DNA of 64,000 bases, from the NCBI RefSeq assembly GCF_000225505.1, contig NZ_BACI01000050.1, positions 124,001 through 188,000 of the forward strand, given 5' to 3'. This DNA is from Gordonia alkanivorans NBRC 16433 (GTDB lineage Bacteria; Actinomycetota; Actinomycetes; Mycobacteriales; Mycobacteriaceae). The notes beneath the pieces are model-generated. The model saw only the letters and a list, made by a program, of their open reading frames with translations. It had not been told where the DNA came from and did not search any database. Position numbers and translations under genes: made by a program. Of the stretch, positions 1 to 64,000 are shown piece by piece; position 1 is the stretch's first letter, and each line of letters begins with the position of its first letter.

Positions 1-1
1 T

Positions 2-1459
2 GACCGCTACGAGTCACACCACCGCGTCTCGATCACCGACGGTGCACTCGTCGCCGCCGCGACGCTGGCCGATCGCTACATCAACGACCGGTTCCTGCCG
101 GACAAGGCGATCGACCTCATCGACGAGGCCGGTGCACGCATGCGCATCCGCCGGATGACCGCGCCGCCAGACCTGCGCGAGTTCGACGACCGCATCGCCG
201 ACGCGCGCAAGGAGAAGGAAAGCGCCATCGACGCGCAGGACTTCGAGAAGGCCGCCAGCCTCCGTGACAAGGAGAAGCAGCTGGTCGCCGAGCGCGCCGA
301 GCGCGAAAAGCAATGGCGCAGTGGCGACATGGACATCGTGGCCGAGGTCGACGACGAACAGATCGCCGAGGTCCTGGGCAACTGGACCGGTATCCCGGTG
401 TTCAAGCTCACCGAGGAGGAGACCACCCGTCTGCTCCGCATGGAGGAGGAGCTGCACAAGCGGATCATCGGCCAGGAGGACGCCGTCAAGGCCGTCTCCA
501 AGGCGATCCGCCGCACCCGTGCCGGCCTGAAGGATCCGAAGCGTCCGTCGGGCTCGTTCATCTTCGCCGGCCCGTCCGGTGTCGGTAAGACCGAGCTCTC
601 CAAGGCGCTGGCGAACTTCCTGTTCGGCGAGGACGACGCACTCATCCAGATCGACATGGGCGAGTTCCACGACCGCTTCACCGCGTCGCGTCTGTTCGGT
701 GCACCTCCCGGCTACGTCGGTTACGAAGAGGGCGGCCAGCTCACCGAGAAGGTGCGCCGCAAGCCGTTCTCGGTGGTGCTGTTCGACGAGATCGAAAAGG
801 CTCACTCCGAGATCTACAACACCCTGCTGCAGGTCCTCGAGGACGGCCGTCTCACCGACGGTCAGGGTCGTACGGTCGACTTCAAGAACACCGTCCTGAT
901 CTTCACCTCGAACCTCGGTACGAGCGACATCTCCAAGGCCGTGGGCATGGGCTTCTCATCGAAGGACGACACCAAGTCCGGCTACGAGCGGATGAAGCAG
1001 AAGGTCAACGACGAGCTCAAGAAGCACTTCCGGCCCGAGTTCCTCAACCGAATCGACGACATCGTCGTCTTCCACCAGCTGACGCGTGACGAGATCATCC
1101 AGATGGTCGACCTCATGCTGACCCGAGTGGAGAGCGCGCTGAAGAACAAGGACATGGCGCTCGAGGTCACCGACCGCGCCAAGTCGCTGCTGGCCAAGCG
1201 CGGCTTCGATCCGGTGCTGGGCGCACGCCCGCTGCGTCGCACCATCCAGCGCGAGATCGAGGATCAGCTCTCGGAGAAGATCCTGTTCGGCGACATCGCT
1301 CCCGGGCAGATCGTGCTGGTCGACGTCGAAGGCTGGGACGGCGAAGGCGACGGCGAAGACGCCAAGTTCACCTTCACCGGCTCGGAGAAGCCGCGTGCGG
1401 TTCCGGACGCACCGGTCGAGCTGTCCAAGGCAGGCGACGGCGGCTCGGACGCGAGCTGA
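2..1459 (+). CDS. clpC: ATP-dependent Clp protease ATPase subunit ClpC, 3' part
   Basis: C-terminal 485 residues of a Hsp100/ClpC AAA+ unfoldase that feeds substrates to ClpP; the gene begins before the window, and the frame is open from base 2. Visible in order: the end of the first AAA+ domain (FLPDKAIDLIDEAGAR), a UVR-type coiled segment (FEKAASLRDKEKQL), the second ATPase with Walker A GPSGVGKT at 569-592 and Walker B VVLFDE at 773-790, the RPEFLNRID segment, and the ClpB-type C-terminal domain (GARPLRRTIQREIEDQL). The tail is acidic and Ser/Asp-rich. A strong terminator follows. Identity is clear; only the 5' end is missing. Confidence 0.96.
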   Translation, partial: DRYESHHRVSITDGALVAAATLADRYINDRFLPDKAIDLIDEAGARMRIRRMTAPPDLREFDDRIADARKEKESAIDAQDFEKAASLRDKEKQLVAERAEREKQWRSGDMDIVAEVDDEQIAEVLGNWTGIPVFKLTEEETTRLLRMEEELHKRIIGQEDAVKAVSKAIRRTRAGLKDPKRPSGSFIFAGPSGVGKTELSKALANFLFGEDDALIQIDMGEFHDRFTASRLFGAPPGYVGYEEGGQLTEKVRRKPFSVVLFDEIEKAHSEIYNTLLQVLEDGRLTDGQGRTVDFKNTVLIFTSNLGTSDISKAVGMGFSSKDDTKSGYERMKQKVNDELKKHFRPEFLNRIDDIVVFHQLTRDEIIQMVDLMLTRVESALKNKDMALEVTDRAKSLLAKRGFDPVLGARPLRRTIQREIEDQLSEKILFGDIAPGQIVLVDVEGWDGEGDGEDAKFTFTGSEKPRAVPDAPVELSKAGDGGSDAS

Positions 1460-1480
1460 CCTGAGCTGATCTGACACAAT

Positions 1481-1516
1481 CGGCGGCGTCACCCGAAAGG
1501 GTGGCGCCGCCGTTTT
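1481..1516 (+). terminator. Rho-independent terminator after clpC
   Basis: The arms 1481-1494 and 1499-1512 form a 14-bp GC-rich stem (one G-T pair) around a GAAA tetraloop, followed by TTTT at 1513-1516. It lies 21 bases after the clpC stop and separates clpC from the next gene. Confidence 0.9.
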
Positions 1517-1566
1517 GTGTTGCCTGCCCGAGTCATCTGTGACGGGGGTGGATACCATCGATCACT

Positions 1567-2433
1567 GTGACGAGCGATACATCAGAGGTCGGCCGTAGGG
1601 CCACCCAGGCCGAGCCCACCATCACCGTCGAGCGGGACGGCGAGATCGCCGTCTTCCGGCTGAACCGCCCCGACCGTCTCAACGCCTTCACCGTGCAGAT
1701 GGGCGAGGAGTTGCGGGCGGCGTTCGACGAGACCGACGCCGACGACTCGGTGCGTGCTGTGGTGCTCACCGGTACCGGCCGGGCATTCTGCGCCGGCGCC
1801 GACCTCGAGGCCGGCGGCTCGACCTTCGACGCCTCCTCGGTGGTCGAGGGCGACGAGGTCCCGGCCGACGAGGGCGGCAAGCTGACACTGCGCATGTTCG
1901 CCTCGCTCAAGCCGGTCATCGCCGCGATCAACGGCCCCTCGGCCGGCGTCGGCGTCACCATGACCCTGCCCGCCGACGTGCGGATCGCCTCCGAGGACGC
2001 GAAATTCGGCTTCGTCTTCGCGGCCCGAGGCCTCGTGCCGGAAGCGGCGTCGAGCTGGTTCCTCCCGCGGCTCGTCGGTCTGCCGACGGCTCTCCAGTGG
2101 ACGGTCGGCGCCAAGATGGTGCAGGTCGACGAGGCGCACGAGCGCGGACTGATCCAGCAGGTCGTGCCCAAGGACAAGGTCCTCGAGACCGCGATCGCCG
2201 TCGCCCGCGAGATGACCGCGAACAGCGCCCCCGTCTCAGCGGCACTGACCCGCCAGCTGTTGTGGCGGATGGCCGGGGCGACCAGCCCGCTCGACGCCCA
2301 CCACGCCGATTCGAAGGCGATCTTCTACCGCGGCCAGTCCGGCGACGTCTACGAGGGTGTCATGTCGTTCCTGGAGAAGCGCCCGGCGACGTACCCGAAC
2401 AAGGTGTCGGAGGATCTGCCCGACATCTTCTGA
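1567..2433 (+). CDS. Enoyl-CoA hydratase/isomerase (crotonase) family protein
   Basis: A 288-residue crotonase-fold enzyme expected to hydrate or isomerise an enoyl-CoA. Seen: the N-terminal LNRPDRLNAFT segment, the oxyanion-hole motif FCAGADLE near residue 78, and the second oxyanion segment INGPSAGVGVTMTLPADVRIA near residue 121, in which the usual first catalytic Glu (GGxxEL) is replaced. RGLVPEAASSWF may carry the second acidic residue. The start is the GTG at 1567, because the frame has no good ATG near the family N-terminus. The gene stands alone between the clpC terminator and a gap of about 320 bases. Substrate is unknown; the missing Glu suggests an isomerase or other crotonase rather than a classical hydratase. 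Confidence 0.85.
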   Translation: MTSDTSEVGRRATQAEPTITVERDGEIAVFRLNRPDRLNAFTVQMGEELRAAFDETDADDSVRAVVLTGTGRAFCAGADLEAGGSTFDASSVVEGDEVPADEGGKLTLRMFASLKPVIAAINGPSAGVGVTMTLPADVRIASEDAKFGFVFAARGLVPEAASSWFLPRLVGLPTALQWTVGAKMVQVDEAHERGLIQQVVPKDKVLETAIAVAREMTANSAPVSAALTRQLLWRMAGATSPLDAHHADSKAIFYRGQSGDVYEGVMSFLEKRPATYPNKVSEDLPDIF

Positions 2434-2577
2434 GCGTGGTCGCGTTCCTGCTGCAAACACCCTGTGTTCAGCACGTGAACTTCGGCGAACACGCGGCATG
2501 AACGGTGGCAGGCTGCGCTGACCGCGGTTATCGTGGCGAACAGCAGGCCAGAAGAGAGCGGAAAGGAGGTGGCGCAG

Positions 2578-2697
2578 ATGTCGATCGGTATGGCGGTGTT
2601 CGTTCGCGAGTGGCGGATGACCGACCCCGGCTGCCGGTACGGGCTACCAGCCCGAACCCGGTCCGGACCAATCACATCCAGCGCCACCAGTTCCTGA
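2578..2697 (+). CDS. Possible 39-residue small protein with a very strong ribosome-binding site
   Basis: In the otherwise empty stretch 2434-2752, AAAGGAGGT at 2562-2570 stands seven bases before ATG 2578. This opens a 39-codon frame, MSIGMAVFVREWRMTDPGC at its N-terminus, ending TGA at 2695-2697. That is the best Shine-Dalgarno match I noticed in the window. The C-terminal half is Ser/Thr/Arg/Pro-rich with no membrane segment or recognisable motif. It ends 55 bases before the HNH gene and could be a small protein or a leader peptide for it. No homologue is recognised. Confidence 0.45.
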   Translation: MSIGMAVFVREWRMTDPGCRYGLPARTRSGPITSSATSS

Positions 2698-2752
2698 GGT
2701 CGTGAACCTCGATGGTCGGCGCGCTCACTCGCCCACGCATCGAGGAGTATCC

Positions 2753-3250
2753 ATGACCATCTTCGTCACGAATGCGGGATTACAGATCCTCGCGCGCGTC
2801 ACCTGGCGTCGCGCTGCCGTCCTGCTGACCACCGAGGTCGCACGCAACGTCGAGGGCACCCCCTTGGTGCGCGTCGTCCATTCGCCGACCGTGTCGCTGC
2901 CCATCCACAAGGTGGTGGCCATCAAGCGGGACGCCTACCGTCCGTACGCGGGCAAGACGATGGATTCCTACGCCTCCAATGCGACGATCCTGCGTCGCGA
3001 CCAATGGATCTGCGCCTACTGCGACGGTCCGGCCGACACCGTGGACCACATCGTGCCGGTGTCGCAGGGCGGCCCCAGCACGTTCGGCAATCAGGTCGCG
3101 GCATGCAAGTCCTGCAACGGTTTCAAGGCCAACCGCACCCCGCGGAAAGCGGGAATGGCCTTGCGGCACGCACCCTTCGTCTACGACCCGTGGGCCGTGG
3201 ACCAGAAGGAGGTCTGGGAGATGTTCATGCTGCATCCCAAGACCGACTGA
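2753..3250 (+). CDS. HNH endonuclease
   Basis: A 165-residue protein with a C-terminal HNH/McrA-type nuclease domain. CAYC near residue 86, the DHIVPVSQGG core near residue 97 and CKSCNGFKANR near residue 120 give the two zinc-binding CxxC pairs and the catalytic His region. The N-terminal 80 residues are a beta-rich segment typical of stand-alone actinobacterial HNH proteins. Start ATG 2753 has GAGGAG at 2742-2747; an in-frame start at 2702 exists but lacks a site. No methylase or phage gene is nearby, so a restriction role is not supported and the biological target is unknown. Confidence 0.88.
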   Translation: MTIFVTNAGLQILARVTWRRAAVLLTTEVARNVEGTPLVRVVHSPTVSLPIHKVVAIKRDAYRPYAGKTMDSYASNATILRRDQWICAYCDGPADTVDHIVPVSQGGPSTFGNQVAACKSCNGFKANRTPRKAGMALRHAPFVYDPWAVDQKEVWEMFMLHPKTD

Positions 3251-3280
3251 GAGGTCGGACCGTCAGAGCGTGAGAACCGT

Positions 3281-3943
3281 TCAGGTGGGCAGGGGTTCGG
3301 CGCCGCGTTCCTTGAGCAGCATCGACATCTGGCCGATCTCGTTTCCCTGATCGCTGAGCATGTTCAGGGCGAGCTGCTTGGTCGCCGACCCGGAACGGTC
3401 GTCGTTGTACGCCGCCTGCGCCATCTCGAGTCCGCCGCGATGGTGCCGGATCATCAGCTGCAGGAACAGTTTCTCGGCCTCGTCGCCGCGAAGGGTGGCG
3501 AGTCGGCCGAGTTCCTCGGTGCTCGCCATGCCCGGCATGAGCGGTGCGTCGGGCGTGGTCCCCGAGCCAGCACCGTGGGAATGTGAATCACCGTGGGACA
3601 TCCACGACATCGGTTCGTCGGAGGTCAGCGGCAGCTCGAAGAACTGCAGCCAGCCGCGCATGGTCGCGCTCTCCGCGGATTGGGCGACGACGAGCTGGTC
3701 GGCCAATCCGCGGATCGTCGGATCCACATCGGGGGCGGCGAGAACTGTGCGGGCCATCAGGAGGGCCTGATCGTGATGCGTCGACATGTCCTGTGCGAAA
3801 CCGATGTCGGAGGGGCTCATCGTCTTCAGGTCGTCCCGCGAGCCGGGTGACCACACCGAACCGATGACCACGCCGACCGCCACGAGCAGGACGGCGAGCG
3901 AGGTCAGTCCGGCGATCTGCGTACTGGTGTGCCGGTCGGTCAT
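3281..3943 (-). CDS. DUF305 family membrane-anchored protein
   Basis: A 220-residue protein with one N-terminal transmembrane or signal-anchor segment (about residues 10-28) and an extracytoplasmic DUF305 domain. It shows the paired family motifs STHHDQALLMA and RHHRGGLEMAQ plus a His-rich stretch HGDSHSHGAG, which suggests metal (perhaps copper) contact. Its ATG overlaps the upstream gene's TGA in an ATGA, so it is translationally coupled to the secreted LVIVD protein. A DUF305 role in metal handling is a family association, not established here. Confidence 0.88.
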   Translation of the reverse strand: MTDRHTSTQIAGLTSLAVLLVAVGVVIGSVWSPGSRDDLKTMSPSDIGFAQDMSTHHDQALLMARTVLAAPDVDPTIRGLADQLVVAQSAESATMRGWLQFFELPLTSDEPMSWMSHGDSHSHGAGSGTTPDAPLMPGMASTEELGRLATLRGDEAEKLFLQLMIRHHRGGLEMAQAAYNDDRSGSATKQLALNMLSDQGNEIGQMSMLLKERGAEPLPT

Positions 3944-5508
3944 CCGAGGAAGGAATCCTGATCCGGCGGCGGGGTGTAGACCCGGTTGCTCAACTCGAGG
4001 GCGTAGAAGCCCCCGTCGGCGCAGGTGGTGAGGATCTTGTTGCCGTGGAACTCCGGCGGGGAGAAGCACCAGTCGGTGGCCATGTCACCACCCACGACCA
4101 TGCCCATGCGCGGACCGATCATCTCGTTCAGCTTGGCTCGTCCGTTCACGAGAGACATTCCGAGGCTGAGGAATTCGATACCCGGTGCGCCGATGACCGA
4201 CCCGAGCACATGCGGTGAGTTGGGCCGGGTCAGTGCGGTCGCGCCCTTCTGTGCCGGCGGGTTGTAGTACGCGATCTCCTTGATGGCGGAGAAGTCCCGG
4301 ATGTCGAACACGCGGATGCCGGACGATTCCCAGGCGCAGGCCAGCGCCGTCGGATCGTTCGGACGGTCGACCGCGCAGTAGTGCGGGTTGCTGCCGAACA
4401 ACGAACCGCCCATGGACGAACGGAACTGGGTGTCCAGGTGTTCGGGCAGGTTGATCTCGAGTTTGAGCTGTGCGGCGTAGCGGGGTTTGTTGACCCGGGC
4501 GACGTCGAAGATCTTGACGCCGCCCGAGCCGCCCTCGTCGGCCGTGATGACGTGGGGCGTGCCGCGGTAGGTGATCGGGATCGAGTGCTGATTGAGCTGG
4601 CCGTCCGGCCACAGGTACGCGGCCACGTGGGGGACCTGCGGATACGGCGCACGACGCTGTACCGCGCTGATGTCGAGGACCGTGACGCCCGCCATGTTCG
4701 ACAGGTACATGCGATTGCCGTCGGGGGTGATGCCGAAACCGTGACCGAGGAAGCTGTGCAGTCCCTGCCAGATCACCCGCGGGTTTCGCGGATCGGCGAC
4801 GTCGATCGCGCTCAGGTGACCGGGTGCGACACCCGACGCCCAGTAGGTTCGGCCATCCGGTGACCAGCCGCCCTCGTGCGAGGTGAACGGGATGGGGTAG
4901 GCGATGCCGCCGCCACGGGCGTTGAGCAGCTTGGGTCGGGTGCAGTCGGAGATGTCGTAGACCGCGAAAAAGCCTGCACCCCAGAGGAGCGGGACCCCGG
5001 TCGCGGCGAGGAGTTTGCGTTTCTTGTTGACCTTCAGGGTCTCCCACGTGCCGCCGCGCATCGCGGTGTCGGTCAGCGACCCGACGACCTTCGGGTTCCG
5101 GGGATTCGAGGCGTCGATGACCTGGACGCCCGGCTGAGGCAAGAAGTTGTTGCCGGGGAAGAGACTTCCGGTGTAGCTGCAGTGCTCGAAGGATGCGGAC
5201 ACGATGCCGCCGCCCGCACCCGTCACATTGCCGAGTTCGGTCAGGTTGCAGTTGTAGCCCTGCTTGCTCCGGCCCGACTGTCGGTCCTCGGCGCTGACGT
5301 CACCCTGCAGGCCCGGTTCCGGCTTGGAGCCCGGACCGCAGTCGGCCTTGGGAACAGAAGCGTCGGAGATGTCTGGGAACCAGTGGTTCGCGGCGGTCGC
5401 CGGCGCCGACACCAGCATCGTCGACGCGAGCACTGCCCCCGCGGCAAGGCAGGTGATCGCGTGTAGTCGCCGTCGTGCTGTGGACACATTCCATCGATCT
5501 GGCGTCAT
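3940..5508 (-). CDS. Secreted LVIVD-repeat (beta-propeller-like) protein
   Basis: A 522-residue exported protein. The signal peptide runs from the chosen ATG at 5508 (preceded by GGAGGGG) through ACLAAGAVLASTMLVSAPATA-like hydrophobic residues to an Ala-rich cleavage site near residue 38. The mature part carries repeated strands of the LVIVD type (VQVIDASNPRNPKVVG, LSAIDVADPRNPRVIW, VTVLDIS, VKIFDVARV, IRVFDIRDF), consistent with a beta-propeller. It also has scattered Cys residues. Upstream in-frame starts would put non-hydrophobic sequence before the signal and are rejected. It is coupled by four bases to the DUF305 gene. Binding partner or substrate unknown. Confidence 0.87.
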   Translation of the reverse strand: MTPDRWNVSTARRRLHAITCLAAGAVLASTMLVSAPATAANHWFPDISDASVPKADCGPGSKPEPGLQGDVSAEDRQSGRSKQGYNCNLTELGNVTGAGGGIVSASFEHCSYTGSLFPGNNFLPQPGVQVIDASNPRNPKVVGSLTDTAMRGGTWETLKVNKKRKLLAATGVPLLWGAGFFAVYDISDCTRPKLLNARGGGIAYPIPFTSHEGGWSPDGRTYWASGVAPGHLSAIDVADPRNPRVIWQGLHSFLGHGFGITPDGNRMYLSNMAGVTVLDISAVQRRAPYPQVPHVAAYLWPDGQLNQHSIPITYRGTPHVITADEGGSGGVKIFDVARVNKPRYAAQLKLEINLPEHLDTQFRSSMGGSLFGSNPHYCAVDRPNDPTALACAWESSGIRVFDIRDFSAIKEIAYYNPPAQKGATALTRPNSPHVLGSVIGAPGIEFLSLGMSLVNGRAKLNEMIGPRMGMVVGGDMATDWCFSPPEFHGNKILTTCADGGFYALELSNRVYTPPPDQDSFLG

Positions 5509-5521
5509 CGCCCCTCCGATC

Positions 5522-5535
5522 GTGACCTGAGTCAC
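5522..5535. promoter_or_regulatory. CRP/FNR-type palindrome upstream of the LVIVD gene
   Basis: GTGACCTGAGTCAC fits GTGA-N6-TCAC, the core of actinobacterial CRP/GlxR sites (TGTGA-N6-TCACA), though the outermost bases are C and G. It lies 14 bases ahead of the start codon at 5508, where binding would be expected to block transcription. Based on sequence only. Confidence 0.35.
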
Positions 5536-5721
5536 GCTAACGGCCGGACTGAGACGGTGGGGGTGATTCGTCGAAAGAGGCATGTCGTCGGCACACGCGG
5601 CGGGGCATCGGCCATCCGAACGACTCCTGGATCGCCGGGAACATTCCCGGCCCGCACCCGCTCCAAGTATTCGAACGCAGCGAACAGCCCGCACTGTCGG
5701 ACACCACGAAAGGAACAACCC

Positions 5722-6048
5722 ATGAGCACCCAGATCCCCGCAGACGCAGTCCTGGTCGACACCAATGGCGACGGCCTCGTCGACGCCGCCCTCGCCGACA
5801 TCGACGGTGACGGCACCACCGACGCCGTCCTCGACACCGACGGTGACGGCTCGGCCGATTCGATCGCCTACGACACCAATGCCGACGGCCAGATCGACCT
5901 GATCGAGGCGGACAGCGACGGCGACGGCTACACCGACATCGCGGTCGCCGACACCGACTGCGACGGCACCTTCGACACCGCCGTCGACGATCAGGGCAAC
6001 GTCTCGGTCGGCGACTTCGGGAGCATCGACGGAAGCGACGCCGTCTGA
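5722..6048 (+). CDS. Small protein made of Asp/Gly calcium-binding-like repeats
   Basis: A 108-residue acidic protein. Residues about 8-85 consist of consecutive DxDGDG or DTNGDG units (DTNGDGLVD, DIDGDGTTD, DTDGDGSAD, DTNADGQID, DSDGDGYTD, DTDCDGTFD) resembling EF-hand, dockerin or thrombospondin type 3 calcium loops. ATG 5722 has AAAGGA upstream; the longer in-frame start has no site. No signal peptide or membrane segment is visible, so it should be cytoplasmic unless exported by another route. It is divergent from the LVIVD gene. Calcium binding is inferred from the loops. Confidence 0.8.
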   Translation: MSTQIPADAVLVDTNGDGLVDAALADIDGDGTTDAVLDTDGDGSADSIAYDTNADGQIDLIEADSDGDGYTDIAVADTDCDGTFDTAVDDQGNVSVGDFGSIDGSDAV

Positions 6049-6076
6049 CCCGCCTCTGAGTCCCGAGCCCCCGCAC

Positions 6077-6105
6077 GCAGCCGGTCAGCACAGCTGACCG
6101 GCTGC
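6077..6105. terminator. Bidirectional hairpin between convergent genes
   Basis: A perfect 12-bp stem (GCAGCCGGTCAG at 6077-6088 and its complement at 6094-6105) with a five-base loop, between the stops of the Asp/Gly-repeat gene and the MFS gene. There is no T-run, as is common in actinobacterial terminators. Confidence 0.7.
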
Positions 6106-6120
6106 AAGGCGTTTCACCGG

Positions 6121-7287
6121 TCAGTCGGTGACAGGTTCGGGCCCCGGGCGCGGTCGGCTTCTGCGGTCGGCGACGAAGGCCAGCAACGCGGCGGCCAGAC
6201 ACGCGGCCGCGCCGACGCCCAGGCCGACACGCGGATTGGTGGCCTCGATGACCGCGCCGATCAGTGGACCGCCGATCGGCGTCGATCCCATGAACGCCAC
6301 CGACCACAGGGCCATGACGCGTCCCCGCATCTGCGGTTCGGCGTTGAGCTGCAGGGTGGCGTTGCCGGTCGACATGAACGTCACACTCAGCCAGCCCACC
6401 AGGAACAGCGCGCAGATGGCGGTGATCAGATCAGGTGCCAGCGCGGCCGCGGCGATCGTGATGCCGAATCCGAAGGCGGCCAGCGTGAGCGGCCGCAGGC
6501 CGATGGTGCCGCGCGCCGCGACGACCAGACCGCCGACCACCGCGCCGACACCCATGGCCGAGGTCATGAAACCGAGAGCCTGTGGGCCGCCGTCGAAGAC
6601 GAAGTCCGCGGCGGCCGTCAGGGTGACCGGGAAGTTGTAGGCCAGAGTGCCGACCAGCGCCATCGTGGCGAGCGGAATCCACAGCGAGGGGATGCCGCGG
6701 ACGTAGCGGATACCCTCGCGCAGCTGGCCTTTCGCACGGGGAACCGGGGTCTCCTGGGTGATCTTCGTGCTGTCGAGCGCGATCAGCGAGGCGACCACCG
6801 CGACGAAACTGACCGCGTTGATCGCGAAACACCAACCCGCGCCGACGAGTGTGAGGATGACACCGGCGACGGCTGGACCGACGGCGCGAGCGGCGTTGAC
6901 CATCACCGAGTTCAGCGTGACAGCATTGCGGATCAGCGATTTCCCGACGATCTGGTGGATGAACGCCTGTCGCGCGGGTTGCTCGAAGGCGTGTCCGAGG
7001 CCGAGCAGTACCGCCAGGATCGCCACATGCCACACCGCCACGACTCCGGCGAGGGCGAGCGCGGCCAGCACCGCCGCAAGCAAGCCCATCATCGCCTGAA
7101 GGATCGTGAGCAGTCGCCGACGGTCGACGCGGTCGGCGATGACACCGGCATACGGGCCGATCAGGAGAACGGGCAGTGCCTGCAGCGCGACGATCAGGCC
7201 GAGAATCGATGCCGACCCGCTCAACGTCAACACCAGCCAGGCCTGGGCGGTTGCCTGCATCCAGGAACCGGTCATCGACACCGTCAT
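6121..7287 (-). CDS. MFS transporter, EntS-like (MFS_3) type
   Basis: An approximately 12-helix carrier of the enterobactin-exporter-like MFS group. It shows GPYAGVIADRVDRRRLL (the family A-motif loop) near residue 42 and GSWMQATAQAWLVL in the first helix. Written from the first ATG (7287) it has 388 residues, but the conserved family N-terminus is still coded upstream: HIPNYRIFFAG reads in frame at about 7288-7320 with no ATG, GTG or TTG before a stop near 7366. The true start is therefore unclear (see findings). It follows the hydrolase gene on the same strand. Substrate unknown. Confidence 0.85.
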   Translation of the reverse strand: MTVSMTGSWMQATAQAWLVLTLSGSASILGLIVALQALPVLLIGPYAGVIADRVDRRRLLTILQAMMGLLAAVLAALALAGVVAVWHVAILAVLLGLGHAFEQPARQAFIHQIVGKSLIRNAVTLNSVMVNAARAVGPAVAGVILTLVGAGWCFAINAVSFVAVVASLIALDSTKITQETPVPRAKGQLREGIRYVRGIPSLWIPLATMALVGTLAYNFPVTLTAAADFVFDGGPQALGFMTSAMGVGAVVGGLVVAARGTIGLRPLTLAAFGFGITIAAAALAPDLITAICALFLVGWLSVTFMSTGNATLQLNAEPQMRGRVMALWSVAFMGSTPIGGPLIGAVIEATNPRVGLGVGAAACLAAALLAFVADRRSRPRPGPEPVTD

Positions 7288-7348
7288 ACCGGCGAAGAAG
7301 ATCCGGTAGTTGGGGATGTGCAGCGACGCGAAGACGCTGTCACGCGAA

Positions 7349-8209
7349 TCAGAGGACGTGGTCGATCACGTCCATCAATGCGAGGGGCTGTTCGAGCGGG
7401 ATGTGATGACCGGCGCCGGCGAGTTCGACGACGCGTGCCGGTTCGTCGAGGCCGGCGGTGACGATGTCGATCATCGCCGGGGTCACGACCCCGTGTTCGC
7501 CGTAGACGACGCTGAGCCGGCAGCTACTCGGCGGGTGCGAGGGGAGATCGGTCAGTTCGTCGGCGAATCCGCGGTCGAACTTCCACCGCCAGCCGTCGTC
7601 GTCGCGGACGACCGACTGCCGCGCCACGTGGGTCCTGGCGTAGTCGAGGCTCGGGTGGTCGGGCACGAGCCGGAACCGTTCGAGGGCCGCCTCGGGTGAC
7701 GGGTAGTGCTTGCTGCCTCGGGGAATGCCTTCCTCGGGCTGGTTTCGCTGGATCTCGTCGAGCATCTCGGCGTCGAGGATGCGGGAGTCGACGAGCACGA
7801 GGTGCTCGGTGAGATCGGGGTGGGCGGCCGACGTCCGGATGCCCACGAGCCCGCCCAGGCTGTGCCCCACGAGGACTGCGTCGGTGGTCGCTTCGGCAGC
7901 CGTGGCGACCGCGGCGACCTCGTCGGCCCAGATGCCCAGGCTGTAGGCGTCGCGCCAGTCGCTGTCGCCGTGTCCGGACAGATCGAGGGCGACGACGCGA
8001 CGGTCCTGCGCGTACCGCGGGGCGATGTGGTCCCACCATCCGGCGTGGGCCGCACCACCGTGGACCAGGATCAGGCCGGGGGCGCCGGGTTCACCCCAGC
8101 AGCGATAGGTGATCCGCGCACCGTGGACGATGATCGACGAGTGCTCGGGTTCCGTTTCGACTGCTGTGCGGAACCACTCCGGAGCGTCCGCGGTGACGTT
8201 CGTGCTCAT
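7349..8209 (-). CDS. Alpha/beta hydrolase
   Basis: A 286-residue alpha/beta-hydrolase. Seen: the oxyanion segment LVHGGAAHAGWW near residue 48, nucleophile elbow GHSLGG near residue 114, acidic residue region VVYGEHGVVTP near residue 233, and a catalytic His in GAGHHIPLEQP near residue 264. ATG 8209 is preferred because AAAGG lies eight bases ahead; an ATG six bases upstream leaves only two. It is probably co-transcribed with the MFS gene. It is not HsaD: the elbow is GHSLGG rather than GNSLGG and the surrounding sequence differs. Substrate unknown. Confidence 0.88.
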   Translation of the reverse strand: MSTNVTADAPEWFRTAVETEPEHSSIIVHGARITYRCWGEPGAPGLILVHGGAAHAGWWDHIAPRYAQDRRVVALDLSGHGDSDWRDAYSLGIWADEVAAVATAAEATTDAVLVGHSLGGLVGIRTSAAHPDLTEHLVLVDSRILDAEMLDEIQRNQPEEGIPRGSKHYPSPEAALERFRLVPDHPSLDYARTHVARQSVVRDDDGWRWKFDRGFADELTDLPSHPPSSCRLSVVYGEHGVVTPAMIDIVTAGLDEPARVVELAGAGHHIPLEQPLALMDVIDHVL

Positions 8210-8272
8210 CGGCATAGCCTTTCACGCATAGGGTGAGATGAATACACACAATCAGACTGGACGGATCGGGTG

Positions 8273-8965
8273 ATGGTGCAAACGGTGATCGTGTCGGGCG
8301 GTACGGGCGGATTGGGTTCCGCGGTCACGAGGAAACTGCTCGACGACGGTTGGCGTGTGGTGGTGCCGTGGGTCGTCGAGGCCGAGCTGTCGCGCCTTCC
8401 CGACTCCGATCGACTGGTCGCTCTCCAGGCCGATCTGTTCGACGAGTCGTCGGTGGCCGAGGTCGTCGCCGCTGCGGCAGGTGATCCGTCGGCTCCGGTG
8501 AAGGCCGTGGTCAATCTGGTCGGCGGGTTCGCGATGGGGGAGCGTGTGGACGCGACCCCGGTCGACGAGTTCGAGCGACTGCTCCGCCTCAACCTGCGTC
8601 CGCTGTATCTGCTGTCCGCGGCGGCGATCCCGAAGCTGATCGACGCCGGCGGCGGATCGATCGTCGGAGTGTCGGCGAAGGCCGCGTTCGCACCGTTCTC
8701 CGGTGCCGCCGGATACATCACGTCCAAGGCCGCCGTTTGGGCGTTCATCAGCGCCCTCGCCGCGGAGTACAAGGACGACGCCGTCCGGGCCAACGCGATC
8801 TTGCCGTCGGTGATCGACACCCCGGGCAACCGTGAGAGCCAGCCGGATTCGTCCCGCAAGGGCTGGGTGTCGCCGGAGGCGATCGCCGAGACCGTCGCCT
8901 TCCTGGTGTCCGACGCCTCCGCCGCGGTGACGGGTGCGCAGGTCCCGGTGCCCGGCGTCGGCTGA
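8273..8965 (+). CDS. Short-chain dehydrogenase/reductase (SDR)
   Basis: A 230-residue classical SDR. The NAD(P)-binding motif GGTGGLGSAV lies near residue 9, the N-V-G-G strand (VVNLVGGFAMG) in the middle, and the active-site Ser and YxxxK in SGAAGYITSKAAV near residue 148. GTG 8270 or ATG 8273 may start it. It is divergent from the hydrolase gene and convergent with the amidohydrolase. An oxidoreductase acting on a hydroxy or keto group is expected; substrate unknown. Confidence 0.88.
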   Translation: MVQTVIVSGGTGGLGSAVTRKLLDDGWRVVVPWVVEAELSRLPDSDRLVALQADLFDESSVAEVVAAAAGDPSAPVKAVVNLVGGFAMGERVDATPVDEFERLLRLNLRPLYLLSAAAIPKLIDAGGGSIVGVSAKAAFAPFSGAAGYITSKAAVWAFISALAAEYKDDAVRANAILPSVIDTPGNRESQPDSSRKGWVSPEAIAETVAFLVSDASAAVTGAQVPVPGVG

Positions 8966-8973
8966 CAATCGGC

Positions 8974-10383
8974 TCACTCCCCACGCCGGTACGCCATGCG
9001 CCCGCGGATCATTGTGCAGCGCACGGAATCCGCGCCTGTCCGTAGCGCGGATTCGAGGGTGTCGTCGAGTAGGACGAGGTCGGCGGGTTCACCGGGACGG
9101 ACCGTCCGTGGCGCTGCGCCCGGGGTGCTCAGCGGCGTCAGATAGCGACCCAATGCTGTTCCGCGGCTGACCCGTTCGTCGGCGCCGATGGTGCGGCCGT
9201 CTGGTGCGAGACGGGTTGCGGCAGCGGCGATCACCGTCCATGGATCGACCGGTCCGTAGGGGGCGTCGCTCGACATCGCGACGGGTGCATCGCGTTCGAC
9301 GAGTGATGCGCAGCGGTACAGGTCGGCGACATCGGAGGTGTCGAGGCGATCCAGGTAGTCGTCGCCCCGCGCGGTGATGAAGCCGGGTTGGGTGACTATG
9401 GGGATCTGCCTGTGGTGCAGCTCCTCGACGGTGTCTGCGGCGATGATCGCGCCGTGTTCGATCCGGTCGTCCGGGTGGCTGCCGACCTCGTCGAGGGCCG
9501 CGAGCAGGAGGAGCAGCGCTTCCCGGGTGACGCAGTGCGCGGCGACGCCGCGGCCCCATGAATGCGCGGTGTGGATCTGGTCGCACAGGGTTGGGAAGTC
9601 GGGGAGGTCGGAGTCGGCGAGGACGATCTTGAACGGGCCGACGGTCACGGTCGGTGGGAGGTCGGGTGTCGCGTCGAGTGGGACGCCCAGCAGGTGAAGT
9701 CGTTGTGGCACTGCTCCGTTCGTGTGCGAGGAGACGAGCGCGATGAGGGACTCGTCGGACAGGTTCGGCGTGGCGTCGGTGACCCCGGTGATGCCGTATC
9801 GGGCCAGTTCGGAACCGACGTGTTTCAGATCCGGCGGCCGGGCGTGCCCCATCCGCTCCCGAAGCCAGTCGTCGGCGCGCCACACCCGCCCGGTCGGTGC
9901 TCCGGAGTCGTCTCGCTCGACGCCGGGATGATCGGCGGTCCGCAACCCGACGCCCACGGCGGCTGCGGTGTTGAGGAACCACACCGCTCCGCTGCGGTGC
10001 TGGATGCGGACCGGCCGGCGGGCGTGGAGCTGATCGAGGGCGGCGGAATCGAGAAGTCCGGCAACGGTCTCCACATAGCCGATGCCGCGGACCCAGCCGG
10101 AGGTGTCGGGGGCGCGGTCCAGGGCGGCGCCGAGATCGCCGACGCTGGTTACCTGGGGTGGACCACACTGTACCGACGCCGAGGCCGCAGCCAGCGCGTG
10201 GAGGTGGATGTGATGGTCGTGGAGACCCGGGATGAGTGCACCGCCGTCGGCGTCGATGACGTCGAATCCCGTTATCGCGTCGCCCGTGAGGTCCACGCCG
10301 ACCGTGGTGATCATGCCGTCGTCCACGGCCACGTCGCGGATGCCCTCGGGGAGTGACACCCCACGGAACAGGTTGCCGTTCAT
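8974..10383 (-). CDS. Amidohydrolase family 3 (YtcJ-like) protein
   Basis: A 469-residue metal-dependent hydrolase. The metal-binding HDHHIHLHAL motif lies near residue 54, further His ligands occur mid-chain (AAHCVTRE, RIEHGAII), and the catalytic Asp lies in SSDAPYG near residue 385. The C-terminus forms the small beta-sandwich part (GEPADLVLLDDT). Its ATG overlaps the TGA of the upstream CoA-transferase (ATGA), so the two form an operon. Related proteins cleave N-acyl or cyclic amide bonds; substrate is not predictable. Confidence 0.85.
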   Translation of the reverse strand: MNGNLFRGVSLPEGIRDVAVDDGMITTVGVDLTGDAITGFDVIDADGGALIPGLHDHHIHLHALAAASASVQCGPPQVTSVGDLGAALDRAPDTSGWVRGIGYVETVAGLLDSAALDQLHARRPVRIQHRSGAVWFLNTAAAVGVGLRTADHPGVERDDSGAPTGRVWRADDWLRERMGHARPPDLKHVGSELARYGITGVTDATPNLSDESLIALVSSHTNGAVPQRLHLLGVPLDATPDLPPTVTVGPFKIVLADSDLPDFPTLCDQIHTAHSWGRGVAAHCVTREALLLLLAALDEVGSHPDDRIEHGAIIAADTVEELHHRQIPIVTQPGFITARGDDYLDRLDTSDVADLYRCASLVERDAPVAMSSDAPYGPVDPWTVIAAAATRLAPDGRTIGADERVSRGTALGRYLTPLSTPGAAPRTVRPGEPADLVLLDDTLESALRTGADSVRCTMIRGRMAYRRGE

Positions 10384-11564
10384 CGGGTTCCTCCACCGCC
10401 GGCGCGTGCTCGGGGTGGATCGAGGGGCACTGTGCCGGAACTGGTGTCGACCACCCATTGATCGCCGTCGCGACGCGTGGGCGGGGACGGTGGACCGTCG
10501 AGGGTCGAGGCGACCGTGGCGCGCATGGAGATATCCCACAGTGTCCCGTTGCCGGGCTCGCACATTGCCAGCGCGGCGGCGGTCAGACCGGCCAACGGAT
10601 CGGCGATCGCATCGCCCACGAACATCGGGCCCGCGTCGTCGGCGGCGACCAGACCCGCCGAGGCTGCGATGTCGTCGCCGAAGCCGATCCGGTGGGAGTC
10701 GCGTCCGGCCGCGGTGATGGACAGCCAGGTGATCCCGTTGGCGACGAAATCCTCGGCGCGCAGACCGAATCCGCGTAGCGCTCGTGGTCGGGATGCCTCG
10801 ATCACGATGTCGGCCGCGGCCACGAGTCGGTGAAGCGCTTCGCGTTCAGCGGCGATGGACGGGTCGAGCACGGCGGATTCGTGGCCGTCGTGGAGCAATC
10901 GGTAGAAGTCCTGGTTTCCGCGTCGCGCGCCGTCCGGACGTTGCGGTGTCTCGACTTTCACCACCCGCGCTCCCGCGAGACCCAGCAGGTGTGCGCACAG
11001 TGGCCCGGCCCAGAGGGCGCTGAAATCGACGACGAGCAGACCGTCGACCGGACGGGGAACACCGTTCGGCCGCAATGCGTCACGCGCTGCGTCAGCGATC
11101 GCGGCGCCATGTGCGACACCGCCGCCCGCGATGCCCAACAGTGCAGCACGTTCGTCGAAGTCTGCTCGGGAGTGTCCGGCGAGCCAGGCGGCGACCTTCG
11201 GCCAGTGATCGTCCTCGGTGACCTCGCTTTCGATCAGCGCGCCCAGCAGGAGGGGGTCGTCTGGGCGTGCGCAACTCACCGCGACCCAGCCGTCCGATGC
11301 GGGAAGCAGACGCCCCGATCCGCCCGGGGTGAGGTCTCCCTGGCGGCGGTGACCCGTCAGTGCCGCGCGCTCTCCCAGTAGTGCGGCACCGTCGACGTCG
11401 ACCGCTCCGGCGCTTGCCGTGCGGATCCAGTCGGTGAGTTCGCGCGCCCGTGCCGCGGCATGGCCGGGCGGAATGAGCGGCGGGCCGTCGGGCCTACCGG
11501 TGAGATGCGGGATCCCGCTCTCCGCCCAGGCGCGCACCGGATCATGGGACGCAGGGCTGGACAC
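10380..11564 (-). CDS. CaiB/BaiF (family III) CoA-transferase with permuted-looking domain order
   Basis: A 394-residue protein of the family III acyl-CoA transferases. The hallmark N-terminal sequence of the family (LLVVDFSALWAGPLCAHLL, then ARVVKVETPQRPDGARRG) begins only at about residue 180. The first 170 residues look like the middle and late part of a normal member (GRLLPASDGWVAVSCARPDD). The C-terminus ends soon after the GDAIADPLAGLTAAALA segment. It could be a circularly permuted or shortened subfamily. It is translated before the amidohydrolase and is divergent from the crotonase gene at 11612. Confidence 0.8.
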   Translation of the reverse strand: MSSPASHDPVRAWAESGIPHLTGRPDGPPLIPPGHAAARARELTDWIRTASAGAVDVDGAALLGERAALTGHRRQGDLTPGGSGRLLPASDGWVAVSCARPDDPLLLGALIESEVTEDDHWPKVAAWLAGHSRADFDERAALLGIAGGGVAHGAAIADAARDALRPNGVPRPVDGLLVVDFSALWAGPLCAHLLGLAGARVVKVETPQRPDGARRGNQDFYRLLHDGHESAVLDPSIAAEREALHRLVAAADIVIEASRPRALRGFGLRAEDFVANGITWLSITAAGRDSHRIGFGDDIAASAGLVAADDAGPMFVGDAIADPLAGLTAAALAMCEPGNGTLWDISMRATVASTLDGPPSPPTRRDGDQWVVDTSSGTVPLDPPRARAGGGGTR

Positions 11565-11611
11565 GGGCGAAATGCTACCGTCCGCAGGTAAAGCTCAGGA
11601 GGTTCACTGCC

Positions 11612-12676
11612 GTGCACGCCCGCCGTATCTCGATCGCCGATCTCGCCGCCGAACCGGTCGTCGGCGGCGGAGGCCTGTTCGGGGATGGTGCCGCTGTCTC
11701 ACTCCCGCTGGTGCTGGTGGACCTCGACACCGCGGATGGCGTGACCGACGGTGACCTGACCCGGGCCGTCGACCGTGCCTCGGCGTCGGACGTGATCCTG
11801 ATGGGAACTGCGACGGGCCCGCTCGACGACGCGCTGAACCCGCTGCTGGAGGCACTCGATCTCACCTGTGCCCCGACCGGAACCGGCCACCGGAGTGTGG
11901 TGGCCGCCGACGACGTCGACGCGGCTGTCGCAGTGTTCACCGATGCCGTCTCGCGCTGCCCGCAGGCATCCCTCGTCGGCGCGCAGATCGTGCGTGCCGC
12001 CGAACCGCTCGACCCCGTGCCGGCCATCGACATCGAATCGCTGGGCTACTCGACACTCCAGGGCGGCGACGAGTTCGGTCGGTGGCTGGAGGCGCGTCGA
12101 GCGAAAGGACGACCTCTTCCACCGCCCGCCGTCGACCCGGTGCTGCTGGACCGACAGGCCGGAACCCTGCGGATCACCCTCAACCGGCCCGGACGCCGTA
12201 ACGCGTACGGGACGGCCCGGAGAGACGCGCTCGTGGAGGCGTTGCGCCTCGCGGTCCTCGACGACTCGATCGACCGCATCATCATCGACGGCGCGGGCAG
12301 CTCCTTCTGTGCCGGCGGCGACCTCGACGAGTTCGGCCACATGCCCGACTCGTCGACCGCCCATCTGATCCGCACGCGCGGTGGGGCCGGCCGGTTGGTG
12401 TCCACGCTGGCTGACAAAGTCGAAGTCCGGCTGCACGGGCACTGCGTCGGCGCGGGTATCGAGATCCCCGCCTTCGCCGGGCACATCGTCGCCGCGCCGG
12501 ACACCCGCATCCGCCTCCCAGAGGTGGCGATGGGCCTCATCCCTGGAGCGGGCGGAACCGTGAGCGTTCCCCGGCGCATCGGACGGTGGCGTGCGCTGTA
12601 CCTGTTCGTCACAGGTGCCGAGATCGACGCCCAGCAGGCACTGGACTGGGGACTGGTCGACGAGATCCGGGAGTAG
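11612..12676 (+). CDS. Crotonase-family protein with an extra N-terminal half
   Basis: A 354-residue protein. Residues about 178-354 form a recognisable crotonase domain (LRITLNRPGRRNAYG, oxyanion motif FCAGGDLDEFG, GHCVGAGIEIPAFA, LPEVAMGLIPGAGGT with the catalytic Glu, ending at the ALDWGLVDEI segment). Residues 1-175 lack these motifs but have a similar strand/helix rhythm and may be a degenerate second copy. GTG 11612 has CAGGAGG at 11596-11602. Divergent from the CoA-transferase and amidohydrolase genes, so all three may serve one acyl-CoA route. Confidence 0.82.
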   Translation: MHARRISIADLAAEPVVGGGGLFGDGAAVSLPLVLVDLDTADGVTDGDLTRAVDRASASDVILMGTATGPLDDALNPLLEALDLTCAPTGTGHRSVVAADDVDAAVAVFTDAVSRCPQASLVGAQIVRAAEPLDPVPAIDIESLGYSTLQGGDEFGRWLEARRAKGRPLPPPAVDPVLLDRQAGTLRITLNRPGRRNAYGTARRDALVEALRLAVLDDSIDRIIIDGAGSSFCAGGDLDEFGHMPDSSTAHLIRTRGGAGRLVSTLADKVEVRLHGHCVGAGIEIPAFAGHIVAAPDTRIRLPEVAMGLIPGAGGTVSVPRRIGRWRALYLFVTGAEIDAQQALDWGLVDEIRE

Positions 12677-12684
12677 ACCCGTTC

Positions 12685-12760
12685 CCGCAGACCCACCCCT
12701 TTTCCGTATTTCCACCCCCTAGCCGGGTAGTGGGTTTACGGAAAAGGGGTGGGTTTGCGG
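12685..12760. repeat. Long inverted repeat (hairpin) in a 240-base intergenic region
   Basis: The arms 12691-12708 and 12737-12754 are perfectly complementary over 18 bases (ACCCACCCCTTTTCCGTA and its complement). Pairing extends outward to 12685 and 12760 with one G-T pair. The loop is about 28 bases. It begins nine bases after the crotonase stop. It may be a terminator or a dispersed palindromic element. Confidence 0.75.
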
Positions 12761-12917
12761 ACGGGGTCGTGGAACTTGTCTAACTCAGTTGGTTCATTTT
12801 CCCCATTCGGCGACCGGTCTCTGCTTACGATGACCCCCGAGCTGCGGCCGACGCCGCCCGATTTCGCGTGAGCGCGTCCGCAGCGATCGTCGAAAATCGG
12901 TGAGGGGTCAGCGACAC

Positions 12918-13583
12918 ATGTCCGACGCAGTTCTCGTGGAGCGCCGGGGGCGCATCCTCGTCATCACGATCAACCGGCCACAGGCGCGCAACGCGATCAA
13001 CCACGAAGTGAGCCAGTCGCTCGCCGACGCGATGGACGAGCTCGACGACAGTCCGGAGCTGTCGGTCGCCATCCTGACCGGCGCGGGCGGGAACTTCTGC
13101 GCGGGAATGGATCTGAAGGCCTTCGCGGCCGGCGAGTCGGTTGCCATCGAGGGTCGCGGTCTGGGCTTCACACAGAAGCCGCCGGCCAAGCCCGTCATCG
13201 CCGCCGTCGAGGGCTACGCACTCGCGGGCGGAACCGAGCTGGTTCTCGCGACCGACCTCGTCGTCGCGTCGAAGTCGGCGAAGTTCGGCATCCCCGAGGT
13301 CAAGCGCGGCCTCGTCGCGGGCGCCGGTGGACTTCTCCGGCTGCCCAAGAAGATCCCGTACCAGAAGGCCCTCGAATTGGCGCTGGCGGAACGCATCACC
13401 GAGAACGGTCCACTGGCCGTCGCGGTCACCAAGCGGATCATCGCCGAGTCGGAATCGTGGAGCGACGACGAGAAGTGGGACCGCCAGGGTCGCCTGCTCG
13501 CGCCGGTCTTCACCTCGAAAGATGCGATCGAGGGCGCCCGCGCGTTCGCCGAGAAGCGCAAGCCCGAGTGGACCGGCGCCTGA
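12918..13583 (+). CDS. Enoyl-CoA hydratase with an apparent internal deletion
   Basis: A 221-residue crotonase, about 30 residues short of the usual 250-255. Seen: ITINRPQARNAI, FCAGMDLKAF near residue 62, GYALAGGTELVLATDL (first catalytic Glu) near residue 102, and GIPEVKRGLVAGAGG (second Glu) near residue 127. Family members then have an ALELALTG helix, a GLV-x-R-V strand and a second helix leading into LAERI. Here the first helix runs directly into the last (KALELALAERITENGPLAV, residues about 150-168). ATG 12918 follows GAGGGG at 12902-12907. It is followed by an SDR gene, probably in one operon. Confidence 0.85.
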   Translation: MSDAVLVERRGRILVITINRPQARNAINHEVSQSLADAMDELDDSPELSVAILTGAGGNFCAGMDLKAFAAGESVAIEGRGLGFTQKPPAKPVIAAVEGYALAGGTELVLATDLVVASKSAKFGIPEVKRGLVAGAGGLLRLPKKIPYQKALELALAERITENGPLAVAVTKRIIAESESWSDDEKWDRQGRLLAPVFTSKDAIEGARAFAEKRKPEWTGA

Positions 13584-13637
13584 GTCAACTGCATGTGCCC
13601 AACCGATCAGCACGTGAAATCGATGTGAGGAGAACAG

Positions 13638-14408
13638 ATGTCGTTCGAGGGTGAAGTCGCGGTCGTCACCGGCGGTGCAGGTGGACTCGGTGCGGCGACG
13701 GTGCGTCGGCTGCACGCCGCCGGTGCGTCGGTCGTGATCGCCGATCTGGCCGACCAGCCGGCGAAGGAACTCGCGGAAGAGCTGGGGGAGCGGGCGATCT
13801 ATGCGCGCACCGACGTGCTCGACGACGACTCCGTGAACGCCGCGCTCGAGCAGGCGGGGGAACTCGGCGAGCTGCGCTACGCGGTCATCGCGCACGGCGG
13901 ATTCGGTGTGGCACAGAAGATCGTCGGCCGCGACGGCTCGCCCGCCGAGATGAAGGGGTTCGTCAAGACCCTCAACCTGTATCTCACCGGCACCTACAAC
14001 GTCCTGCGGCTGACCGCGGCCAAGTTGGCGGCCGGTGAACCCAAGGATTCCGGGGAGCGCGGCGCGATCGTGATGACCAGCTCGATCGCCGGCTACGAGG
14101 GGCAGGTCGGCCAGACCGCCTACGCCGCCGCCAAGGCCGGGGTCTTGGGTCTCACCCTGTCCGGCGCGCGCGACCTCGGCTCGGTTGCCGTGCGCCTGAA
14201 CACCATCGCCCCCGGCACGATGCGGACGCCGATCATGGAGTCGATGGGGGAGGAGGCGCTCACCAAGTTCGCCGCCGGCGTGCCCTACCCCAAGCGCCTC
14301 GGTCTTCCCGACGAATTCGCCGCGCTGGCGCAACACCTGCTCGAGAACAACTACATCAACGGAGAGATCGTGCGCCTCGACGGTGCTCAGCGGTTCCAGC
14401 CACGCTGA
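13638..14408 (+). CDS. Short-chain dehydrogenase (3-hydroxyacyl-CoA dehydrogenase type)
   Basis: A 256-residue SDR. Seen: TGGAGGLGAAT near residue 11, a helix-strand cofactor region, active-site Ser in MTSSIAGYEGQ near residue 148, and YAAAKAGV near residue 165. The C-terminus carries NYINGEIVRLDGAQRF. Sequence character and length resemble the HSD10-like 3-hydroxyacyl-CoA dehydrogenases. It follows the shortened enoyl-CoA hydratase by 54 bases with AGGAG at 13626-13630, which suggests a beta-oxidation pair. Confidence 0.88.
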   Translation: MSFEGEVAVVTGGAGGLGAATVRRLHAAGASVVIADLADQPAKELAEELGERAIYARTDVLDDDSVNAALEQAGELGELRYAVIAHGGFGVAQKIVGRDGSPAEMKGFVKTLNLYLTGTYNVLRLTAAKLAAGEPKDSGERGAIVMTSSIAGYEGQVGQTAYAAAKAGVLGLTLSGARDLGSVAVRLNTIAPGTMRTPIMESMGEEALTKFAAGVPYPKRLGLPDEFAALAQHLLENNYINGEIVRLDGAQRFQPR

Positions 14409-14480
14409 CCGGGCCTGCCGCACATCACAAAAGCACAACGACGACCGTCTCGGCTTGGGGTGCTCCGTCGATCCCGGTTA

Positions 14481-14515
14481 CCTTTGTTAAGTCTGAGAAC
14501 ATTGTTAACCAAAGG
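14481..14515. promoter_or_regulatory. Imperfect inverted repeat upstream of the esterase gene
   Basis: CCTTTGTTAA (14481-14490) and TTAACCAAAGG (14505-14515) are complementary except for one extra base. TTGTTAA also occurs twice in direct orientation. The right arm overlaps the ribosome-binding site of the gene at 14524. It could be an operator or a hairpin affecting translation. Confidence 0.3.
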
Positions 14516-14523
14516 GGCTATTG

Positions 14524-15534
14524 GTGCGTTCCTCGTGGAAGAGGCGACTGGCTGTCGTCGCGTGTGCCGTCGCGGTTGCGGCGACCGGATGGGCGCCGGC
14601 GGCTCTTGCTGCGCCGGCACCCGACCCCAATCGCGCACGAATCGACACCGTCATCCACGACTCGGCCCAGCAGACGACGCTGATCGTCTACTCGGCCGCG
14701 ATGCGCCGGCTGGTCCCGGTCAACGTCCTGCGCCCCAAGGACCTCACCAAGCCACGCCCGACCCTATACCTCCTCAACGGTGCCGGCGGCGGCGAGGACT
14801 CGGCGACCTGGGCGGCGAAGACGCAGTACTCGAAGTTCTTCCGCGACAAGCAGGTCAACGTCGTGACGCCCATCGGCGGTGCGTTCTCGTACTACACCGA
14901 CTGGCAGCGTGACGACCCGGTGCTCGGCCGCAACAAGTGGACGACGTTCCTGACCAAGGAACTCCCGCCGTTGGTGGACAGGGAGTTCAACACCACTCGC
15001 AAGAACGCGATCGCGGGCATCTCGATGGCCGGCACCTCCGTGCTGAACCTCGCCATCTCCGCACCGCGGCTCTACAAGTCGGTGGCAGCCTACAGCGGTT
15101 GCGCCCGAACCAGTGATCCGTTGGGGCAGACCTACATCCGGATGGTCGTCGCCGACCGCGGCATGGGCAACGTCGACAACATGTGGGGTCCGATCAACTC
15201 GTCGGGATGGCGCAAGAACGACCCGTACGTCAACGCCGCGAAGCTGCGGGGCACCAAGGTCTACATGACCAGCGGCACCGGCCTCCCCGGCTGGTACGAC
15301 CGCCTCGAGGCCCCGCTGGTCGCCGGAGACCCGGCGACGCTGGCCAACCAGGTGATCCTCGGCGGAGTCATCGAAGCCGCCGTCAACGAGTGCACCAAGC
15401 AGATGGCGCAGCGTATGCGCGCGCTGAAGGTTCCGCACACGGTGCTGTTCCGGCCTGACGGCACCCACTCCTGGGGTTACTGGGAACGCGATCTCAAGAC
15501 CACCTGGCCGATGATCGCCAAAGATCTGAAGTGA
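14524..15534 (+). CDS. Secreted mycolyltransferase-type esterase
   Basis: A 336-residue exported alpha/beta-hydrolase of the antigen 85/corynemycolyltransferase group, which moves mycolic acids onto trehalose or arabinogalactan outside the membrane. Signal peptide: Arg-rich start, hydrophobic VVACAVAVAATGWAPAALA, cleavage before APAPDP. Seen: LYLLNGAGGGEDSATW, nucleophile Ser in GISMAGTSVLNLA near residue 164, and the C-terminal catalytic His in GTHSWGYWERDL. GTG 14524 is favoured by AAAGGGG at 14511-14517; a TTG three bases earlier is too close. It overlaps the next gene by four bases (GTGA). Confidence 0.87.
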   Translation: MRSSWKRRLAVVACAVAVAATGWAPAALAAPAPDPNRARIDTVIHDSAQQTTLIVYSAAMRRLVPVNVLRPKDLTKPRPTLYLLNGAGGGEDSATWAAKTQYSKFFRDKQVNVVTPIGGAFSYYTDWQRDDPVLGRNKWTTFLTKELPPLVDREFNTTRKNAIAGISMAGTSVLNLAISAPRLYKSVAAYSGCARTSDPLGQTYIRMVVADRGMGNVDNMWGPINSSGWRKNDPYVNAAKLRGTKVYMTSGTGLPGWYDRLEAPLVAGDPATLANQVILGGVIEAAVNECTKQMAQRMRALKVPHTVLFRPDGTHSWGYWERDLKTTWPMIAKDLK

Positions 15535-16013
15535 GCGAAGCCGACCGATTGTGGGCTGACGATCTCGAGGCCGGACAGGTGTTCCGTTTCGGCACTCACC
15601 ACGTGACCGAGGACGAACTGCTCGACTTCGCCCGCACCTGGGACCCGCAGGACTTCCACACCGACAAGGCCGCGGCCGAGGCCGGCGTCTACGGCGGGCT
15701 GATCGCCAGTGGTCTGCACACGATGTCGATCTATCAGAAGCTCGCGGTGACCGGGGTCCTGTATCGCTGGAAGGTCATCGCGGGCAAGCGACTTGCCGAT
15801 GTCGTGTTCCTCCGGCCGGTGCGTCCCGGTGACACGTTGACCGGTTCGCTGACCATCGACGCCGTCGACTTCGACGACCGCAATCGCGCGCTCGTCAGGT
15901 CGACGTCGGAAGTGGTGAACGACGCCGGGAAGCCGGTGATGCGGACCGTCGTAGAGGCGTACGTACACGCTCGGCCGGCCGGCACCCCTCTGCCGGCCGA
16001 CCGGGACGACTGA
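15531..16013 (+). CDS. MaoC-like hot-dog fold hydratase
   Basis: A 160-residue single hot-dog domain of the (R)-specific enoyl-CoA hydratase type. It has the hydratase segment FARTWDPQDFHTDKAAAE (Asp and His of the catalytic pair) near residue 33 and GGLIASGLHTMSIYQKL after it. Its GTG overlaps the stop of the mycolyltransferase gene, so the two are coupled. It converges with kstR. It may act on acyl-CoA or mycolate precursors; no operator links it to the steroid regulon. Confidence 0.88.
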   Translation: MSEADRLWADDLEAGQVFRFGTHHVTEDELLDFARTWDPQDFHTDKAAAEAGVYGGLIASGLHTMSIYQKLAVTGVLYRWKVIAGKRLADVVFLRPVRPGDTLTGSLTIDAVDFDDRNRALVRSTSEVVNDAGKPVMRTVVEAYVHARPAGTPLPADRDD

Positions 16014-16020
16014 ATTCAGC

Positions 16021-16671
16021 TCAGTTGGCGCGGTCCTTCAGCAGCAGCCGGACCGTGAGCTCGAGGCGATTGGTGACGTCGGTGGCCGACGCGCGTCGGG
16101 TCAGCCACTGCACGAGGTTCGACATCCACACGTCGGAGAGCACGCGCGCGATCGCGAGATCCTCTTCGGTGGGTTCGCCCACGCCCACGATGGCACCGGC
16201 GAGGAGCCGGTCGATGATGCCGGCGACCTGATCGACCTCGGCGGTCGCCGACGCGTCGGCGAACATGAAGGCGCGGGTCATCGCCTCGGTGAGCAGCGGG
16301 TCGCGCTGCATCGCGAAGGTGATCATGTCCAGTACGTGGCGCAGGCGGTCGATCGCGGTGTCGCCCCGCAGTTGTGAGCGGTCGACCTTCGACTCGACGC
16401 GTTCGAACTCGCGCGCCAGTGCGGTCACCAGCAGGTGGACCTTGGACGGGAAGTAGCGGTAGAGCGTGCCGACCGCGACGTCGGCCTTGTCGGCGACGGT
16501 GCGCATCTGGACGGCGTCGTAACCGCCCTTGGAGGCCAGAGCGAGCGTCGCGTCGAGGATGCGGCGGCGGCGTTCGCGCTGCGCGGTGGAACCGGCTTCG
16601 GGCGACGCGGCAGGGGTTGCGGCCCCCGCTGGGGCGTCGACCGCGGCGTTGCCTGGTGCAGAGCGGGCCAT
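16021..16671 (-). CDS. kstR: TetR-family repressor of sterol catabolism KstR
   Basis: A 216-residue TetR regulator closely matching mycobacterial KstR (Rv3574). The helix-turn-helix region ALASKGGYDAVQMRTVADKA followed by VAVGTLYRYFPSKVHLL is near residues 45-83. The C-terminal ligand domain includes RDPLLTEAMTRAFMFADAS and VLSDVWMSNLVQWLTRRAS. KstR represses side-chain and ring genes and is released by a steroid CoA thioester. The N-terminus (about residues 1-30) is an Ala/Pro-rich low-complexity tail. It is divergent from fadE34 with a KstR operator between them, so it is probably autoregulated. Confidence 0.96.
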   Translation of the reverse strand: MARSAPGNAAVDAPAGAATPAASPEAGSTAQRERRRRILDATLALASKGGYDAVQMRTVADKADVAVGTLYRYFPSKVHLLVTALAREFERVESKVDRSQLRGDTAIDRLRHVLDMITFAMQRDPLLTEAMTRAFMFADASATAEVDQVAGIIDRLLAGAIVGVGEPTEEDLAIARVLSDVWMSNLVQWLTRRASATDVTNRLELTVRLLLKDRAN

Positions 16672-16758
16672 GTGTGTACGGACATCCTCACGTGATCGGC
16701 GACCGGGGAGGCGGGGGATTCACGGGTGGCTACCCGATCACCTCCACCCATGGCATAT

Positions 16759-16772
16759 TAGAACAGGTTCTA
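16759..16772. promoter_or_regulatory. KstR operator, kstR/fadE34 intergenic region
   Basis: TAGAACAGGTTCTA matches all fixed positions of the KstR consensus TNNAACNNGTTNNA. It lies 88 bases from the kstR start and 37 bases from the fadE34 start, so one site can control both genes. Confidence 0.92.
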
Positions 16773-16808
16773 ATTATTCCTCACAACTCGACATACAGAG
16801 GATCACTC

Positions 16809-18995
16809 GTGACAATCGCCACGTCTCCCGAACAACAAGCCGTATGCCACAGTATCGAGTCCTGGGCGCGCGCCGCGAAGGTGACCGAACTCGTCCGTTC
16901 CGACCTCGACAAGCCGCGCGACCAGTGGACACAGCTGTTCGGTCAGCTCGCGGACTTCGGTGTGTTCGCGGCCGCGGTGCCGGAGGCGTCCGGTGGTCTC
17001 GGGGCGGGATTCGTCGACGTGGCGGCGATGGTCGAGCAGTGCGGCATCGAATTGGTCCCGGGGCCCGTCGTCCCGACGGTGACCGCTGCTATCGCGCTGT
17101 CCACCAGCGCCGATGCCCGGGCGCAGGCGCTCCTCGACCAGGTTCTCGAAGGTGCGCTACCCATCGTGACGCCGGTCGCGAGCCACGCCGGCGGGGCGGC
17201 CGCACCGCTGTCCGACGCCATCGACCTCGGGCTCGTCGGCGGCTACTCCGAGGGTGTCGCGGTCCTCGCGGCGCTCGACGTCCCCGGTCGCGAGGGTCGC
17301 TGGTGGATCCTCCCGCCGAACGTCGGCAGCGCCGACATCGCGCCGGAGACCCCGCTCGACGGCACCACCTCAGTGGCCCGCGTGCGCCTGACCGGTGTCA
17401 CCGCCGACGACCTCGTCGAACTACCCGATGCGCCGCTCGTCGAGGGGCTGCTGTCGGCGACGCTTGCTGCGTATCAGAGCGGCGTCACCCGCTGGACCCT
17501 CGACACCGCGGTCGACTACGCCAAGGTCCGCACACAGTTCGGTGCGCCGATCGGATCGTTCCAGGCGATCAAGCACATCTGTGCCGAGATGCTCTGCCGC
17601 AGCGAAGAGGTCACGGCCGTCGCATGGGACGTGGCCGGTGCGGTCGACGAGGTGCTCAACGCCTCCTCCGACGAACTCGCCTCTGCGCGAGAACAACTCG
17701 AGATCAGCCGGCTCGCCGCCGACGTCGTGGTGGCCCAGGCGCCCGCTGCCACGGCCAAGGACTGCATCCAGGTGCTCGGCGGGATCGGGTTCACCTTCGA
17801 ACACGACGCGCATCTCTACCTGCGGTCCGCACTCGCCGCGCAGGCGGCTCTGGACCATGCGCACGATGCCGCCACCGCGCTCGCCGACCGCGGGCTCGCC
17901 GGTGCACGCCGGCGCTTCGCCCTCGACCTGTCGCAGGTCGAGGACAAGCGGAACGAGGTCCGCGAGACGGTCGCACGCATCGCGGCGGCCGACGCCGACG
18001 ACCAGCGGCGCGTCCTCGCCGAGACCGGTTACCTCACCCCGCACTGGCCGGCGCCGTACGGACTCGGTGCCGATGCGGCCCTGCAGTTGCTCATCGACAC
18101 CGAACTCGACGCGGCCGGCGTCGTCCGGCCCGACCTCGTCATCGGCGCCTGGGCGATTCCGACGATCCTGTCCCACGGCACCGACGCGCAGCGCGAACGC
18201 TTCGTCGCCCCGACCCTCGCCGGCGAGATCGTCTGGTGCCAGCTGTTCAGCGAACCGGAGGCCGGTTCCGACCTCGCCGCGCTGCGTACCAAGGCGGAGC
18301 GCGTCGACGGCGGCTGGAGCCTGTCCGGTCAGAAGATCTGGACCTCGCAGGCGCACAACGCGCAGTGGGCCATCTGTCTGGCGCGCACCGACGCCGAGGC
18401 CCCCAAGAACAAGGGGATCACCTACTTCCTCGTCGACATGTCCTCGCCGGGCATCGACATCCGGCCGCTCCGCGAGCTGACCGGTCGCGCCAACTTCAAC
18501 GAGGTCTTCCTCGACGACGTCGTCGTGCCCGACGACTGCATGGTCGGCGAGGTGAACAACGGCTGGCGGTTGGCCCGCACGACCCTCGCGAACGAACGCG
18601 TGGCGATGGGCGGGTCCGGGCTCGGCAAGGAGATGGAGTCGCTGCTGCGTCAGGTGCAGGGCATGACGCGCGACCTCTCCGACGCCGAACGGGTGGCACT
18701 CGGCAGCCAGTTCGCCGACGCACATGTCGGTCGGGTCCTCGACGCCCGTGCCGCCACCCAGCAGCTCGCCGGACTCGACCCGGGTGCGCTGTCCAGCGTC
18801 CGCAAATTGATCGGTGTGCAGCACCGCCAGTCGGTGCCCGATCTCGCCCTGCGGCTCCTCGGCGTGCAGGGCCTGGCGGCCACCGATGCGTCCGACGCGG
18901 TGCTGCAGAACCGCTGTCTGTCGATCGCCGGTGGAACGACCCAGATTCTCAAGACCGCGGCGGCGGAACGCATTCTCGGTTTGCCGCGCGGCTGA
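16809..18995 (+). CDS. fadE34: Fused double-domain acyl-CoA dehydrogenase FadE34 (ChsE3)
   Basis: A 728-residue protein with two acyl-CoA dehydrogenase domains in one chain, the form known for FadE34 next to kstR in mycobacteria. That enzyme dehydrogenates a five-carbon steroid side-chain CoA. The first half (about 1-360) has RTQFGAPIGSFQAIKH and IQVLGGIGFTFEHDAHLYLR. The second half (about 370-728) has FSEPEAGSDLAALRTKA, SGQKIWTSQAHNAQWAI, NNGWRLARTTLANERVAMG and SIAGGTTQILKTAAAERILG. GTG 16809 has AGAGGA at 16797-16802. It is expressed from the KstR-controlled promoter opposite kstR. Confidence 0.94.
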   Translation: MTIATSPEQQAVCHSIESWARAAKVTELVRSDLDKPRDQWTQLFGQLADFGVFAAAVPEASGGLGAGFVDVAAMVEQCGIELVPGPVVPTVTAAIALSTSADARAQALLDQVLEGALPIVTPVASHAGGAAAPLSDAIDLGLVGGYSEGVAVLAALDVPGREGRWWILPPNVGSADIAPETPLDGTTSVARVRLTGVTADDLVELPDAPLVEGLLSATLAAYQSGVTRWTLDTAVDYAKVRTQFGAPIGSFQAIKHICAEMLCRSEEVTAVAWDVAGAVDEVLNASSDELASAREQLEISRLAADVVVAQAPAATAKDCIQVLGGIGFTFEHDAHLYLRSALAAQAALDHAHDAATALADRGLAGARRRFALDLSQVEDKRNEVRETVARIAAADADDQRRVLAETGYLTPHWPAPYGLGADAALQLLIDTELDAAGVVRPDLVIGAWAIPTILSHGTDAQRERFVAPTLAGEIVWCQLFSEPEAGSDLAALRTKAERVDGGWSLSGQKIWTSQAHNAQWAICLARTDAEAPKNKGITYFLVDMSSPGIDIRPLRELTGRANFNEVFLDDVVVPDDCMVGEVNNGWRLARTTLANERVAMGGSGLGKEMESLLRQVQGMTRDLSDAERVALGSQFADAHVGRVLDARAATQQLAGLDPGALSSVRKLIGVQHRQSVPDLALRLLGVQGLAATDASDAVLQNRCLSIAGGTTQILKTAAAERILGLPRG

Positions 18996-19066
18996 CCGGT
19001 CGCGGCTGCGCGAAACCGCAGATAAAGCCGGATCTCTACCCTCTGATGCGCCGACTCTGATACAAC

Positions 19067-19080
19067 TAGAACAAGTTCTA
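19067..19080. promoter_or_regulatory. KstR operator in front of the chsE1-ltp2 operon
   Basis: TAGAACAAGTTCTA is a full match to TNNAACNNGTTNNA and sits in a longer palindrome CTAGAACAAGTTCTAG. It is 34 bases before the fadE28 start, giving this operon its own steroid-responsive promoter after fadE34. Confidence 0.92.
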
Positions 19081-19114
19081 GTTCTGTAGTTCGCGCACGG
19101 TGAGGAGACGCAGG

Positions 19115-20239
19115 GTGGACTTTGCCCTGGACGGCACGGCGATCGCGGTTCGCGACGTCGCGGAGGACGTGTTCGCACGACGACAACCCGACTGGGAGTC
19201 GACCTTCGGCAGGCGGGATTCCGGTGGGTCGGGAGCAGGTGATCAGATCGGTGGCTTCGACACCGAGACCTGGCAGGCGCTCGTCGACGCCGGGCTGCTC
19301 GCGTTGCCGTTGCCGGCCGACCGCGACGGTGACGACGTCGACGAGGCGGGGCTGCTGCCGCTGTTCCGACGGATGGGGCGAGCCGCCGCGGTGACCCCCG
19401 CGCTCGGCACCCTGACCGCCGCGCTCGTCTTCGCCGAGGCCGCCGGGAACGGTGCGGACGTATGGTCGCGCTGGGGCGAGTCCCTGACCGCCGGGCGCTG
19501 GGCCGCCATCGCGATCGGTGAACACGGCGACCCGCTGACGCCGACTCCGCAGACCAGTGTCCGTGGCGGTCGCCTCAACGGCACGAAGGTCGGGGTCCTG
19601 CACGCCGAGGGTGCCTCGGTCCTGCTCGTCACGTCCGACGCCGGCGTCGTGGCCATCTCCCCGACGGCCGACGGTGTCACGCTCACGCGCACCCCGTCGT
19701 CGAGCGGTTGGGGCGAGTACACGGTCACCTTCGACGACGTCGCCGTCGACGATGCCGATGTCGTCAGTCGTGAGCTGTCGGTCCTGCGCGACCGGTACCG
19801 GCTCGCGCTGTGTGCCTACGCCGACGGTCTCGTCGCCGGGGCCACCCGGCTCACCGCCGACCACGTCTCGACGCGCGAACAGTTCGGCAAGCCGATCGCA
19901 CTGTTCCAGGCCGTCGGTCAGCAGCTCGCCGACATCTACGTCGTCGGTCGCTCGATGGACCTGTCCACCACCGCTGCCGCGTGGCGACTGTCCGAAGGCC
20001 TCGACGCTGCAACCGATCTCGGCGTCGCCGCGTACTGGCTCGCCGAGGAGATCCCGCCGACCCTGCGGGCGATGACCCACCTGCACGGCGGAATCGGCGT
20101 AGACATCACCTACCCGCTGCACCGGTACTTCTCCGTCGCCAAGGACCTCGCCCGCCTGGTGGGTGGGGCCGCCGTGCGGCTCGACGAACTCGCCGACATC
20201 ACCGAGGGCACTGCCCCGGCCGACCGAGTACAGGGGTGA
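19115..20239 (+). CDS. fadE28: Acyl-CoA dehydrogenase ChsE1 (FadE28)
   Basis: A 374-residue acyl-CoA dehydrogenase-like subunit. In mycobacteria FadE28 and FadE29 form the ChsE1-ChsE2 alpha2beta2 enzyme that dehydrogenates the last three-carbon steroid side chain, and the same gene order is kept here. Seen: REQFGKPIALFQAVGQQLADIYV near residue 269 (FAD-contact helix) and LHGGIGVDITYPLHRYFSVAKDL near the end. The N-terminal domain is divergent, as expected for the partner subunit. GTG 19115 has GAGGAG at 19102-19107. Two bases separate it from fadE29. Confidence 0.92.
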   Translation: MDFALDGTAIAVRDVAEDVFARRQPDWESTFGRRDSGGSGAGDQIGGFDTETWQALVDAGLLALPLPADRDGDDVDEAGLLPLFRRMGRAAAVTPALGTLTAALVFAEAAGNGADVWSRWGESLTAGRWAAIAIGEHGDPLTPTPQTSVRGGRLNGTKVGVLHAEGASVLLVTSDAGVVAISPTADGVTLTRTPSSSGWGEYTVTFDDVAVDDADVVSRELSVLRDRYRLALCAYADGLVAGATRLTADHVSTREQFGKPIALFQAVGQQLADIYVVGRSMDLSTTAAAWRLSEGLDAATDLGVAAYWLAEEIPPTLRAMTHLHGGIGVDITYPLHRYFSVAKDLARLVGGAAVRLDELADITEGTAPADRVQG

Positions 20240-20241
20240 GC

Positions 20242-21405
20242 ATGTTCATCGATCTGACGCCCGAGCAGCGCGCGCTGCGTGAGGAACTCCGGGAGTACTT
20301 CGCCGACCTGGTGACCCCGGAAGAAGCGAAGGTCATGCTGACCGAGCGGCACGGGCCCACCTACCGCAAGGTCATCAAGCGCATGGGCGACGACGGCTGG
20401 CTCGGCGTGGGCTGGCCGAAGGAGTTCGGCGGCAAGGGATTCGGGGAGATCGAACAGCAGATCTTCACCAACGAGGCCGTCCGGGCCGATGTCCCGCTGC
20501 CGTCGGTCACCCTGCAGACCGTCGGTCCGACCCTCCAGGTCCACGGGACCGAGGAGCAGAAGCGCATCTTCCTGCCCGCGATCCTCGCCGGCGATGTGCA
20601 CTTCGCCATCGGTTACACCGAACCCGAGGCCGGTACCGACCTGGCGTCGCTGAGTACCACCGCAGTGCTCGACGGCGACCACTACGTGGTCAACGGCCAG
20701 AAGATCTTCACCACCGGTGGGCATGACGCCGATTACATCTGGCTGGCCGTGCGCACCGACAAGGACGCGCCCAAGCACAAGGGCATCTCGATCCTCATCG
20801 TGGACACGAGGGATCCCGGGTTCAGCTGGACGCCGATCATCACCGCCGACGGTGCCCACCACGTGAACGCCACCTACTACCAGGACGTGAAGGTCCCGGT
20901 GACGATGCGCGTGGGCGAGGAAGGCGACGGTTGGAAGCTGATCACCACGCAGCTCAACCACGAGCGCGTCATGCTCGGACCGGCCGGACGCATCGACGGT
21001 CTGGCGGCCCGACTGCGTGCCTGGACGCAGCGTCCGGGTCCCGACGGCACCGTGATCGCGAAGCATCCCGACGTGCGCCGGGCGCTGGCCACCATCGACG
21101 CCTACGGCCGGATCAACGAACTGCTCAACTGGCAGGTCGCCTCCACCGGTGAGGCGATCTCCATGGCCGATGCCGCCGCGACGAAGGTGTTCTCCACCGA
21201 ACGCATCCAGTCGGTGTGCCGGATGGCGAACGAAATCATCGGCCGCTACGGCGATTTCACCGATCCGGAGACCGCCGCCCTGGTGGACTGGCTCGACGTC
21301 CAGCAGAAGCGCCACGTCGTCATCACCTTCGGCGGCGGGGTCAACGAGGTCATGCGCGACATGATCGCCACCGCCGGACTCGGACTCCCGAGGGCCAAGC
21401 GTTGA
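20242..21405 (+). CDS. fadE29: Acyl-CoA dehydrogenase ChsE2 (FadE29)
   Basis: A 387-residue protein with strong similarity to FadE29 (MFIDLTPEQRALR start, GVGWPKEFGGKGFG, GYTEPEAGTDLASL near residue 130, NGQKIFTTGGHDADYIW, ITTQLNHERVMLGPAGR, and C-terminal FGGGVNEVMRDMIA). It pairs with FadE28 to oxidise the three-carbon side-chain CoA. The length equals that of the mycobacterial protein. Its stop overlaps the TTG start of chsH2. Confidence 0.95.
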   Translation: MFIDLTPEQRALREELREYFADLVTPEEAKVMLTERHGPTYRKVIKRMGDDGWLGVGWPKEFGGKGFGEIEQQIFTNEAVRADVPLPSVTLQTVGPTLQVHGTEEQKRIFLPAILAGDVHFAIGYTEPEAGTDLASLSTTAVLDGDHYVVNGQKIFTTGGHDADYIWLAVRTDKDAPKHKGISILIVDTRDPGFSWTPIITADGAHHVNATYYQDVKVPVTMRVGEEGDGWKLITTQLNHERVMLGPAGRIDGLAARLRAWTQRPGPDGTVIAKHPDVRRALATIDAYGRINELLNWQVASTGEAISMADAAATKVFSTERIQSVCRMANEIIGRYGDFTDPETAALVDWLDVQQKRHVVITFGGGVNEVMRDMIATAGLGLPRAKR

Positions 21406-22454
21406 GCACCCCCGAGCTGACCGGTACCGAATTGACCGAAGACGAGGCGATCCGCGCTGCCGCGCAGACAATCATGGACGACGGTGCGAGTGCACCGGTG
21501 CGTGGGCGCGATCCGATCAACCAGCCGATGATCAACAACTGGGTCGAGGCGATGGGCGACGAGAACCCCATCTACGTCGACGATGCCGCGGCACGCGCTG
21601 CCGGACACCCCGGCGTGGTGGCGCCGCCGGCGATGGCCCAGGTGTGGACCATGCGCGGCCTCAACGGCGTACGCACGGCCGACGATCCGCTCGGACGCGC
21701 GACACAGCTCTTCGACGACGCGGGCTTCACCTCGGTGGTCGCGACCAACTGCGACACCGTGTACCACCGCTACATCCGGCCGGGCGAACAGGTGTCGTTG
21801 TCGGCCGAACTCATCGAGATCGTCGGCCCCAAGAACACCGCGCTCGGTGAGGGCTGGTTCTTCACCACGCGCAACGTGTGGTCGGTGCCTGACGAGAACG
21901 GTGTAGACGAGGTCGTCGCGGAGATGCGGTTCCGCATCCTCAAGTTCCGCCCGGCCGCGAAGGACGCTGCACCCGAGCCGGTTTCGTCTATACCCGACGA
22001 TCTCGACCCGGCCCGGTTGCTCAAGCCGAGCGTCTCACGCGACACCGCCTTCTTCTGGGAGGGCGTGGCGGCACACGAGCTGCGCATCCAGCGCGACGGC
22101 GAGGGCGCGCTGCGACACCCGCCGGTCCCGGCGACATGGAAGCCCCGCGAGGCCGACGGTTCGGTGCCGGAGACCGACTACGTGGTCGCGTCGGGAACCG
22201 GCACCGTCTACAGCTATGTGGTCCATCGTGCCCCCAAGGTCCCCGGCCGGCAGCTGCCGTTCGTCGTCGCCCTCGTAGAGCTCGACGAAGGTGTGCGGAT
22301 GCTGGGAGAACTGCGTGGCGTCGAACCGGAGGACGTGGAGATCGGCATGCCGGTGCGGGTGACCTTCCTGGACTTCCCGGCCCGCGACGACGCGGGGACG
22401 CCGGCGTGGACGCTGTACGCCTGGGAGCCGGCAAGCGAAGGGGGAGAAGCATGA
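21402..22454 (+). CDS. chsH2: ChsH2: MaoC-like hydratase subunit with DUF35 domain
   Basis: A 350-residue two-domain protein. The N-terminal hot-dog (MaoC-like) domain covers about 1-190 (INNWVEAMGDENPIYVDDAA). The C-terminal DUF35/OB-fold domain covers about 205-350 (FFWEGVAAHELRIQR, VVHRAPKVPGRQLPFVVALVEL). In the known system ChsH1-ChsH2 hydrates the three-carbon unsaturated steroid CoA, and the DUF35 part binds the aldolase Ltp2. Zinc-ribbon Cys residues are absent, as in known ChsH2. TTG 21402 is chosen because it gives a TTGA overlap and the family N-terminus. Confidence 0.94.
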   Translation: MSTPELTGTELTEDEAIRAAAQTIMDDGASAPVRGRDPINQPMINNWVEAMGDENPIYVDDAAARAAGHPGVVAPPAMAQVWTMRGLNGVRTADDPLGRATQLFDDAGFTSVVATNCDTVYHRYIRPGEQVSLSAELIEIVGPKNTALGEGWFFTTRNVWSVPDENGVDEVVAEMRFRILKFRPAAKDAAPEPVSSIPDDLDPARLLKPSVSRDTAFFWEGVAAHELRIQRDGEGALRHPPVPATWKPREADGSVPETDYVVASGTGTVYSYVVHRAPKVPGRQLPFVVALVELDEGVRMLGELRGVEPEDVEIGMPVRVTFLDFPARDDAGTPAWTLYAWEPASEGGEA

Positions 22455-22894
22455 CCAGTGTCGCCACTCCGGCGGTGAACGTCGGAACCGCCCTGCCGCC
22501 TTTGGTCATCGAAGCGACCCCGACCTTCGTCGTCGCGACGGCACTCGCCACCCGCGACTTCCAGGATGTGCATCACGACCGCGACCTCGCGCAGGCCAAG
22601 GGGTCCAAGGACATCTTCGTCAACATCCTGACCGACACCGGTCTGGTCGAGCGCTTCGTCACCGACTGGGCGGGACCCACCGCCCGAATCCGTTCGATCT
22701 CACTGAAACTGGGCGTGCCGTGGTACGCCTACGACTCGGTCACCTTCACCGGTGAGGTCACCGAGGTCGCCGACGACGGCCTGCTGACGGTCGCCGTCAC
22801 CGGAACCAATTCGCTGGGCAAGCACGTCATCTCGACGGTGACCCTCACCATCGGCGAGGGTGCCTCGAGTTCGTCGCAAGGGGAGGGGCACTGA
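22451..22894 (+). CDS. chsH1: ChsH1: MaoC-like hydratase subunit
   Basis: A 147-residue single hot-dog domain, partner of ChsH2. Seen: FQDVHHDRDLAQAKGSKDIF near residue 37, which holds the Asp/His hydratase pair, and RIRSISLKLGVPWYAYDSV. It overlaps chsH2 by four bases (ATGA) and its TGA shares a base with the ATG of ltp2. Its length is slightly above the mycobacterial protein because of a Ser-rich tail. Confidence 0.93.
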   Translation: MTSVATPAVNVGTALPPLVIEATPTFVVATALATRDFQDVHHDRDLAQAKGSKDIFVNILTDTGLVERFVTDWAGPTARIRSISLKLGVPWYAYDSVTFTGEVTEVADDGLLTVAVTGTNSLGKHVISTVTLTIGEGASSSSQGEGH

Positions 22895-24066
22895 TGGGCG
22901 GGTTGTCCGGACAGGCGGCTATCGCCGGCATCGGGGCCACCGAGTTCTCCAAGGACTCCGGGCGGAGCGAGCTGCGGCTCGCGGCGGAGGCGGTGTCGGC
23001 GGCGATCGCCGATGCGGGTCTGACCCCGGCCGACGTCGACGGACTCGTCACGTTCACCATGGACACCAACAGCGAGATCTCGGTCGCCCGGGCCGTCGGA
23101 ATCCCCGAGCTGACCTACTTCTCGCGGATTCACTACGGCGGCGGCGCAGCGTGCGCGACCGTGCAGCAGGCCGCGATGGCGGTGGCGACCGGGGTCGCCG
23201 ACGTCGTCGTCGCCTACCGTGCGTTCAACGAACGGTCGGGACTGCGGTTCGGACAGGTGAATTCGGCGGTCGCCAACCAGGAGAACTCCTCGGGCACGGA
23301 GAACGCCTTCAGCTACCCGCACGGGTTGTCGACGCCGGCGGCGTTCGTCGCGATGATCGCCCAGCGGTACATGCACGACTACGGCGCCACCAGTGAGGAT
23401 TTCGGCCGAATCGCGGTCGTCGACCGCAAGCATGCCGCGGTCAATCCAGACGCCTTCTTCTACGAGAAGCCGATCACCCTGGAGGACCACCAGAACTCCC
23501 GGTACATCGCCGAGCCGTTGCACCTGCTCGACTGCTGTCAGGAGTCCGACGGCGGTGTCGCGCTGGTCATCGTGTCGGCCGAGCGTGCCAAGGACCTGCC
23601 GAACACACCGGCCGTGATCGCTGCGGCCGCAGCCGGTTCCGCGGCCGACCAGTTCATCATGACCAGCTACTACCGCGACGAGCTGGCATCGCTGCCCGAG
23701 ATGGGTCTCGTCGGACGGCAGCTGTGGTCGCAGTCCGGCCTCGGTCCCGCGGACATGGACATGGCCGTCCTGTACGACCACTTCACCCCGTACACGCTCC
23801 TCCAGCTCGAGGAGCTGGGTTTCTGCGGACGCGGTGAGGCCAAGGACTTCGTCCGTGAACCCGGTGCCCTGGAGGTGGGCGGCCGCCTGCCGCTCAACAC
23901 CCACGGTGGCCAGCTCGGTGAGGCCTACATCCACGGCATGAACGGCATCGCCGAAGCCGTCCGTCAGATCCGGGGTACCTCCGTCAACCAGGTCGACGAC
24001 GCCGAGAAGGTCGTCGTCACCGCCGGAACGGGCGTCCCCACAAGCGGGTTGGTGCTCACCGCATGA
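22894..24066 (+). CDS. ltp2: Steroid side-chain aldolase Ltp2 (thiolase fold)
   Basis: A 390-residue thiolase-superfamily protein. Ltp2 cleaves the 17-hydroxy three-carbon steroid CoA by retro-aldol reaction, releasing propionyl-CoA and the androstene-dione. Seen: AIAGIGATEFSKDSGRSELRL at the N-terminus, YGGGAACATVQQAAMAVA near residue 83, VLYDHFTPYTLLQLEELGFC near residue 291, and LNTHGGQLGEAYIHGMNGI near residue 332. Last gene of the tightly overlapping operon from 19115. Confidence 0.95.
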   Translation: MGGLSGQAAIAGIGATEFSKDSGRSELRLAAEAVSAAIADAGLTPADVDGLVTFTMDTNSEISVARAVGIPELTYFSRIHYGGGAACATVQQAAMAVATGVADVVVAYRAFNERSGLRFGQVNSAVANQENSSGTENAFSYPHGLSTPAAFVAMIAQRYMHDYGATSEDFGRIAVVDRKHAAVNPDAFFYEKPITLEDHQNSRYIAEPLHLLDCCQESDGGVALVIVSAERAKDLPNTPAVIAAAAAGSAADQFIMTSYYRDELASLPEMGLVGRQLWSQSGLGPADMDMAVLYDHFTPYTLLQLEELGFCGRGEAKDFVREPGALEVGGRLPLNTHGGQLGEAYIHGMNGIAEAVRQIRGTSVNQVDDAEKVVVTAGTGVPTSGLVLTA

Positions 24067-24148
24067 CCGGAACCGCAGCCACCACCCACATCAGTCCCGA
24101 CCAGCCAGTCCAGTGCAACAACTCTCTTGAGAACGAGGAGCGCGCAGA

Positions 24149-25780
24149 ATGAAGTTCAACCTCGCCGATGTCTTCGAGACGGTCGCCGATTCGGTGCCCG
24201 AGCGGATCGCGCTCAGCTATCAGGGCCGCCAGATCAGCTACGCCGAACTCGACAAGCTGTCCAACCAGGTGGCACACCTGCTCTCGGGTTCGGGTATCGG
24301 CGCCTTCGACAACGTCGCACTGTTCCTCAAGAACAGCGTCGAACACGTCACCAGCCTCCTCGGCCTGCTGAAGGTCCGCGCGGTGCCGGTCAACATCAAT
24401 TACCGGTACACCAACGCCGAGCTGCAGTACATCTTCGACAACTCCGATTCGCGCGCGATCATCGTCGAACTCCCCGAGCACCAGCGCAGCGTCGCCGCGC
24501 TGCTCGCCGAGACGCCTACCGTCCGAACGGTGTTCGTCATCGGTGACGTCGTCGAGGAACTCACCGCGGCCGTCGCAGACCTGCCCGATGGACGCACCGT
24601 CGAGATCGTGTCCTTCGCCGAGGCCGACTCCAAGCCGGACAACCGCGACTTCGAGCCACGCAACGGCGAAGAGCTCTACCTGCTCTACACCGGTGGCACC
24701 ACGGGTTACCCCAAAGGCGTCATGTGGCAGCACGACGACTTCTTCCGCAAGCCGCTCTCGGGTGGCAACCCCTACGGTGATCCCCGCAAAGATCTCGAGG
24801 AGATCGGTACGGCGGTCAAGGATTTCCCGTCGATCGCGTTCCTGCTGGCGGCCCCGCTCATGCACGGCGCGGCGTCGTACTCGCTGTTCACCTTCTTCAC
24901 CCTCGGCGGCCGCCTGGTGATCCAGCGCGACTTCGACCCGGAGGCCATCGTCACCGAGGTCGAGAAGGAGAAGGTCAACATCGTCCTCATCGTCGGCGAC
25001 GCCATGGGCATGCCGCTGGTCGAGGAGCTGGAGAAGCGGAAGGATTCCGTCGACCTGTCGTCGATGTTCTCCATCACCTCCGGTGGTGCGATCTGGTCGC
25101 AGCATGTGCGTGACCGGATGCTCGCGGTGAAGCCGGATCTGGTGCTGCGCGACAACTTCGGCGCGTCCGAGTCGGGCAACGACGGCGAGATCATGATGGA
25201 CGACAACGGCAACCTGAAGGTGCCGCCGACCGACCGCATGATGGTCGTCGACGAGAGTCTCAACAAGATCGAGCCGGGCTCGGGCGACGTCGGGTACATC
25301 GCGCGCATCGGCAACGTTCCCCTCGGCTACTACAAGGACGAGGAGAAGACCGCCAAGACCTTCCCGACGCTGCCGGACGGCACCCGCATCTCGATCCTGG
25401 GTGACATGGGCACCGTCGAGGCCGACGGTTCGATCGTGTTCCTCGGCCGCGGCTCGCAATGCATCAACACCGGCGGCGAGAAGGTCTACGCCGAAGAGGT
25501 CGAGGCCACCCTGCACGCCCATCCGGCGGTCGCCGACGCGCTGGTCGTCCCGGTCCCCGACGAGAAGTACGGCCAGCGGGTCGCGGCGGTGATCTCACTC
25601 GCCGAGGGTGCCGAGGAGCCGTCGCTCGAGGAGATCCAGGAGCACTGCCGCGAGACCCTGGCCCGCTACAAGGTCCCGCGCACCGTCGTGTTCGTCGACG
25701 AGGTCAAGCGCACGCCGGCCGGCAAGGCCGACTACCGCTGGGCCAAGGCGGCCGCGGCCAAGGAGAGCGCACCGGTCTGA
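24149..25780 (+). CDS. Acyl-CoA synthetase, FadD19/FadD17-like
   Basis: A 543-residue ANL-superfamily ligase that forms acyl-CoA from acid, ATP and CoA. Seen: P-loop-like LLYTGGTTGYPKGVMW near residue 179, GASESGNDGE near residue 340, GDMGTVEADGSIVFLGRG (adenylate-binding Asp) near residue 417, and C-terminal KRTPAGKADYRWAK with the catalytic Lys. Its overall sequence resembles steroid side-chain ligases FadD19 and FadD17. It lies 82 bases after ltp2 with GAGGAG before the ATG, and no separate KstR site was found, so read-through from the chs operon is likely. Exact chain-length specificity is not decided. Confidence 0.88.
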   Translation: MKFNLADVFETVADSVPERIALSYQGRQISYAELDKLSNQVAHLLSGSGIGAFDNVALFLKNSVEHVTSLLGLLKVRAVPVNINYRYTNAELQYIFDNSDSRAIIVELPEHQRSVAALLAETPTVRTVFVIGDVVEELTAAVADLPDGRTVEIVSFAEADSKPDNRDFEPRNGEELYLLYTGGTTGYPKGVMWQHDDFFRKPLSGGNPYGDPRKDLEEIGTAVKDFPSIAFLLAAPLMHGAASYSLFTFFTLGGRLVIQRDFDPEAIVTEVEKEKVNIVLIVGDAMGMPLVEELEKRKDSVDLSSMFSITSGGAIWSQHVRDRMLAVKPDLVLRDNFGASESGNDGEIMMDDNGNLKVPPTDRMMVVDESLNKIEPGSGDVGYIARIGNVPLGYYKDEEKTAKTFPTLPDGTRISILGDMGTVEADGSIVFLGRGSQCINTGGEKVYAEEVEATLHAHPAVADALVVPVPDEKYGQRVAAVISLAEGAEEPSLEEIQEHCRETLARYKVPRTVVFVDEVKRTPAGKADYRWAKAAAAKESAPV

Positions 25781-25788
25781 CCCGGCGC

Positions 25789-27054
25789 TCAGGTGAGCTG
25801 CAGGCTCGCCCACAGCGCGAGCGCGGCGACGCCGAGCGTCGCGGGGACGGTGAGCGCGCCGAGCCGCAGGTACTCGCGTGAGGTCGGCGCTGCGACATCG
25901 CGGTGCATGATCTCCCGCCACAGCAGGTTGGCCAGCGACCCGAAGTAGGCCAGGTTGGGGCCGATGTTGACGCCGAGCAGCATCGCCATGACCAGTCCCG
26001 GGTCGTGGGCCACCAGCGGGATCAGTAGAAGCGTCGCCGGGAGGTTGTTGACGAGGTTCGCCAGAACCGCGGCGAGCACGGCGACCGCCAGGATGCCCAG
26101 CAGCGTCGACGACGACGGGATGAGCCCGCCGATCCAGTCGCCGAAGGGGCCGTCGCGCACCGGCAGGATGACGACGCCGAGCGTGGCGACGAAGGCCAGG
26201 AACGGCAGGTTCAGCGCGGTGATCGTGGAGCGCAGGGTGGCGATCGGAGAGCGGAGTAGCTCCGGCATGGTGAATCCCACGGCGCCCATCCCGGCGACCG
26301 CGGCGAGCGGCACGCCCAACGGTTCGGCGATCACGAAGGCCACCAGCAGCAACGCCAGCCCGACCAGCAGCAGGGTCGGGCGCCGAGCGTGCGGTTGAGG
26401 TTCACGGTCAGCTGCTTCGGGTGTGGGACTGCGCAACTCGCCGGCGAAGTACCACCGGAAGATCAGGTATTCGACGAGGATCGCCGCGATCCACGGCGCC
26501 AGCATCACGCCGGTGAAACCGAGGAAGCCGAAGCCGGTGGCCGAGAACGCCAGCAGGTTGGTGAGGTTGGAGACCGGCAGCAGCGTCGACGCGGTGTTCG
26601 CCAGATGGGCGCTGGAGAAGGCGATCGGGGTCACGCGCGCGCCGATGTGCCGCGCGGTGGCGACGGCGACCGGAGTCAGCAGCACGATCGTCGTGTCGAG
26701 GCTCAGGATGGCCGTGGTCACCGCAGCAGCGACGAACACGATACGCAGCAGGCGATGCGGCGAGGACCGGCTCCAACCGGCGAGCACTGTCCCGACCCAG
26801 GTGAAGACGCCTTCGCGGGCGCACACGTCCGCGACCACCAGCAGCGCGGCGAGGAAGCCGATGGTCGGGGCCATGGTCATGACCTCGTCGGCCGCGGCCT
26901 CGAGGTCCGTCAGACCGAACGCGATGGGCAGTCCGGCCACCGGTGCTGCCACCACGACCACCGGAACACGCTGCGCGGCAAGGGTTGCGATGATCACCAC
27001 GACGAGGCCGGCGATGCTGACGATGCAGCCGGCGATGCTGTCCACGGTGAGCAC
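25789..27054 (-). CDS. ArsB/NhaD-type ion transporter (SLC13-like permease)
   Basis: A 421-residue integral membrane protein with about 11 hydrophobic helices. Motifs: SLDTTIVLLTPVAVA near residue 117, HLANTASTLLPVSNLTNLLA near residue 149 and LVNNLPATLLLIPLVAHDPG near residue 345, the paired re-entrant Asn/Pro-containing loops of this superfamily. It could export arsenite or another anion; no ars genes are nearby. It converges with the acyl-CoA synthetase with only eight bases between stops. Confidence 0.85.
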   Translation of the reverse strand: MLTVDSIAGCIVSIAGLVVVIIATLAAQRVPVVVVAAPVAGLPIAFGLTDLEAAADEVMTMAPTIGFLAALLVVADVCAREGVFTWVGTVLAGWSRSSPHRLLRIVFVAAAVTTAILSLDTTIVLLTPVAVATARHIGARVTPIAFSSAHLANTASTLLPVSNLTNLLAFSATGFGFLGFTGVMLAPWIAAILVEYLIFRWYFAGELRSPTPEAADREPQPHARRPTLLLVGLALLLVAFVIAEPLGVPLAAVAGMGAVGFTMPELLRSPIATLRSTITALNLPFLAFVATLGVVILPVRDGPFGDWIGGLIPSSSTLLGILAVAVLAAVLANLVNNLPATLLLIPLVAHDPGLVMAMLLGVNIGPNLAYFGSLANLLWREIMHRDVAAPTSREYLRLGALTVPATLGVAALALWASLQLT

Positions 27055-27071
27055 CGCAGACAGGTTACGCG

Positions 27072-28742
27072 TCAGTCGTGCGCGTAGGTGTCGTCGAGGT
27101 CGGGATCGGCCTCGAAGTCACCGGTTCGGCTCGTGATGACCGGACCTTCGACGACGCGGCGGGGAGTGATCCACAACAAGACGACGGTGCTGGCGAGCAT
27201 GATGCCGCCCAGGATCAGCGACGCCTGCTCGAACGGCACGTCGAAGGCGGCCTGGCTGCCCTGGGCGATCTTGTCGGCGAGCTCGCCGGACTGCGCGGAC
27301 AGATTGTCGACCACGACCCTCGCCTCGGCGAGGGACCGCTCGATGAGCGTGCCGGCCTGTTCGGCCTGGGCGATGGTGGCCTGACCGCCGGTCGGGTCAC
27401 CCGCGGCCATCTGCTGTTGTCCGGCCGCGGTGAGCTGCTCCCTGGCGAGGTCTGCGGTCTCTCCGATCCGTGCCTTGTAGCCGGCGGCCACCATGGAGCC
27501 GGCGATCGCGATGCCGATGGCCGCCCCGATCTCGCGGGCGGTGTCGTTGATCGCCGAACCGACGCCCTGGTTGTCGAGCGGGGTGTTGGACATGATCGCG
27601 GTGGTGGCCGGGGCGGAGGCGAGGCCGATGCCGATGGCGATGACCGCCAGAATCCAGGCCAGGGTCCAGTAGTCGTCCACCCGGATCAGGCCCAGCAGTG
27701 TCAGGCCGATCCCCGACAGCAGCGCACCGCCGGCGATCACGAATTTGAGTGAATCCAACCGCACCGCGAGCCAATTCGACAGCAGCGAGAAGACGCCCAC
27801 GCCGGCGACGAACGGCATCAGCGCGACGGCGGACTGCAGTGGCGAGTAGCCGAAGACCAGCTGCAACAGCTGCAGGACGAGGTAGAACATGCCGAACGAG
27901 GCGAGGAACTGCACCGCCACCGACAGCGAACCCGATCCGAACGCCCGGTTGCGGAGCAGTCGTACGTCGAAGAGCGGTGAGGCCGAACGCAGTTCGACGA
28001 CCACGAACAACACGGCGAGCAGGATGCCGCCGATCAGACAGCCCAGGACGAGCAGATCGTCCCACCCGCGGTGCGGCGCCTCCAGGAGCCCGAAGACCAC
28101 ACCCGCGATCGCCAGCACCGAGCACAGCGTGCCCGGGATGTCGAAGCGGCCCGGGTCGGTGTCCTTCGACGTCCCGATGGTGAAGCAGAGCAGCGCCGAC
28201 ACGGCCGACGACGCGGCGAAGGTGATGAAGATCGAATGCCAGGAGAAGAACTCGAGCAGGAGGCCGGTGACGAGGAAACCGGCGATCGCACCGCCTCCGG
28301 CGATGGCCGACCAGATGCTGATCCCGACCGCCCGCTGGCCGTCGGGCATCCCGGAGGTGATGAGCGACAACGTCGTCGGCATGATCAGCGCGGCGGCGGC
28401 GCCGGCGAGGCAGCGCGTGAGGATCAGCTGCTCCGGGCCGTTCACCCAGATCGCGGCGAGCGATGCGATACCGAAGAACACCAGCCCGACGATGAGGACC
28501 TCGCGTCGTCCGAACCGGTCACCGATCGCGCCGGCCGGCAGCAAGAGCGCGGCGAGAGCGAGCGTGTAACCGTCGACGATCCACGTCATCTGGCCGGCGT
28601 CGGCGCCGGTGTCGACGGCGATGTCGGGCAGTGCCGTGTTGAGTGCCGCCATGGCGGCGACGACCATGCTCACGGACAAGCAGGCGACGAGGACGAGCCA
28701 CGCGGAGCGCGCATCCATCCGGAAGCCGTTCGGCAATTTCAT
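27072..28742 (-). CDS. MFS drug transporter, DHA2 (EmrB/QacA) 14-helix type
   Basis: A 556-residue transporter. Seen: ALNTALPDIAVDTGADAGQ (helix 1), TWIVDGYTLALAALLLPAGA, GDRFGRREVLIVG (motif A) near residue 84, and the motif C-like SAIAGGGAIAGFLVTGLLLE near residue 162. The segment near residue 430 holds a helical Gln/Ala-rich extracytoplasmic loop. It probably exports hydrophobic compounds; substrate unknown. It ends 17 bases ahead of the ArsB-like gene start on the same strand. Confidence 0.9.
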   Translation of the reverse strand: MKLPNGFRMDARSAWLVLVACLSVSMVVAAMAALNTALPDIAVDTGADAGQMTWIVDGYTLALAALLLPAGAIGDRFGRREVLIVGLVFFGIASLAAIWVNGPEQLILTRCLAGAAAALIMPTTLSLITSGMPDGQRAVGISIWSAIAGGGAIAGFLVTGLLLEFFSWHSIFITFAASSAVSALLCFTIGTSKDTDPGRFDIPGTLCSVLAIAGVVFGLLEAPHRGWDDLLVLGCLIGGILLAVLFVVVELRSASPLFDVRLLRNRAFGSGSLSVAVQFLASFGMFYLVLQLLQLVFGYSPLQSAVALMPFVAGVGVFSLLSNWLAVRLDSLKFVIAGGALLSGIGLTLLGLIRVDDYWTLAWILAVIAIGIGLASAPATTAIMSNTPLDNQGVGSAINDTAREIGAAIGIAIAGSMVAAGYKARIGETADLAREQLTAAGQQQMAAGDPTGGQATIAQAEQAGTLIERSLAEARVVVDNLSAQSGELADKIAQGSQAAFDVPFEQASLILGGIMLASTVVLLWITPRRVVEGPVITSRTGDFEADPDLDDTYAHD

Positions 28743-28934
28743 CTTCCGTCCCCGATTTCGGTGTGTGACTCGTAGGATCGCAGGGTTGCCGTCCGCCGCG
28801 TTGCGGTTTCGTTATCGCGACACGCGTGAGGGGAACCACCGCAACGTGGGTAACTTATGACACATTTATCACTGCAGTACCAGAGGCCGTAACGGTCGAA
28901 GTTGGCCCCGGACAATCGAAAGTGGTGACAGGTC

Positions 28935-29132
28935 ATGGCCTCACCCCACATTGCGTCGAACACAGTCGCGTCCGCCGCTGCAGTACCCTCTACCGGCGCG
29001 ACCCCCATCGCTCCCTCGGACAGTACCGATGTCTCGCCTGCGCGTCTCCATGTCTGGCGCGTGCTGTCGATGCTGGCGGCACTCATCGGCGTCATCGTGA
29101 CGCTGGTGGTCATCGCGTCGTCGGCGGTGTGA
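28935..29132 (+). CDS. Small single-pass membrane protein
   Basis: A 65-residue frame. The first 38 residues are polar and rich in Ala/Ser/Thr/Pro; residues about 41-65 form a single hydrophobic helix (VLSMLAALIGVIVTLVVIA). ATG 28935 has GACAGG upstream. Its stop lies inside a strong hairpin (29115-29145), which supports a real transcript end. No homologue is recognised. Confidence 0.5.
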   Translation: MASPHIASNTVASAAAVPSTGATPIAPSDSTDVSPARLHVWRVLSMLAALIGVIVTLVVIASSAV

Positions 29133-29145
29133 CCGCCGACGACGC
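29115..29145. terminator. Perfect 14-bp hairpin between convergent small genes
   Basis: GCGTCGTCGGCGGT (29115-29128) and its exact complement (29132-29145) flank a three-base loop. A second small hairpin follows at 29150-29165 (CCGGGT, loop GACT, ACCCGG). There is no T-run. The stem overlaps the stop of the 65-residue gene and may act in both directions. Confidence 0.7.
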
Positions 29146-29157
29146 GTGACCGGGTGA

Positions 29158-29589
29158 CTACCCGGCGTGCTTCTCGATGGCAGCGCCGAGGCGCGGCAGT
29201 GCCGCGACCACATAGTTCTTGGCCTTCCCGCGCAACGAGTTGTAGGCCTTGGCCAGTCCGGGCTTGGCCGAGTCGGCCTGGGCGTCGGTGACGGCAAGCA
29301 GGGCCTCCGCCGCGGCGTCGCCGTTGGCCGAGAGATGATCGCCGAAGGCGACCCCGGCCGGCTTCGTATCCCAGAACGGCGCGAGAGCCGTCAGGAAGTC
29401 CTCGGCCAGCTGATCCGTGGCGCTGCGCACCACGCCGGGCTTCACCTTCTGGACCGCCGAGTAGGCGGTCTTCACAGCGGCGCCGCTCAGACCCGACTGG
29501 TCGGCCACCTCGGCATCGATGACACCGACCAGGTCGGTCACCAGTGCGCTGCGGTTGTCGGCAAGTAGGGGCGTCAGCGAATCGCTCAT
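29158..29589 (-). CDS. Conserved actinobacterial protein, DUF6918-like
   Basis: A 143-residue, mostly helical cytoplasmic protein without membrane segments (MSDSLTPLLADNRSALVTD at the N-terminus, KAYNSLRGKAKNYVVAALP near the end). I associate it tentatively with DUF6918, a family of unknown function. ATG 29589 has GAGGAG nine bases ahead; a longer in-frame start lacks a site. It sits upstream of nothing obvious; chsH3 is 92 bases away on the same strand. Confidence 0.7.
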   Translation of the reverse strand: MSDSLTPLLADNRSALVTDLVGVIDAEVADQSGLSGAAVKTAYSAVQKVKPGVVRSATDQLAEDFLTALAPFWDTKPAGVAFGDHLSANGDAAAEALLAVTDAQADSAKPGLAKAYNSLRGKAKNYVVAALPRLGAAIEKHAG

Positions 29590-29681
29590 GCGGTCTCCTC
29601 GTGGATATGCGACGTGGTACACGCGGACCGATTCCCGGTCCGCGTGTAGAGCGTACTGGCCGCCGGTGACCGGCCGGCGAC

Positions 29682-30542
29682 TCAGTTACGCGCGCACACC
29701 ACATTGGCGAGGGCCTTCGCGCCCTCCCGTTCGATGACACTCGCGGTGGCCAGGAAACGGGTGCCGTCGTCCCAGACCGAGACCTCGAGGGTCTCGCCGG
29801 GGAAGACCACGCCGGCGAACGAGGCCGAGAACTCCGCGACGGCGGCGACGTCGCCGTCGAGCAATTCGTCGGTGATGGCGCGCGCGACCGTGCCGTATGT
29901 GCACAGGCCGTGCAGGATCGGCCGCGGAAAGCCTGCGCGCGAAGCGAAGTCGGGATCGGAGTGCAGCGGGTTGCGGTCGCCGCACAGCCGGTACAGCAGC
30001 GCCTGGTTGGGCAGCGTCGGGATGCGGAGCCGGTGATCGGGTTCGCGGTCGGGGTACTCGACCTTCTCCGACGTGCCGCGCTCACCGCCGAAGCCGCCCT
30101 CGCCCTTGGCGAAGATCGACGACCGTGCGGTCCACAGCGTCTGACCGGCGTCGTCGGTGGTCACCGACTCCTGGACGATGACGGCGGCCGATCCCTTGTC
30201 CTGGACCTCGGCGATGCGGGTCCGGGTGGTCGCCTTGCCGGCCGCCGGCAGCGGACGATGAGCGGTGATCTTCTGGCTTCCGTGAACGACCTTGGCGAGG
30301 TCGATGTCGACGCCGGGGAAGGAGACCTTCGGCGGCTCGGTGGTGTGGAAACCCGCGGCGACGGTCGCGAAGGTCGGCAGGACCTTGGGCGCCGAATCAT
30401 GAACGTAGCTCAGCGACTCGGTGTCCATCGGGTCGGCCGCGGCACCCACCGCGAGGTGATAGAGCGCGACATCCGATGCCGACCACTCGAACGAGACCTC
30501 GGGCAGTTCCGCTCCGACGGCGACGGTGGGATCGATCGGCAT
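29682..30542 (-). CDS. chsH3: MaoC-type steroid enoyl-CoA hydratase (Rv3538/ChsH3 orthologue)
   Basis: A 286-residue double hot-dog hydratase. Seen: VALYHLAVGAAADPMDTESL near residue 25 and the catalytic RLCGDRNPLHSDPDFASRAGF near residue 185 (Asp/His pair), then PILHGLCTYGTVARAI. The mycobacterial orthologue Rv3538 lies beside kstD, as here, and hydrates the five-carbon side-chain enoyl-CoA made by FadE34. It starts three bases after the kstD stop, so the two form an operon under the KstR sites at 32318-32352. Confidence 0.9.
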   Translation of the reverse strand: MPIDPTVAVGAELPEVSFEWSASDVALYHLAVGAAADPMDTESLSYVHDSAPKVLPTFATVAAGFHTTEPPKVSFPGVDIDLAKVVHGSQKITAHRPLPAAGKATTRTRIAEVQDKGSAAVIVQESVTTDDAGQTLWTARSSIFAKGEGGFGGERGTSEKVEYPDREPDHRLRIPTLPNQALLYRLCGDRNPLHSDPDFASRAGFPRPILHGLCTYGTVARAITDELLDGDVAAVAEFSASFAGVVFPGETLEVSVWDDGTRFLATASVIEREGAKALANVVCARN

Positions 30543-30545
30543 GGT

Positions 30546-32294
30546 TCAGGCTCCTGTCTGGGACGTCGGGGTGGTGGCCGACGCCTTGGCGGCGATGTCG
30601 GTGGCAGCGAGGTAGCCGAAGACGATCGCCGGGCCGATGGTGGCGCCGGGACCGGCGTAGGTGTGGCCCATCACCGGTGCGCTGGTGTTGCCCGCGGCGT
30701 ACAGGCCCTCGATGACCGATCCGTCGGCGCGAAGCGCGCGACCCGCGGCGTCGGCGTTGATGCCGCCCTTGGTGCCGAGGTCGCCGGGGACCATCTTGAC
30801 CGCGTAGAACGGGCCCTTGCTGACCTCGCCGAGGCTCGGGTTGGGCTTGTTGGTGATGTCACCGTAGTAGTGGTCGTAACCGCTTGCGCCACGGCCGAAA
30901 TCCTCGTCGACGCCGGCGCGGGCGAAGCCGTTGAATCGCTCGGTGGTGGCGACGAGCGACTCGGCGGGAACGCCGATCTTCTCCGCGAGTGCAGAGATGC
31001 TGTCCGCCTTCACGACCACGCCCGACTCATACCACTTCTTCGGGAGCGGCTGTCGCGCATTGATTCCGGCGAAGAGGTAGCGGTTACGGCAGCGCTGATC
31101 GAAGATCAGCCACGACGGCACGTTCTCGCCCGGACCCTCGCCGTGACCGAACTCGCCGCCGTACATCTGGTGCACCGCTTCGACATACGGGAGTGACTCG
31201 TTCATGTAGCGCTTGCCGCGCAAGTTCACGATGAAGGTGCCGGGGACCGACCGCTCGGACAGCGCGAACCACGGTCCGCGCGGCAGCGGGATCGTCGGAC
31301 CCCACCAGGCGTCGTCCATGAGGGAGACCGCGGCGCCGATCTTGAGCCCGGCGTTGATGCCGTCGCCGGTGTTGCTGGGTGCACCGGTGGTCCAGTCGGA
31401 ACCGATCGGTTCGCGCTGGTACTTCTTGCGCATCTCCTCGTTGTGCTCGAAGCCGCCGCAGGCGAGGATCACGCCCTGGCGCGCGTGGATCTCGAACTGC
31501 TTGCCCTCGGACTCCGCGATCACGCCGACGACCCGGTCGTCGGCGGTGACGAGGTCGACGAGGCCGGTGTTGAGGCGGACCGGGACCCCGGCCTCGCGCA
31601 CGCCGATGAGCAGCTCGGCGGCCAGTGCCGCGCCCATCGCGATCAGCTTCTTGCCGCGGCTGCGGGCCCAGAAGAACCGGCTGCCGACCTTCGCCATGCG
31701 CAGCGGCCCACGCCAGTGGCGGAGACCGGTGTTGAGCCAGCGGTAGTCGGACTGCAGCACGACCATGTTGAGCGGGGCCTTGGTGTACTGCGGGTGCAGC
31801 GTCTTGAGGTCGTCCCCGAGGCGGCGCGCGTCGAACGGCCGCGGCTCGATCGACCGGCCGCCGAGACGACCGCCCGGCGCCTCGGGGTAGTAGTCCGAGT
31901 AGTTCTTCACCCACTCGAGGTCGAGGGGTGCGTGCTCCAGCAGGAAGTCGAGGGCCTCGGGTCCGCGATCGATGTAGGCGTCGATGCGGTCGGCCGGGGC
32001 GTGCTCGCCGATGATCGCGTGCACGTACTCGCGGGCCTTCTCCGGCGTATCGCTGACGCCGTCGCGCTTCAGCACCGAGTTGTTGGGGATCCACACGCCG
32101 CCGCCGGACCGGGAGGTCGAACCTCCCCAGTAGGGCGACTTCTCGATCAGGACGGTCTTGAGGCCCTTGCGGGCCGCGGTGATCGCGGCGGCCAGACCCG
32201 CACCACCTGCGCCGACGACGATCACGTCGTAGGTCTCGGGTTCGGTGTTGTACCGATCTGGGCTGGTCTGTTGTGGATCGGACGAGCCGGCCAT
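30546..32294 (-). CDS. kstD: 3-ketosteroid delta-1-dehydrogenase KstD
   Basis: A 582-residue FAD flavoprotein that introduces the 1,2 double bond into ring A, allowing ring B to open after 9-alpha-hydroxylation. Seen: FAD motif VIVVGAGGAGLAAAITAARKG near residue 25, GGSTSRSGGGVWIPNN, GAAVSLMDDAWWGPTIPLP near residue 322, and the C-terminal LGTKGGINADAAGRAL and NTSAPVMGHTYAGPGATIGP. ATG 32294 has AAGGGGA upstream. First gene of the kstD-chsH3 operon. Confidence 0.95.
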   Translation of the reverse strand: MAGSSDPQQTSPDRYNTEPETYDVIVVGAGGAGLAAAITAARKGLKTVLIEKSPYWGGSTSRSGGGVWIPNNSVLKRDGVSDTPEKAREYVHAIIGEHAPADRIDAYIDRGPEALDFLLEHAPLDLEWVKNYSDYYPEAPGGRLGGRSIEPRPFDARRLGDDLKTLHPQYTKAPLNMVVLQSDYRWLNTGLRHWRGPLRMAKVGSRFFWARSRGKKLIAMGAALAAELLIGVREAGVPVRLNTGLVDLVTADDRVVGVIAESEGKQFEIHARQGVILACGGFEHNEEMRKKYQREPIGSDWTTGAPSNTGDGINAGLKIGAAVSLMDDAWWGPTIPLPRGPWFALSERSVPGTFIVNLRGKRYMNESLPYVEAVHQMYGGEFGHGEGPGENVPSWLIFDQRCRNRYLFAGINARQPLPKKWYESGVVVKADSISALAEKIGVPAESLVATTERFNGFARAGVDEDFGRGASGYDHYYGDITNKPNPSLGEVSKGPFYAVKMVPGDLGTKGGINADAAGRALRADGSVIEGLYAAGNTSAPVMGHTYAGPGATIGPAIVFGYLAATDIAAKASATTPTSQTGA

Positions 32295-32317
32295 GGGGTC
32301 CCCTTCGTGCGCGCAGC

Positions 32318-32331
32318 TGGAACGTGTTCTA
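32318..32331. promoter_or_regulatory. KstR operator 1, kstD/patatin intergenic region
   Basis: TGGAACGTGTTCTA matches all fixed positions of TNNAACNNGTTNNA and lies 24 bases ahead of the kstD start. Confidence 0.9.
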
Positions 32332-32338
32332 CCTGAAT

Positions 32339-32352
32339 TAGAACACGTTACA
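32339..32352. promoter_or_regulatory. KstR operator 2, kstD/patatin intergenic region
   Basis: TAGAACACGTTACA matches all fixed positions of TNNAACNNGTTNNA. Its centre is 21 bases from that of the first site, two helical turns, suggesting that two repressor dimers bind the same DNA face. It is 151 bases from the divergent patatin gene. Confidence 0.85.
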
Positions 32353-32502
32353 GAAATGCGACGCCAGGGGTGGGCGGGGGCAACCGATGGTCACCGCGCG
32401 CAAACGGTGCGGAAACGAGTAGTCCGGTACTCGTGTCGACCGGGTCGGTCCGGCGGATCCTGAGGTTCACAGACCACTTCCTCCAGGAGAGGCGAGGCTG
32501 CC

Positions 32503-35500
32503 GTGACCATCGACGACAGGACAACGTTCGACGAATCGCCCGCGCCGGTTCCCGCGGTCGAAGAGCCGAGGAGAATCCCGACCCCGACCCGAAAAACCCT
32601 GCGTGTGGCCCTGGCGATGCGCGGTGGGGTCAGTATGGCGGTGTGGATCGGGGGTGCGGTCGCCGAACTGGACCTGTTGCGCCGCGTCAGCCGGGGCGCG
32701 GAGCGGTGCGCGTGTGCCCAGTGGCCTCCGCGGTCTCCACAGTGCGTCGACTCAGCGACGCCCCGGCAGCGTCGTGCGCACCTGTATCGGCGCAGGCTCG
32801 CCGAGGCGGGCTATACCGACGTCGAGTTCGATATCCTCGCCGGCGCGAGCGCGGGCGGCCTCAATGCGATGCTGTTCGCGCTGACGCAGACCTATGGTGT
32901 GCCCACGGACGATCTCGTCAGCAGGCTGTGGAGCGAGCAAGGAGACCTCTGGGAACTCGTCCGCGAGCCGGGCTGGGGGCCGGTGCCGTCGGTGCTGAAG
33001 GGGAACGAACGCCTGCTCGACGTCGCCGAGCAGGCGGTGCTCAGGATCGCCGGCCTCGGGCGGAATTCGGGTACGCCGAAGTATGCCGACTCCGAGATCG
33101 CCGCCATCGATTCGGTGACCGTCGAACTGGCCGCGACGCTGCTGACCGATGGAAAGCAACCGGAGCTGGGGAACCGTGCGTCGTTCTCGTTCACACGACG
33201 CCCCGGTGGTCTCACCTCGAGGTACTCGACCGTTCCGGGACCGGAGACGGTCGAGGTCAGGATGGAACTGCGTCGGATGGCTCTGGCCGCCCGCGCCACG
33301 TCGTCCTTTCCCGGCGCCTTCGAGCCCGCCGACATCTATTCGGCGACCGACGGGTCCACCTGTGGCTGGAAGCAGTTGTCGCGGAAAGGCAAAGAGTCAC
33401 CGCGCGACTGTGTTCCGAATATGGTCGCGGTCTTCCCCTTTGCCCGGGCGGGAGCGGCGAGTTCGCCCGCGGTGCGACCCGGCGACGAATTCCGGGTCGT
33501 CGACGGGGGTGTCGTCGACAACATCCCGATCGATCGCGCGCTCCGCGCAGTGCAGCGGGCCTCGGCGTCGAGTCCCTCGCGGCGCGTGCTGGTCTACCTC
33601 GATCCTCAGCCTCCGCAGCCGCCGGTCCCGAGGAAGGCGGTGGTCGCCGGGAACCGCGATTCCGGCGCGGGCTGGCTGTCGGTGATCATGGGCGCCAAGG
33701 GACTTCAGAAACGTGTCGAGAGCGCCGACGACGAGATCGATCAGATCCGGGAGCACAACGACGCCGCGCTCGAGGCCGCTTCCCGGCAGCGGGAACTCGC
33801 TGCGACCCTGTCGGCGGCGCTCGGGAACGGCCGCAAGGTCGAGAGGGTGGATGTCGCGACGTACATCCGCTCCCGGTCCGGAATCGACGTCCAACGGCTC
33901 AGCAATCTCGTCGTCGATCCGACCGCATACCTGTGCCGGCCGCCCCACCGGTCGCGGATCTTCCCGACGGTGAACCGCCTCGACGCCCTGTGCGTCGAGC
34001 GAGCGGTGCGTGAAGCGTACGGGGAGATCGCCGGGGGAGCGCATCCGGACGCCTCGGCGGTGTTCGACGCCGGTGACGTGGGAGCCGCCGTCGCCGGTAT
34101 CCGCCTGTTCATCGCGTGGGTGCAGCAGCTGCAGGCGATGAGTACCGGATCGACTGTCGCCGAACCGGTTCCGCTCCGTCGACTGAAGAAGGGGTTGTAC
34201 CGGTGCCTCACGGTGATGATCGAGGCGCGGCGTCTCACCGTCGATATGGCTCTCCTCCTGAAGGATTCGACCCGTGTCGACTGCGACGAGGTCGTGTCCC
34301 GGATCATCGGGGGGATCGAGTCGCAAGGACGCCTGGAGATCAATTCGATCGTGGACGTCGCGATGACACCCGCCGGGGTCACGGAGATCGCGGAGGCAAC
34401 GTTCTACCAGGTGCTTGCTCCGGTTGAGGGTGCGCCGGGAGTGCAGCTCGGCGAGGCGAAGGGCGACGCGCTGCACTCGGTGTGGGCGACGCTGTCGCAG
34501 TACCGAACCCGCATCCTCGAGTGGACGGTGAACCCCGCCGAATCACCGGGGCCGGCGCTCGAACGCTGGAACAACTCGATCTTCCACCTGCTGCACGACG
34601 GGCTCGGTGAAGACGAGGGGGACGCCGCCCCGGAGAACGTCGTCTTCGACATCGTCCGCCTGGTTGGCGAGGCGGCGATCCCCGGTACCGCGGCCACGAT
34701 CGGCTTTCATCGGATCACCGGGGACACGAAACCCAGACTGAAGTTCGACGGCCATGAGGACGGGACTCCGCCGGCGGGCGACGTATCGCTCGCGGAGGTT
34801 CGGAAAGCAGCCATCGCCGCACAACTGCAGAAGTGGATTCGCGGCGACGTCGATCCCGGATCGCTGAACGCCGACGCCGTCGCGACGCAGATCGATGCCA
34901 CGGCGAATCTCGCGCGGGCGGACACCCGCCTGGCCGGCACCGGGCTGGCGCGGTTCGCCGGCTTCCTCAGTCCTGAGTGGCGCGAGAACGATTGGTACTG
35001 GGGACGACTGGATGCTGCCGCAGGAGTGGTGGATCTGCTGTCCACGACGTCGGAGTCGACGACCGTCGTCTCCCGGGAGGACGACGAACAACTCATCACC
35101 GAGCTGCAGGAAGAGGTGACGAGGGAGACCACGCCGAGCGGCGTGTCCGCGGGAGCACACATCGCTGCGACGGGCGGGCAGACCCTGTCGCATCTGGACG
35201 TGCGCTACGTGTTCGGACTGGTCTCCCGGATCCTGCCGCTGGTGTTGCGGGCCCTGTGGCCGGCGGAGAGATCCGGCGGCACCGCGAAGGGCGTCGCCGT
35301 CCGCGTGGGGCTCGTCGCCGCCCGTCCGCTGCTGCCGATCATCTCTCTCGCCCTCGACCGTGTGCGGCTGGTCTCCGCCGTCGTGGTGGCCGTCGCAGCC
35401 GCTGCGCTCCTCGGCACGGGGACCACGGCGCCGGGAGTCCAGGCGACTTTCGTGGGCATCACCGCAGTGCTTGGTGGCCTGTTGATCTGGCGTGCGATCG

Positions 35501-36204
35501 AGGCGCGCCGTCGGTGGGGGATGGTCCGTGAGTTCTTCACCGCACGGGCCCCGGAACGGAAACCGGAAACCGACGAGTTGTGGACGACGACGCTGAACGG
35601 AAGTGAGAAGTACGCGAAGAGGTTCGCCATCGGAGCCTTTGTCGCCGGAGCTTTCGCATTGGTCGTTGCCGCCCTGTGGATCTGGTGGCGCAGCAACGCA
35701 GTGCCCGCCCTCGGTGCTGAATCTCTGGTCATGACGGTCCTGCTGTTCGCGGGCCTCGTCGGCTGGTGCAACCTGGGCGCTCAGACGGTGCGCGCCAGGC
35801 CGAGACGGCGGAAAGAGGTCCGCATCGGTCTGATCACTGCCGTGGTGGTCATCTACCTGCTGATCTTCGGCGTCACCTGGATGTCCATCGAGGACATGGC
35901 ATCCGGAAAGAAGTCGTCAGATCTTGCCCAGCTGTTCACCCAGCCGACCGCAGGCGAAGCGGCTGGAATCGCCGCGGCGACGGTGCTTCTGCTGACCTTG
36001 CTGTCGCTGTGGGGGTGGGCCCGATGGGGCGACATCGCCGGATGCGCCGTGGGACTTGCCGTGATCGCGGGAATCACCCAGTGGGCGCTCGAGACCTTCT
36101 TCTCGGAATCACCGCTGTTGGATCTTCTGCCGACGGCCGTCTGGGCGGTCGGCGTCGGGATCGCCCTTCAGTTCGTCCACCCGGTCGGGCGAGACAAGCT
36201 CTAG
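32503..36204 (+). CDS. Very large patatin-like protein with C-terminal membrane region (DUF3376-type)
   Basis: A 1233-residue protein. The N-terminal patatin-like lipid acyl hydrolase core shows an oxyanion segment ALAMRGGVSMAVWIGGAVAEL near residue 37, nucleophile motif GASAGGLN near residue 114, and the DGG of the Ser-Asp dyad (RVVDGGVVDNIPIDRAL) near residue 333. The middle (about 400-900) is helical and unrecognised, resembling actinobacterial DUF3376. Residues about 955-1230 contain roughly eight hydrophobic helices. GTG 32503 has GCGAGG five bases ahead. It is divergent from kstD, and its stop overlaps the next gene's stop. A phospholipase or sterol-ester hydrolase role is possible but unproven. 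Confidence 0.85.
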   Translation: MTIDDRTTFDESPAPVPAVEEPRRIPTPTRKTLRVALAMRGGVSMAVWIGGAVAELDLLRRVSRGAERCACAQWPPRSPQCVDSATPRQRRAHLYRRRLAEAGYTDVEFDILAGASAGGLNAMLFALTQTYGVPTDDLVSRLWSEQGDLWELVREPGWGPVPSVLKGNERLLDVAEQAVLRIAGLGRNSGTPKYADSEIAAIDSVTVELAATLLTDGKQPELGNRASFSFTRRPGGLTSRYSTVPGPETVEVRMELRRMALAARATSSFPGAFEPADIYSATDGSTCGWKQLSRKGKESPRDCVPNMVAVFPFARAGAASSPAVRPGDEFRVVDGGVVDNIPIDRALRAVQRASASSPSRRVLVYLDPQPPQPPVPRKAVVAGNRDSGAGWLSVIMGAKGLQKRVESADDEIDQIREHNDAALEAASRQRELAATLSAALGNGRKVERVDVATYIRSRSGIDVQRLSNLVVDPTAYLCRPPHRSRIFPTVNRLDALCVERAVREAYGEIAGGAHPDASAVFDAGDVGAAVAGIRLFIAWVQQLQAMSTGSTVAEPVPLRRLKKGLYRCLTVMIEARRLTVDMALLLKDSTRVDCDEVVSRIIGGIESQGRLEINSIVDVAMTPAGVTEIAEATFYQVLAPVEGAPGVQLGEAKGDALHSVWATLSQYRTRILEWTVNPAESPGPALERWNNSIFHLLHDGLGEDEGDAAPENVVFDIVRLVGEAAIPGTAATIGFHRITGDTKPRLKFDGHEDGTPPAGDVSLAEVRKAAIAAQLQKWIRGDVDPGSLNADAVATQIDATANLARADTRLAGTGLARFAGFLSPEWRENDWYWGRLDAAAGVVDLLSTTSESTTVVSREDDEQLITELQEEVTRETTPSGVSAGAHIAATGGQTLSHLDVRYVFGLVSRILPLVLRALWPAERSGGTAKGVAVRVGLVAARPLLPIISLALDRVRLVSAVVVAVAAAALLGTGTTAPGVQATFVGITAVLGGLLIWRAIEARRRWGMVREFFTARAPERKPETDELWTTTLNGSEKYAKRFAIGAFVAGAFALVVAALWIWWRSNAVPALGAESLVMTVLLFAGLVGWCNLGAQTVRARPRRRKEVRIGLITAVVVIYLLIFGVTWMSIEDMASGKKSSDLAQLFTQPTAGEAAGIAAATVLLLTLLSLWGWARWGDIAGCAVGLAVIAGITQWALETFFSESPLLDLLPTAVWAVGVGIALQFVHPVGRDKL

Positions 36205-37265
36205 GACGGGTCCGGTGAGCCCAGGCCGACGATCAGGTCCCACGGATCAGTACCGGCTTCGAGGATCTCTCCGGCCAGCGATGTGGCCCAATCCTGCTCG
36301 GTGCCATACCGATCCGTCCAGGTCCACAAGGCGGAGGTGAATCGGCCCAGGCTGTGCTCCGAGGTGAAGCCAATCGCGCCGTGGATCTGGTGTCCGGCGG
36401 AGGCGACCTCGGTGGCGTAGTGCGAGGTCACGACCTTTGCCGCCGCGATGGCGGCGTGGGCCGCGACCGGGTCATTAGAAGCGGCTTCGGTGGCGGCTCG
36501 TGCGGCCGTCTCCATGAGCGTTGTCTGGGCGGCCATCTCGGCCAGTCGCTGCTGGATGGCCTGGAACTTCGCCAGGGGCCGCCCGAACTGGGTGCGTTCG
36601 GACGCGTAACGGACCGTGCGTTCGCGTACCGCGCGCGCGGCCGCGGCCAGGGCGACGGCGTACGCGAGAGCTCCGCGTCGACGCAGGTCCTCGATGTCGA
36701 CGGGGGAGTGCGCCGAGAACGTCGCCTCGGCATCGCGGAAGACGATGTCGCCGTACGAGACTCCCCGAAGGTCGGCCCCGTTCGTGATCTCGACGCCGGG
36801 AGCTTCGCGTCCGACGACGGTGATGACCGGGCCGTCGGGCCCGGTCATCAGGACCACCACGGTATCCACATCGTCGACATGCGCCACGCCGGTCACGCTG
36901 CCCGACAGCAGGATTCGATCTCCGTCGGTGCGGATGGTCCCGTCGTCGATCACGGCAACCGTCGCAGTGGTGCCTTCGAGTGGAAGTCCGACGCTGCCCG
37001 CCAGCCACGACGCGAGGAGTGCGTGTTCGAGGTACGGGGTCACGGCCCCGGCTTCGGCGAGCGAATCCAGAACGGCGAGTGCATCACCGAGTTCGCCACC
37101 GTGTCCACCGGCCTCCTCGGGGACATCGACGCCGGTGAACCCGGCTTCGACGACGGCGCCCCACACGGCCGCGTCGGGTGCGGTGATCGGGGTCTGCATG
37201 TCGACCGGGATGCGGGCGAGCATCGCGGTGAGGGCCGCCCGGAGTTCGGTTGCGAGGTCGCTCAT
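36201..37265 (-). CDS. Acyl-CoA dehydrogenase, partner-subunit type
   Basis: A 354-residue acyl-CoA dehydrogenase-family protein with a divergent N-terminal half and a canonical C-terminal helical domain: RTQFGRPLAKFQAIQQRLAEMA near residue 222 and HQIHGAIGFTSEHSLGRFTSALW near residue 304. Such subunits often pair with a catalytic partner in alpha2beta2 enzymes. It overlaps the previous dehydrogenase by four bases (ATGA) and its TAG overlaps that of the patatin gene. Third gene of the operon transcribed from the KstR sites at 39299-39329. Confidence 0.9.
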   Translation of the reverse strand: MSDLATELRAALTAMLARIPVDMQTPITAPDAAVWGAVVEAGFTGVDVPEEAGGHGGELGDALAVLDSLAEAGAVTPYLEHALLASWLAGSVGLPLEGTTATVAVIDDGTIRTDGDRILLSGSVTGVAHVDDVDTVVVLMTGPDGPVITVVGREAPGVEITNGADLRGVSYGDIVFRDAEATFSAHSPVDIEDLRRRGALAYAVALAAAARAVRERTVRYASERTQFGRPLAKFQAIQQRLAEMAAQTTLMETAARAATEAASNDPVAAHAAIAAAKVVTSHYATEVASAGHQIHGAIGFTSEHSLGRFTSALWTWTDRYGTEQDWATSLAGEILEAGTDPWDLIVGLGSPDPS

Positions 37266-38413
37266 CGTATCCCCATTCCGCGCGCGACGATTCCGCGCAG
37301 GATCTCGTTGGTTCCGCCGCGAAGCGTGAAAGCAGGTGTGTGCAGAACGGATTGGGCCAGGAGCCGTTCGAGATGCGTGCCGCCCAAACGGCGCGGCACG
37401 ATGCCGGAGGCATCGCGGACGGCCGTCACCAGATCGCCCTCGAACGTCGAACCGAGATCCTTGACCATCGCGGCGAGCACATCGGGTTTGCCGCCGGCCG
37501 CCAGTTCGCGGGCAACCTGCAGCGACATCTGACGCAGCGCCCACGCCTGTGCGGTGAGCTTTCCCAGCGCCGCCCGCTGTTGCGGGGTGGCTCCCTGCTC
37601 GCGGAGATGATCGGTCCATGCGCGTAGGAGTGGCAGCGTGCTGAGGTAGCGCTCTGGTCCGGAACGCTCGAATGCCAACTCGCTCATCACCTGTTGCCAG
37701 CCGTGTCCGCGGCGGCCGAGTAGCGCCGACGAGTCCACCACCGCGTCGTGGAAGATGACCTCGTTGAAGTGCGACTGGCCGTCGATGCTCCGGATCGGCC
37801 GGATCTCGATGTCCGGGTGCGGGAGGTCGATGACGAACTGCGAGAGTCCCTGCTGCCGATCGTCGGCCGTACCGTCGGTACGTGCAAGCAGAACCATCGC
37901 GTGGGCGATGTGGGCGCCGGTGGTCCACACCTTCGTTCCGCTGATCGTCCACGAATCGCCGTTGTCCGTCGCGCGCGTCCGCACGCCGGCGAGGTCGGAA
38001 CCCGCGTCGGGCTCACTCATGCCGATCGCGAAGTAGACGGTGCCGGCGGAGATCCCGGGGATGTAGCGGCGTCGCTGTTCCTCGGTCCCGTTGGCCAGGA
38101 TGCCCGGTGCCATCTGCCGGTCGGCGATCCAGTGCGCGGCGACGGGCGCGCCGTGCGCCAGCATCTCCTCGGTGATGACGAATCGTTCGACCGGTGTGCG
38201 TCCCCGTCCGCCGTACTCGGTGGGCATCGTCATGCCGAGCCACCCGCGCTCGCCGAGCCGACGGCTGAAGTCGAGGTCGAAACCCCTCATCCAGCTGTCG
38301 ACGTCGGGAGTGAAGGCACCCGAATCGATTTCGGTCCGCAGGAACTCGCGGATCTCGGCGCGCAGCGCCGCCAGGGATTCGACGCGCAGCGTCGCGAGCT
38401 GATCGTCGGTCAC
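37262..38413 (-). CDS. Acyl-CoA dehydrogenase, catalytic-subunit type
   Basis: A 383-residue protein with the typical fold: GWLGMTMPTEYGGRGRTPVER near residue 58, GMSEPDAGSDLAGVRTRA near residue 130, SGTKVWTTGAHIAHAMVLLA near residue 157, and C-terminal LRGGTNEILRGIVARGMGI. GTG 38413 overlaps the stop of the crotonase gene (GTGA). With the next gene it probably forms a heteromeric dehydrogenase acting on a steroid-derived acyl-CoA. It does not clearly match FadE26-FadE29 or FadE30-FadE34. Confidence 0.9.
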   Translation of the reverse strand: MTDDQLATLRVESLAALRAEIREFLRTEIDSGAFTPDVDSWMRGFDLDFSRRLGERGWLGMTMPTEYGGRGRTPVERFVITEEMLAHGAPVAAHWIADRQMAPGILANGTEEQRRRYIPGISAGTVYFAIGMSEPDAGSDLAGVRTRATDNGDSWTISGTKVWTTGAHIAHAMVLLARTDGTADDRQQGLSQFVIDLPHPDIEIRPIRSIDGQSHFNEVIFHDAVVDSSALLGRRGHGWQQVMSELAFERSGPERYLSTLPLLRAWTDHLREQGATPQQRAALGKLTAQAWALRQMSLQVARELAAGGKPDVLAAMVKDLGSTFEGDLVTAVRDASGIVPRRLGGTHLERLLAQSVLHTPAFTLRGGTNEILRGIVARGMGIR

Positions 38414-39225
38414 GACCGGGCAGGTCCCCGTGACGACCAGTTCTGGCCCTTACGGGCCATCGACCACATCTGGGTGCCGCGTTCGATCTCGATCGCCGAA
38501 TCCCACGTCACCGTCGGCGGACCGAGCTCCAGGCGCACGCTCGACATGACCTTGCGGGTCAGCTCGGGGTCGCGGGCGGCGGGACCGGTGAGGCCGTCGA
38601 CGATCGCAGGGAGCTCGTCAACCGGGGCTGCGGCGTACGCGAGCCCCTGCGCGACCGCCTCGTCGCCGGTGAGTGACTGGCCGCAGGCCGCGAGTGCGAT
38701 CGTGTTGGCGCGTCCGACCGCGCGGTTCAGCAGGGTCAGGTGACCGCCGCCGGGATGAATACCGCGGGCGAGGAAGCCGCTGTCCAGAACCGCGTCGGGA
38801 GTGGTGACGAGCAGGTCGACGGCCAGGGCGAGGTTGAGGCCGGCACCGACCGCACCGCCCACTACGACGCCGATGGTGGGAACCGGAAGGGAACCGACAC
38901 GGACGAACGCCGCGTACACCGCCGACAGCTGCCTCACCGACTCCGGCGCCGCCGGATCGGCCGACGCGCCGGCGAGGATGCGGGTGTCGGCACCGCTGCA
39001 GAAGTAGGAGCCGGCGGCGTCGACGACCACCGCGCCGATGGTCTCGCTGGCGGCCACCTGGTCGCAGAACCGCTCGATCGACGCGGCCATCTCCAGGGTG
39101 ATCGCGTTCTTGCGGCGCGGGTTGTTGAGTGTCAGCCTCCCGACGCCGTTCTCGAAGGACGTGAGAATGGGATCGCCGGTTGCCTCGGCGTCTGAAGGGG
39201 TGGAGGTTGGGGAGTCGGAGCTCAT
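38410..39225 (-). CDS. Enoyl-CoA hydratase/isomerase in a KstR-controlled operon
   Basis: A 271-residue crotonase. Seen: LTLNNPRRKNAITLEMAASI near residue 31, oxyanion motif FCSGADTRILAG near residue 74, GGAVGAGLNLALAVDLLVTT near residue 121, and ARGIHPGGGHLTLLNRAVG. The first catalytic Glu position (GAGLNLAL) is Asn and the second region lacks Glu, so classical hydration is doubtful. ATG 39225 is chosen because upstream in-frame starts run into the KstR operator; the ribosome-binding site is weak. First gene of the leftward operon divergent from hsaE. Confidence 0.85.
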   Translation of the reverse strand: MSSDSPTSTPSDAEATGDPILTSFENGVGRLTLNNPRRKNAITLEMAASIERFCDQVAASETIGAVVVDAAGSYFCSGADTRILAGASADPAAPESVRQLSAVYAAFVRVGSLPVPTIGVVVGGAVGAGLNLALAVDLLVTTPDAVLDSGFLARGIHPGGGHLTLLNRAVGRANTIALAACGQSLTGDEAVAQGLAYAAAPVDELPAIVDGLTGPAARDPELTRKVMSSVRLELGPPTVTWDSAIEIERGTQMWSMARKGQNWSSRGPARS

Positions 39226-39298
39226 GGAGAGAACGGTAGTCGTCTGCGGAGCGCTCTCGGCGGTGCCACGCAAATTGCGCACGGGGCTCCTGCCAGAG

Positions 39299-39312
39299 TG
39301 GAACATGTTCTA
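39299..39312. promoter_or_regulatory. KstR operator 1, crotonase/hsaE intergenic region
   Basis: TGGAACATGTTCTA matches all fixed positions of TNNAACNNGTTNNA. It is 74 bases from the crotonase start and 38 bases from hsaE. Confidence 0.9.
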
Positions 39313-39315
39313 AAC

Positions 39316-39329
39316 TAGAACACGTTCAC
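39316..39329. promoter_or_regulatory. KstR operator 2 (weaker), crotonase/hsaE intergenic region
   Basis: TAGAACACGTTCAC keeps seven of the eight fixed positions of TNNAACNNGTTNNA (last base C instead of A). Its centre is 17 bases from the first site. Confidence 0.65.
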
Positions 39330-39349
39330 ATTGGGAAGGTGAGGGCACA

Positions 39350-40138
39350 ATGGCGGTTGACCAGCAGGTACGCGAACAGATCGCGGCCGAGCTCTGGCAG
39401 GCGGAGGTCTCGGCGACGGCCATCGACCGTCCCACGGACTCCCATCCGGACCTCGACGTCGTCGATGCCTACGAGATCCAGCTGATCAACATCCGCAAGC
39501 GACTCGAGGCCGGGGCCAGGGTCGCCGGGCACAAGGTCGGCCTCGCTTCCGAGGCGATGCAGAAGATGATGGGCGTCGACGAGCCCGACTACGGACACCT
39601 CCTCGACGAGATGCAGTACTTCGAGGAGACCCCCATCGACGCGAAGAAGCTGTGCTTCCCCCGGGTCGAGGTGGAGGTCGGCTTCATCCTCGGCGAGGAC
39701 CTGCCCGGCGAGGGGTGCACCAACGAAGACGTCATCGCCGCGGTCGAATGGGTGGTGCCCTCGATCGAGCTCATCGACTCCCGCATCAAGGACTGGAAGA
39801 TCACGCTGTGCGACACCATCGCCGACAACGCGTCGTCGTGCGGCTGGATTCTCGGACAGCAACGTGTCCCGATCGGCGAGATCGACACCGGGGACATCGA
39901 CGCGGTCCTGCATCGTAACGGGGAGATCGTGGCGAAGGGCAATTCGTCTGCGGTGCTGGGCCATCCGCTCAATGCGGTGTCGTGGCTGGCACGCAAGGTC
40001 GACAGCTTCGGGGTCCGTCTCCGCAAGGGGGACGTGATCCTGCCCGGCACGGCGACGCGGGCGATCGACATCTCCTCGGGTGACCACTTCGTGGCCGAAT
40101 TCGCCGGCCTCGGTTCGGTCACCCTGGATTTCACCTGA
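39350..40138 (+). CDS. hsaE: 2-hydroxypenta-2,4-dienoate hydratase HsaE
   Basis: A 262-residue hydratase of the MhpD/HpcG family that converts the dienoate released from ring A into 4-hydroxy-2-oxo acid. Seen: INIRKRLEAGARVAGHKVGL near residue 45, EPDYGHLLDEM near residue 80, KLCFPRVEVEVGFILGEDL with metal-binding acidic residues near residue 103, and PLNAVSWLARKVDSFGVRL. ATG 39350 follows GAAGGTGAGG. First gene of hsaE-hsaG-hsaF, the same order as in Mycobacterium. Confidence 0.95.
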   Translation: MAVDQQVREQIAAELWQAEVSATAIDRPTDSHPDLDVVDAYEIQLINIRKRLEAGARVAGHKVGLASEAMQKMMGVDEPDYGHLLDEMQYFEETPIDAKKLCFPRVEVEVGFILGEDLPGEGCTNEDVIAAVEWVVPSIELIDSRIKDWKITLCDTIADNASSCGWILGQQRVPIGEIDTGDIDAVLHRNGEIVAKGNSSAVLGHPLNAVSWLARKVDSFGVRLRKGDVILPGTATRAIDISSGDHFVAEFAGLGSVTLDFT

Positions 40139-40155
40139 CACGACTTCACCTGACA
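40130..40155 (+). repeat. Short direct repeat spanning the hsaE stop
   Basis: TTCACCTGACA occurs at 40130-40140 (covering the hsaE stop) and again at 40145-40155, with a further partial copy (GACTTCAC) near 40163-40170. Confidence 0.6.
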
Positions 40156-40189
40156 TGCAACAGACTTCACTAGCAAGAGGAGGGTCCAC

Positions 40190-41095
40190 GTGGCGGCAAA
40201 ACTGACCGCGGCGATCATCGGATCGGGCAACATCGGCACCGATCTGATGTACAAGCTGGAGCGTTCGGAGGTCATCGAACCCCGATGGATGGTCGGCATC
40301 GACCCGGACTCGGAGGGCATGAAGCGCGCCGCCGACCGCGGACTCATCACGATGAGCGGTGGTGCGGACGAACTCCTCGGGTCGCAGGACAAGCCCGATC
40401 TCATCTTCGAGGCCACCTCGGCCTACGTGCACCGTGAGTACGCCCCGAAGTACGAGGCCGCCGGTATCACCGCGGTGGACCTCACCCCGGCGGCGGTCGG
40501 GCCCGCCGTGGTCCCGCCCGCCAACCTGCGTGAACACCTCGACGCCCCGAACACCAACATGATCACCTGCGGCGGGCAGGCGACCATCCCGATGGTGCAC
40601 GCGGTCTCGTCGGTCGTGCCGGTCCCGTACGCGGAGATCGTCGCGTCGGTCGCCTCGGTCTCGGCCGGTCCGGGCACGCGCGCCAACATCGACGAGTTCA
40701 CCCGCACCACCTCCGCCGGCGTCGAGTCGATCGGTGGCGCGCAGCGCGGTAAGGCGATCATCATCCTCAACCCGGCGGACCCGCCGATGATCATGCGCGA
40801 CACCATCTTCTGCGCCATCCCCGAAGACGCCGACACCGACGCCATCGCGGAATCGATCCACCGGCGAGAGAAGGAGATCCAGCAGTACGTGCCGGGCTAC
40901 CGTCTGCTGCAGGACCCGCAGTTCGACCCGCCGAGCGTCCTGAACGGCGGCTATGCGCGGGTGTCGATCTTCGTGGAGGTCGAGGGTGCGGGCGACTTCC
41001 TGCCGCCCTACGCCGGCAACCTGGACATCATGACCGCCGCCGCGACCAAGGTCGGCGAAGAACTCGCAAAGAAGAAGCTGGGAGTCCCCGCATGA
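40190..41095 (+). CDS. hsaG: Acylating acetaldehyde/propionaldehyde dehydrogenase HsaG
   Basis: A 301-residue CoA-acylating aldehyde dehydrogenase of the DmpF/BphJ type, forming propionyl-CoA or acetyl-CoA from the aldehyde channelled from HsaF. Seen: NAD-binding [17 protein letters not shown] at the N-terminus, catalytic Cys in [19 protein letters not shown] near residue 127, and C-terminal [24 protein letters not shown] 40190 has GAGGAGGG at 40177-40184. Its stop overlaps the hsaF start. Confidence 0.96.
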
Positions 41096-42186
41096 GCACC
41101 AACGTGGTCACCACCCCGCGCGACCCGAAGCTGATGGCGAACGCGCGCAAGTACTCCGACACCCTCGACATCCGCATCACCGATTCGTCTCTGCGGGACG
41201 GCAGCCATCACAAGCGGCACCAGTTCACCGAAGAGGAGGTGCGCGCGATCGTCGGTGGCCTCGACGAGGCCGGTGTGCCGGTCATCGAGGTGACCCACGG
41301 CGACGGCCTCGGCGGCTCGTCGTTCAACTACGGGTTCTCCAAAACCCCTGAGCAGCAGCTGATCAAAGCTGCGGCCGAGACCGCGAAGCGGGCCAAGATC
41401 GCCTTCCTCATGCTGCCGGGTCTGGGCACCAAGGACGACATCCGCGCCGCGCAGGACAACGGCGGCCAGATCTGCCGCATCGCCACCCACTGCACCGAGG
41501 CCGACGTCTCCATCCAGCACTTCGGTCTCGCACGGGATCTCGGACTCGAAACCGTCGGCTTCCTGATGATGAGCCACAGCCAGCCGCCGGAGGTCATCGC
41601 CAAGCAGGCTCGCATCATGGCCGACGCCGGATGTCAGTGCGTCTACGTCGTCGACTCCGCGGGTGCGCTCGTCCTCGAGGACGTCACCGTCCGCGTCGAG
41701 GCGCTCGTCGCCGAACTCGGCAACGACGCCCAGGTCGGGTTCCACGGACACGAGAACCTCGACATCGCGATCGCCAACTCGGTCAACGCCATCCGTGCGG
41801 GCGCCCAGCAGATCGACGGCTCCATCCGACGCTTCGGCGCCGGCGCGGGCAACACGCCCACCGAGGCCTTCGTCGGTGTGTGCGACAAGCTCGGGATCAC
41901 CACCGGGGTCGACTTCATGAAGATCGCCGACGTCGCACAGGACGTCGTCCGACCGGCCATGCCGACGGAGTGCCTGGTGGACCGCCCGGCGATGATGATG
42001 GGTTACGCCGGTTGTTACAGCTCGTTCCTCAAGCACGCAGAGGGCCACGCCGAGCGCTACGGCGTGTCGGCCGCCGAGATCCTGCTCGAGGCCGGCGCGC
42101 GCAAACTGGTCGGCGGTCAGGAGGACCAGCTCATCGACATCGCGCTGGAGTTGAAGAAGAAGCAGGACGCGAACGCCGGCGTCTGA
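41092..42186 (+). CDS. hsaF: 4-hydroxy-2-oxoacid aldolase HsaF
   Basis: A 364-residue DRE-TIM-barrel aldolase that splits the hydroxy-oxo acid into pyruvate and an aldehyde passed to HsaG. Seen: [19 protein letters not shown] (metal and Arg motif) near residue 24, [36 protein letters not shown] near residue 217 (His ligands), and [18 protein letters not shown]. The length and the [12 protein letters not shown] wording match HsaF rather than plain BphI. It converges with the LysR gene, seven bases apart. Confidence 0.96.
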
Positions 42187-42193
42187 GCAGAGC

Positions 42194-43111
42194 TCAGGAG
42201 CGGCCGATGTGGGCCAGAAAGTCCCGCGCTGCACCGGCACTGGGCTGGGGACCGGACGACCACACCGCCCGCAACTGACGTCCGAGGTCGAGGTCGTCGA
42301 TCGGGATGCGGACCAGCCGTCGGTCGAGATCGTCGGCGACCGACAGGTTGCTGAGCACCGCGGGTCCGGCCCCCGCGATGACCGCGGCGCGCACCGATGC
42401 CGTGGTCGACAGTTCCAGCACCGGTGCGGTGACCTCGCGGGACGGTCCGAGCGCCCGGGTCAGGGCGCGTTCGAAGAACTCGCGAGTGCCCGAGCCCTCT
42501 TCGCGGGTCACGAGTGCGGTACCGGCGAGGTCGGCGGCCCCGATCCGACGGCGGCTGCGCGTCCACGGATGATCGGGTGGCACGACGACGACCAGCTCGT
42601 CACGCGCGATCGTCCGGCTCCGGAGCCCGGGTGCCACCCGAGGCCCCTCGACGAACCCGAGTTCGACCTCGCCGTCGCGCACCAGCGTGCAGACGTGGTC
42701 GGAGTTGGCGGCGGTGAACGACACCTTCGGCGCGGGGTCGTGCTGGGCCGCGAAGGAGACGAGCCAGCGGGGGAGGAGATGCTCCGCGACGGTGAGGCTC
42801 GCGGCCAGCCGCAGCCGATCTCGTCGTTCCAGCCGTAGGGCGGAGAGTCCGGCGTCGAATTCGCCTGCCAGCGTAAGTAATCGGTCGGCCCACTCGGCGA
42901 CGAGCCGGCCGGACTGGGTCGGTACCGATCCGCGCGGCGTTCGCGTCAGCAGTCCGACGCCGAGCTGCGTCTCCATCGCGCGGATACGCGCCGACACCGC
43001 CTGCTGGGTGACACCGAGTTCGGCGGCCGCAGCATTGAGACTGCCCGTGCTGACGACCGACTGCAGGGTTTCCAACGATGCGAGGTCGGGCATCCGCGGA
43101 CTGAGGACCAT
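42194..43111 (-). CDS. LysR-family transcriptional regulator
   Basis: A 305-residue regulator with an N-terminal winged helix (LETLQSVVSTGSLNAAAAELG, then TQQAVSARIRAMETQLGVGLL, residues about 12-60) and a C-terminal effector domain. ATG 43111 is used; a TTG 15 bases upstream and an ATG 18 bases inside are alternatives. It is divergent from the TDT transporter gene, the classic arrangement for a LysR regulator and its target. No KstR site was found between them. Confidence 0.88.
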   Translation of the reverse strand: MVLSPRMPDLASLETLQSVVSTGSLNAAAAELGVTQQAVSARIRAMETQLGVGLLTRTPRGSVPTQSGRLVAEWADRLLTLAGEFDAGLSALRLERRDRLRLAASLTVAEHLLPRWLVSFAAQHDPAPKVSFTAANSDHVCTLVRDGEVELGFVEGPRVAPGLRSRTIARDELVVVVPPDHPWTRSRRRIGAADLAGTALVTREEGSGTREFFERALTRALGPSREVTAPVLELSTTASVRAAVIAGAGPAVLSNLSVADDLDRRLVRIPIDDLDLGRQLRAVWSSGPQPSAGAARDFLAHIGRS

Positions 43112-43219
43112 CGCCCGAGGGTACAACCAGCGTTGGTACCCCGGCTACAAGCGCAGTTTGTGACCTGCCAACGATTCGGGCTCTACCGGGGGCGCGGCAT
43201 CCACGCGATCGTGGTGGAC

Positions 43220-44353
43220 ATGACCACGATGACCGTTCGCCCGACCCCGTCCCGGACCGGTTCCCTGCCCGGGACCGGGCCCGGAGTGCGCGTCCGTGTC
43301 ACCTACTTTCCGCCGAACTGGTTCGCGGCGGTGATGGGCACGGGGATCATCGCGATCGCCGCGCACGGCCTGCCCTGGCAGCCGGCCGGCCTGAGCGTCG
43401 TCGCCGTCGGGTTCTGGTTGCTGGCCTGCCTCGTGTTCGTGGCCGTGGCCGTCACCACGATCGGCCACTGGGTGGCGGACCCCGCCGTCGCTCGCAGCCA
43501 CCACGGTCATCGCGTCGTCGCGCACTTCTACGGTGCGGTGCCGATGGCGATCATGACCGTGGGGACCAGCACTCTCCTGGTCGGCGGCGGGCTCGTCGGC
43601 CGAGACGTTGCCCTCGGCGTCGACGTCGTGTGCTGGATCGTCGGCACACTCGGCGGCGTGGTCACCGCGCTGGTCATCCCGTACCGGCACCTGATCGTCG
43701 GGCGCGCTCGCGTCGAGGATGCGTTCGGCGGCTGGTTGATGCCGGTAGTGCCACCGATGGTGTCGGCGTCGGCCGCGGCGATCCTGTCGGGGCAACTCGG
43801 TGCCGGGTGGGCGCGGGACCTGGTTCTCGGGGTCGGGTGCGCGATGTTCGGTCTGGCGGTGGTCGCCGCGACGCCCATCCTGGTCGCTCTCGTCCGGCGC
43901 TTCCGGACCGGCGATCACGGTGCCACGAACATGGTGCCGACCTGGTGGATCGTGCTCGGCCCACTCGGGCAGTCGGTCACGGCGATGTGCATGCTCGCCC
44001 ATGCGGCACTCCACGTGGTGCCCGCACCGGTCGCGGGTGCCATCCACGAGTTCGCAATCGCCTATGGGCTGGTCGTGTGGGTGATCGCCACGGCCTGGAT
44101 CGGTGTCGCCGCACTGCTCACCCTCCGCACCGCGCGGGCCGGGATGCCGTTCGCGATGACCTGGTGGTCGTTCACGTTCCCGGTCGGTACCTACGTGACC
44201 GGCTCCTCCGCGTTGGCGCTCACCCTGGGCCGGCCGGTCTTCGAGGTCGCGGCGGTGACCGGCTTTGCTGTACTGGTGGCCGCCTGGGCCGTGGTCGCCG
44301 CCCGCACCGCCCGCGGCATCGTCTCCGGCGATCTCCTCCGACTGCCGGTCTGA
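43220..44353 (+). CDS. TDT-family transporter (tellurite/C4-dicarboxylate/sulfite exporter type)
   Basis: A 377-residue membrane protein with about ten helices of the voltage-dependent anion channel (SLAC1/TehA/Mae1) superfamily. The family signature PPNWFAAVMGTGIIAIA is near residue 31, and the GPLGQSVTAMCMLAHAAL segment is in the middle. ATG 43220 is chosen; in-frame GTGs at 43211 and 43214 are possible. Candidate substrates include sulfite and dicarboxylates. Probably controlled by the adjacent LysR protein. Confidence 0.87.
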   Translation: MTTMTVRPTPSRTGSLPGTGPGVRVRVTYFPPNWFAAVMGTGIIAIAAHGLPWQPAGLSVVAVGFWLLACLVFVAVAVTTIGHWVADPAVARSHHGHRVVAHFYGAVPMAIMTVGTSTLLVGGGLVGRDVALGVDVVCWIVGTLGGVVTALVIPYRHLIVGRARVEDAFGGWLMPVVPPMVSASAAAILSGQLGAGWARDLVLGVGCAMFGLAVVAATPILVALVRRFRTGDHGATNMVPTWWIVLGPLGQSVTAMCMLAHAALHVVPAPVAGAIHEFAIAYGLVVWVIATAWIGVAALLTLRTARAGMPFAMTWWSFTFPVGTYVTGSSALALTLGRPVFEVAAVTGFAVLVAAWAVVAARTARGIVSGDLLRLPV

Positions 44354-44459
44354 GGATGTTGACGCTCGCGGGGTACGTCAGGATGATCGGAAGCGCACCA
44401 CCGGAAGATCGAGCCCAGGCACGCCCGTGCCGAGCGCCCAGCTACCGGAAGGAGTCGCC

Positions 44460-44669
44460 ATGGCAGACGCCCAAGCGTGGAGCGGAGGGGAAGCGGACGA
44501 CGCCGACGTCGTCGAGCAGACGATGCCGGCGGATCCCGTCGACGACGAGGCTCCCGCCGAGTCCGAGGGGCCGGTCATCGCTCTGGAAGCCAACGACGCG
44601 GACGTCGTCGAACAGGCCACCGACGTCGGGTCCGACGACCCCGACGAATACCCGCCCGGCGATCGGTAG
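44460..44669 (+). CDS. Small acidic protein with repeated DADVVEQ motif
   Basis: A 69-residue, strongly acidic protein. ADDADVVEQTMPADP near residue 12 recurs as NDADVVEQATDVGSDDPDE near residue 43; the tail is DPDEYPPGDR. No hydrophobic segment, so it is probably soluble and largely disordered. ATG 44460 has AAGGAG at 44449-44454 with ideal spacing. The repeat could be a duplicated binding peptide. No function is known to me. Confidence 0.72.
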   Translation: MADAQAWSGGEADDADVVEQTMPADPVDDEAPAESEGPVIALEANDADVVEQATDVGSDDPDEYPPGDR

Positions 44670-44709
44670 AGAACACACGCCCATAGCGCGCATTGCTTCT
44701 ACCGATCGC
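44659..44709. terminator. Hairpin between convergent genes
   Basis: GCGATCGGTAGA (44659-44670), covering the stop of the acidic-protein gene, is exactly complementary to 44698-44709. The loop is 27 bases and no T-run follows. It lies just before the stop of the VOC gene at 44716, so it could end both transcripts. Confidence 0.6.
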
Positions 44710-44715
44710 GCGGTG

Positions 44716-45510
44716 TCACATCCCGGCCGGCGGATGTCCGAGACAGATCAGCGCGCCCATCGGGTCCTTGATCGCCGCGAGCGTCCCGTACGGGGTGTCC
44801 TCACCGGGCATCAGGATCTCGCCGCCGAGGGACTCGACCTGCTTGACCGTCGCCGCCACGTCGTCGACGGTGATGTAGATCTGCCAGAACGACGGCACCT
44901 CCTCGGGAAACAGCGTGGAGGCGTCCATGATCCCGGCGTAGGACTCGTCGCCGTAGAAGATCTGACCGTAATGGTCGGGACCCACGGCGTCGGGGTCACC
45001 GCCGGTGCCGACCTCCTCGATCCGCGCGCCGAGCACGGTGCGATAGAAGTCGACTGACTTGGCGTAGTCCTTGGACTGGCATTCGAACCAGTACGGGGTG
45101 CCGTGTTCGCCGAACTCGGAATAACCCTTGTGCTGCTTGGGCTGCCAGAAACCGATGACCGCCCCGGCGGGATCGGTGGCGACCATCATCGTGCCCTCGT
45201 CACCGACCGGCATCGGCGGGACCATGATGCTGCCGCCGGCGGATTCGACCGCGTTGACGGTGGCGTTCGCGTCCTCGGAGTGCAGGTACACCGACCAGAT
45301 GTTCGGTGGCCCGGCCTCTTCCATGGCCGGGCTGAGCCCCGCGACCGGTTTGCCGTTCTTGGTGAAGTTCCGGTATCCGCCGAACTCTTCACTGGGTTCC
45401 TCGGTCTCCCACCCGAAGATCTCGCCGTAGAACTGCTCGGCCCTCCCGGTGTCGCTGCTCATCAGGTCGAACCAGATCGGCGCCCCGGACGGGGCTGCGT
45501 ACTCGGCCAT
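44716..45510 (-). CDS. Two-domain VOC (glyoxalase-like) protein
   Basis: A 264-residue protein with two tandem vicinal-oxygen-chelate domains (about 1-125 and 135-264). Each starts with a phrase of the type APIWFDLMSSDTGRAEQFYGE or TPYWFECQSKDYAKSVDFYR and ends in a metal-site strand (DPAGAVIGFWQP; DPMGALICLGHP). His ligands normal for glyoxalase I are mostly absent, so the catalytic or resistance function is uncertain. Single gene. Confidence 0.85.
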   Translation of the reverse strand: MAEYAAPSGAPIWFDLMSSDTGRAEQFYGEIFGWETEEPSEEFGGYRNFTKNGKPVAGLSPAMEEAGPPNIWSVYLHSEDANATVNAVESAGGSIMVPPMPVGDEGTMMVATDPAGAVIGFWQPKQHKGYSEFGEHGTPYWFECQSKDYAKSVDFYRTVLGARIEEVGTGGDPDAVGPDHYGQIFYGDESYAGIMDASTLFPEEVPSFWQIYITVDDVAATVKQVESLGGEILMPGEDTPYGTLAAIKDPMGALICLGHPPAGM

Positions 45511-45670
45511 GCTCGGATCCCTTCGTTGCCATGCGGAATATTGCTGAACGACTGAGGTGGAGACTCTCAGCGTCGCGCAAACTCATCGGTCCGACAGCGT
45601 GTTGGGGCGCTTGGGTGGGATCGATACCGGCGCGTGATTTCGGCACCGGGTGAATGGCAGTCTTGTCGGC

Positions 45671-46231
45671 ATGACCGCAGAACCGGGCATCGTCGACAGA
45701 CTGCGCACCTTCGTGTGGCCTGCCGCCCTCGTCGGTGGACTCCTCCTGGTGCTGTTCGCACAGGTGGAGTGGGGAAGCACCGACGAGGGCGTACAACCGT
45801 CCATCACCGGTCTCGGACGGGTGACCGTCCCGGGGGCGAGCGATGAGGACGTGGCCTTCTTCTTCGAGGACAACACCGACCGGCCCGGTCTGAGTGTGGT
45901 GATCCTCGGTGCGGTCATCGCGGTGGTCGCCGCGTTGGCGTGGTGGCGCGAGCGTCTCCGTCCGGCGGCGATCGGGGTAATCGGCCTGGCCGCGGTGGTC
46001 GCGTCGGTCGTCGGGATCCGAACGCTGAGTGATCCGGCCGCGCACCTGTTCTCCGACCGGGTCACCGAGGCCCTCGACCTCGAACTCCCGACGATGCAAC
46101 CGGGTTACGGGCTGCTCGGCACCGTGGTGGTCGCGGTGCTGCTGCTCGTCGTCGTGGGGTTCGCGACGGTGACCTCGGTGTGGCCCGGACGGTCGGTCGA
46201 CCCGGTCAGCCGAAACGACGAATGGTCTTGA
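45671..46231 (+). CDS. Hypothetical four-helix membrane protein
   Basis: A 186-residue protein. Hydrophobic segments lie near residues 17-31, 75-91, 98-113 and 145-166; a polar external loop (33-70) separates the first two. ATG 45671 has only a weak ribosome-binding site; an in-frame ATG 21 bases earlier is possible. It converges with and overlaps the end of the broken NlpC/P60 gene by 26 bases. No family recognised. Confidence 0.65.
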   Translation: MTAEPGIVDRLRTFVWPAALVGGLLLVLFAQVEWGSTDEGVQPSITGLGRVTVPGASDEDVAFFFEDNTDRPGLSVVILGAVIAVVAALAWWRERLRPAAIGVIGLAAVVASVVGIRTLSDPAAHLFSDRVTEALDLELPTMQPGYGLLGTVVVAVLLLVVVGFATVTSVWPGRSVDPVSRNDEWS

Positions 46232-46765
46232 TGGTGCCCATGTCCTTGACCTTGGTGAAGCCGATTGGCTTGCCCGTGGTGTAGGCGTTGAACAGGCGGC
46301 CGCCACCGGCGTAGATGCCGACGTGCCCGGCGTCGCGGCCGAAGATGATGATGTCGCCGGGGGCGAGGGCGCTGAACGGGATCGCATTGCCGACCCTCGC
46401 CTGTTGCTGGCTGGTCCGGGGCAGCTTCACGCCGGCGGTGTGGAACGCCCACTGGACGAGACCAGAACAGTCCCACGAGTGCGGACCGGTGCCGCCCCAC
46501 CGGTACGGCTTGCCGATCTGGGTCATCGACGCCCCGAGCGCGGCCAGGCCGGTGGGGGTGGGATGGGGAGGTAGATCGGCACCGAACCTGTCGAATCGCT
46601 GGAGCCGGAGCTCGAACCGGCCGCGGCGGCGCGTCCGGCATCGGCAAAAGGTGAGCCCAGGAACGGCGCCGCGACGGTGAGTGCGGCGGACAGGGCGACA
46701 GCACAGGTGACCCGCGTACAGCGGGTTCGCAAAACGGACATGACGACCAGATTGGCCGACCGCAT
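46206..46765 (-). pseudogene. NlpC/P60 peptidoglycan endopeptidase, split by a frameshift
   Basis: Two adjoining frames together make one secreted NlpC/P60 protein. 46765 (or ATG 46741) to 46523 codes a signal peptide (CAVALSAALTVAAPFLGSPFADA), a Ser/Gly linker and VPIYLPIPPPP, then hits TGA. 46526-46206, in another frame, codes the catalytic domain: IGKPYRWGGTGPHSWDCSGL with the catalytic Cys, and DAGHVGIYAGGG with the His. GGLAALGAS-like sequence expected between them is present in the second frame just upstream of its first ATG. A single-base loss in the C-rich run at about 46545-46570 explains the break. It may be a pseudogene or a sequence error. Confidence 0.78.
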
Positions 46766-46869
46766 ACCCGCTTGTCGCCGCTATTCCTAGACGTGTGATG
46801 AAGGTGTGACCGTTGTGATGCGTGAGGCTAGTGTTGATTAATGTTGCAGACAGTGCTCAAATTCGACAC

Positions 46870-47265
46870 TCACCAATAGCCGTCGGGATCGGTGGCGGGT
46901 GATTCCGGAGGAATGATTCCCTCGGCCACACCGTGGTCGATACTCGCCGACAAGCGGACACAGGTCGGCATCATCGCACCCGGGAGCAGTGGCCCGTTCC
47001 CGTCGTCGCCGCCGGCGCGCATCTGCTCGAGGCCGTGGCATCGGCTCCGGGCGTCGGCGTTCCACTGCACGCTCGTGTGGTGCGTGCTGGTCTTCTTCAC
47101 CAGCACGCACGCGTGGCAGGCGCGGCATTCGATCTCTCGCATGCCGCCCTGCAGGTAGTGCTCGCGGTCGCGCTGGGTCGCCGCGTGGACCCGGGCCGCC
47201 CGGTCGGGATCGTCGCCGAAGTCGGGCGCCTTGGCCCAGTGTGCTCGTGACGCGGCCCGGGTCAT
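46870..47265 (-). CDS. Small Cys-motif protein downstream of kshA (Rv3527-like)
   Basis: A 131-residue protein beginning two bases after the kshA stop, so it belongs to the same transcript. Mid-chain it has CRACHACVLVKKTSTHH (a CxxCxxC cluster with nearby His), and later a Cys in RSRCHGLEQ, suggesting a zinc or iron-sulfur site. The mycobacterial gene next to kshA (Rv3526) is Rv3527, a small protein of unknown function. A link to 9-alpha-hydroxylation is inferred from position only. Confidence 0.75.
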   Translation of the reverse strand: MTRAASRAHWAKAPDFGDDPDRAARVHAATQRDREHYLQGGMREIECRACHACVLVKKTSTHHTSVQWNADARSRCHGLEQMRAGGDDGNGPLLPGAMMPTCVRLSASIDHGVAEGIIPPESPATDPDGYW

Positions 47266-47267
47266 CG

Positions 47268-48500
47268 TCAGACCTGCGCCTTCTCCGAGGAATCCGCCGC
47301 GCCGTCCGGCGACTGCTCGGCCGCTGCCTTCTCGGCCTCTTGGCGTCGGAGGTTCTCCTGGATCTCGGCGTTCCAGCTCTCGACTGCCTTGGAGGTGTCG
47401 ATCTCGTACTCGAACCGGCCGGTCATCTCGTCGGTGACGTCGGCCTTGTCGACATAGAACTGCTCGTACCAGCGACGGAGCTGGTACACCGGGCCGTCCT
47501 CCTCGACGAGGAGCGGATTGTCGATGCGGGTCTTGTTCTTCCAGATCTCGACGTCCTGCAGGAAGCCGACCTCGACACCCGCGCTGATCTTGGTGGCCAT
47601 CTTCGAGGCCTGCTCGGCGGTGAGGCCCTCGGGAACCTTCGCCATGACGCCGTACATCAGGACGAACGAATTCTCGTCGATCGGGTAGTGGCAGTTGGTC
47701 AGGATGGTCTCGACCGCGAAGCCGCCGTAGTACTGGACCATCGGGTTCAGCATGTAAGACGGACCGTAGTAAGCGGCGATCGATTCGAGCCGGCTGTCGC
47801 CGTAGTTGGTGCCCAGCGTGACGTCGGGGCGCCCATGCGAATTCATGTACTGCGCGGCGATCTCGCCCTCGAAGACATTCTTGAAGTAATCCGGCAGCGC
47901 GAAATGCACATAGAAGAAATGCGCCATGTCGACGACGTTGTCGATGATCTCGCGGCAGTTCGAGCCCTCGATCACGATGCGGTTCCAGGTCCAGTCGGTC
48001 CACTCCTCGGACCCGACCTCGGCCAGCTCCGGGATGATGACCTCTTCCGGCGGCGGGTTGCCCTCGGGGTCGTTGTAGACGAAGACCTGGCCGTTGCGGA
48101 CCATCGACGGCCACGAGCGGGTCTTGGCGAGCTTGGGGTTGCGCTTGGCGTACGGGACGCCGGCGCAGCGACCGCTGCCCTTCCACAGCCAGCCGTGGAA
48201 CGGGCAGGCGACGTTGTCGCCGGACAGCTTGCCCTGCGACAGGTCACCGCCCATGTGGCGGCAGTAGGCGTCGAGGATGTTCAGCTCGCCCTTGGTGTCG
48301 ACCCAGACGACGAGCTTGGTGCCGAAGATCTGCACGGAGTGCGGTTGGCCGTCGTCGAACTCGCCGAACAGGCCCAGGCAGTGCCACCCGCGGGCGAACC
48401 GGGTGGGCGGCGCGCCGGTGTCGATCTCCCGGATACCCACCTCGGCGTCGTTGGACGAACCGGGGGTGTTCGGGGTCATCGTGTCGGGTGCTGGTGACAT
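47268..48500 (-). CDS. kshA: 3-ketosteroid 9-alpha-hydroxylase oxygenase KshA
   Basis: A 410-residue Rieske non-haem iron oxygenase that hydroxylates C9 of 3-ketosteroids; with KstD this breaks ring B. Seen: Rieske ligands CRHMGG near residue 80 and CPFHGW near residue 99, and the mononuclear iron region NVVDMAHFFYVHFALPD near residue 190. The C-terminal tail is Glu/Ala-rich. The reductase KshB is not in this window. It is divergent from hsaA with KstR sites between them. Confidence 0.96.
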   Translation of the reverse strand: MSPAPDTMTPNTPGSSNDAEVGIREIDTGAPPTRFARGWHCLGLFGEFDDGQPHSVQIFGTKLVVWVDTKGELNILDAYCRHMGGDLSQGKLSGDNVACPFHGWLWKGSGRCAGVPYAKRNPKLAKTRSWPSMVRNGQVFVYNDPEGNPPPEEVIIPELAEVGSEEWTDWTWNRIVIEGSNCREIIDNVVDMAHFFYVHFALPDYFKNVFEGEIAAQYMNSHGRPDVTLGTNYGDSRLESIAAYYGPSYMLNPMVQYYGGFAVETILTNCHYPIDENSFVLMYGVMAKVPEGLTAEQASKMATKISAGVEVGFLQDVEIWKNKTRIDNPLLVEEDGPVYQLRRWYEQFYVDKADVTDEMTGRFEYEIDTSKAVESWNAEIQENLRRQEAEKAAAEQSPDGAADSSEKAQV

Positions 48501-48552
48501 GTGCCCTCTCCTGTCTGTGGCTGGTGTCGCGTCGAACCTCTGCCGCCAATAC

Positions 48553-48566
48553 TAGAACACGTTTCA
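48553..48566. promoter_or_regulatory. KstR operator on the kshA side
   Basis: TAGAACACGTTTCA matches all fixed positions of TNNAACNNGTTNNA and lies 53 bases before the kshA start. Confidence 0.85.
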
Positions 48567-48644
48567 AATCCTTTGGGTGGATCGCCGCCCAGATCGCCGA
48601 TCAGTGCTGTACATGGGCATAAAGTCCCAGTGCTCGACAGAAAT

Positions 48645-48658
48645 GAGAACGTGTTCTA
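48645..48658. promoter_or_regulatory. KstR operator on the hsaA side
   Basis: GAGAACGTGTTCTA keeps seven of the eight fixed positions of TNNAACNNGTTNNA (first base G). It lies 69 bases before hsaA. Unlike the pairs near kstD and hsaE, the two sites here are 92 bases apart, one per gene. Confidence 0.7.
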
Positions 48659-48726
48659 ATCTCGAACTCGATGAGTAAGCGGCCGGCGCCGTCCGGCCGA
48701 GGGAGAGACAGGTAGGAGCAGGCGAG

Positions 48727-50912
<2,186 letters not shown>

Positions 50913-50913
50913 C

Positions 50914-51486
50914 ATGGCCCAGACGCCTTACGGGTCCGCGGAGTTCGACTCCCGGCAGTTCCGTACCGCGATGGGTCAGTTCTGCACCGGCGTCACGGTC
51001 ATCACGACCGTCGACGACGACGGCAAACCCGTCGGCTTCGCCTGCCAGTCCTTCGCGGCGCTGTCCCTCGATCCGCCGCTGGTGCTGTTCTGCCCGATGA
51101 AGACGTCCCGGAGCTGGAAGGTCATCGAGAAGGCCGGGAAGTTCTGCGTCAACGTCCTCTCCAACCGGCAGCAGGACGTGAGTGCGGCTTTCGGCGCCCC
51201 GGGTGACGACAAGTTCGCCAACATCACCTGGGACCCGTCGCCGGCGGGCCTGCCGGTGATCAGGCACGCGCTGACCTGGGTCGAGTGCGACGTCGAACGG
51301 GTCACCGACGGGGGCGATCACCACATCGTCATCGGCCGGGCGCTCACGCTGGGCGAAGTGCTGCAGGACAAGCCGCTGCTCTTCTACCGTGGCGGCTATC
51401 TGTCGACAGAACATCCGCGGGTGACGCCGGCACAGGCCGAACTCGAGAACTTCCTGACCTGGACGGGCGGAGACACCTGGCTATGA
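50914..51486 (+). CDS. hsaB: Flavin reductase HsaB
   Basis: A 190-residue flavin reductase-like protein that reduces FMN with NADH for HsaA. Seen: MGQFCTGVTVITTVDDDGKP near residue 20, GFACQSFAALSLDPPLVLFC, NVLSNRQQDVSAAF, and C-terminal HHIVIGRALTLGE and PLLFYRGGYLS. Its stop overlaps the next gene's ATG, so translation is coupled. Confidence 0.94.
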   Translation: MAQTPYGSAEFDSRQFRTAMGQFCTGVTVITTVDDDGKPVGFACQSFAALSLDPPLVLFCPMKTSRSWKVIEKAGKFCVNVLSNRQQDVSAAFGAPGDDKFANITWDPSPAGLPVIRHALTWVECDVERVTDGGDHHIVIGRALTLGEVLQDKPLLFYRGGYLSTEHPRVTPAQAELENFLTWTGGDTWL

Positions 51487-52679
51487 GCTCGCGCGAGATC
51501 GCTGTACCGCAGGACCTGACCAAGCCCCTGACCGATGCGATCGCCGAGGCGGAGAAGCTGGTCGCGTCGGCGGAGTTCGCCGAGACCGAGCAGGATCTCG
51601 CCGAGGGGTACGACTATCTCGCGGGCAGCATCGCCGCGATCATCCAGCTGGTCCGCGGCCGGTCGTTGTCGCACCCGAACTTCGTCACCTCGACCGGGCC
51701 GTCGACCAAGATGGGCCTCGACAACCCGGACACGCTGTACTACCACGCCGACGTCGAACCGACCGGGACCTACGTGGTCCGCGGACGCCGTGGCACCACA
51801 ACCGATCTCAGCTTCCAGGTGCTGCGCGGCGACTACACGCCGTCCGCGGTGCCCGGCGGCGAGGACGCCTTCGACGACCGTCGCCTGACCATCGCCGACG
51901 ACGGCACGTTCGAGCTGACCTTCGGACCGGGGATCGCCGACCCGCCCGACAACTACTTCGCCCTCGGCGAGGGGGCGTCGATGCTCGCGGTCCGCGAGGT
52001 GTACTCCGACTGGACCGAGCGCAAGGGTTCGATCACCGTCGAACGCGTCGACACCGTCGGAACCGCGCCGGAGGAAGCCGATCTCGCCCGCGTCGCACGT
52101 CGGTACGCGACGGCGGGCAAGATGCTCACGGCACGCATCAACACCTGGTTCAATTTCCCCAAGTGGTTCTACCTCGACGAACCGGTCAACACCTTCACCC
52201 CGCCCCGGCAGACACCAGGCGGGCTGAGCACCCAGTTCTCCTCGGTGGGCCACTACCGTCTGGGTCCCGACGAGGCGATGGTCATCACGATCCCGAAGTC
52301 CGATGCGCCTTATCAGGGATTCCAGCTCGGGAGCATGTGGTACATCTCGCTCGACTACGTGAACCACCAGACCAGCCTCAATTCGGCTCAGGCGCAGGTC
52401 GACCCGGACGGCATGATCCGCATGGTCGTCTCGCACCGCGACCCCGGCGTCGCCAACTGGATCGAGACGACCGGCCGGGAGAAGGGCATCCTGCAGTTTC
52501 GCTGGCAGCGCAGCGATTCGCCGATCGGTCCCGAGCTCGGGCCGACGGCGACGGTCGTGGGCCTCGACGACGTGGCCGCGCACCTGCCGCACTTCGAACA
52601 CAACAAGATCGACGCCGCCGGCTGGTCCGACCGGATCGCGGCACGGCAACGCGCGTTCGCCGAGAGGATGCTGGGATGA
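51483..52679 (+). CDS. DUF1214-domain protein (Rv3531c-like)
   Basis: A 398-residue protein without signal peptide. The C-terminal part, from about residue 270 to 390, matches the DUF1214 style (RLGPDEAMVITIPKSDAPYQG, then WYISLDYVNHQTSLNSAQ). Together with the next two genes it reproduces the KstR-controlled trio Rv3531c-Rv3530c-Rv3529c of M. tuberculosis, whose reactions are not settled. It is linked to hsaB and to the next gene by four-base overlaps. Confidence 0.88.
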   Translation: MSSREIAVPQDLTKPLTDAIAEAEKLVASAEFAETEQDLAEGYDYLAGSIAAIIQLVRGRSLSHPNFVTSTGPSTKMGLDNPDTLYYHADVEPTGTYVVRGRRGTTTDLSFQVLRGDYTPSAVPGGEDAFDDRRLTIADDGTFELTFGPGIADPPDNYFALGEGASMLAVREVYSDWTERKGSITVERVDTVGTAPEEADLARVARRYATAGKMLTARINTWFNFPKWFYLDEPVNTFTPPRQTPGGLSTQFSSVGHYRLGPDEAMVITIPKSDAPYQGFQLGSMWYISLDYVNHQTSLNSAQAQVDPDGMIRMVVSHRDPGVANWIETTGREKGILQFRWQRSDSPIGPELGPTATVVGLDDVAAHLPHFEHNKIDAAGWSDRIAARQRAFAERMLG

Positions 52680-53467
52680 GTTCTGGAGCGGGTCTCCTCG
52701 ACGACAAGGTGGTCGTCGTATCCGGCGTGGGACCCGGGCTGGGTCGCTCGATCTGCCTGCGCGCCGCCGCCGAGGGAGCTCGTGTCGTCCTCGCTGCGCG
52801 CACCGAGTCGCGTCTCAAAGAGGTGGCCGCGGAGGTCGATTCGGCCGGAGGGACGAGTCTCGTCGTGCCGACCGACATCACCGACGACGCCGCCGTCGAC
52901 AATCTGGTCGCCACCACGCTCGCCGAGTTCGGCCGGGCAGATGTCCTGGTCAACAACGCCTTTGCCCTGCCGTCGATGAAACCGCTGGGCCGCACCGACT
53001 TCGAGCAGATCACCAGCAGCATCGAGGTCACCGTCGTCGGGACCCTGCGGGTGATCAAGTCGTTCACCGATGCGCTCGCCGAGGCGAACGGGTCGATCGT
53101 CAACATCAACTCGATGGTCATCCGGCACTCCGAACCGCGATACGGCAGTTACAAGATCGCCAAGTCGGCGCTGCTCGCGATGTCGCAGACGCTGGCGTCG
53201 GAGCTGGGGGATCGCGGTATCCGCATCAACTCGGTGGCGCCGGGTTACATCTGGGACGATCAGCTGAAGTGGTACTTCGGCGAGGTCGCCGAGAAGTACG
53301 GCATCACTCCCGAGCAGGTGTACGAACAGACCGCGTCGAAGTCCGATCTCAAACGCCTGCCCGAGCCGGACGAGATCGCCGACGCCGTGATGTTCCTCGC
53401 CTCGCCGATGGCGCGGGCGATCTCCGGGCACACCCTGGACGTGAATTGCGGTGAATACCATGACTAG
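52676..53467 (+). CDS. Short-chain dehydrogenase (Rv3530c-like)
   Basis: A 263-residue SDR. Seen: cofactor motif SGVGPGLGRSICLRAAAEG near residue 16, NNAFALPSMKPLG, a Ser-containing NINSMVIRHSEPRYGSYKIAKSAL with YxxxK near residue 157, and C-terminal SGHTLDVNCGEYH. Position between DUF1214 and sulfotransferase-like genes matches Rv3530c. It presumably oxidises a hydroxyl of a steroid or its degradation product. Confidence 0.9.
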   Translation: MSSGAGLLDDKVVVVSGVGPGLGRSICLRAAAEGARVVLAARTESRLKEVAAEVDSAGGTSLVVPTDITDDAAVDNLVATTLAEFGRADVLVNNAFALPSMKPLGRTDFEQITSSIEVTVVGTLRVIKSFTDALAEANGSIVNINSMVIRHSEPRYGSYKIAKSALLAMSQTLASELGDRGIRINSVAPGYIWDDQLKWYFGEVAEKYGITPEQVYEQTASKSDLKRLPEPDEIADAVMFLASPMARAISGHTLDVNCGEYHD

Positions 53468-54602
53468 TACGGCGCGGACCGACGTCGGGACCATCGCGGA
53501 CCTGCACGCCTCGGCCACCCGGGCGACGGGCCTCGAGGACTTCGGTGACGCCGACTACCTGGAGCCGTTGGGCATCCTGCTCGACTCCTACCGCTCCGAG
53601 GCCGGACTCACCGAACTCGGCAGCAAGATGTTCCGGTTCTTCCTCAAGGGAGCACTCGTCGCCCGACTGCTGAGTGAGGCGTCGTGGAAGGCGAACCCGG
53701 AACACGCCGAGGTCGAGATCACCCGGCCCATCTTCGTGACCGGTCTGCCGCGCACGGGAACCACTGCGCTGCACCGGCTCCTGGCCGCCGACCCGGCGCA
53801 CCAGGGGTTGGAGATGTGGCTCGCCGAGTTCCCGCAGCCGCGGCCGCCCCGCGACACCTGGGCCGACAACCCGGTGTACCAGCAGATCCAGGCCGGCTTC
53901 GAGCAGCACCACGTCGAGAACCCGGAGTTCATGGGGCTGCACTACATGGATGCGGGCGAGGTCGAGGAATGCTGGCAGTTGTTGCGGCAGAGCGTCACCT
54001 CGATCTCCTACGAGTCGCTCGCCCATATCCCGACCTACTCGCGCTGGCTCGCCGAGCAGGACTGGACGCCGGCATACCTGCGGCATCGCAAGAACCTGCA
54101 GCTGATAGGCCTCAACGATCCGGGCAAGCGGTGGGTGCTCAAGAACCCGAGCCATCTGTTCGCACTCGACGCGCTGATGGCCGCCTACCCGGACGCGCTG
54201 GTCATCCAGACCCATCGCGCGCCGTCGACCATCATCGCGTCGATGTGCAGCCTCGCCGAGCACGCCACTCCCGGCTGGTCGACGACCTTCACCGGTGATC
54301 AGATCGGACAGGACCAGCTGGAACTGTGGTCGCGTGGATTGCGTGAGTTCTCCCGCGCCCGCGAGAAGTACGACCCCGCCCAGTTCCTCGACATCGACTT
54401 CGCCGACCTCCGCTCGGACCCGATGGGCACCGTCGAACGCGTCTACGCGGCGCTCGACACCCCCATGTCCGAGGCGGCCCGCGCGGCGGTGACCACGCTC
54501 GACGAGGAGAGCAGGTCCGGTGCGCGGAAGCCGCAGCACCGCTACCAGCTCGCCGACTACGGACTCGACGAGGCAGTGGTCGAGGCGGCGTTCGGGGAGT
54601 AG
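53460..54602 (+). CDS. Sulfotransferase-family protein (Rv3529c-like)
   Basis: A 380-residue protein of the Sulfotransfer_3 type. The phosphosulfate-binding loop is IFVTGLPRTGTTALHRLLA near residue 98; the Arg/Ser segment near QTHRAPSTIIASMCSLAE and WVLKNPSHLFALDALM are consistent with PAPS binding. ATG 53460 is within the end of the SDR gene; GTG 53451 is an alternative. Last gene of the hsaA operon. The acceptor, possibly a steroid, is unknown. Confidence 0.87.
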   Translation: MTSTARTDVGTIADLHASATRATGLEDFGDADYLEPLGILLDSYRSEAGLTELGSKMFRFFLKGALVARLLSEASWKANPEHAEVEITRPIFVTGLPRTGTTALHRLLAADPAHQGLEMWLAEFPQPRPPRDTWADNPVYQQIQAGFEQHHVENPEFMGLHYMDAGEVEECWQLLRQSVTSISYESLAHIPTYSRWLAEQDWTPAYLRHRKNLQLIGLNDPGKRWVLKNPSHLFALDALMAAYPDALVIQTHRAPSTIIASMCSLAEHATPGWSTTFTGDQIGQDQLELWSRGLREFSRAREKYDPAQFLDIDFADLRSDPMGTVERVYAALDTPMSEAARAAVTTLDEESRSGARKPQHRYQLADYGLDEAVVEAAFGE

Positions 54603-54612
54603 CCGGGAACGG

Positions 54613-54650
54613 GCGCGCGATCCGGGACCATCGGGTCGATTGTCGCGCGC
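54613..54650 (+). terminator. Possible hairpin after the sulfotransferase gene
   Basis: GCGCGCGA (54613-54620) can pair with TCGCGCGC (54643-54650) around a 22-base loop, ten bases after the stop. No T-run follows. Weak candidate for the end of the hsaA operon. Confidence 0.35.
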
Positions 54651-54679
54651 GCCGACCGCCACGGTTCTACATTCAACCA

Positions 54680-55306
54680 ATGGCCGCACCGGAGAATCGG
54701 AAGTCGGAAGAGGGTCTGAGTCGGCTGATCGCGTTCGCGGACGCGGTGGTGGCGATCGCGCTCACGCTGCTGGTGCTCCCGCTGGTCGACATCGCCAACG
54801 ACCTGCGCGAGGAGACCTCGGTCGCCGAGGTGGTGTCCGACCATGCGCTCGAGCTGACCAGCTTCTTCGTCAGCTTCGTGGTGATCTGGGTGCTCTGGCG
54901 GCAACACCATCGGGCGATGGAGTACTTCCGTTCCTACGACTCGGTTCTGATCAATCTCACCTTCGTGTGGCTGCTGACCATCGTGGTGCTGCCGTTCGCG
55001 ACCGCGATGGTCGACGACAGCCGGGTTGAGTGGGCGAACGTGCTCTACATCGGCTTGCTCGCCATCTCGGTGGCGTCGCTCGTCGGGATCGCTCAGTGGG
55101 GGCATCGGCACCGGGAGCTGCTCGTCGACGACGAGGCCACCGACCGCTGGGCCAGGTCGTCGGGTGGGTGGGGCACCCTCCTGGCCCTGGCGGTGGCGCT
55201 GGTCATCGCGCTGGTCTACCCGAAAAGCGGGAACTGGCCGCTTCTGCTGCTGCTCTTCACCGATCCGATCGAGCGGACGCTGGACCGCCTCCGCAACCGC
55301 GACTGA
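54680..55306 (+). CDS. TMEM175/DUF1211-family membrane protein
   Basis: A 208-residue protein with about six hydrophobic helices. The family signature LSRLIAFADAVVAIALTLLV is in the first helix (about residues 13-32), and LWRQHHRAMEYFRSYDSVLI follows the third. Bacterial members form potassium channels; the helix-1 signature supports the assignment. It converges with fadE33 with seven bases between stops. It has no evident link to steroids. Confidence 0.88.
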   Translation: MAAPENRKSEEGLSRLIAFADAVVAIALTLLVLPLVDIANDLREETSVAEVVSDHALELTSFFVSFVVIWVLWRQHHRAMEYFRSYDSVLINLTFVWLLTIVVLPFATAMVDDSRVEWANVLYIGLLAISVASLVGIAQWGHRHRELLVDDEATDRWARSSGGWGTLLALAVALVIALVYPKSGNWPLLLLLFTDPIERTLDRLRNRD

Positions 55307-55313
55307 GAGCCGA

Positions 55314-56411
55314 CTATCGCAGGCGCGCAGCAGCTTCGGCGACCGCGAGATGCGGGGCGCCCAGCAACTGCGACGACGCCTGTGCGCGCTTGAAGTACAG
55401 CTGGATGTCGTGTTCCCAGGTGATGCCGATGCCGCCGTGCAACTGGATGGCCTCGCCGGTGATTCGCCGGAAGGCATCCGAGCAGTACACGTGGGCGGCG
55501 AGGGCCAGTTCGGACGCTTCGGGGTCGTCGCCGGCGACCGCGGCGACCGCCGCACGCGAGATCGAACGAGCGGTCTCGACGAGAACGTACATGTCGGCCA
55601 TGCGGTGCTTCAGCGCCTGGAACGAGCCGATGGTGCGGCCGAACTGCTTGCGCGACTTGGTGTACTCGACGGTGAGGTCGAGGGCGCGCTGGGCGCCGCC
55701 GACCTGCTCGGCGGAGAGCATCGCCCACCCGAGCGTCCGCAGGCGTGCGGCGAGGTCGGCCGGTGCGGGGATCGCGGTGGACACGACCTCGTCGAACCGC
55801 ACCGAGGACAACGCACGCGTCGGATCGAGAAGAGGCAACGGCGACACCGTCACACCGGCCGCATCAGCGGCGACCGAGTGCATCGTCACGTGCTCACCGG
55901 GCCCCGATGCCAATACCAGGAAGGTGTCCGCGGACTCGGCATCGACGACGAAGTGTGCGGTGCCGGAGAGCAATCCGGCGTCGGCGTGCACGCCGGGGGT
56001 GTCCCAGCCGCGTTCGCCGGCCCAGCACAGGGCGGCCGTCTGCTCACCGGCGGCCAGCGCGGGAAGCAGCTGCGACGCGGTGTCGTCGTCCTGCGCCAGC
56101 AGGATCGCGCCGGTCGCCAGCACCGAAGACCCGAAGGCGGGCACCGGACTCAGGGTCGCACCGAGTTCTTCGAGGACAGCGGCCAACTCGGCCCACGACG
56201 CCCCCGCACCGCCGGCGTCCTCCGGGATGGGAAGTGCCGCCACCCCGATCTCGGTGCACAGGGTCTCCCACAGGCCGCGGTCGACGCGTCCGGTCGACGC
56301 CATGGCCGTGCGCACCGAGGCGGTGTCTCCCCGGCGTCGCAGCAGATCACGCACCGCCTCGGCCAGTGCCTCACGTTCCTCGGCGGAGATCGCGAGCGTC
56401 TCGGTGGTCAC
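55314..56411 (-). CDS. fadE33: Acyl-CoA dehydrogenase FadE33-like
   Basis: A 365-residue acyl-CoA dehydrogenase-family subunit. Seen: RKQFGRTIGSFQALKHRMADMYV near residue 234 and QLHGGIGITWEHDIQLYFKRAQ near residue 322; the first half is divergent. Position after fadE31 and fadE32 matches Rv3562-Rv3563-Rv3564 of M. tuberculosis, which belong to the KstR2 regulon for rings C/D. GTG 56411 overlaps the fadE32 stop. Confidence 0.88.
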   Translation of the reverse strand: MTTETLAISAEEREALAEAVRDLLRRRGDTASVRTAMASTGRVDRGLWETLCTEIGVAALPIPEDAGGAGASWAELAAVLEELGATLSPVPAFGSSVLATGAILLAQDDDTASQLLPALAAGEQTAALCWAGERGWDTPGVHADAGLLSGTAHFVVDAESADTFLVLASGPGEHVTMHSVAADAAGVTVSPLPLLDPTRALSSVRFDEVVSTAIPAPADLAARLRTLGWAMLSAEQVGGAQRALDLTVEYTKSRKQFGRTIGSFQALKHRMADMYVLVETARSISRAAVAAVAGDDPEASELALAAHVYCSDAFRRITGEAIQLHGGIGITWEHDIQLYFKRAQASSQLLGAPHLAVAEAAARLR

Positions 56412-57376
56412 AGTGTCTCCAGGATGCGTCGACGATGGACTGCGGGCGAGCCCCAGGCGGACAGGAGCGCGCGGGTCTTGGTGATGTACAGCGAGATGTC
56501 GTGTTCGGCGGTGTAACCGATCGCCCCGAGCACCTGCAGCGAGCGGCGGGCCGAAAGGTGCGCGGCGTCGGCCGCCGCGACCTTGGCCGCCGACACGTCG
56601 CGCGACACGTTGGTGTCCTCGGGCACCTGGCCGTCGATGCCGAGTGCTGCGGCATGGACCAGGGGACGGGCCATCTCGAGTGCGATGGCCACATCGGCGA
56701 GGTGGTGCTTCACGGCCTGGAAGGACCCGATGGGCCGGCCGAACTGCTTGCGGGTCTGTGCATATTCGCTGGCGAGGGCGAGCATCGCCTGACCGAGTCC
56801 GAGGAGCTCGGCTGCGGTGGCGAGTGCCCCGGCGTCGACGGCGTCGGACGGGTCGATGCCGGTGGCCAGCGTCTTGTCCGGAGCCACCCGTGACAGTGTG
56901 CGGGTGGTGTCCACCGAGGGTTCGGTGCTGAGCACGGTGGCCGTCGACAGGACGCCGTCCTCCACGACGTACACGTCGGCGGAATCGACATCGGGCGCGA
57001 GCGGCTGCAGCGGGGCGATGGCACAGGTCGCCAGCCGCCCCTCGGCGAGATCCTGGAGGGGGCCGTTCACGTCCGCGTCTCGCAACAGGATCGGCAGGAC
57101 GGCAACGCTTTCCACGATCGGTCCGGGAGCGCAGTGGCGTCCGAGCTGTTCGACGGCGACGATCATCTCGACGGCGCCGGCGCTGCTGCCGCCGTGGGAT
57201 TCGTCGATGAGGAGGCCGCTGATCCCGGCGTCGGCGAGCTGGGAGTAGACCTTGGTGACCGCGGTCCGGTCACCGGCCGCCCATGCTCTCGCCGCGGCGG
57301 GCATGTCGGCCTTGCCGAGCATGGCGTCGACGGTGGCGGCGAGGTCCGTGTGGATGTCGGAGAGTTGGAAGTCCAT
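56408..57376 (-). CDS. fadE32: Acyl-CoA dehydrogenase FadE32-like
   Basis: A 322-residue subunit, close to the short length of FadE32 (about 320). Seen: LLIDESHGGSSAGAVEMIVAVEQLG near residue 57, RKQFGRPIGSFQAVKHHLADVAI near residue 214, and LGAIGYTAEHDISLYITKTRAL near residue 284. Starts seven bases after the fadE31 stop. In the known system FadE31 and FadE32 cooperate in ring C/D degradation. Confidence 0.88.
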   Translation of the reverse strand: MDFQLSDIHTDLAATVDAMLGKADMPAAARAWAAGDRTAVTKVYSQLADAGISGLLIDESHGGSSAGAVEMIVAVEQLGRHCAPGPIVESVAVLPILLRDADVNGPLQDLAEGRLATCAIAPLQPLAPDVDSADVYVVEDGVLSTATVLSTEPSVDTTRTLSRVAPDKTLATGIDPSDAVDAGALATAAELLGLGQAMLALASEYAQTRKQFGRPIGSFQAVKHHLADVAIALEMARPLVHAAALGIDGQVPEDTNVSRDVSAAKVAAADAAHLSARRSLQVLGAIGYTAEHDISLYITKTRALLSAWGSPAVHRRRILETL

Positions 57377-57382
57377 GTGGTA

Positions 57383-58549
57383 TCAGCGATCTCCGCGAGG
57401 AAGGCCGAGGAGTCGCTCGGCGATGACATTGCGTTGGATCTCGTTGGTGCCGGCGTAGATCGGGCCGGACAGGGAGAACAGGTAGCCGTCCATCCAGGCG
57501 TCGTCGAGTTCGGCGTCCGGTCCCTGTAGATCGAGGGCGGTCTCGTGGGCGGCGATGTCCCACTGCGACCAGAAGACCTTGTTGATCGAGGACTCCATGC
57601 CGAGCTGTCCGCCTGCGGAGAGCCGGCTCACGGTGTGCCAGGTCGACAACTCGTAGGCGCGCGCCCCGATCCAGGCGTCGGCGACCCGCGCATCGGCGTT
57701 GGCCGTCGAGGGCACCTCGTCGCGCTTCGACCGCCACAGGTCGACGAGGCGGTCGGTGGTGGCGAGGAAGCGGCCCGGTGCTCGCAGCGAGAGTCCGCGC
57801 TCGTTGGCGGCCGTGCTCATCGCCACCCGCCAGCCGTTGTCCACCTCGCCGATGACCCCGGACTCGCCGGGGTTCGCGGGGTCGTCGGGCACGAAGACGT
57901 TCTCCAGGAACAGCTCTGCGAAACCCGCCTCGCCGTCGAGCTGCGCGATGGGACGGACGGTGACGCCCTCGGCACGTAGGTCGAACATGAAGTAGGTGAG
58001 GCCCCTGTGTCGCTGGGCCTCCTTGTCGGTGCGGAAGAGGCCGAAGGCCCGGTCGGCGAAACTCGACCGCGAACTCCACGTCTTCTGCCCGTTCAGCAGC
58101 CAGCCGCCGTCGGTGCGGACCGCGGTCGAACGGAGCGAGGCGAGGTCGCTGCCCGCCTCCGGCTCGCTCCACGCCTGGCCCCAGATGTCGTCGGCCCGGG
58201 CCATCCGCGGCATGATGCGTTCCAGCTGAGCGGGATTCGCGTGCTCGAAGAGGGTCGGGGCGAGCAGGAAGATGCCGTTCTGGCTCACCCGGCCCGGTGC
58301 GCCCGAGCGGTAGTACTCCTCCTCGAAGATCACCCAGTGGAGGAGGGGAGCGTCGCGGCCGCCGTACTCCTCGGGCCAGCTGACGACCGACATGCGGTCG
58401 GCGGCCATCGTGCGCTCCCACTCGCGGTGGGCCTCGAAGCCCTCCGCGGTGTCCATGGACGGGAGGGGTTCGCGCGGAACGTGTTCGGCCAGCCAGGAGC
58501 GGACCTCGGCCCGGAACTGCTCGGCCGCGTCGTCGAAGAGCAGGTCCAT
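57383..58549 (-). CDS. fadE31: Acyl-CoA dehydrogenase FadE31-like
   Basis: A 388-residue catalytic-type acyl-CoA dehydrogenase. Seen: SWPEEYGGRDAPLLHWVIFEEEYYRSGAPGR-like sequence near residue 57 (typical of FadE31), AWSEPEAGSDLASLRSTAV near residue 131, NGQKTWSSRSSFADRAFGLF, and YAGTNEIQRNVIAERLLGLPRG at the end. One base separates it from the crotonase stop, so it is in the same operon. Confidence 0.92.
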   Translation of the reverse strand: MDLLFDDAAEQFRAEVRSWLAEHVPREPLPSMDTAEGFEAHREWERTMAADRMSVVSWPEEYGGRDAPLLHWVIFEEEYYRSGAPGRVSQNGIFLLAPTLFEHANPAQLERIMPRMARADDIWGQAWSEPEAGSDLASLRSTAVRTDGGWLLNGQKTWSSRSSFADRAFGLFRTDKEAQRHRGLTYFMFDLRAEGVTVRPIAQLDGEAGFAELFLENVFVPDDPANPGESGVIGEVDNGWRVAMSTAANERGLSLRAPGRFLATTDRLVDLWRSKRDEVPSTANADARVADAWIGARAYELSTWHTVSRLSAGGQLGMESSINKVFWSQWDIAAHETALDLQGPDAELDDAWMDGYLFSLSGPIYAGTNEIQRNVIAERLLGLPRGDR

Positions 58550-58550
58550 G

Positions 58551-59459
58551 TCAGCTACCCGATCCTGCCGAGGCCTTCATCGACTTGGCGTCCATGCCGC
58601 CGAGCGAATCGCCGCCCGACGCCTCGGCATTGGCCGAGTGGGCGAAGTGGTGCCAGCCGAAGACCGAGTCCATCGAGTTGCGGAGTCCCATCTGGTCCTC
58701 GCAGATGTTGACGGCCTTCTTGCTGAGGAACAACCCCTGCATCGGCATCGAGACCGCCTTCTCAACGATCTCGTTCACCTTGGTCTCGAGCCCGTCGCGC
58801 GGCACGACGTGGTTGACCATGCCCCAGTCGGCTGCCTGCGTGGCGGTGAAACGCTCGCCGGTGAACAGGATCTCCTTCGCGCGGCGGGTGCCGAGGGCAT
58901 ATGCGTGCGCGAAGTACTCGACGCCCGGGATGCCCATGCGTGCCACCGGGTCGGAGAAGAACGCATCGTCGGAGGCGACGATGAAGTCGCAGATCCAGGC
59001 CAGCATCAGGCCGCCGGCGATGCAGGCGCCGTGGACCTGGGCGATGAGCGGCTTGGGGATGTCGCGCCAACGGCGGCACATCCCCATGTACACCTCCATC
59101 TCGCGGGCGAGGCGCTGATCGGCACCGGTCTTGTCGGTGTGATCCCAGTGCAGGACGGCGGCGTTCTCGTAGTAGGTGTCGAAGTCGCGCTCCGGGGTGC
59201 CGATGTCGTGTCCGGCCGAGAAGTGCTTGCCGTTCGCGCGCAGGACGATGACCTTCACGGTCGTGTCCTCGACGGCCTTGCGGAAGGCGGCGTCGAGCGA
59301 ATACGTCATGACCGAGTTCTGTGCATTGCGGTACTCGGGACGGTTCAGTGTCACGTACGCGACGGCACCTTCGGGCCCGCCGACCTCGTAGGCGACCGGA
59401 GAGGTGTCCGGGCCGAGATCGTCGGGGCCGAGTGCGGGCGGGATGGCGGCATCACTCAT
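58551..59459 (-). CDS. Enoyl-CoA hydratase heading the fadE31-33 operon
   Basis: A 302-residue crotonase, longer than EchA20 (about 247). Seen: YVTLNRPEYRNAQNSVMTYSL, oxyanion motif HFSAGHDIGTPERDFDTYYEN near residue 79, HGACIAGGLMLAWICDFIVA near residue 144, DPVARMGIPGVEYFAHAYAL, and a C-terminal QMGLRNSMDSVFGWHHFAH. The YYENAAVLHWDH wording resembles EchA13-type proteins rather than EchA20. ATG 59459 is used; GTG 59465 is possible. The KstR2 operator lies just upstream. Confidence 0.85.
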   Translation of the reverse strand: MSDAAIPPALGPDDLGPDTSPVAYEVGGPEGAVAYVTLNRPEYRNAQNSVMTYSLDAAFRKAVEDTTVKVIVLRANGKHFSAGHDIGTPERDFDTYYENAAVLHWDHTDKTGADQRLAREMEVYMGMCRRWRDIPKPLIAQVHGACIAGGLMLAWICDFIVASDDAFFSDPVARMGIPGVEYFAHAYALGTRRAKEILFTGERFTATQAADWGMVNHVVPRDGLETKVNEIVEKAVSMPMQGLFLSKKAVNICEDQMGLRNSMDSVFGWHHFAHSANAEASGGDSLGGMDAKSMKASAGSGS

Positions 59460-59476
59460 GCCCACGAGCCTAACCT

Positions 59477-59490
59477 AGCAAGTGCTTGGT
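59477..59490. promoter_or_regulatory. KstR2 operator in front of the crotonase-fadE31-32-33 operon
   Basis: AGCAAGTGCTTGGT matches all fixed positions of the KstR2 consensus ANCAAGNNCTTGNT. It lies in the 38-base gap upstream of the crotonase, 17 bases from ATG 59459, where binding would block transcription. KstR2 responds to the ring C/D intermediate HIP-CoA. Confidence 0.88.
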
Positions 59491-59503
59491 TGGTAGCCCG
59501 GCG

Positions 59504-59974
59504 TCAGGGAACGACGATCGTCCCGCTGCAGCTCGTCGACGGCACGCTCCACAGCGCGTTGCGGTTCGTCGCGCCGAAGGTCACAGCCACCCGGCCCTTG
59601 CCGATCGTCTTCACCGGGATGACGAAGTAGTGGACACCCTGGTAAGGCGGGTTCACCTTGGTGTTGCTGACCTTGAAGCCACGTTTGCCGGTGGACAGGT
59701 TGTGCCAGTCCATCCGCAACGACGACTGGTAGCCGCCGGGGAAGTAGCTGGGGAAGTCCGCGGCGATGTAGGCATCGCCACCGTAGGTGCTGACGATGGC
59801 GCGTCTCACCATGAACGGGAGGTCGACGATGTTCGGGCTCGGGCCGATGCAGTTCGAGACCGGGAACTCGCGCGCCGCCTCGGCTTGTCCCGTGCCGGCG
59901 AGGCCGAGTCCTGCTGCGGCTGCGACCGACAGGGTCGCCGCGGCCAACCTGGTGAACGTCTTCGTCCGGGCCAT
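59504..59974 (-). CDS. Small secreted protein of unknown function
   Basis: A 156-residue exported protein. Signal peptide: MARTKTF, then LAAATLSVAAAAGLGLAG and an AEAA cleavage site. The mature domain of about 125 residues starts with PVSNCIGPSPNIV and ends TSCSGTIVVP; its two Cys residues may form a disulfide. It is rich in aromatic and Gly residues and probably a beta-sandwich. ATG 59974 has GAGGAG ahead. No homologue recognised. It lies directly upstream of the KstR2 site on the same strand. Confidence 0.75.
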   Translation of the reverse strand: MARTKTFTRLAAATLSVAAAAGLGLAGTGQAEAAREFPVSNCIGPSPNIVDLPFMVRRAIVSTYGGDAYIAADFPSYFPGGYQSSLRMDWHNLSTGKRGFKVSNTKVNPPYQGVHYFVIPVKTIGKGRVAVTFGATNRNALWSVPSTSCSGTIVVP

Positions 59975-60069
59975 GCTCGAACTCCTCGTGTCGTGGGAAC
60001 GATCGGCCCGCGGCCGACTTCCGGCGATTGTCGCGAATCCAGCGGGGTTTCGTTGCGGAGTACCGGAAT

Positions 60070-60993
60070 CTATCGCAGATGCGAGGAGATCTCTTCGGCC
60101 GCTGCGCGGGTGGCGTCGGCGATCGAGTGCAGATCCGCGACGTCCAGTGTGGAGTTCGGGCACGCGACCATCGCGGCGACGACCCGCCCCGTGTGGTCGA
60201 AGATCGGCGCACCGATGGTCACCACCGGAACGCCCTCGCGGGCGCCGGCGTCGAGCTCGTCCGGCAGGTAGTCGATCACCGACAGTTCGGTCAGCAGGTC
60301 TCCGACCCGGCTGCGCAGGTTCTCCGACATGGTGTCCAGGGAGTTCAGGGCGTCGATGATCGCTACGTGGTCGTCGGTCATCCGCTCGATCGAGTAGCCG
60401 CGTTCGGCGATCACGTCGAGGATCATGCGCAACCGGGTGCGGGTGGGCTCGGCGGCCTGAGCGATCCAGGCATCACGTGCCTCCGCCGGGTCCCAGGCGA
60501 CGAATTCGCGGCAGATCGGCGGGCGGATCCGGATGCGGCTTCCGTTGCGAAGCCACGGATGCGGTTCGGAGTCGGCCGCGAGATGCGGTGGGAAGGCGTG
60601 CGCCGCGAGCGTGACGACGTCGGTCGAGGATCGGCGGGCCACGAAGAAGGGGATCGAGAAGCGTCCACAGAGGTCGTGCGCGGCTACCGCCGCCCATCGG
60701 TCGAGGTGATCGGCGTCCGCGGCTGCCCGTGCGAGGGCTCGGAATTCCGGGCCGATCCCGTATTTCCCGGTGGCGGGATCGCGGCTCAACCAGCCGTGTT
60801 CGGTCAGTTCGGCGACGATAGCGTGTGCCGTCGCACGCGAGAGCGAGGTCTGCCGGACAATCTCGGCGAGGGTCAGTGCCGGTTGATCGGCACCGGCCAG
60901 CAGTTGGACGATGTGGACGACCCGCGAGGTGGGTGGCGACGCCGCGCGCGACGGTTGACGCGCATCGGAGAGGTCGCCTACGGTCGGTGTCAC
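60070..60993 (-). CDS. IclR-family transcriptional regulator
   Basis: A 307-residue regulator with N-terminal winged helix (VVHIVQLLAGADQPALTLAE, then VRQTSLSRATAHAIVAEL, residues about 25-75) and a C-terminal effector domain (PVVTIGAPIFDHTGRVVAAMV). GTG 60993 is the start, divergent from cysD with 52 bases between. A perfect 16-base palindrome sits in that gap. Its ligand and target are unknown; autoregulation and control of cysD are plausible. Confidence 0.88.
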   Translation of the reverse strand: MTPTVGDLSDARQPSRAASPPTSRVVHIVQLLAGADQPALTLAEIVRQTSLSRATAHAIVAELTEHGWLSRDPATGKYGIGPEFRALARAAADADHLDRWAAVAAHDLCGRFSIPFFVARRSSTDVVTLAAHAFPPHLAADSEPHPWLRNGSRIRIRPPICREFVAWDPAEARDAWIAQAAEPTRTRLRMILDVIAERGYSIERMTDDHVAIIDALNSLDTMSENLRSRVGDLLTELSVIDYLPDELDAGAREGVPVVTIGAPIFDHTGRVVAAMVACPNSTLDVADLHSIADATRAAAEEISSHLR

Positions 60994-61008
60994 ATTGTCA
61001 ACACTTAG

Positions 61009-61024
61009 TGTCGAATATTCGACA
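61009..61024. promoter_or_regulatory. Perfect 16-base palindrome in the IclR/cysD promoter region
   Basis: TGTCGAATATTCGACA is fully symmetrical and centred midway between the divergent starts at 60993 and 61046. It is flanked by TGTCAA (60997-61002) and TGTCAA (61025-61030 region). A likely binding site for the IclR protein, or another dimeric regulator of sulfate activation. Confidence 0.6.
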
Positions 61025-61045
61025 TGTCAAGGGGGGTTGCGCACG

Positions 61046-62017
61046 GTGACGAGCATGACCGAAGCGAACGGCGGCAGCGCCGGCGACCGGCAGGCACACC
61101 GACCGGGCCGGCACGGGTACGAGTTGTCGCATCTCGCGGCTCTCGAAGCGGAGTCCGTGCACATCTTCCGCGAGGTCGCGGCGACCTTCGAACGTCCGGT
61201 GCTGCTGTTCTCGGGCGGCAAGGACTCGGTCGTCATGTTCCACCTGGCGCGCAAGGCGTTCTGGCCCGCGCCGATCCCGTTCCCGCTGATGCACGTCGAC
61301 ACCGGACACAACTTCGACGAGGTGATCGCCTACCGCGACCGGGTGGTCGCCGAGACCGGCGTCCGACTGATCGTGAGCTCGGTCCAGGACGACATCGACG
61401 CCGGACGCGTCGTCGAGCAGACGGGTCCCGGAGCGAGCCGCAACCGCCTCCAGACCACGGCTCTGCTGCGGGGTATCACCGAGAACCGCTTCGACGCCGT
61501 GTTCGGCGGTGCGCGTCGCGACGAGGAGAAGGCGCGCGCGAAGGAACGCGTCTTCAGCTTCCGGGACGAGTTCGGCGCGTGGAACCCGCGGGACCAGCGG
61601 CCCGAACTGTGGCGGCTCTACAACGGGCGCCATGCGAAAGGGGAGCACATCCGGGTCTTCCCCCTGTCGAACTGGACCGAACTCGACATCTGGCAATACA
61701 TCGCCGAGGAGAGCATCGACCTGCCGTCGATCTACTACGCGCACCAGCGGGAGGTGATCCCCCGCGACGGCATGCTGCTCGCGAAAACCCGTTTCCTCCA
61801 GGAACTCCCGGGGGAGGAGATCCGAACGGAGACGGTGCGCTTCCGGACCGTGGGCGACGCCACCTGCACCGGGTGCGTCCTGTCGGCGGCCGACGACGTC
61901 CGCAAGGTGATCGAGGAGATCGAGGTGACCCGGGTGACCGAACGCGGGGCCACGCGCGCCGACGACCGGATCTCCGAGTCGGGCATGGAGGATCGCAAGA
62001 AGGAGGGGTACTTCTGA
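61046..62017 (+). CDS. cysD: Sulfate adenylyltransferase subunit 2
   Basis: A 323-residue ATP-sulfurylase catalytic subunit that makes adenosine phosphosulfate from sulfate and ATP, working with CysN. Seen: PP-loop LLFSGGKDSVVMFHLARKAF near residue 50, MHVDTGHNFDEVIAYRDR, GGARRDEEKARAKERVFSFRD near residue 153, and the C-terminal RKKEGYF. GTG 61046 is chosen because GGGGGG at 61031-61036 has proper spacing; ATG 61055 is farther. Shares a base with the cysNC start. Confidence 0.94.
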   Translation: MTSMTEANGGSAGDRQAHRPGRHGYELSHLAALEAESVHIFREVAATFERPVLLFSGGKDSVVMFHLARKAFWPAPIPFPLMHVDTGHNFDEVIAYRDRVVAETGVRLIVSSVQDDIDAGRVVEQTGPGASRNRLQTTALLRGITENRFDAVFGGARRDEEKARAKERVFSFRDEFGAWNPRDQRPELWRLYNGRHAKGEHIRVFPLSNWTELDIWQYIAEESIDLPSIYYAHQREVIPRDGMLLAKTRFLQELPGEEIRTETVRFRTVGDATCTGCVLSAADDVRKVIEEIEVTRVTERGATRADDRISESGMEDRKKEGYF

Positions 62018-63879
62018 TGAGCGGGGTCAATGCTGCCGGGGGTGCCACCGAGATGTTGCGGCTCGCCACCGCTGGTTCCGTCGACGACGGCAAGTCGACA
62101 CTGATCGGCCGGTTGCTGTACGACTCCAAGGCGATCTTCACCGATCAGCTGGAGTCGATCGAGCGGACCAGCGCGGAGCGGGGCGACGAGTACGCCAACC
62201 TCGCGCTCCTGACCGACGGTCTGCGGGCCGAGCGCGAACAGGGCATCACGATAGACGTGGCGTACCGCTATTTCGCCACTCCCAGGCGGAAATTCATCAT
62301 CGCCGACACCCCTGGCCACGTGCAGTACACCCGCAACATGGTGACCGGGGCGTCGACCGCGGATCTGGCCATGATCCTCATCGACGCCCGCAAGGGGGTG
62401 CTGGAACAGACCCGGCGACACGCGTTCCTCTCGACGCTGCTCGGGATTCCGCACCTGACGGTCTGCGTCAACAAGATGGACCTCGTCGACTGGTCGCAGG
62501 AACGCTTCGACGAGATCTGCGCCGACTTCATCGATTTCGCGGCCAAGCTGAACGTCGTCGACCTCACCTTCATCCCGATGTCGGCGCTACGCGGCGACAA
62601 CGTCGTCGAACAGTCGACCGCGATGCCGTGGTACGAGGGCAGGCCGCTCCTCAACCACCTCGAGCACGTCTACATCGCATCCGACCGCAACCTCATCGAC
62701 GCCCGCCTGCCGGTGCAGTACGTCATCCGTCCGCAGCGCAGCGATGGCGCCGACCACCGCGCGTATGCGGGTACGGTCGCCGGCGGCGTGTTCGCCAAGG
62801 GCGACGAGATCGTGGTTCTGCCAAGCGGATTCAGTACCACCATCACCGAGATCTGGGAACCGGGCGGGGCCCGCGTCGACGAGGCGTTCGCATCGATGGC
62901 CGTGTCGGTGGAGCTCGCCGACGAGATCGACATCGTGCGCGGCGACATGCTCGCGCGGCCGAACAACCGGCCGTACGTCGGGCGCGACATCGACGCGATG
63001 GTGTGCTGGTTCGCCGAAGACGCGGATCTCCGCTCGCACAACCGCTATCAGCTCCTGTGCGGAACGCGACTGACCCGCGCGCAGATCACCGGCCTCAACT
63101 ACCGGCTCGACGTCAACTCGCTGCACCGCGACGAGAACGCCGAGGCGCTGTCGCTCAACGAGATCGGCCGGGTGACCCTGCGTACGCAGGAACCGGTCAT
63201 GTTCGACTCGTACCGGCGCAACCGGGACACCGGCAGCTTCATCCTCATCGACGAGGCCACCAACCGCACCGTGGGCGCGGGCATGATCAACGCTCCGGTC
63301 AGCCACGACAGCCACATCGTCTGGCAGGCCAGCAAGGTCGACCGCGAACACCGGGCGCACCGCGGTGCCACCATCTGGCTCACCGGACTCTCCGGTTCGG
63401 GGAAGTCGTCGCTCGCCGTCGAACTCGAGCGGCGATTCGTCGCCGAGGGCCGGCCCGCCTACCTGATGGATGGTGACAACCTCCGGCACGGGCTGAACTC
63501 CGACCTGGGCTTCTCCGACGACGACCGGCGCGAGAACATCCGCCGGACCAGCGAGGTCGCGGCGCTCTTCGCCGATTCGGGTGCGGTCGCGATCGTGTCG
63601 CTGATCAGCCCGTTCGCCGAGGAACGGCAGCGCGCCCGCGAGATCCACGCCCAGCGGGGTCTGCCGTTCTACGAGATCTTCGTCGACACCCCGATCGAGG
63701 AGTGCGAGCGGCGGGACCCGAAGGGGCTGTACGGCAAGGCTCGCCGGGGCGAGATCAGTCAGTTCACCGGTATCGACTCGCCGTATGAACGGCCGGCCGA
63801 CGCAGAGCTCGTCATCACCCCCGACGACGGCGCGCCCGCCGAGGTCGCCGACATGGTCCTCCGTAACCTGGGACTGTAA
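62017..63879 (+). CDS. cysNC: Bifunctional sulfate adenylyltransferase subunit 1/APS kinase
   Basis: A 620-residue fusion. Residues about 1-440 are the CysN GTPase (GSVDDGKSTLIGRLLYDSK near residue 21, ADTPGHVQYTRNMVTGAS, CVNKMDLVDW). Residues about 445-620 are the CysC APS kinase (WLTGLSGSGKSSLAVELERRF near residue 453, DGDNLRHGLNSDLGFSDDDR, DPKGLYGKARRGEI). It completes PAPS synthesis. ATG 62017 has AAGGAGGGG ahead and overlaps the cysD stop (TGATG). Confidence 0.95.
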   Translation: MSGVNAAGGATEMLRLATAGSVDDGKSTLIGRLLYDSKAIFTDQLESIERTSAERGDEYANLALLTDGLRAEREQGITIDVAYRYFATPRRKFIIADTPGHVQYTRNMVTGASTADLAMILIDARKGVLEQTRRHAFLSTLLGIPHLTVCVNKMDLVDWSQERFDEICADFIDFAAKLNVVDLTFIPMSALRGDNVVEQSTAMPWYEGRPLLNHLEHVYIASDRNLIDARLPVQYVIRPQRSDGADHRAYAGTVAGGVFAKGDEIVVLPSGFSTTITEIWEPGGARVDEAFASMAVSVELADEIDIVRGDMLARPNNRPYVGRDIDAMVCWFAEDADLRSHNRYQLLCGTRLTRAQITGLNYRLDVNSLHRDENAEALSLNEIGRVTLRTQEPVMFDSYRRNRDTGSFILIDEATNRTVGAGMINAPVSHDSHIVWQASKVDREHRAHRGATIWLTGLSGSGKSSLAVELERRFVAEGRPAYLMDGDNLRHGLNSDLGFSDDDRRENIRRTSEVAALFADSGAVAIVSLISPFAEERQRAREIHAQRGLPFYEIFVDTPIEECERRDPKGLYGKARRGEISQFTGIDSPYERPADAELVITPDDGAPAEVADMVLRNLGL

Positions 63880-63951
63880 GAAACGCCGGTTGGCCGGGGA
63901 CACCCCTGGGTATGCAGCGACTGATCAGCACAACGCCAGAGAGGGAATCCC

Positions 63952-64000
63952 GTGACCGACGATCGAGCACTCGCAGGCGAACTGGCCACCGCGGCAGGAG
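63952..64000 (+). CDS. cysQ: Start of a gene, probably 3'(2'),5'-bisphosphate nucleotidase CysQ
   Basis: Only 16 codons are inside the window (MTDDRALAGELATAAG). GTG 63952 has AGAGGGA at 63939-63945. The N-terminal helix (LAxELATAAG) and the position right after cysNC fit CysQ, which degrades PAP formed by PAPS-using enzymes. Too short for certainty. Confidence 0.5.
   Translation, partial: MTDDRALAGELATAAG

Follow-up and report, generated by a model that had tools for sequence, protein, structure and literature searches.

Upstream of, and divergent from, the hsaEGF genes of Gordonia alkanivorans NBRC 16433 lies a three-gene operon that is probably the reduced, KstR-captured remnant of a second steroid cluster. 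In the reading that we favour, at a rough probability of 55%, it encodes a steroid-type heteromeric acyl-CoA dehydrogenase (ACAD) and a crotonase, the stripped core of what is here called the type-2 cluster, brought under KstR and acting on an acyl-CoA derived from the steroid nucleus. The argument starts from direct observations of the operon's anatomy, the separate clade of its dehydrogenase, its neighbours in other genomes, the graded states of one genomic site, the pattern of operators and the trace of selection. The window, that is, the whole 64 kb stretch of DNA analysed, holds the following genes of concern.

30546 to 32294, minus strand: kstD (3-oxosteroid 1-dehydrogenase), which bounds the site on its far side in related genomes
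36201 to 37265, minus strand: ACAD beta, 354 aa, without the catalytic Glu, with a QFG motif (ATG...TAG)
37262 to 38413, minus strand: ACAD alpha, 383 aa, catalytic, E249 (GTG...TGA)
38410 to 39225, minus strand: crotonase-fold protein of 271 aa that lacks both usual catalytic Glu (ATG...TGA)
39350 to 40138, plus strand: hsaE, divergent partner of the trio; hydratase family, under curated cut-offs, named by order and family
40190 to 41095, plus strand: hsaG, acylating aldehyde dehydrogenase, over cut-off, named by order and family
41092 to 42186, plus strand: hsaF, 4-hydroxy-2-oxovalerate aldolase, over cut-off, named by order and family
47268 to 48500: kshA-like gene
48727 to 49911: hsaA
55314 to 59465: a further ACAD operon in the window

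The trio runs crotonase, alpha, beta, with each neighbouring pair overlapping by 4 bases; coordinates, start and stop codons and overlaps confirm the earlier note's account of three overlapping genes that diverge from hsaEGF. The FadE names used for the window derive from position and from what we take to be the gene order of M. tuberculosis and, for FadE26, also from a match to 4x28_A (1.1e-193). No mention of the trio operon was found in open-licence full texts.

In alignment, E249 of alpha falls in the column where FadE26, FadE29 and FadE34C have their Glu, as does a Glu in all nine alphas (9/9), and the nine betas have A, S or T in that column. The QFG motif is present in beta, FadE27 and FadE28 and absent from alpha, FadE26 and FadE29. 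Heteromeric steroid ACADs are recognized by adjacent genes, a Glu in alpha only and QFG in beta only, and all three features are found here. The proposal of a catalytic and a non-catalytic subunit is borne out by the Glu of the alphas and the A, S or T of the betas; to judge by these residues, the dehydrogenases are such a pair, of the FadE26-27 kind, and the two chains would assemble as alpha and beta subunits. The best matches of alpha among solved structures are Tcur3483 (7.1e-39) and then ChsE4, 4x28_A (2.4e-36), and Tcur3481 is the second match of beta. A structure model of alpha has the ACAD fold and matches many ACADs (8hk0, 38.6; Tcur3483, 37.5; ChsE4, 35.1). That of the crotonase matches the 50 crotonases listed with Z of 24.9-27.9; the matches confirm both folds and do not separate functions.

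A phylogeny against known enzymes, which the earlier note had proposed, was run for alpha with FadE26, FadE29, FadE34C and ten other ACADs of the same genome, FadE30-33 figuring at most as unnamed members of those ten and FadE17 being left out. (Locus L051, in which alpha and hsaE are each split in two frames, perhaps by assembly error, was not used for alignments or trees and was kept in the KstR-motif scan, the neighbour-gene tally, the comparison of kstD-hsaE sites and the genome counts.) Alpha and its relatives, 30 of the 43 rows, form their own clade with support of 100/100, outside every ACAD of the same genome in the tree, none of which carries the name FadE30-33. Alpha is accordingly not an orthologue of FadE26, FadE29 or FadE34. 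It is also only 26% identical to the alpha of the window's other ACAD operon, and orthology to that operon was likewise rejected; the alpha of that operon is found in 48 of 49 Gordonia genomes, against 17 of 49 for the trio. The claim that the dehydrogenases do not clearly fit FadE26-29 or FadE30-34 thus holds for alpha with respect to FadE26, FadE29 and FadE34, with FadE30-33 entering the comparison only as unnamed ACADs, and the view that the operon adds a further module for acyl-CoA oxidation to a steroid locus is supported, alpha being orthologous neither to these three nor to the ten other ACADs of its genome.

The crotonase has N131 and F151 at the two positions at which 4jyl_A aligns with Glu, and both residues are invariant in 34/34 relatives; the absence of the usual catalytic Glu, already pointed out from the single sequence, holds for all of these relatives. 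The pair of Glu that marks a canonical enoyl-CoA hydratase is missing from it.

Elsewhere the trio sits in the type-2 cluster, a second steroid-type cluster found in other Gordonia, Rhodococcus and Nocardia and on the RHA1 plasmid pRHL1. At 22 type-2 loci, hand-picked in most cases because type-2 genes are present (L093 has none), its neighbours include a CoA-transferase (20), SDR (20), KshA (19), IclR (19), GntR (19), HsaA (17), esterase (17), HsaC (15), KstD-like protein (15) and BVMO (13); at the loci of 20 other relatives they are CoA-transferase (15), GntR (12), crotonase (11), esterase (9), HsaA2 (5), BVMO (1) and KshA2 (0), locus flanks being mostly 10 kb or less, so that gene absences are partial. 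The closest relatives outside the cholesterol cluster (~64% identity and up) have KstD-like, KshA, HsaA, HsaC, CoA-transferase and BVMO genes for neighbours instead of side-chain genes. At E 1e-70, alpha has a homologue in 86/118 Mycobacterium genomes (43-62% identity, mostly 50-55%), with a kshA-like gene within 18 kb in six of the ten such regions examined. The window's trio has the orthologous crotonase, alpha and beta of a type-2 cluster; KshA, HsaA, HsaC, CoA-transferase and BVMO genes do not adjoin it. The only KshA, HsaA and HsaC in the window are the cholesterol-cluster versions, and this genome has no close homologue of the type-2 CoA-transferase (the nearest is 44% identical). It does have another ring-type cluster, with an HsaA at 59%, on contig C106.

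The KstR motif TnnAACnnGTTnnA, as given in a section of PMC1995591, has 6 exact matches in the 64 kb, against 0.15 expected, and none of 100 shuffles reaches 6; with one mismatch allowed there are 13 matches, against 4.5 expected. The sites are these.

16759: exact motif, between a TetR gene and a fused FadE34-type ACAD
19067: exact motif, before a FadE28-type gene
32318 to 32352, no strand assigned: operator pair of kstD, exact matches at 32318 and 32339
39299 to 39312, no strand assigned: operator between crotonase and hsaE, exact match
39316 to 39329, no strand assigned: second operator in the same gap, one mismatch
48553: exact motif, between the kshA-like gene and hsaA

The trio therefore has an upstream operator, as a member of the KstR regulon should, and the same element is the operator of hsaE. 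The exact and one-mismatch motifs in the gap agree with the paired operators that the earlier note assigned jointly to the trio and hsaEGF. The sharing is only positional, since their distance is 20-50 bases to the start of hsaE and ~74-104 to that of the crotonase, and since hsaE carries KstR-type operators even in genomes without the trio at that place. The gap operators may serve hsaE alone; one passage of PMC7807495 cautions that an operator in divergent operons may serve one side only. Within the sequence scanned ahead of the crotonase, the exact motif occurs at 10/11 hsaE-adjacent loci and at 0/10 other trio loci, and by this pattern the trio's tie to KstR looks acquired; KstR would now presumably control it.

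Across Gordonia one site, from kstD to hsaE, exists in graded states that extend from ~40 kb of type-2 cluster down to the bare trio, and HsaA2 at 65% or more is present in 0/11 bare-type and 5/5 longer-type genomes. In one genome (G015) the trio is found close to kshA/hsaA in the cholesterol cluster, where it does not adjoin hsaE and has no KstR motif. It is from the type-2 placements elsewhere and from these graded states that we infer the reduction. On the tree, 4 changes are required to account for adjacency to hsaE, no fewer than 3 of them on starred branches, so that reduction is only the supposed direction of change.

On that supposition, the ancestral cluster would have had CoA-transferase, esterase, SDR, KstD-like, IclR, KshA, HsaA and HsaC genes, often with a BVMO and a P450, and in Gordonia its place would be, or have been, between kstD and hsaEGF. 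Once the genes redundant with the cholesterol pathway were lost, the trio would have been left beside the hsaE operators and so have come under KstR. Alpha would supply the catalytic base and beta would probably complete the FAD site; the crotonase would act on the product of alpha/beta or its near relative. The trio's most likely task would be to dehydrogenate, and then to hydrate or convert by some other crotonase reaction, a CoA thioester whose carboxylate is released on opening of the steroid nucleus. A ring-borne propanoyl chain, HIP-type or Baeyer-Villiger-derived, would be one such substrate; a C8, C5 or C3 side chain would be the less likely one.

The trio might instead dehydrogenate and hydrate side chains, either those of bile acids (C5/C3) or those of C24-branched plant sterols. 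FadE28/29- and FadE34-type genes do lie in the same window, some distant alphas (54-57%) have nearby either, at L140, an Ltp2-type thiolase (75%) or, at L141, a FadE28-type gene (59%), and the best solved match of alpha belongs to the Tcur3481-Tcur3483 pair, for which an excerpt of PMC8399759 gives a preference for C3 over C5 side chains. Identities of only about 29-33% to FadE26, FadE29 and FadE34C, together with the A/B-ring and BVMO company of the closest relatives, make this unlikely. Of the substrates suggested in the earlier note, a ring fragment fits best and side-chain duty is less supported. Less likely again, the dehydrogenase would serve a small branched acid of the isobutyryl-CoA kind instead of a steroid skeleton. 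On a Pseudonocardia plasmid, alpha (64%), beta (45%) and a CoA-transferase belong to a cluster of aromatic rather than steroid type, with an aromatic ring-hydroxylating dioxygenase, an extradiol dioxygenase, an amidohydrolase and dmp-type genes, presumably a cumate-like pathway releasing isobutyrate; against this, the closest relatives are steroid-linked and alpha and beta divide the key residues between them as steroid ACADs do.

Nor need the operon have any present role. It is patchy (17/49 Gordonia genomes with its own, 16/48 without), the crotonase is gone from G034, G001 and G028, which have nothing related to it at E 1e-30, and beta evolves fast (dN/dS up to 0.42, against 0.03-0.11 for hsaE). 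Such a leftover is nonetheless very unlikely: open frames and 4-base overlaps are retained and the trio is under purifying selection, with dN/dS of 0.09-0.42 across five comparisons (against a G. amicalis contig, G018: crotonase 0.13, alpha 0.09, beta 0.30). A nucleus- or ring-derived acyl-CoA is, in our judgment, a more likely substrate than a sterol side chain.

The trio then appears as the part that some Gordonia keep once the rest of the type-2 cluster is gone: a catabolic module that seemingly changed its regulator through loss of its neighbours, and for which intermediate states survive in living species. It also offers a handle on steroid clusters of no assigned function, including the one on pRHL1. 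A bolder and doubtful proposal is that the trio family marks an unrecognised route in Actinobacteria for a steroid-nucleus acid made by Baeyer-Villiger oxidation, parallel to HIP/EchA20, in which BVMO, esterase or lactonase, CoA-transferase, ACAD alpha/beta and a crotonase with new active-site chemistry would take part; its cluster would have been repeatedly cut down and rewired to KstR in Gordonia, and the core, by virtue of that rewiring, would now handle a HIP-type propanoyl-CoA of the cholesterol pathway.

Among known systems, a possible counterpart of the trio is EchA13-FadE17-FadE18, a gene order of M. tuberculosis. fadE17/18 belong to the Mce3R regulon, according to a passage of PMC10843139. 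By description, the type-2 cluster also resembles the C-19+ cluster in M. smegmatis and the Nocardioides simplex cluster D, which, according to PMC5962712 and PMC7807495, have second sets of KstD and KshA genes that are not members of the KstR regulon. The pRHL1 cluster of Rhodococcus jostii RHA1 (L074) has the whole trio with its 4-base overlaps (crotonase 71%, alpha 77%, beta 53% identical) together with IclR, SDR, CoA-transferase, GntR, esterase, KstD-like and HsaE/F/G homologues and a BVMO 80% identical to that of R. phenolicus. Unlike the window's trio it has no KstR motif, and KshA, HsaA and HsaC were not found in the 41 kb read. It is presumably the cluster that a passage of PMC4810484 describes as A/B-ring only and assigns no function. 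The steroid monooxygenase 4AOS, which we take to be the progesterone-oxidising enzyme of R. rhodochrous, is close to the BVMO of type-2 clusters (R. phenolicus, E 2e-225; 65% over the first 206 aligned residues), in contrast to the window's trio, which has no adjoining BVMO. The R. rhodochrous steroid monooxygenase converts progesterone to testosterone acetate, as stated in part of PMC12239570. ChsE4-ChsE5 (FadE26-27) and Tcur3481-Tcur3483 share with the trio adjacent alpha and beta genes, the residue split and the fold. Alpha differs in being ~29% identical to FadE26 of its own genome and in its separate clade.

Three genes lie on the minus strand of the cholesterol-breakdown locus, facing hsaEGF:

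38410-39225, minus strand, crotonase
37262-38413, minus strand, acyl-CoA dehydrogenase (ACAD) alpha
36201-37265, minus strand, acyl-CoA dehydrogenase beta

That they form one operon, as an earlier note had it, is borne out: consecutive genes overlap by 4 bases. Within the 124 bases separating this trio from the divergent hsaEGF, one KstR motif matches exactly and a second, its partner, differs at one position. The window contains six exact motifs, with 0.15 expected by chance, and all six precede steroid genes or a regulator-like neighbour of steroid genes. At the other end, a 1233-aa patatin-like gene (32503-36204; named from its sequence) is oriented towards beta, and the CTAG at 36201-36204 comprises the overlapping stop codons of the two; the patatin-like gene is missing at the corresponding place in G. 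amicalis, the named relative with the closest alpha (92%).

In alpha, E249 matches the Glu of FadE26, FadE29 and FadE34C, and the QFG motif is missing; beta has QFG without that Glu, resembling FadE27 and FadE28. These reference names are assigned from gene context and the M. tuberculosis gene order; FadE26 of the same genome also matches ChsE4 (4x28_A, 1.1e-193). The earlier view that neither dehydrogenase clearly fits FadE26-29 or FadE30-34 is supported for alpha as regards FadE26, FadE29 and FadE34: alpha and its relatives form a single branch (30 of 43 rows, support 100/100) separate from FadE26, FadE29, FadE34C and ten other ACADs of its genome, in a tree for which long branches are flagged among the latter paralogues. 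The crotonase is modelled with the usual fold (pLDDT 79); in all 34 relatives at 55% identity or more, Asn and Phe replace the usual two Glu, and H157 and H162 are invariant. Besides a PRK08290-type crotonase, a second ACAD operon (55314-59465) encodes two small ACADs and a single pimC-like alpha. At 84% or more, this alpha is present in 48 of the 49 Gordonia genomes, and its homologues (65-67%) adjoin trio-family alpha at five Actinomadura loci (L129, L136, L140, L143, L157).

Of the 48 other Gordonia genomes, 16 carry beta (E 1e-45); beyond the family, 3 of 32 genomes of the same order do so, at 41-42%. These Gordonia, 17 with the window's own genome (5.07 Mb, 131 contigs), are also the ones that have alpha at 64% or more; 15 others have only a homologue of 51-55%. 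All 17 have hsaE, found at 81% or more in 36 of 49 Gordonia (Fisher p 0.0017, counting genomes as independent and ignoring kinship). Mycobacterium homologues of alpha/beta stand at about 50-55% (L199-L208), with a kshA-like gene no more than 18 kb away in 6 of 10. The Prescottella equi alpha match contains one TGA; in G021 (L051), alpha and hsaE each fall in two frames within 2 kb, perhaps through assembly errors.

Where the trio, or alpha and beta, adjoin hsaE, an exact KstR motif lies between operon and hsaE at 10 of 11 loci (L060 has a one-mismatch site only), and the kstD operators are retained on the far side at all 11, some with a one-mismatch box. All eight trio-free hsaE loci scanned have an exact motif; the stretches scanned before the crotonase at 10 loci away from hsaE have none, and a single one-mismatch site (L059). 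In G030 the operator pair stands at hsaE and none at the crotonase. So the operators are those of hsaE and kstD, between which the trio probably came to sit.

The kstD-hsaE site is found in graded states. In ten Gordonia loci (L218-L227) kstD adjoins hsaE and the trio is absent. Five more (L213-L217) have KshA, HsaA, HsaC and BVMO homologues beside hsaE, with neither alpha nor crotonase found in the stretch read. In G017, G002 and G039 the trio and the neighbours of a second steroid-type (type-2) cluster span 39-41 kb from a kstD-type operator to hsaE; G017 alone was read throughout, and kstD itself was seen there only. G030 (L212) retains GntR, CoA-transferase, trio, IclR and BVMO; G006 and G010 (L060, L061), GntR, CoA-transferase and trio; the window, G021, G018, G012, G047 and G022, the trio; and G034, G001 and G028, alpha and beta only, with no crotonase relative elsewhere in the genome at E 1e-30. 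The cluster is distant from hsaE in G020, and trio and hsaE are on different contigs in G015. HsaA2, the type-2 HsaA (at least 65%), is found in none of the 11 hsaE-adjacent genomes, as against all five of G017, G002, G039, G020 and G030. On the alpha-plus-beta tree the hsaE-adjacent state requires four changes, at least three on starred branches; repeated reduction is the simplest of several readings.

Outside the cholesterol cluster, in Gordonia, Rhodococcus and Nocardia, the trio stands beside SDR, KstD-like, IclR, CoA-transferase, GntR, esterase, KshA, HsaA and HsaC genes, often with BVMO and P450; the type-2 KshA, HsaA and HsaC are about 56%, 40% and 43% identical to those of the window. 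More distant family members often retain the CoA-transferase (15 of 20), with KshA seen in 0 of 20 within flanks of mostly 10 kb or less; a few of them (L140, L141) lie near side-chain-type genes, and one in an aromatic cluster. On the Pseudonocardia plasmid pBCI1-2 (L209/L076), alpha, beta and CoA-transferase lie near a ring-hydroxylating dioxygenase, with extradiol dioxygenase, amidohydrolase and dmp-type genes, presumably a cumate-like cluster. A further ring-degradation-like cluster of the window's own genome (contig C106, 68000-87900; L162) lacks the trio and holds HsaA-like (59% to type-2 HsaA), KstD-like and HsaE/G/F-like genes and an ACAD pair.

With dN/dS of 0.09-0.26 for crotonase and alpha and 0.23-0.42 for beta (hsaE, 0.03-0.11), the trio is under purifying selection; that it is a relic seems improbable. 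The genes retained alone are not obviously duplicated by the cholesterol pathway, which argues for their carrying out a reaction of their own. Since the home cluster sets acyl-CoA chemistry (trio and CoA-transferase) beside BVMO, esterase and ring-opening genes, a nucleus-derived acid is a likelier substrate than a side chain, with a probability of roughly 0.55. Action on the steroid side chain is unlikely; action on small branched acids is somewhat less likely still.

On plasmid pRHL1 of Rhodococcus jostii RHA1 the trio occurs with BVMO, IclR, SDR, CoA-transferase, GntR, esterase, KstD-like and HsaE/F/G homologues, KshA, HsaA and HsaC not being found within the 41 kb read. The BVMO of the R. 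phenolicus type-2 cluster matches the steroid monooxygenase 4AOS at 2e-225.
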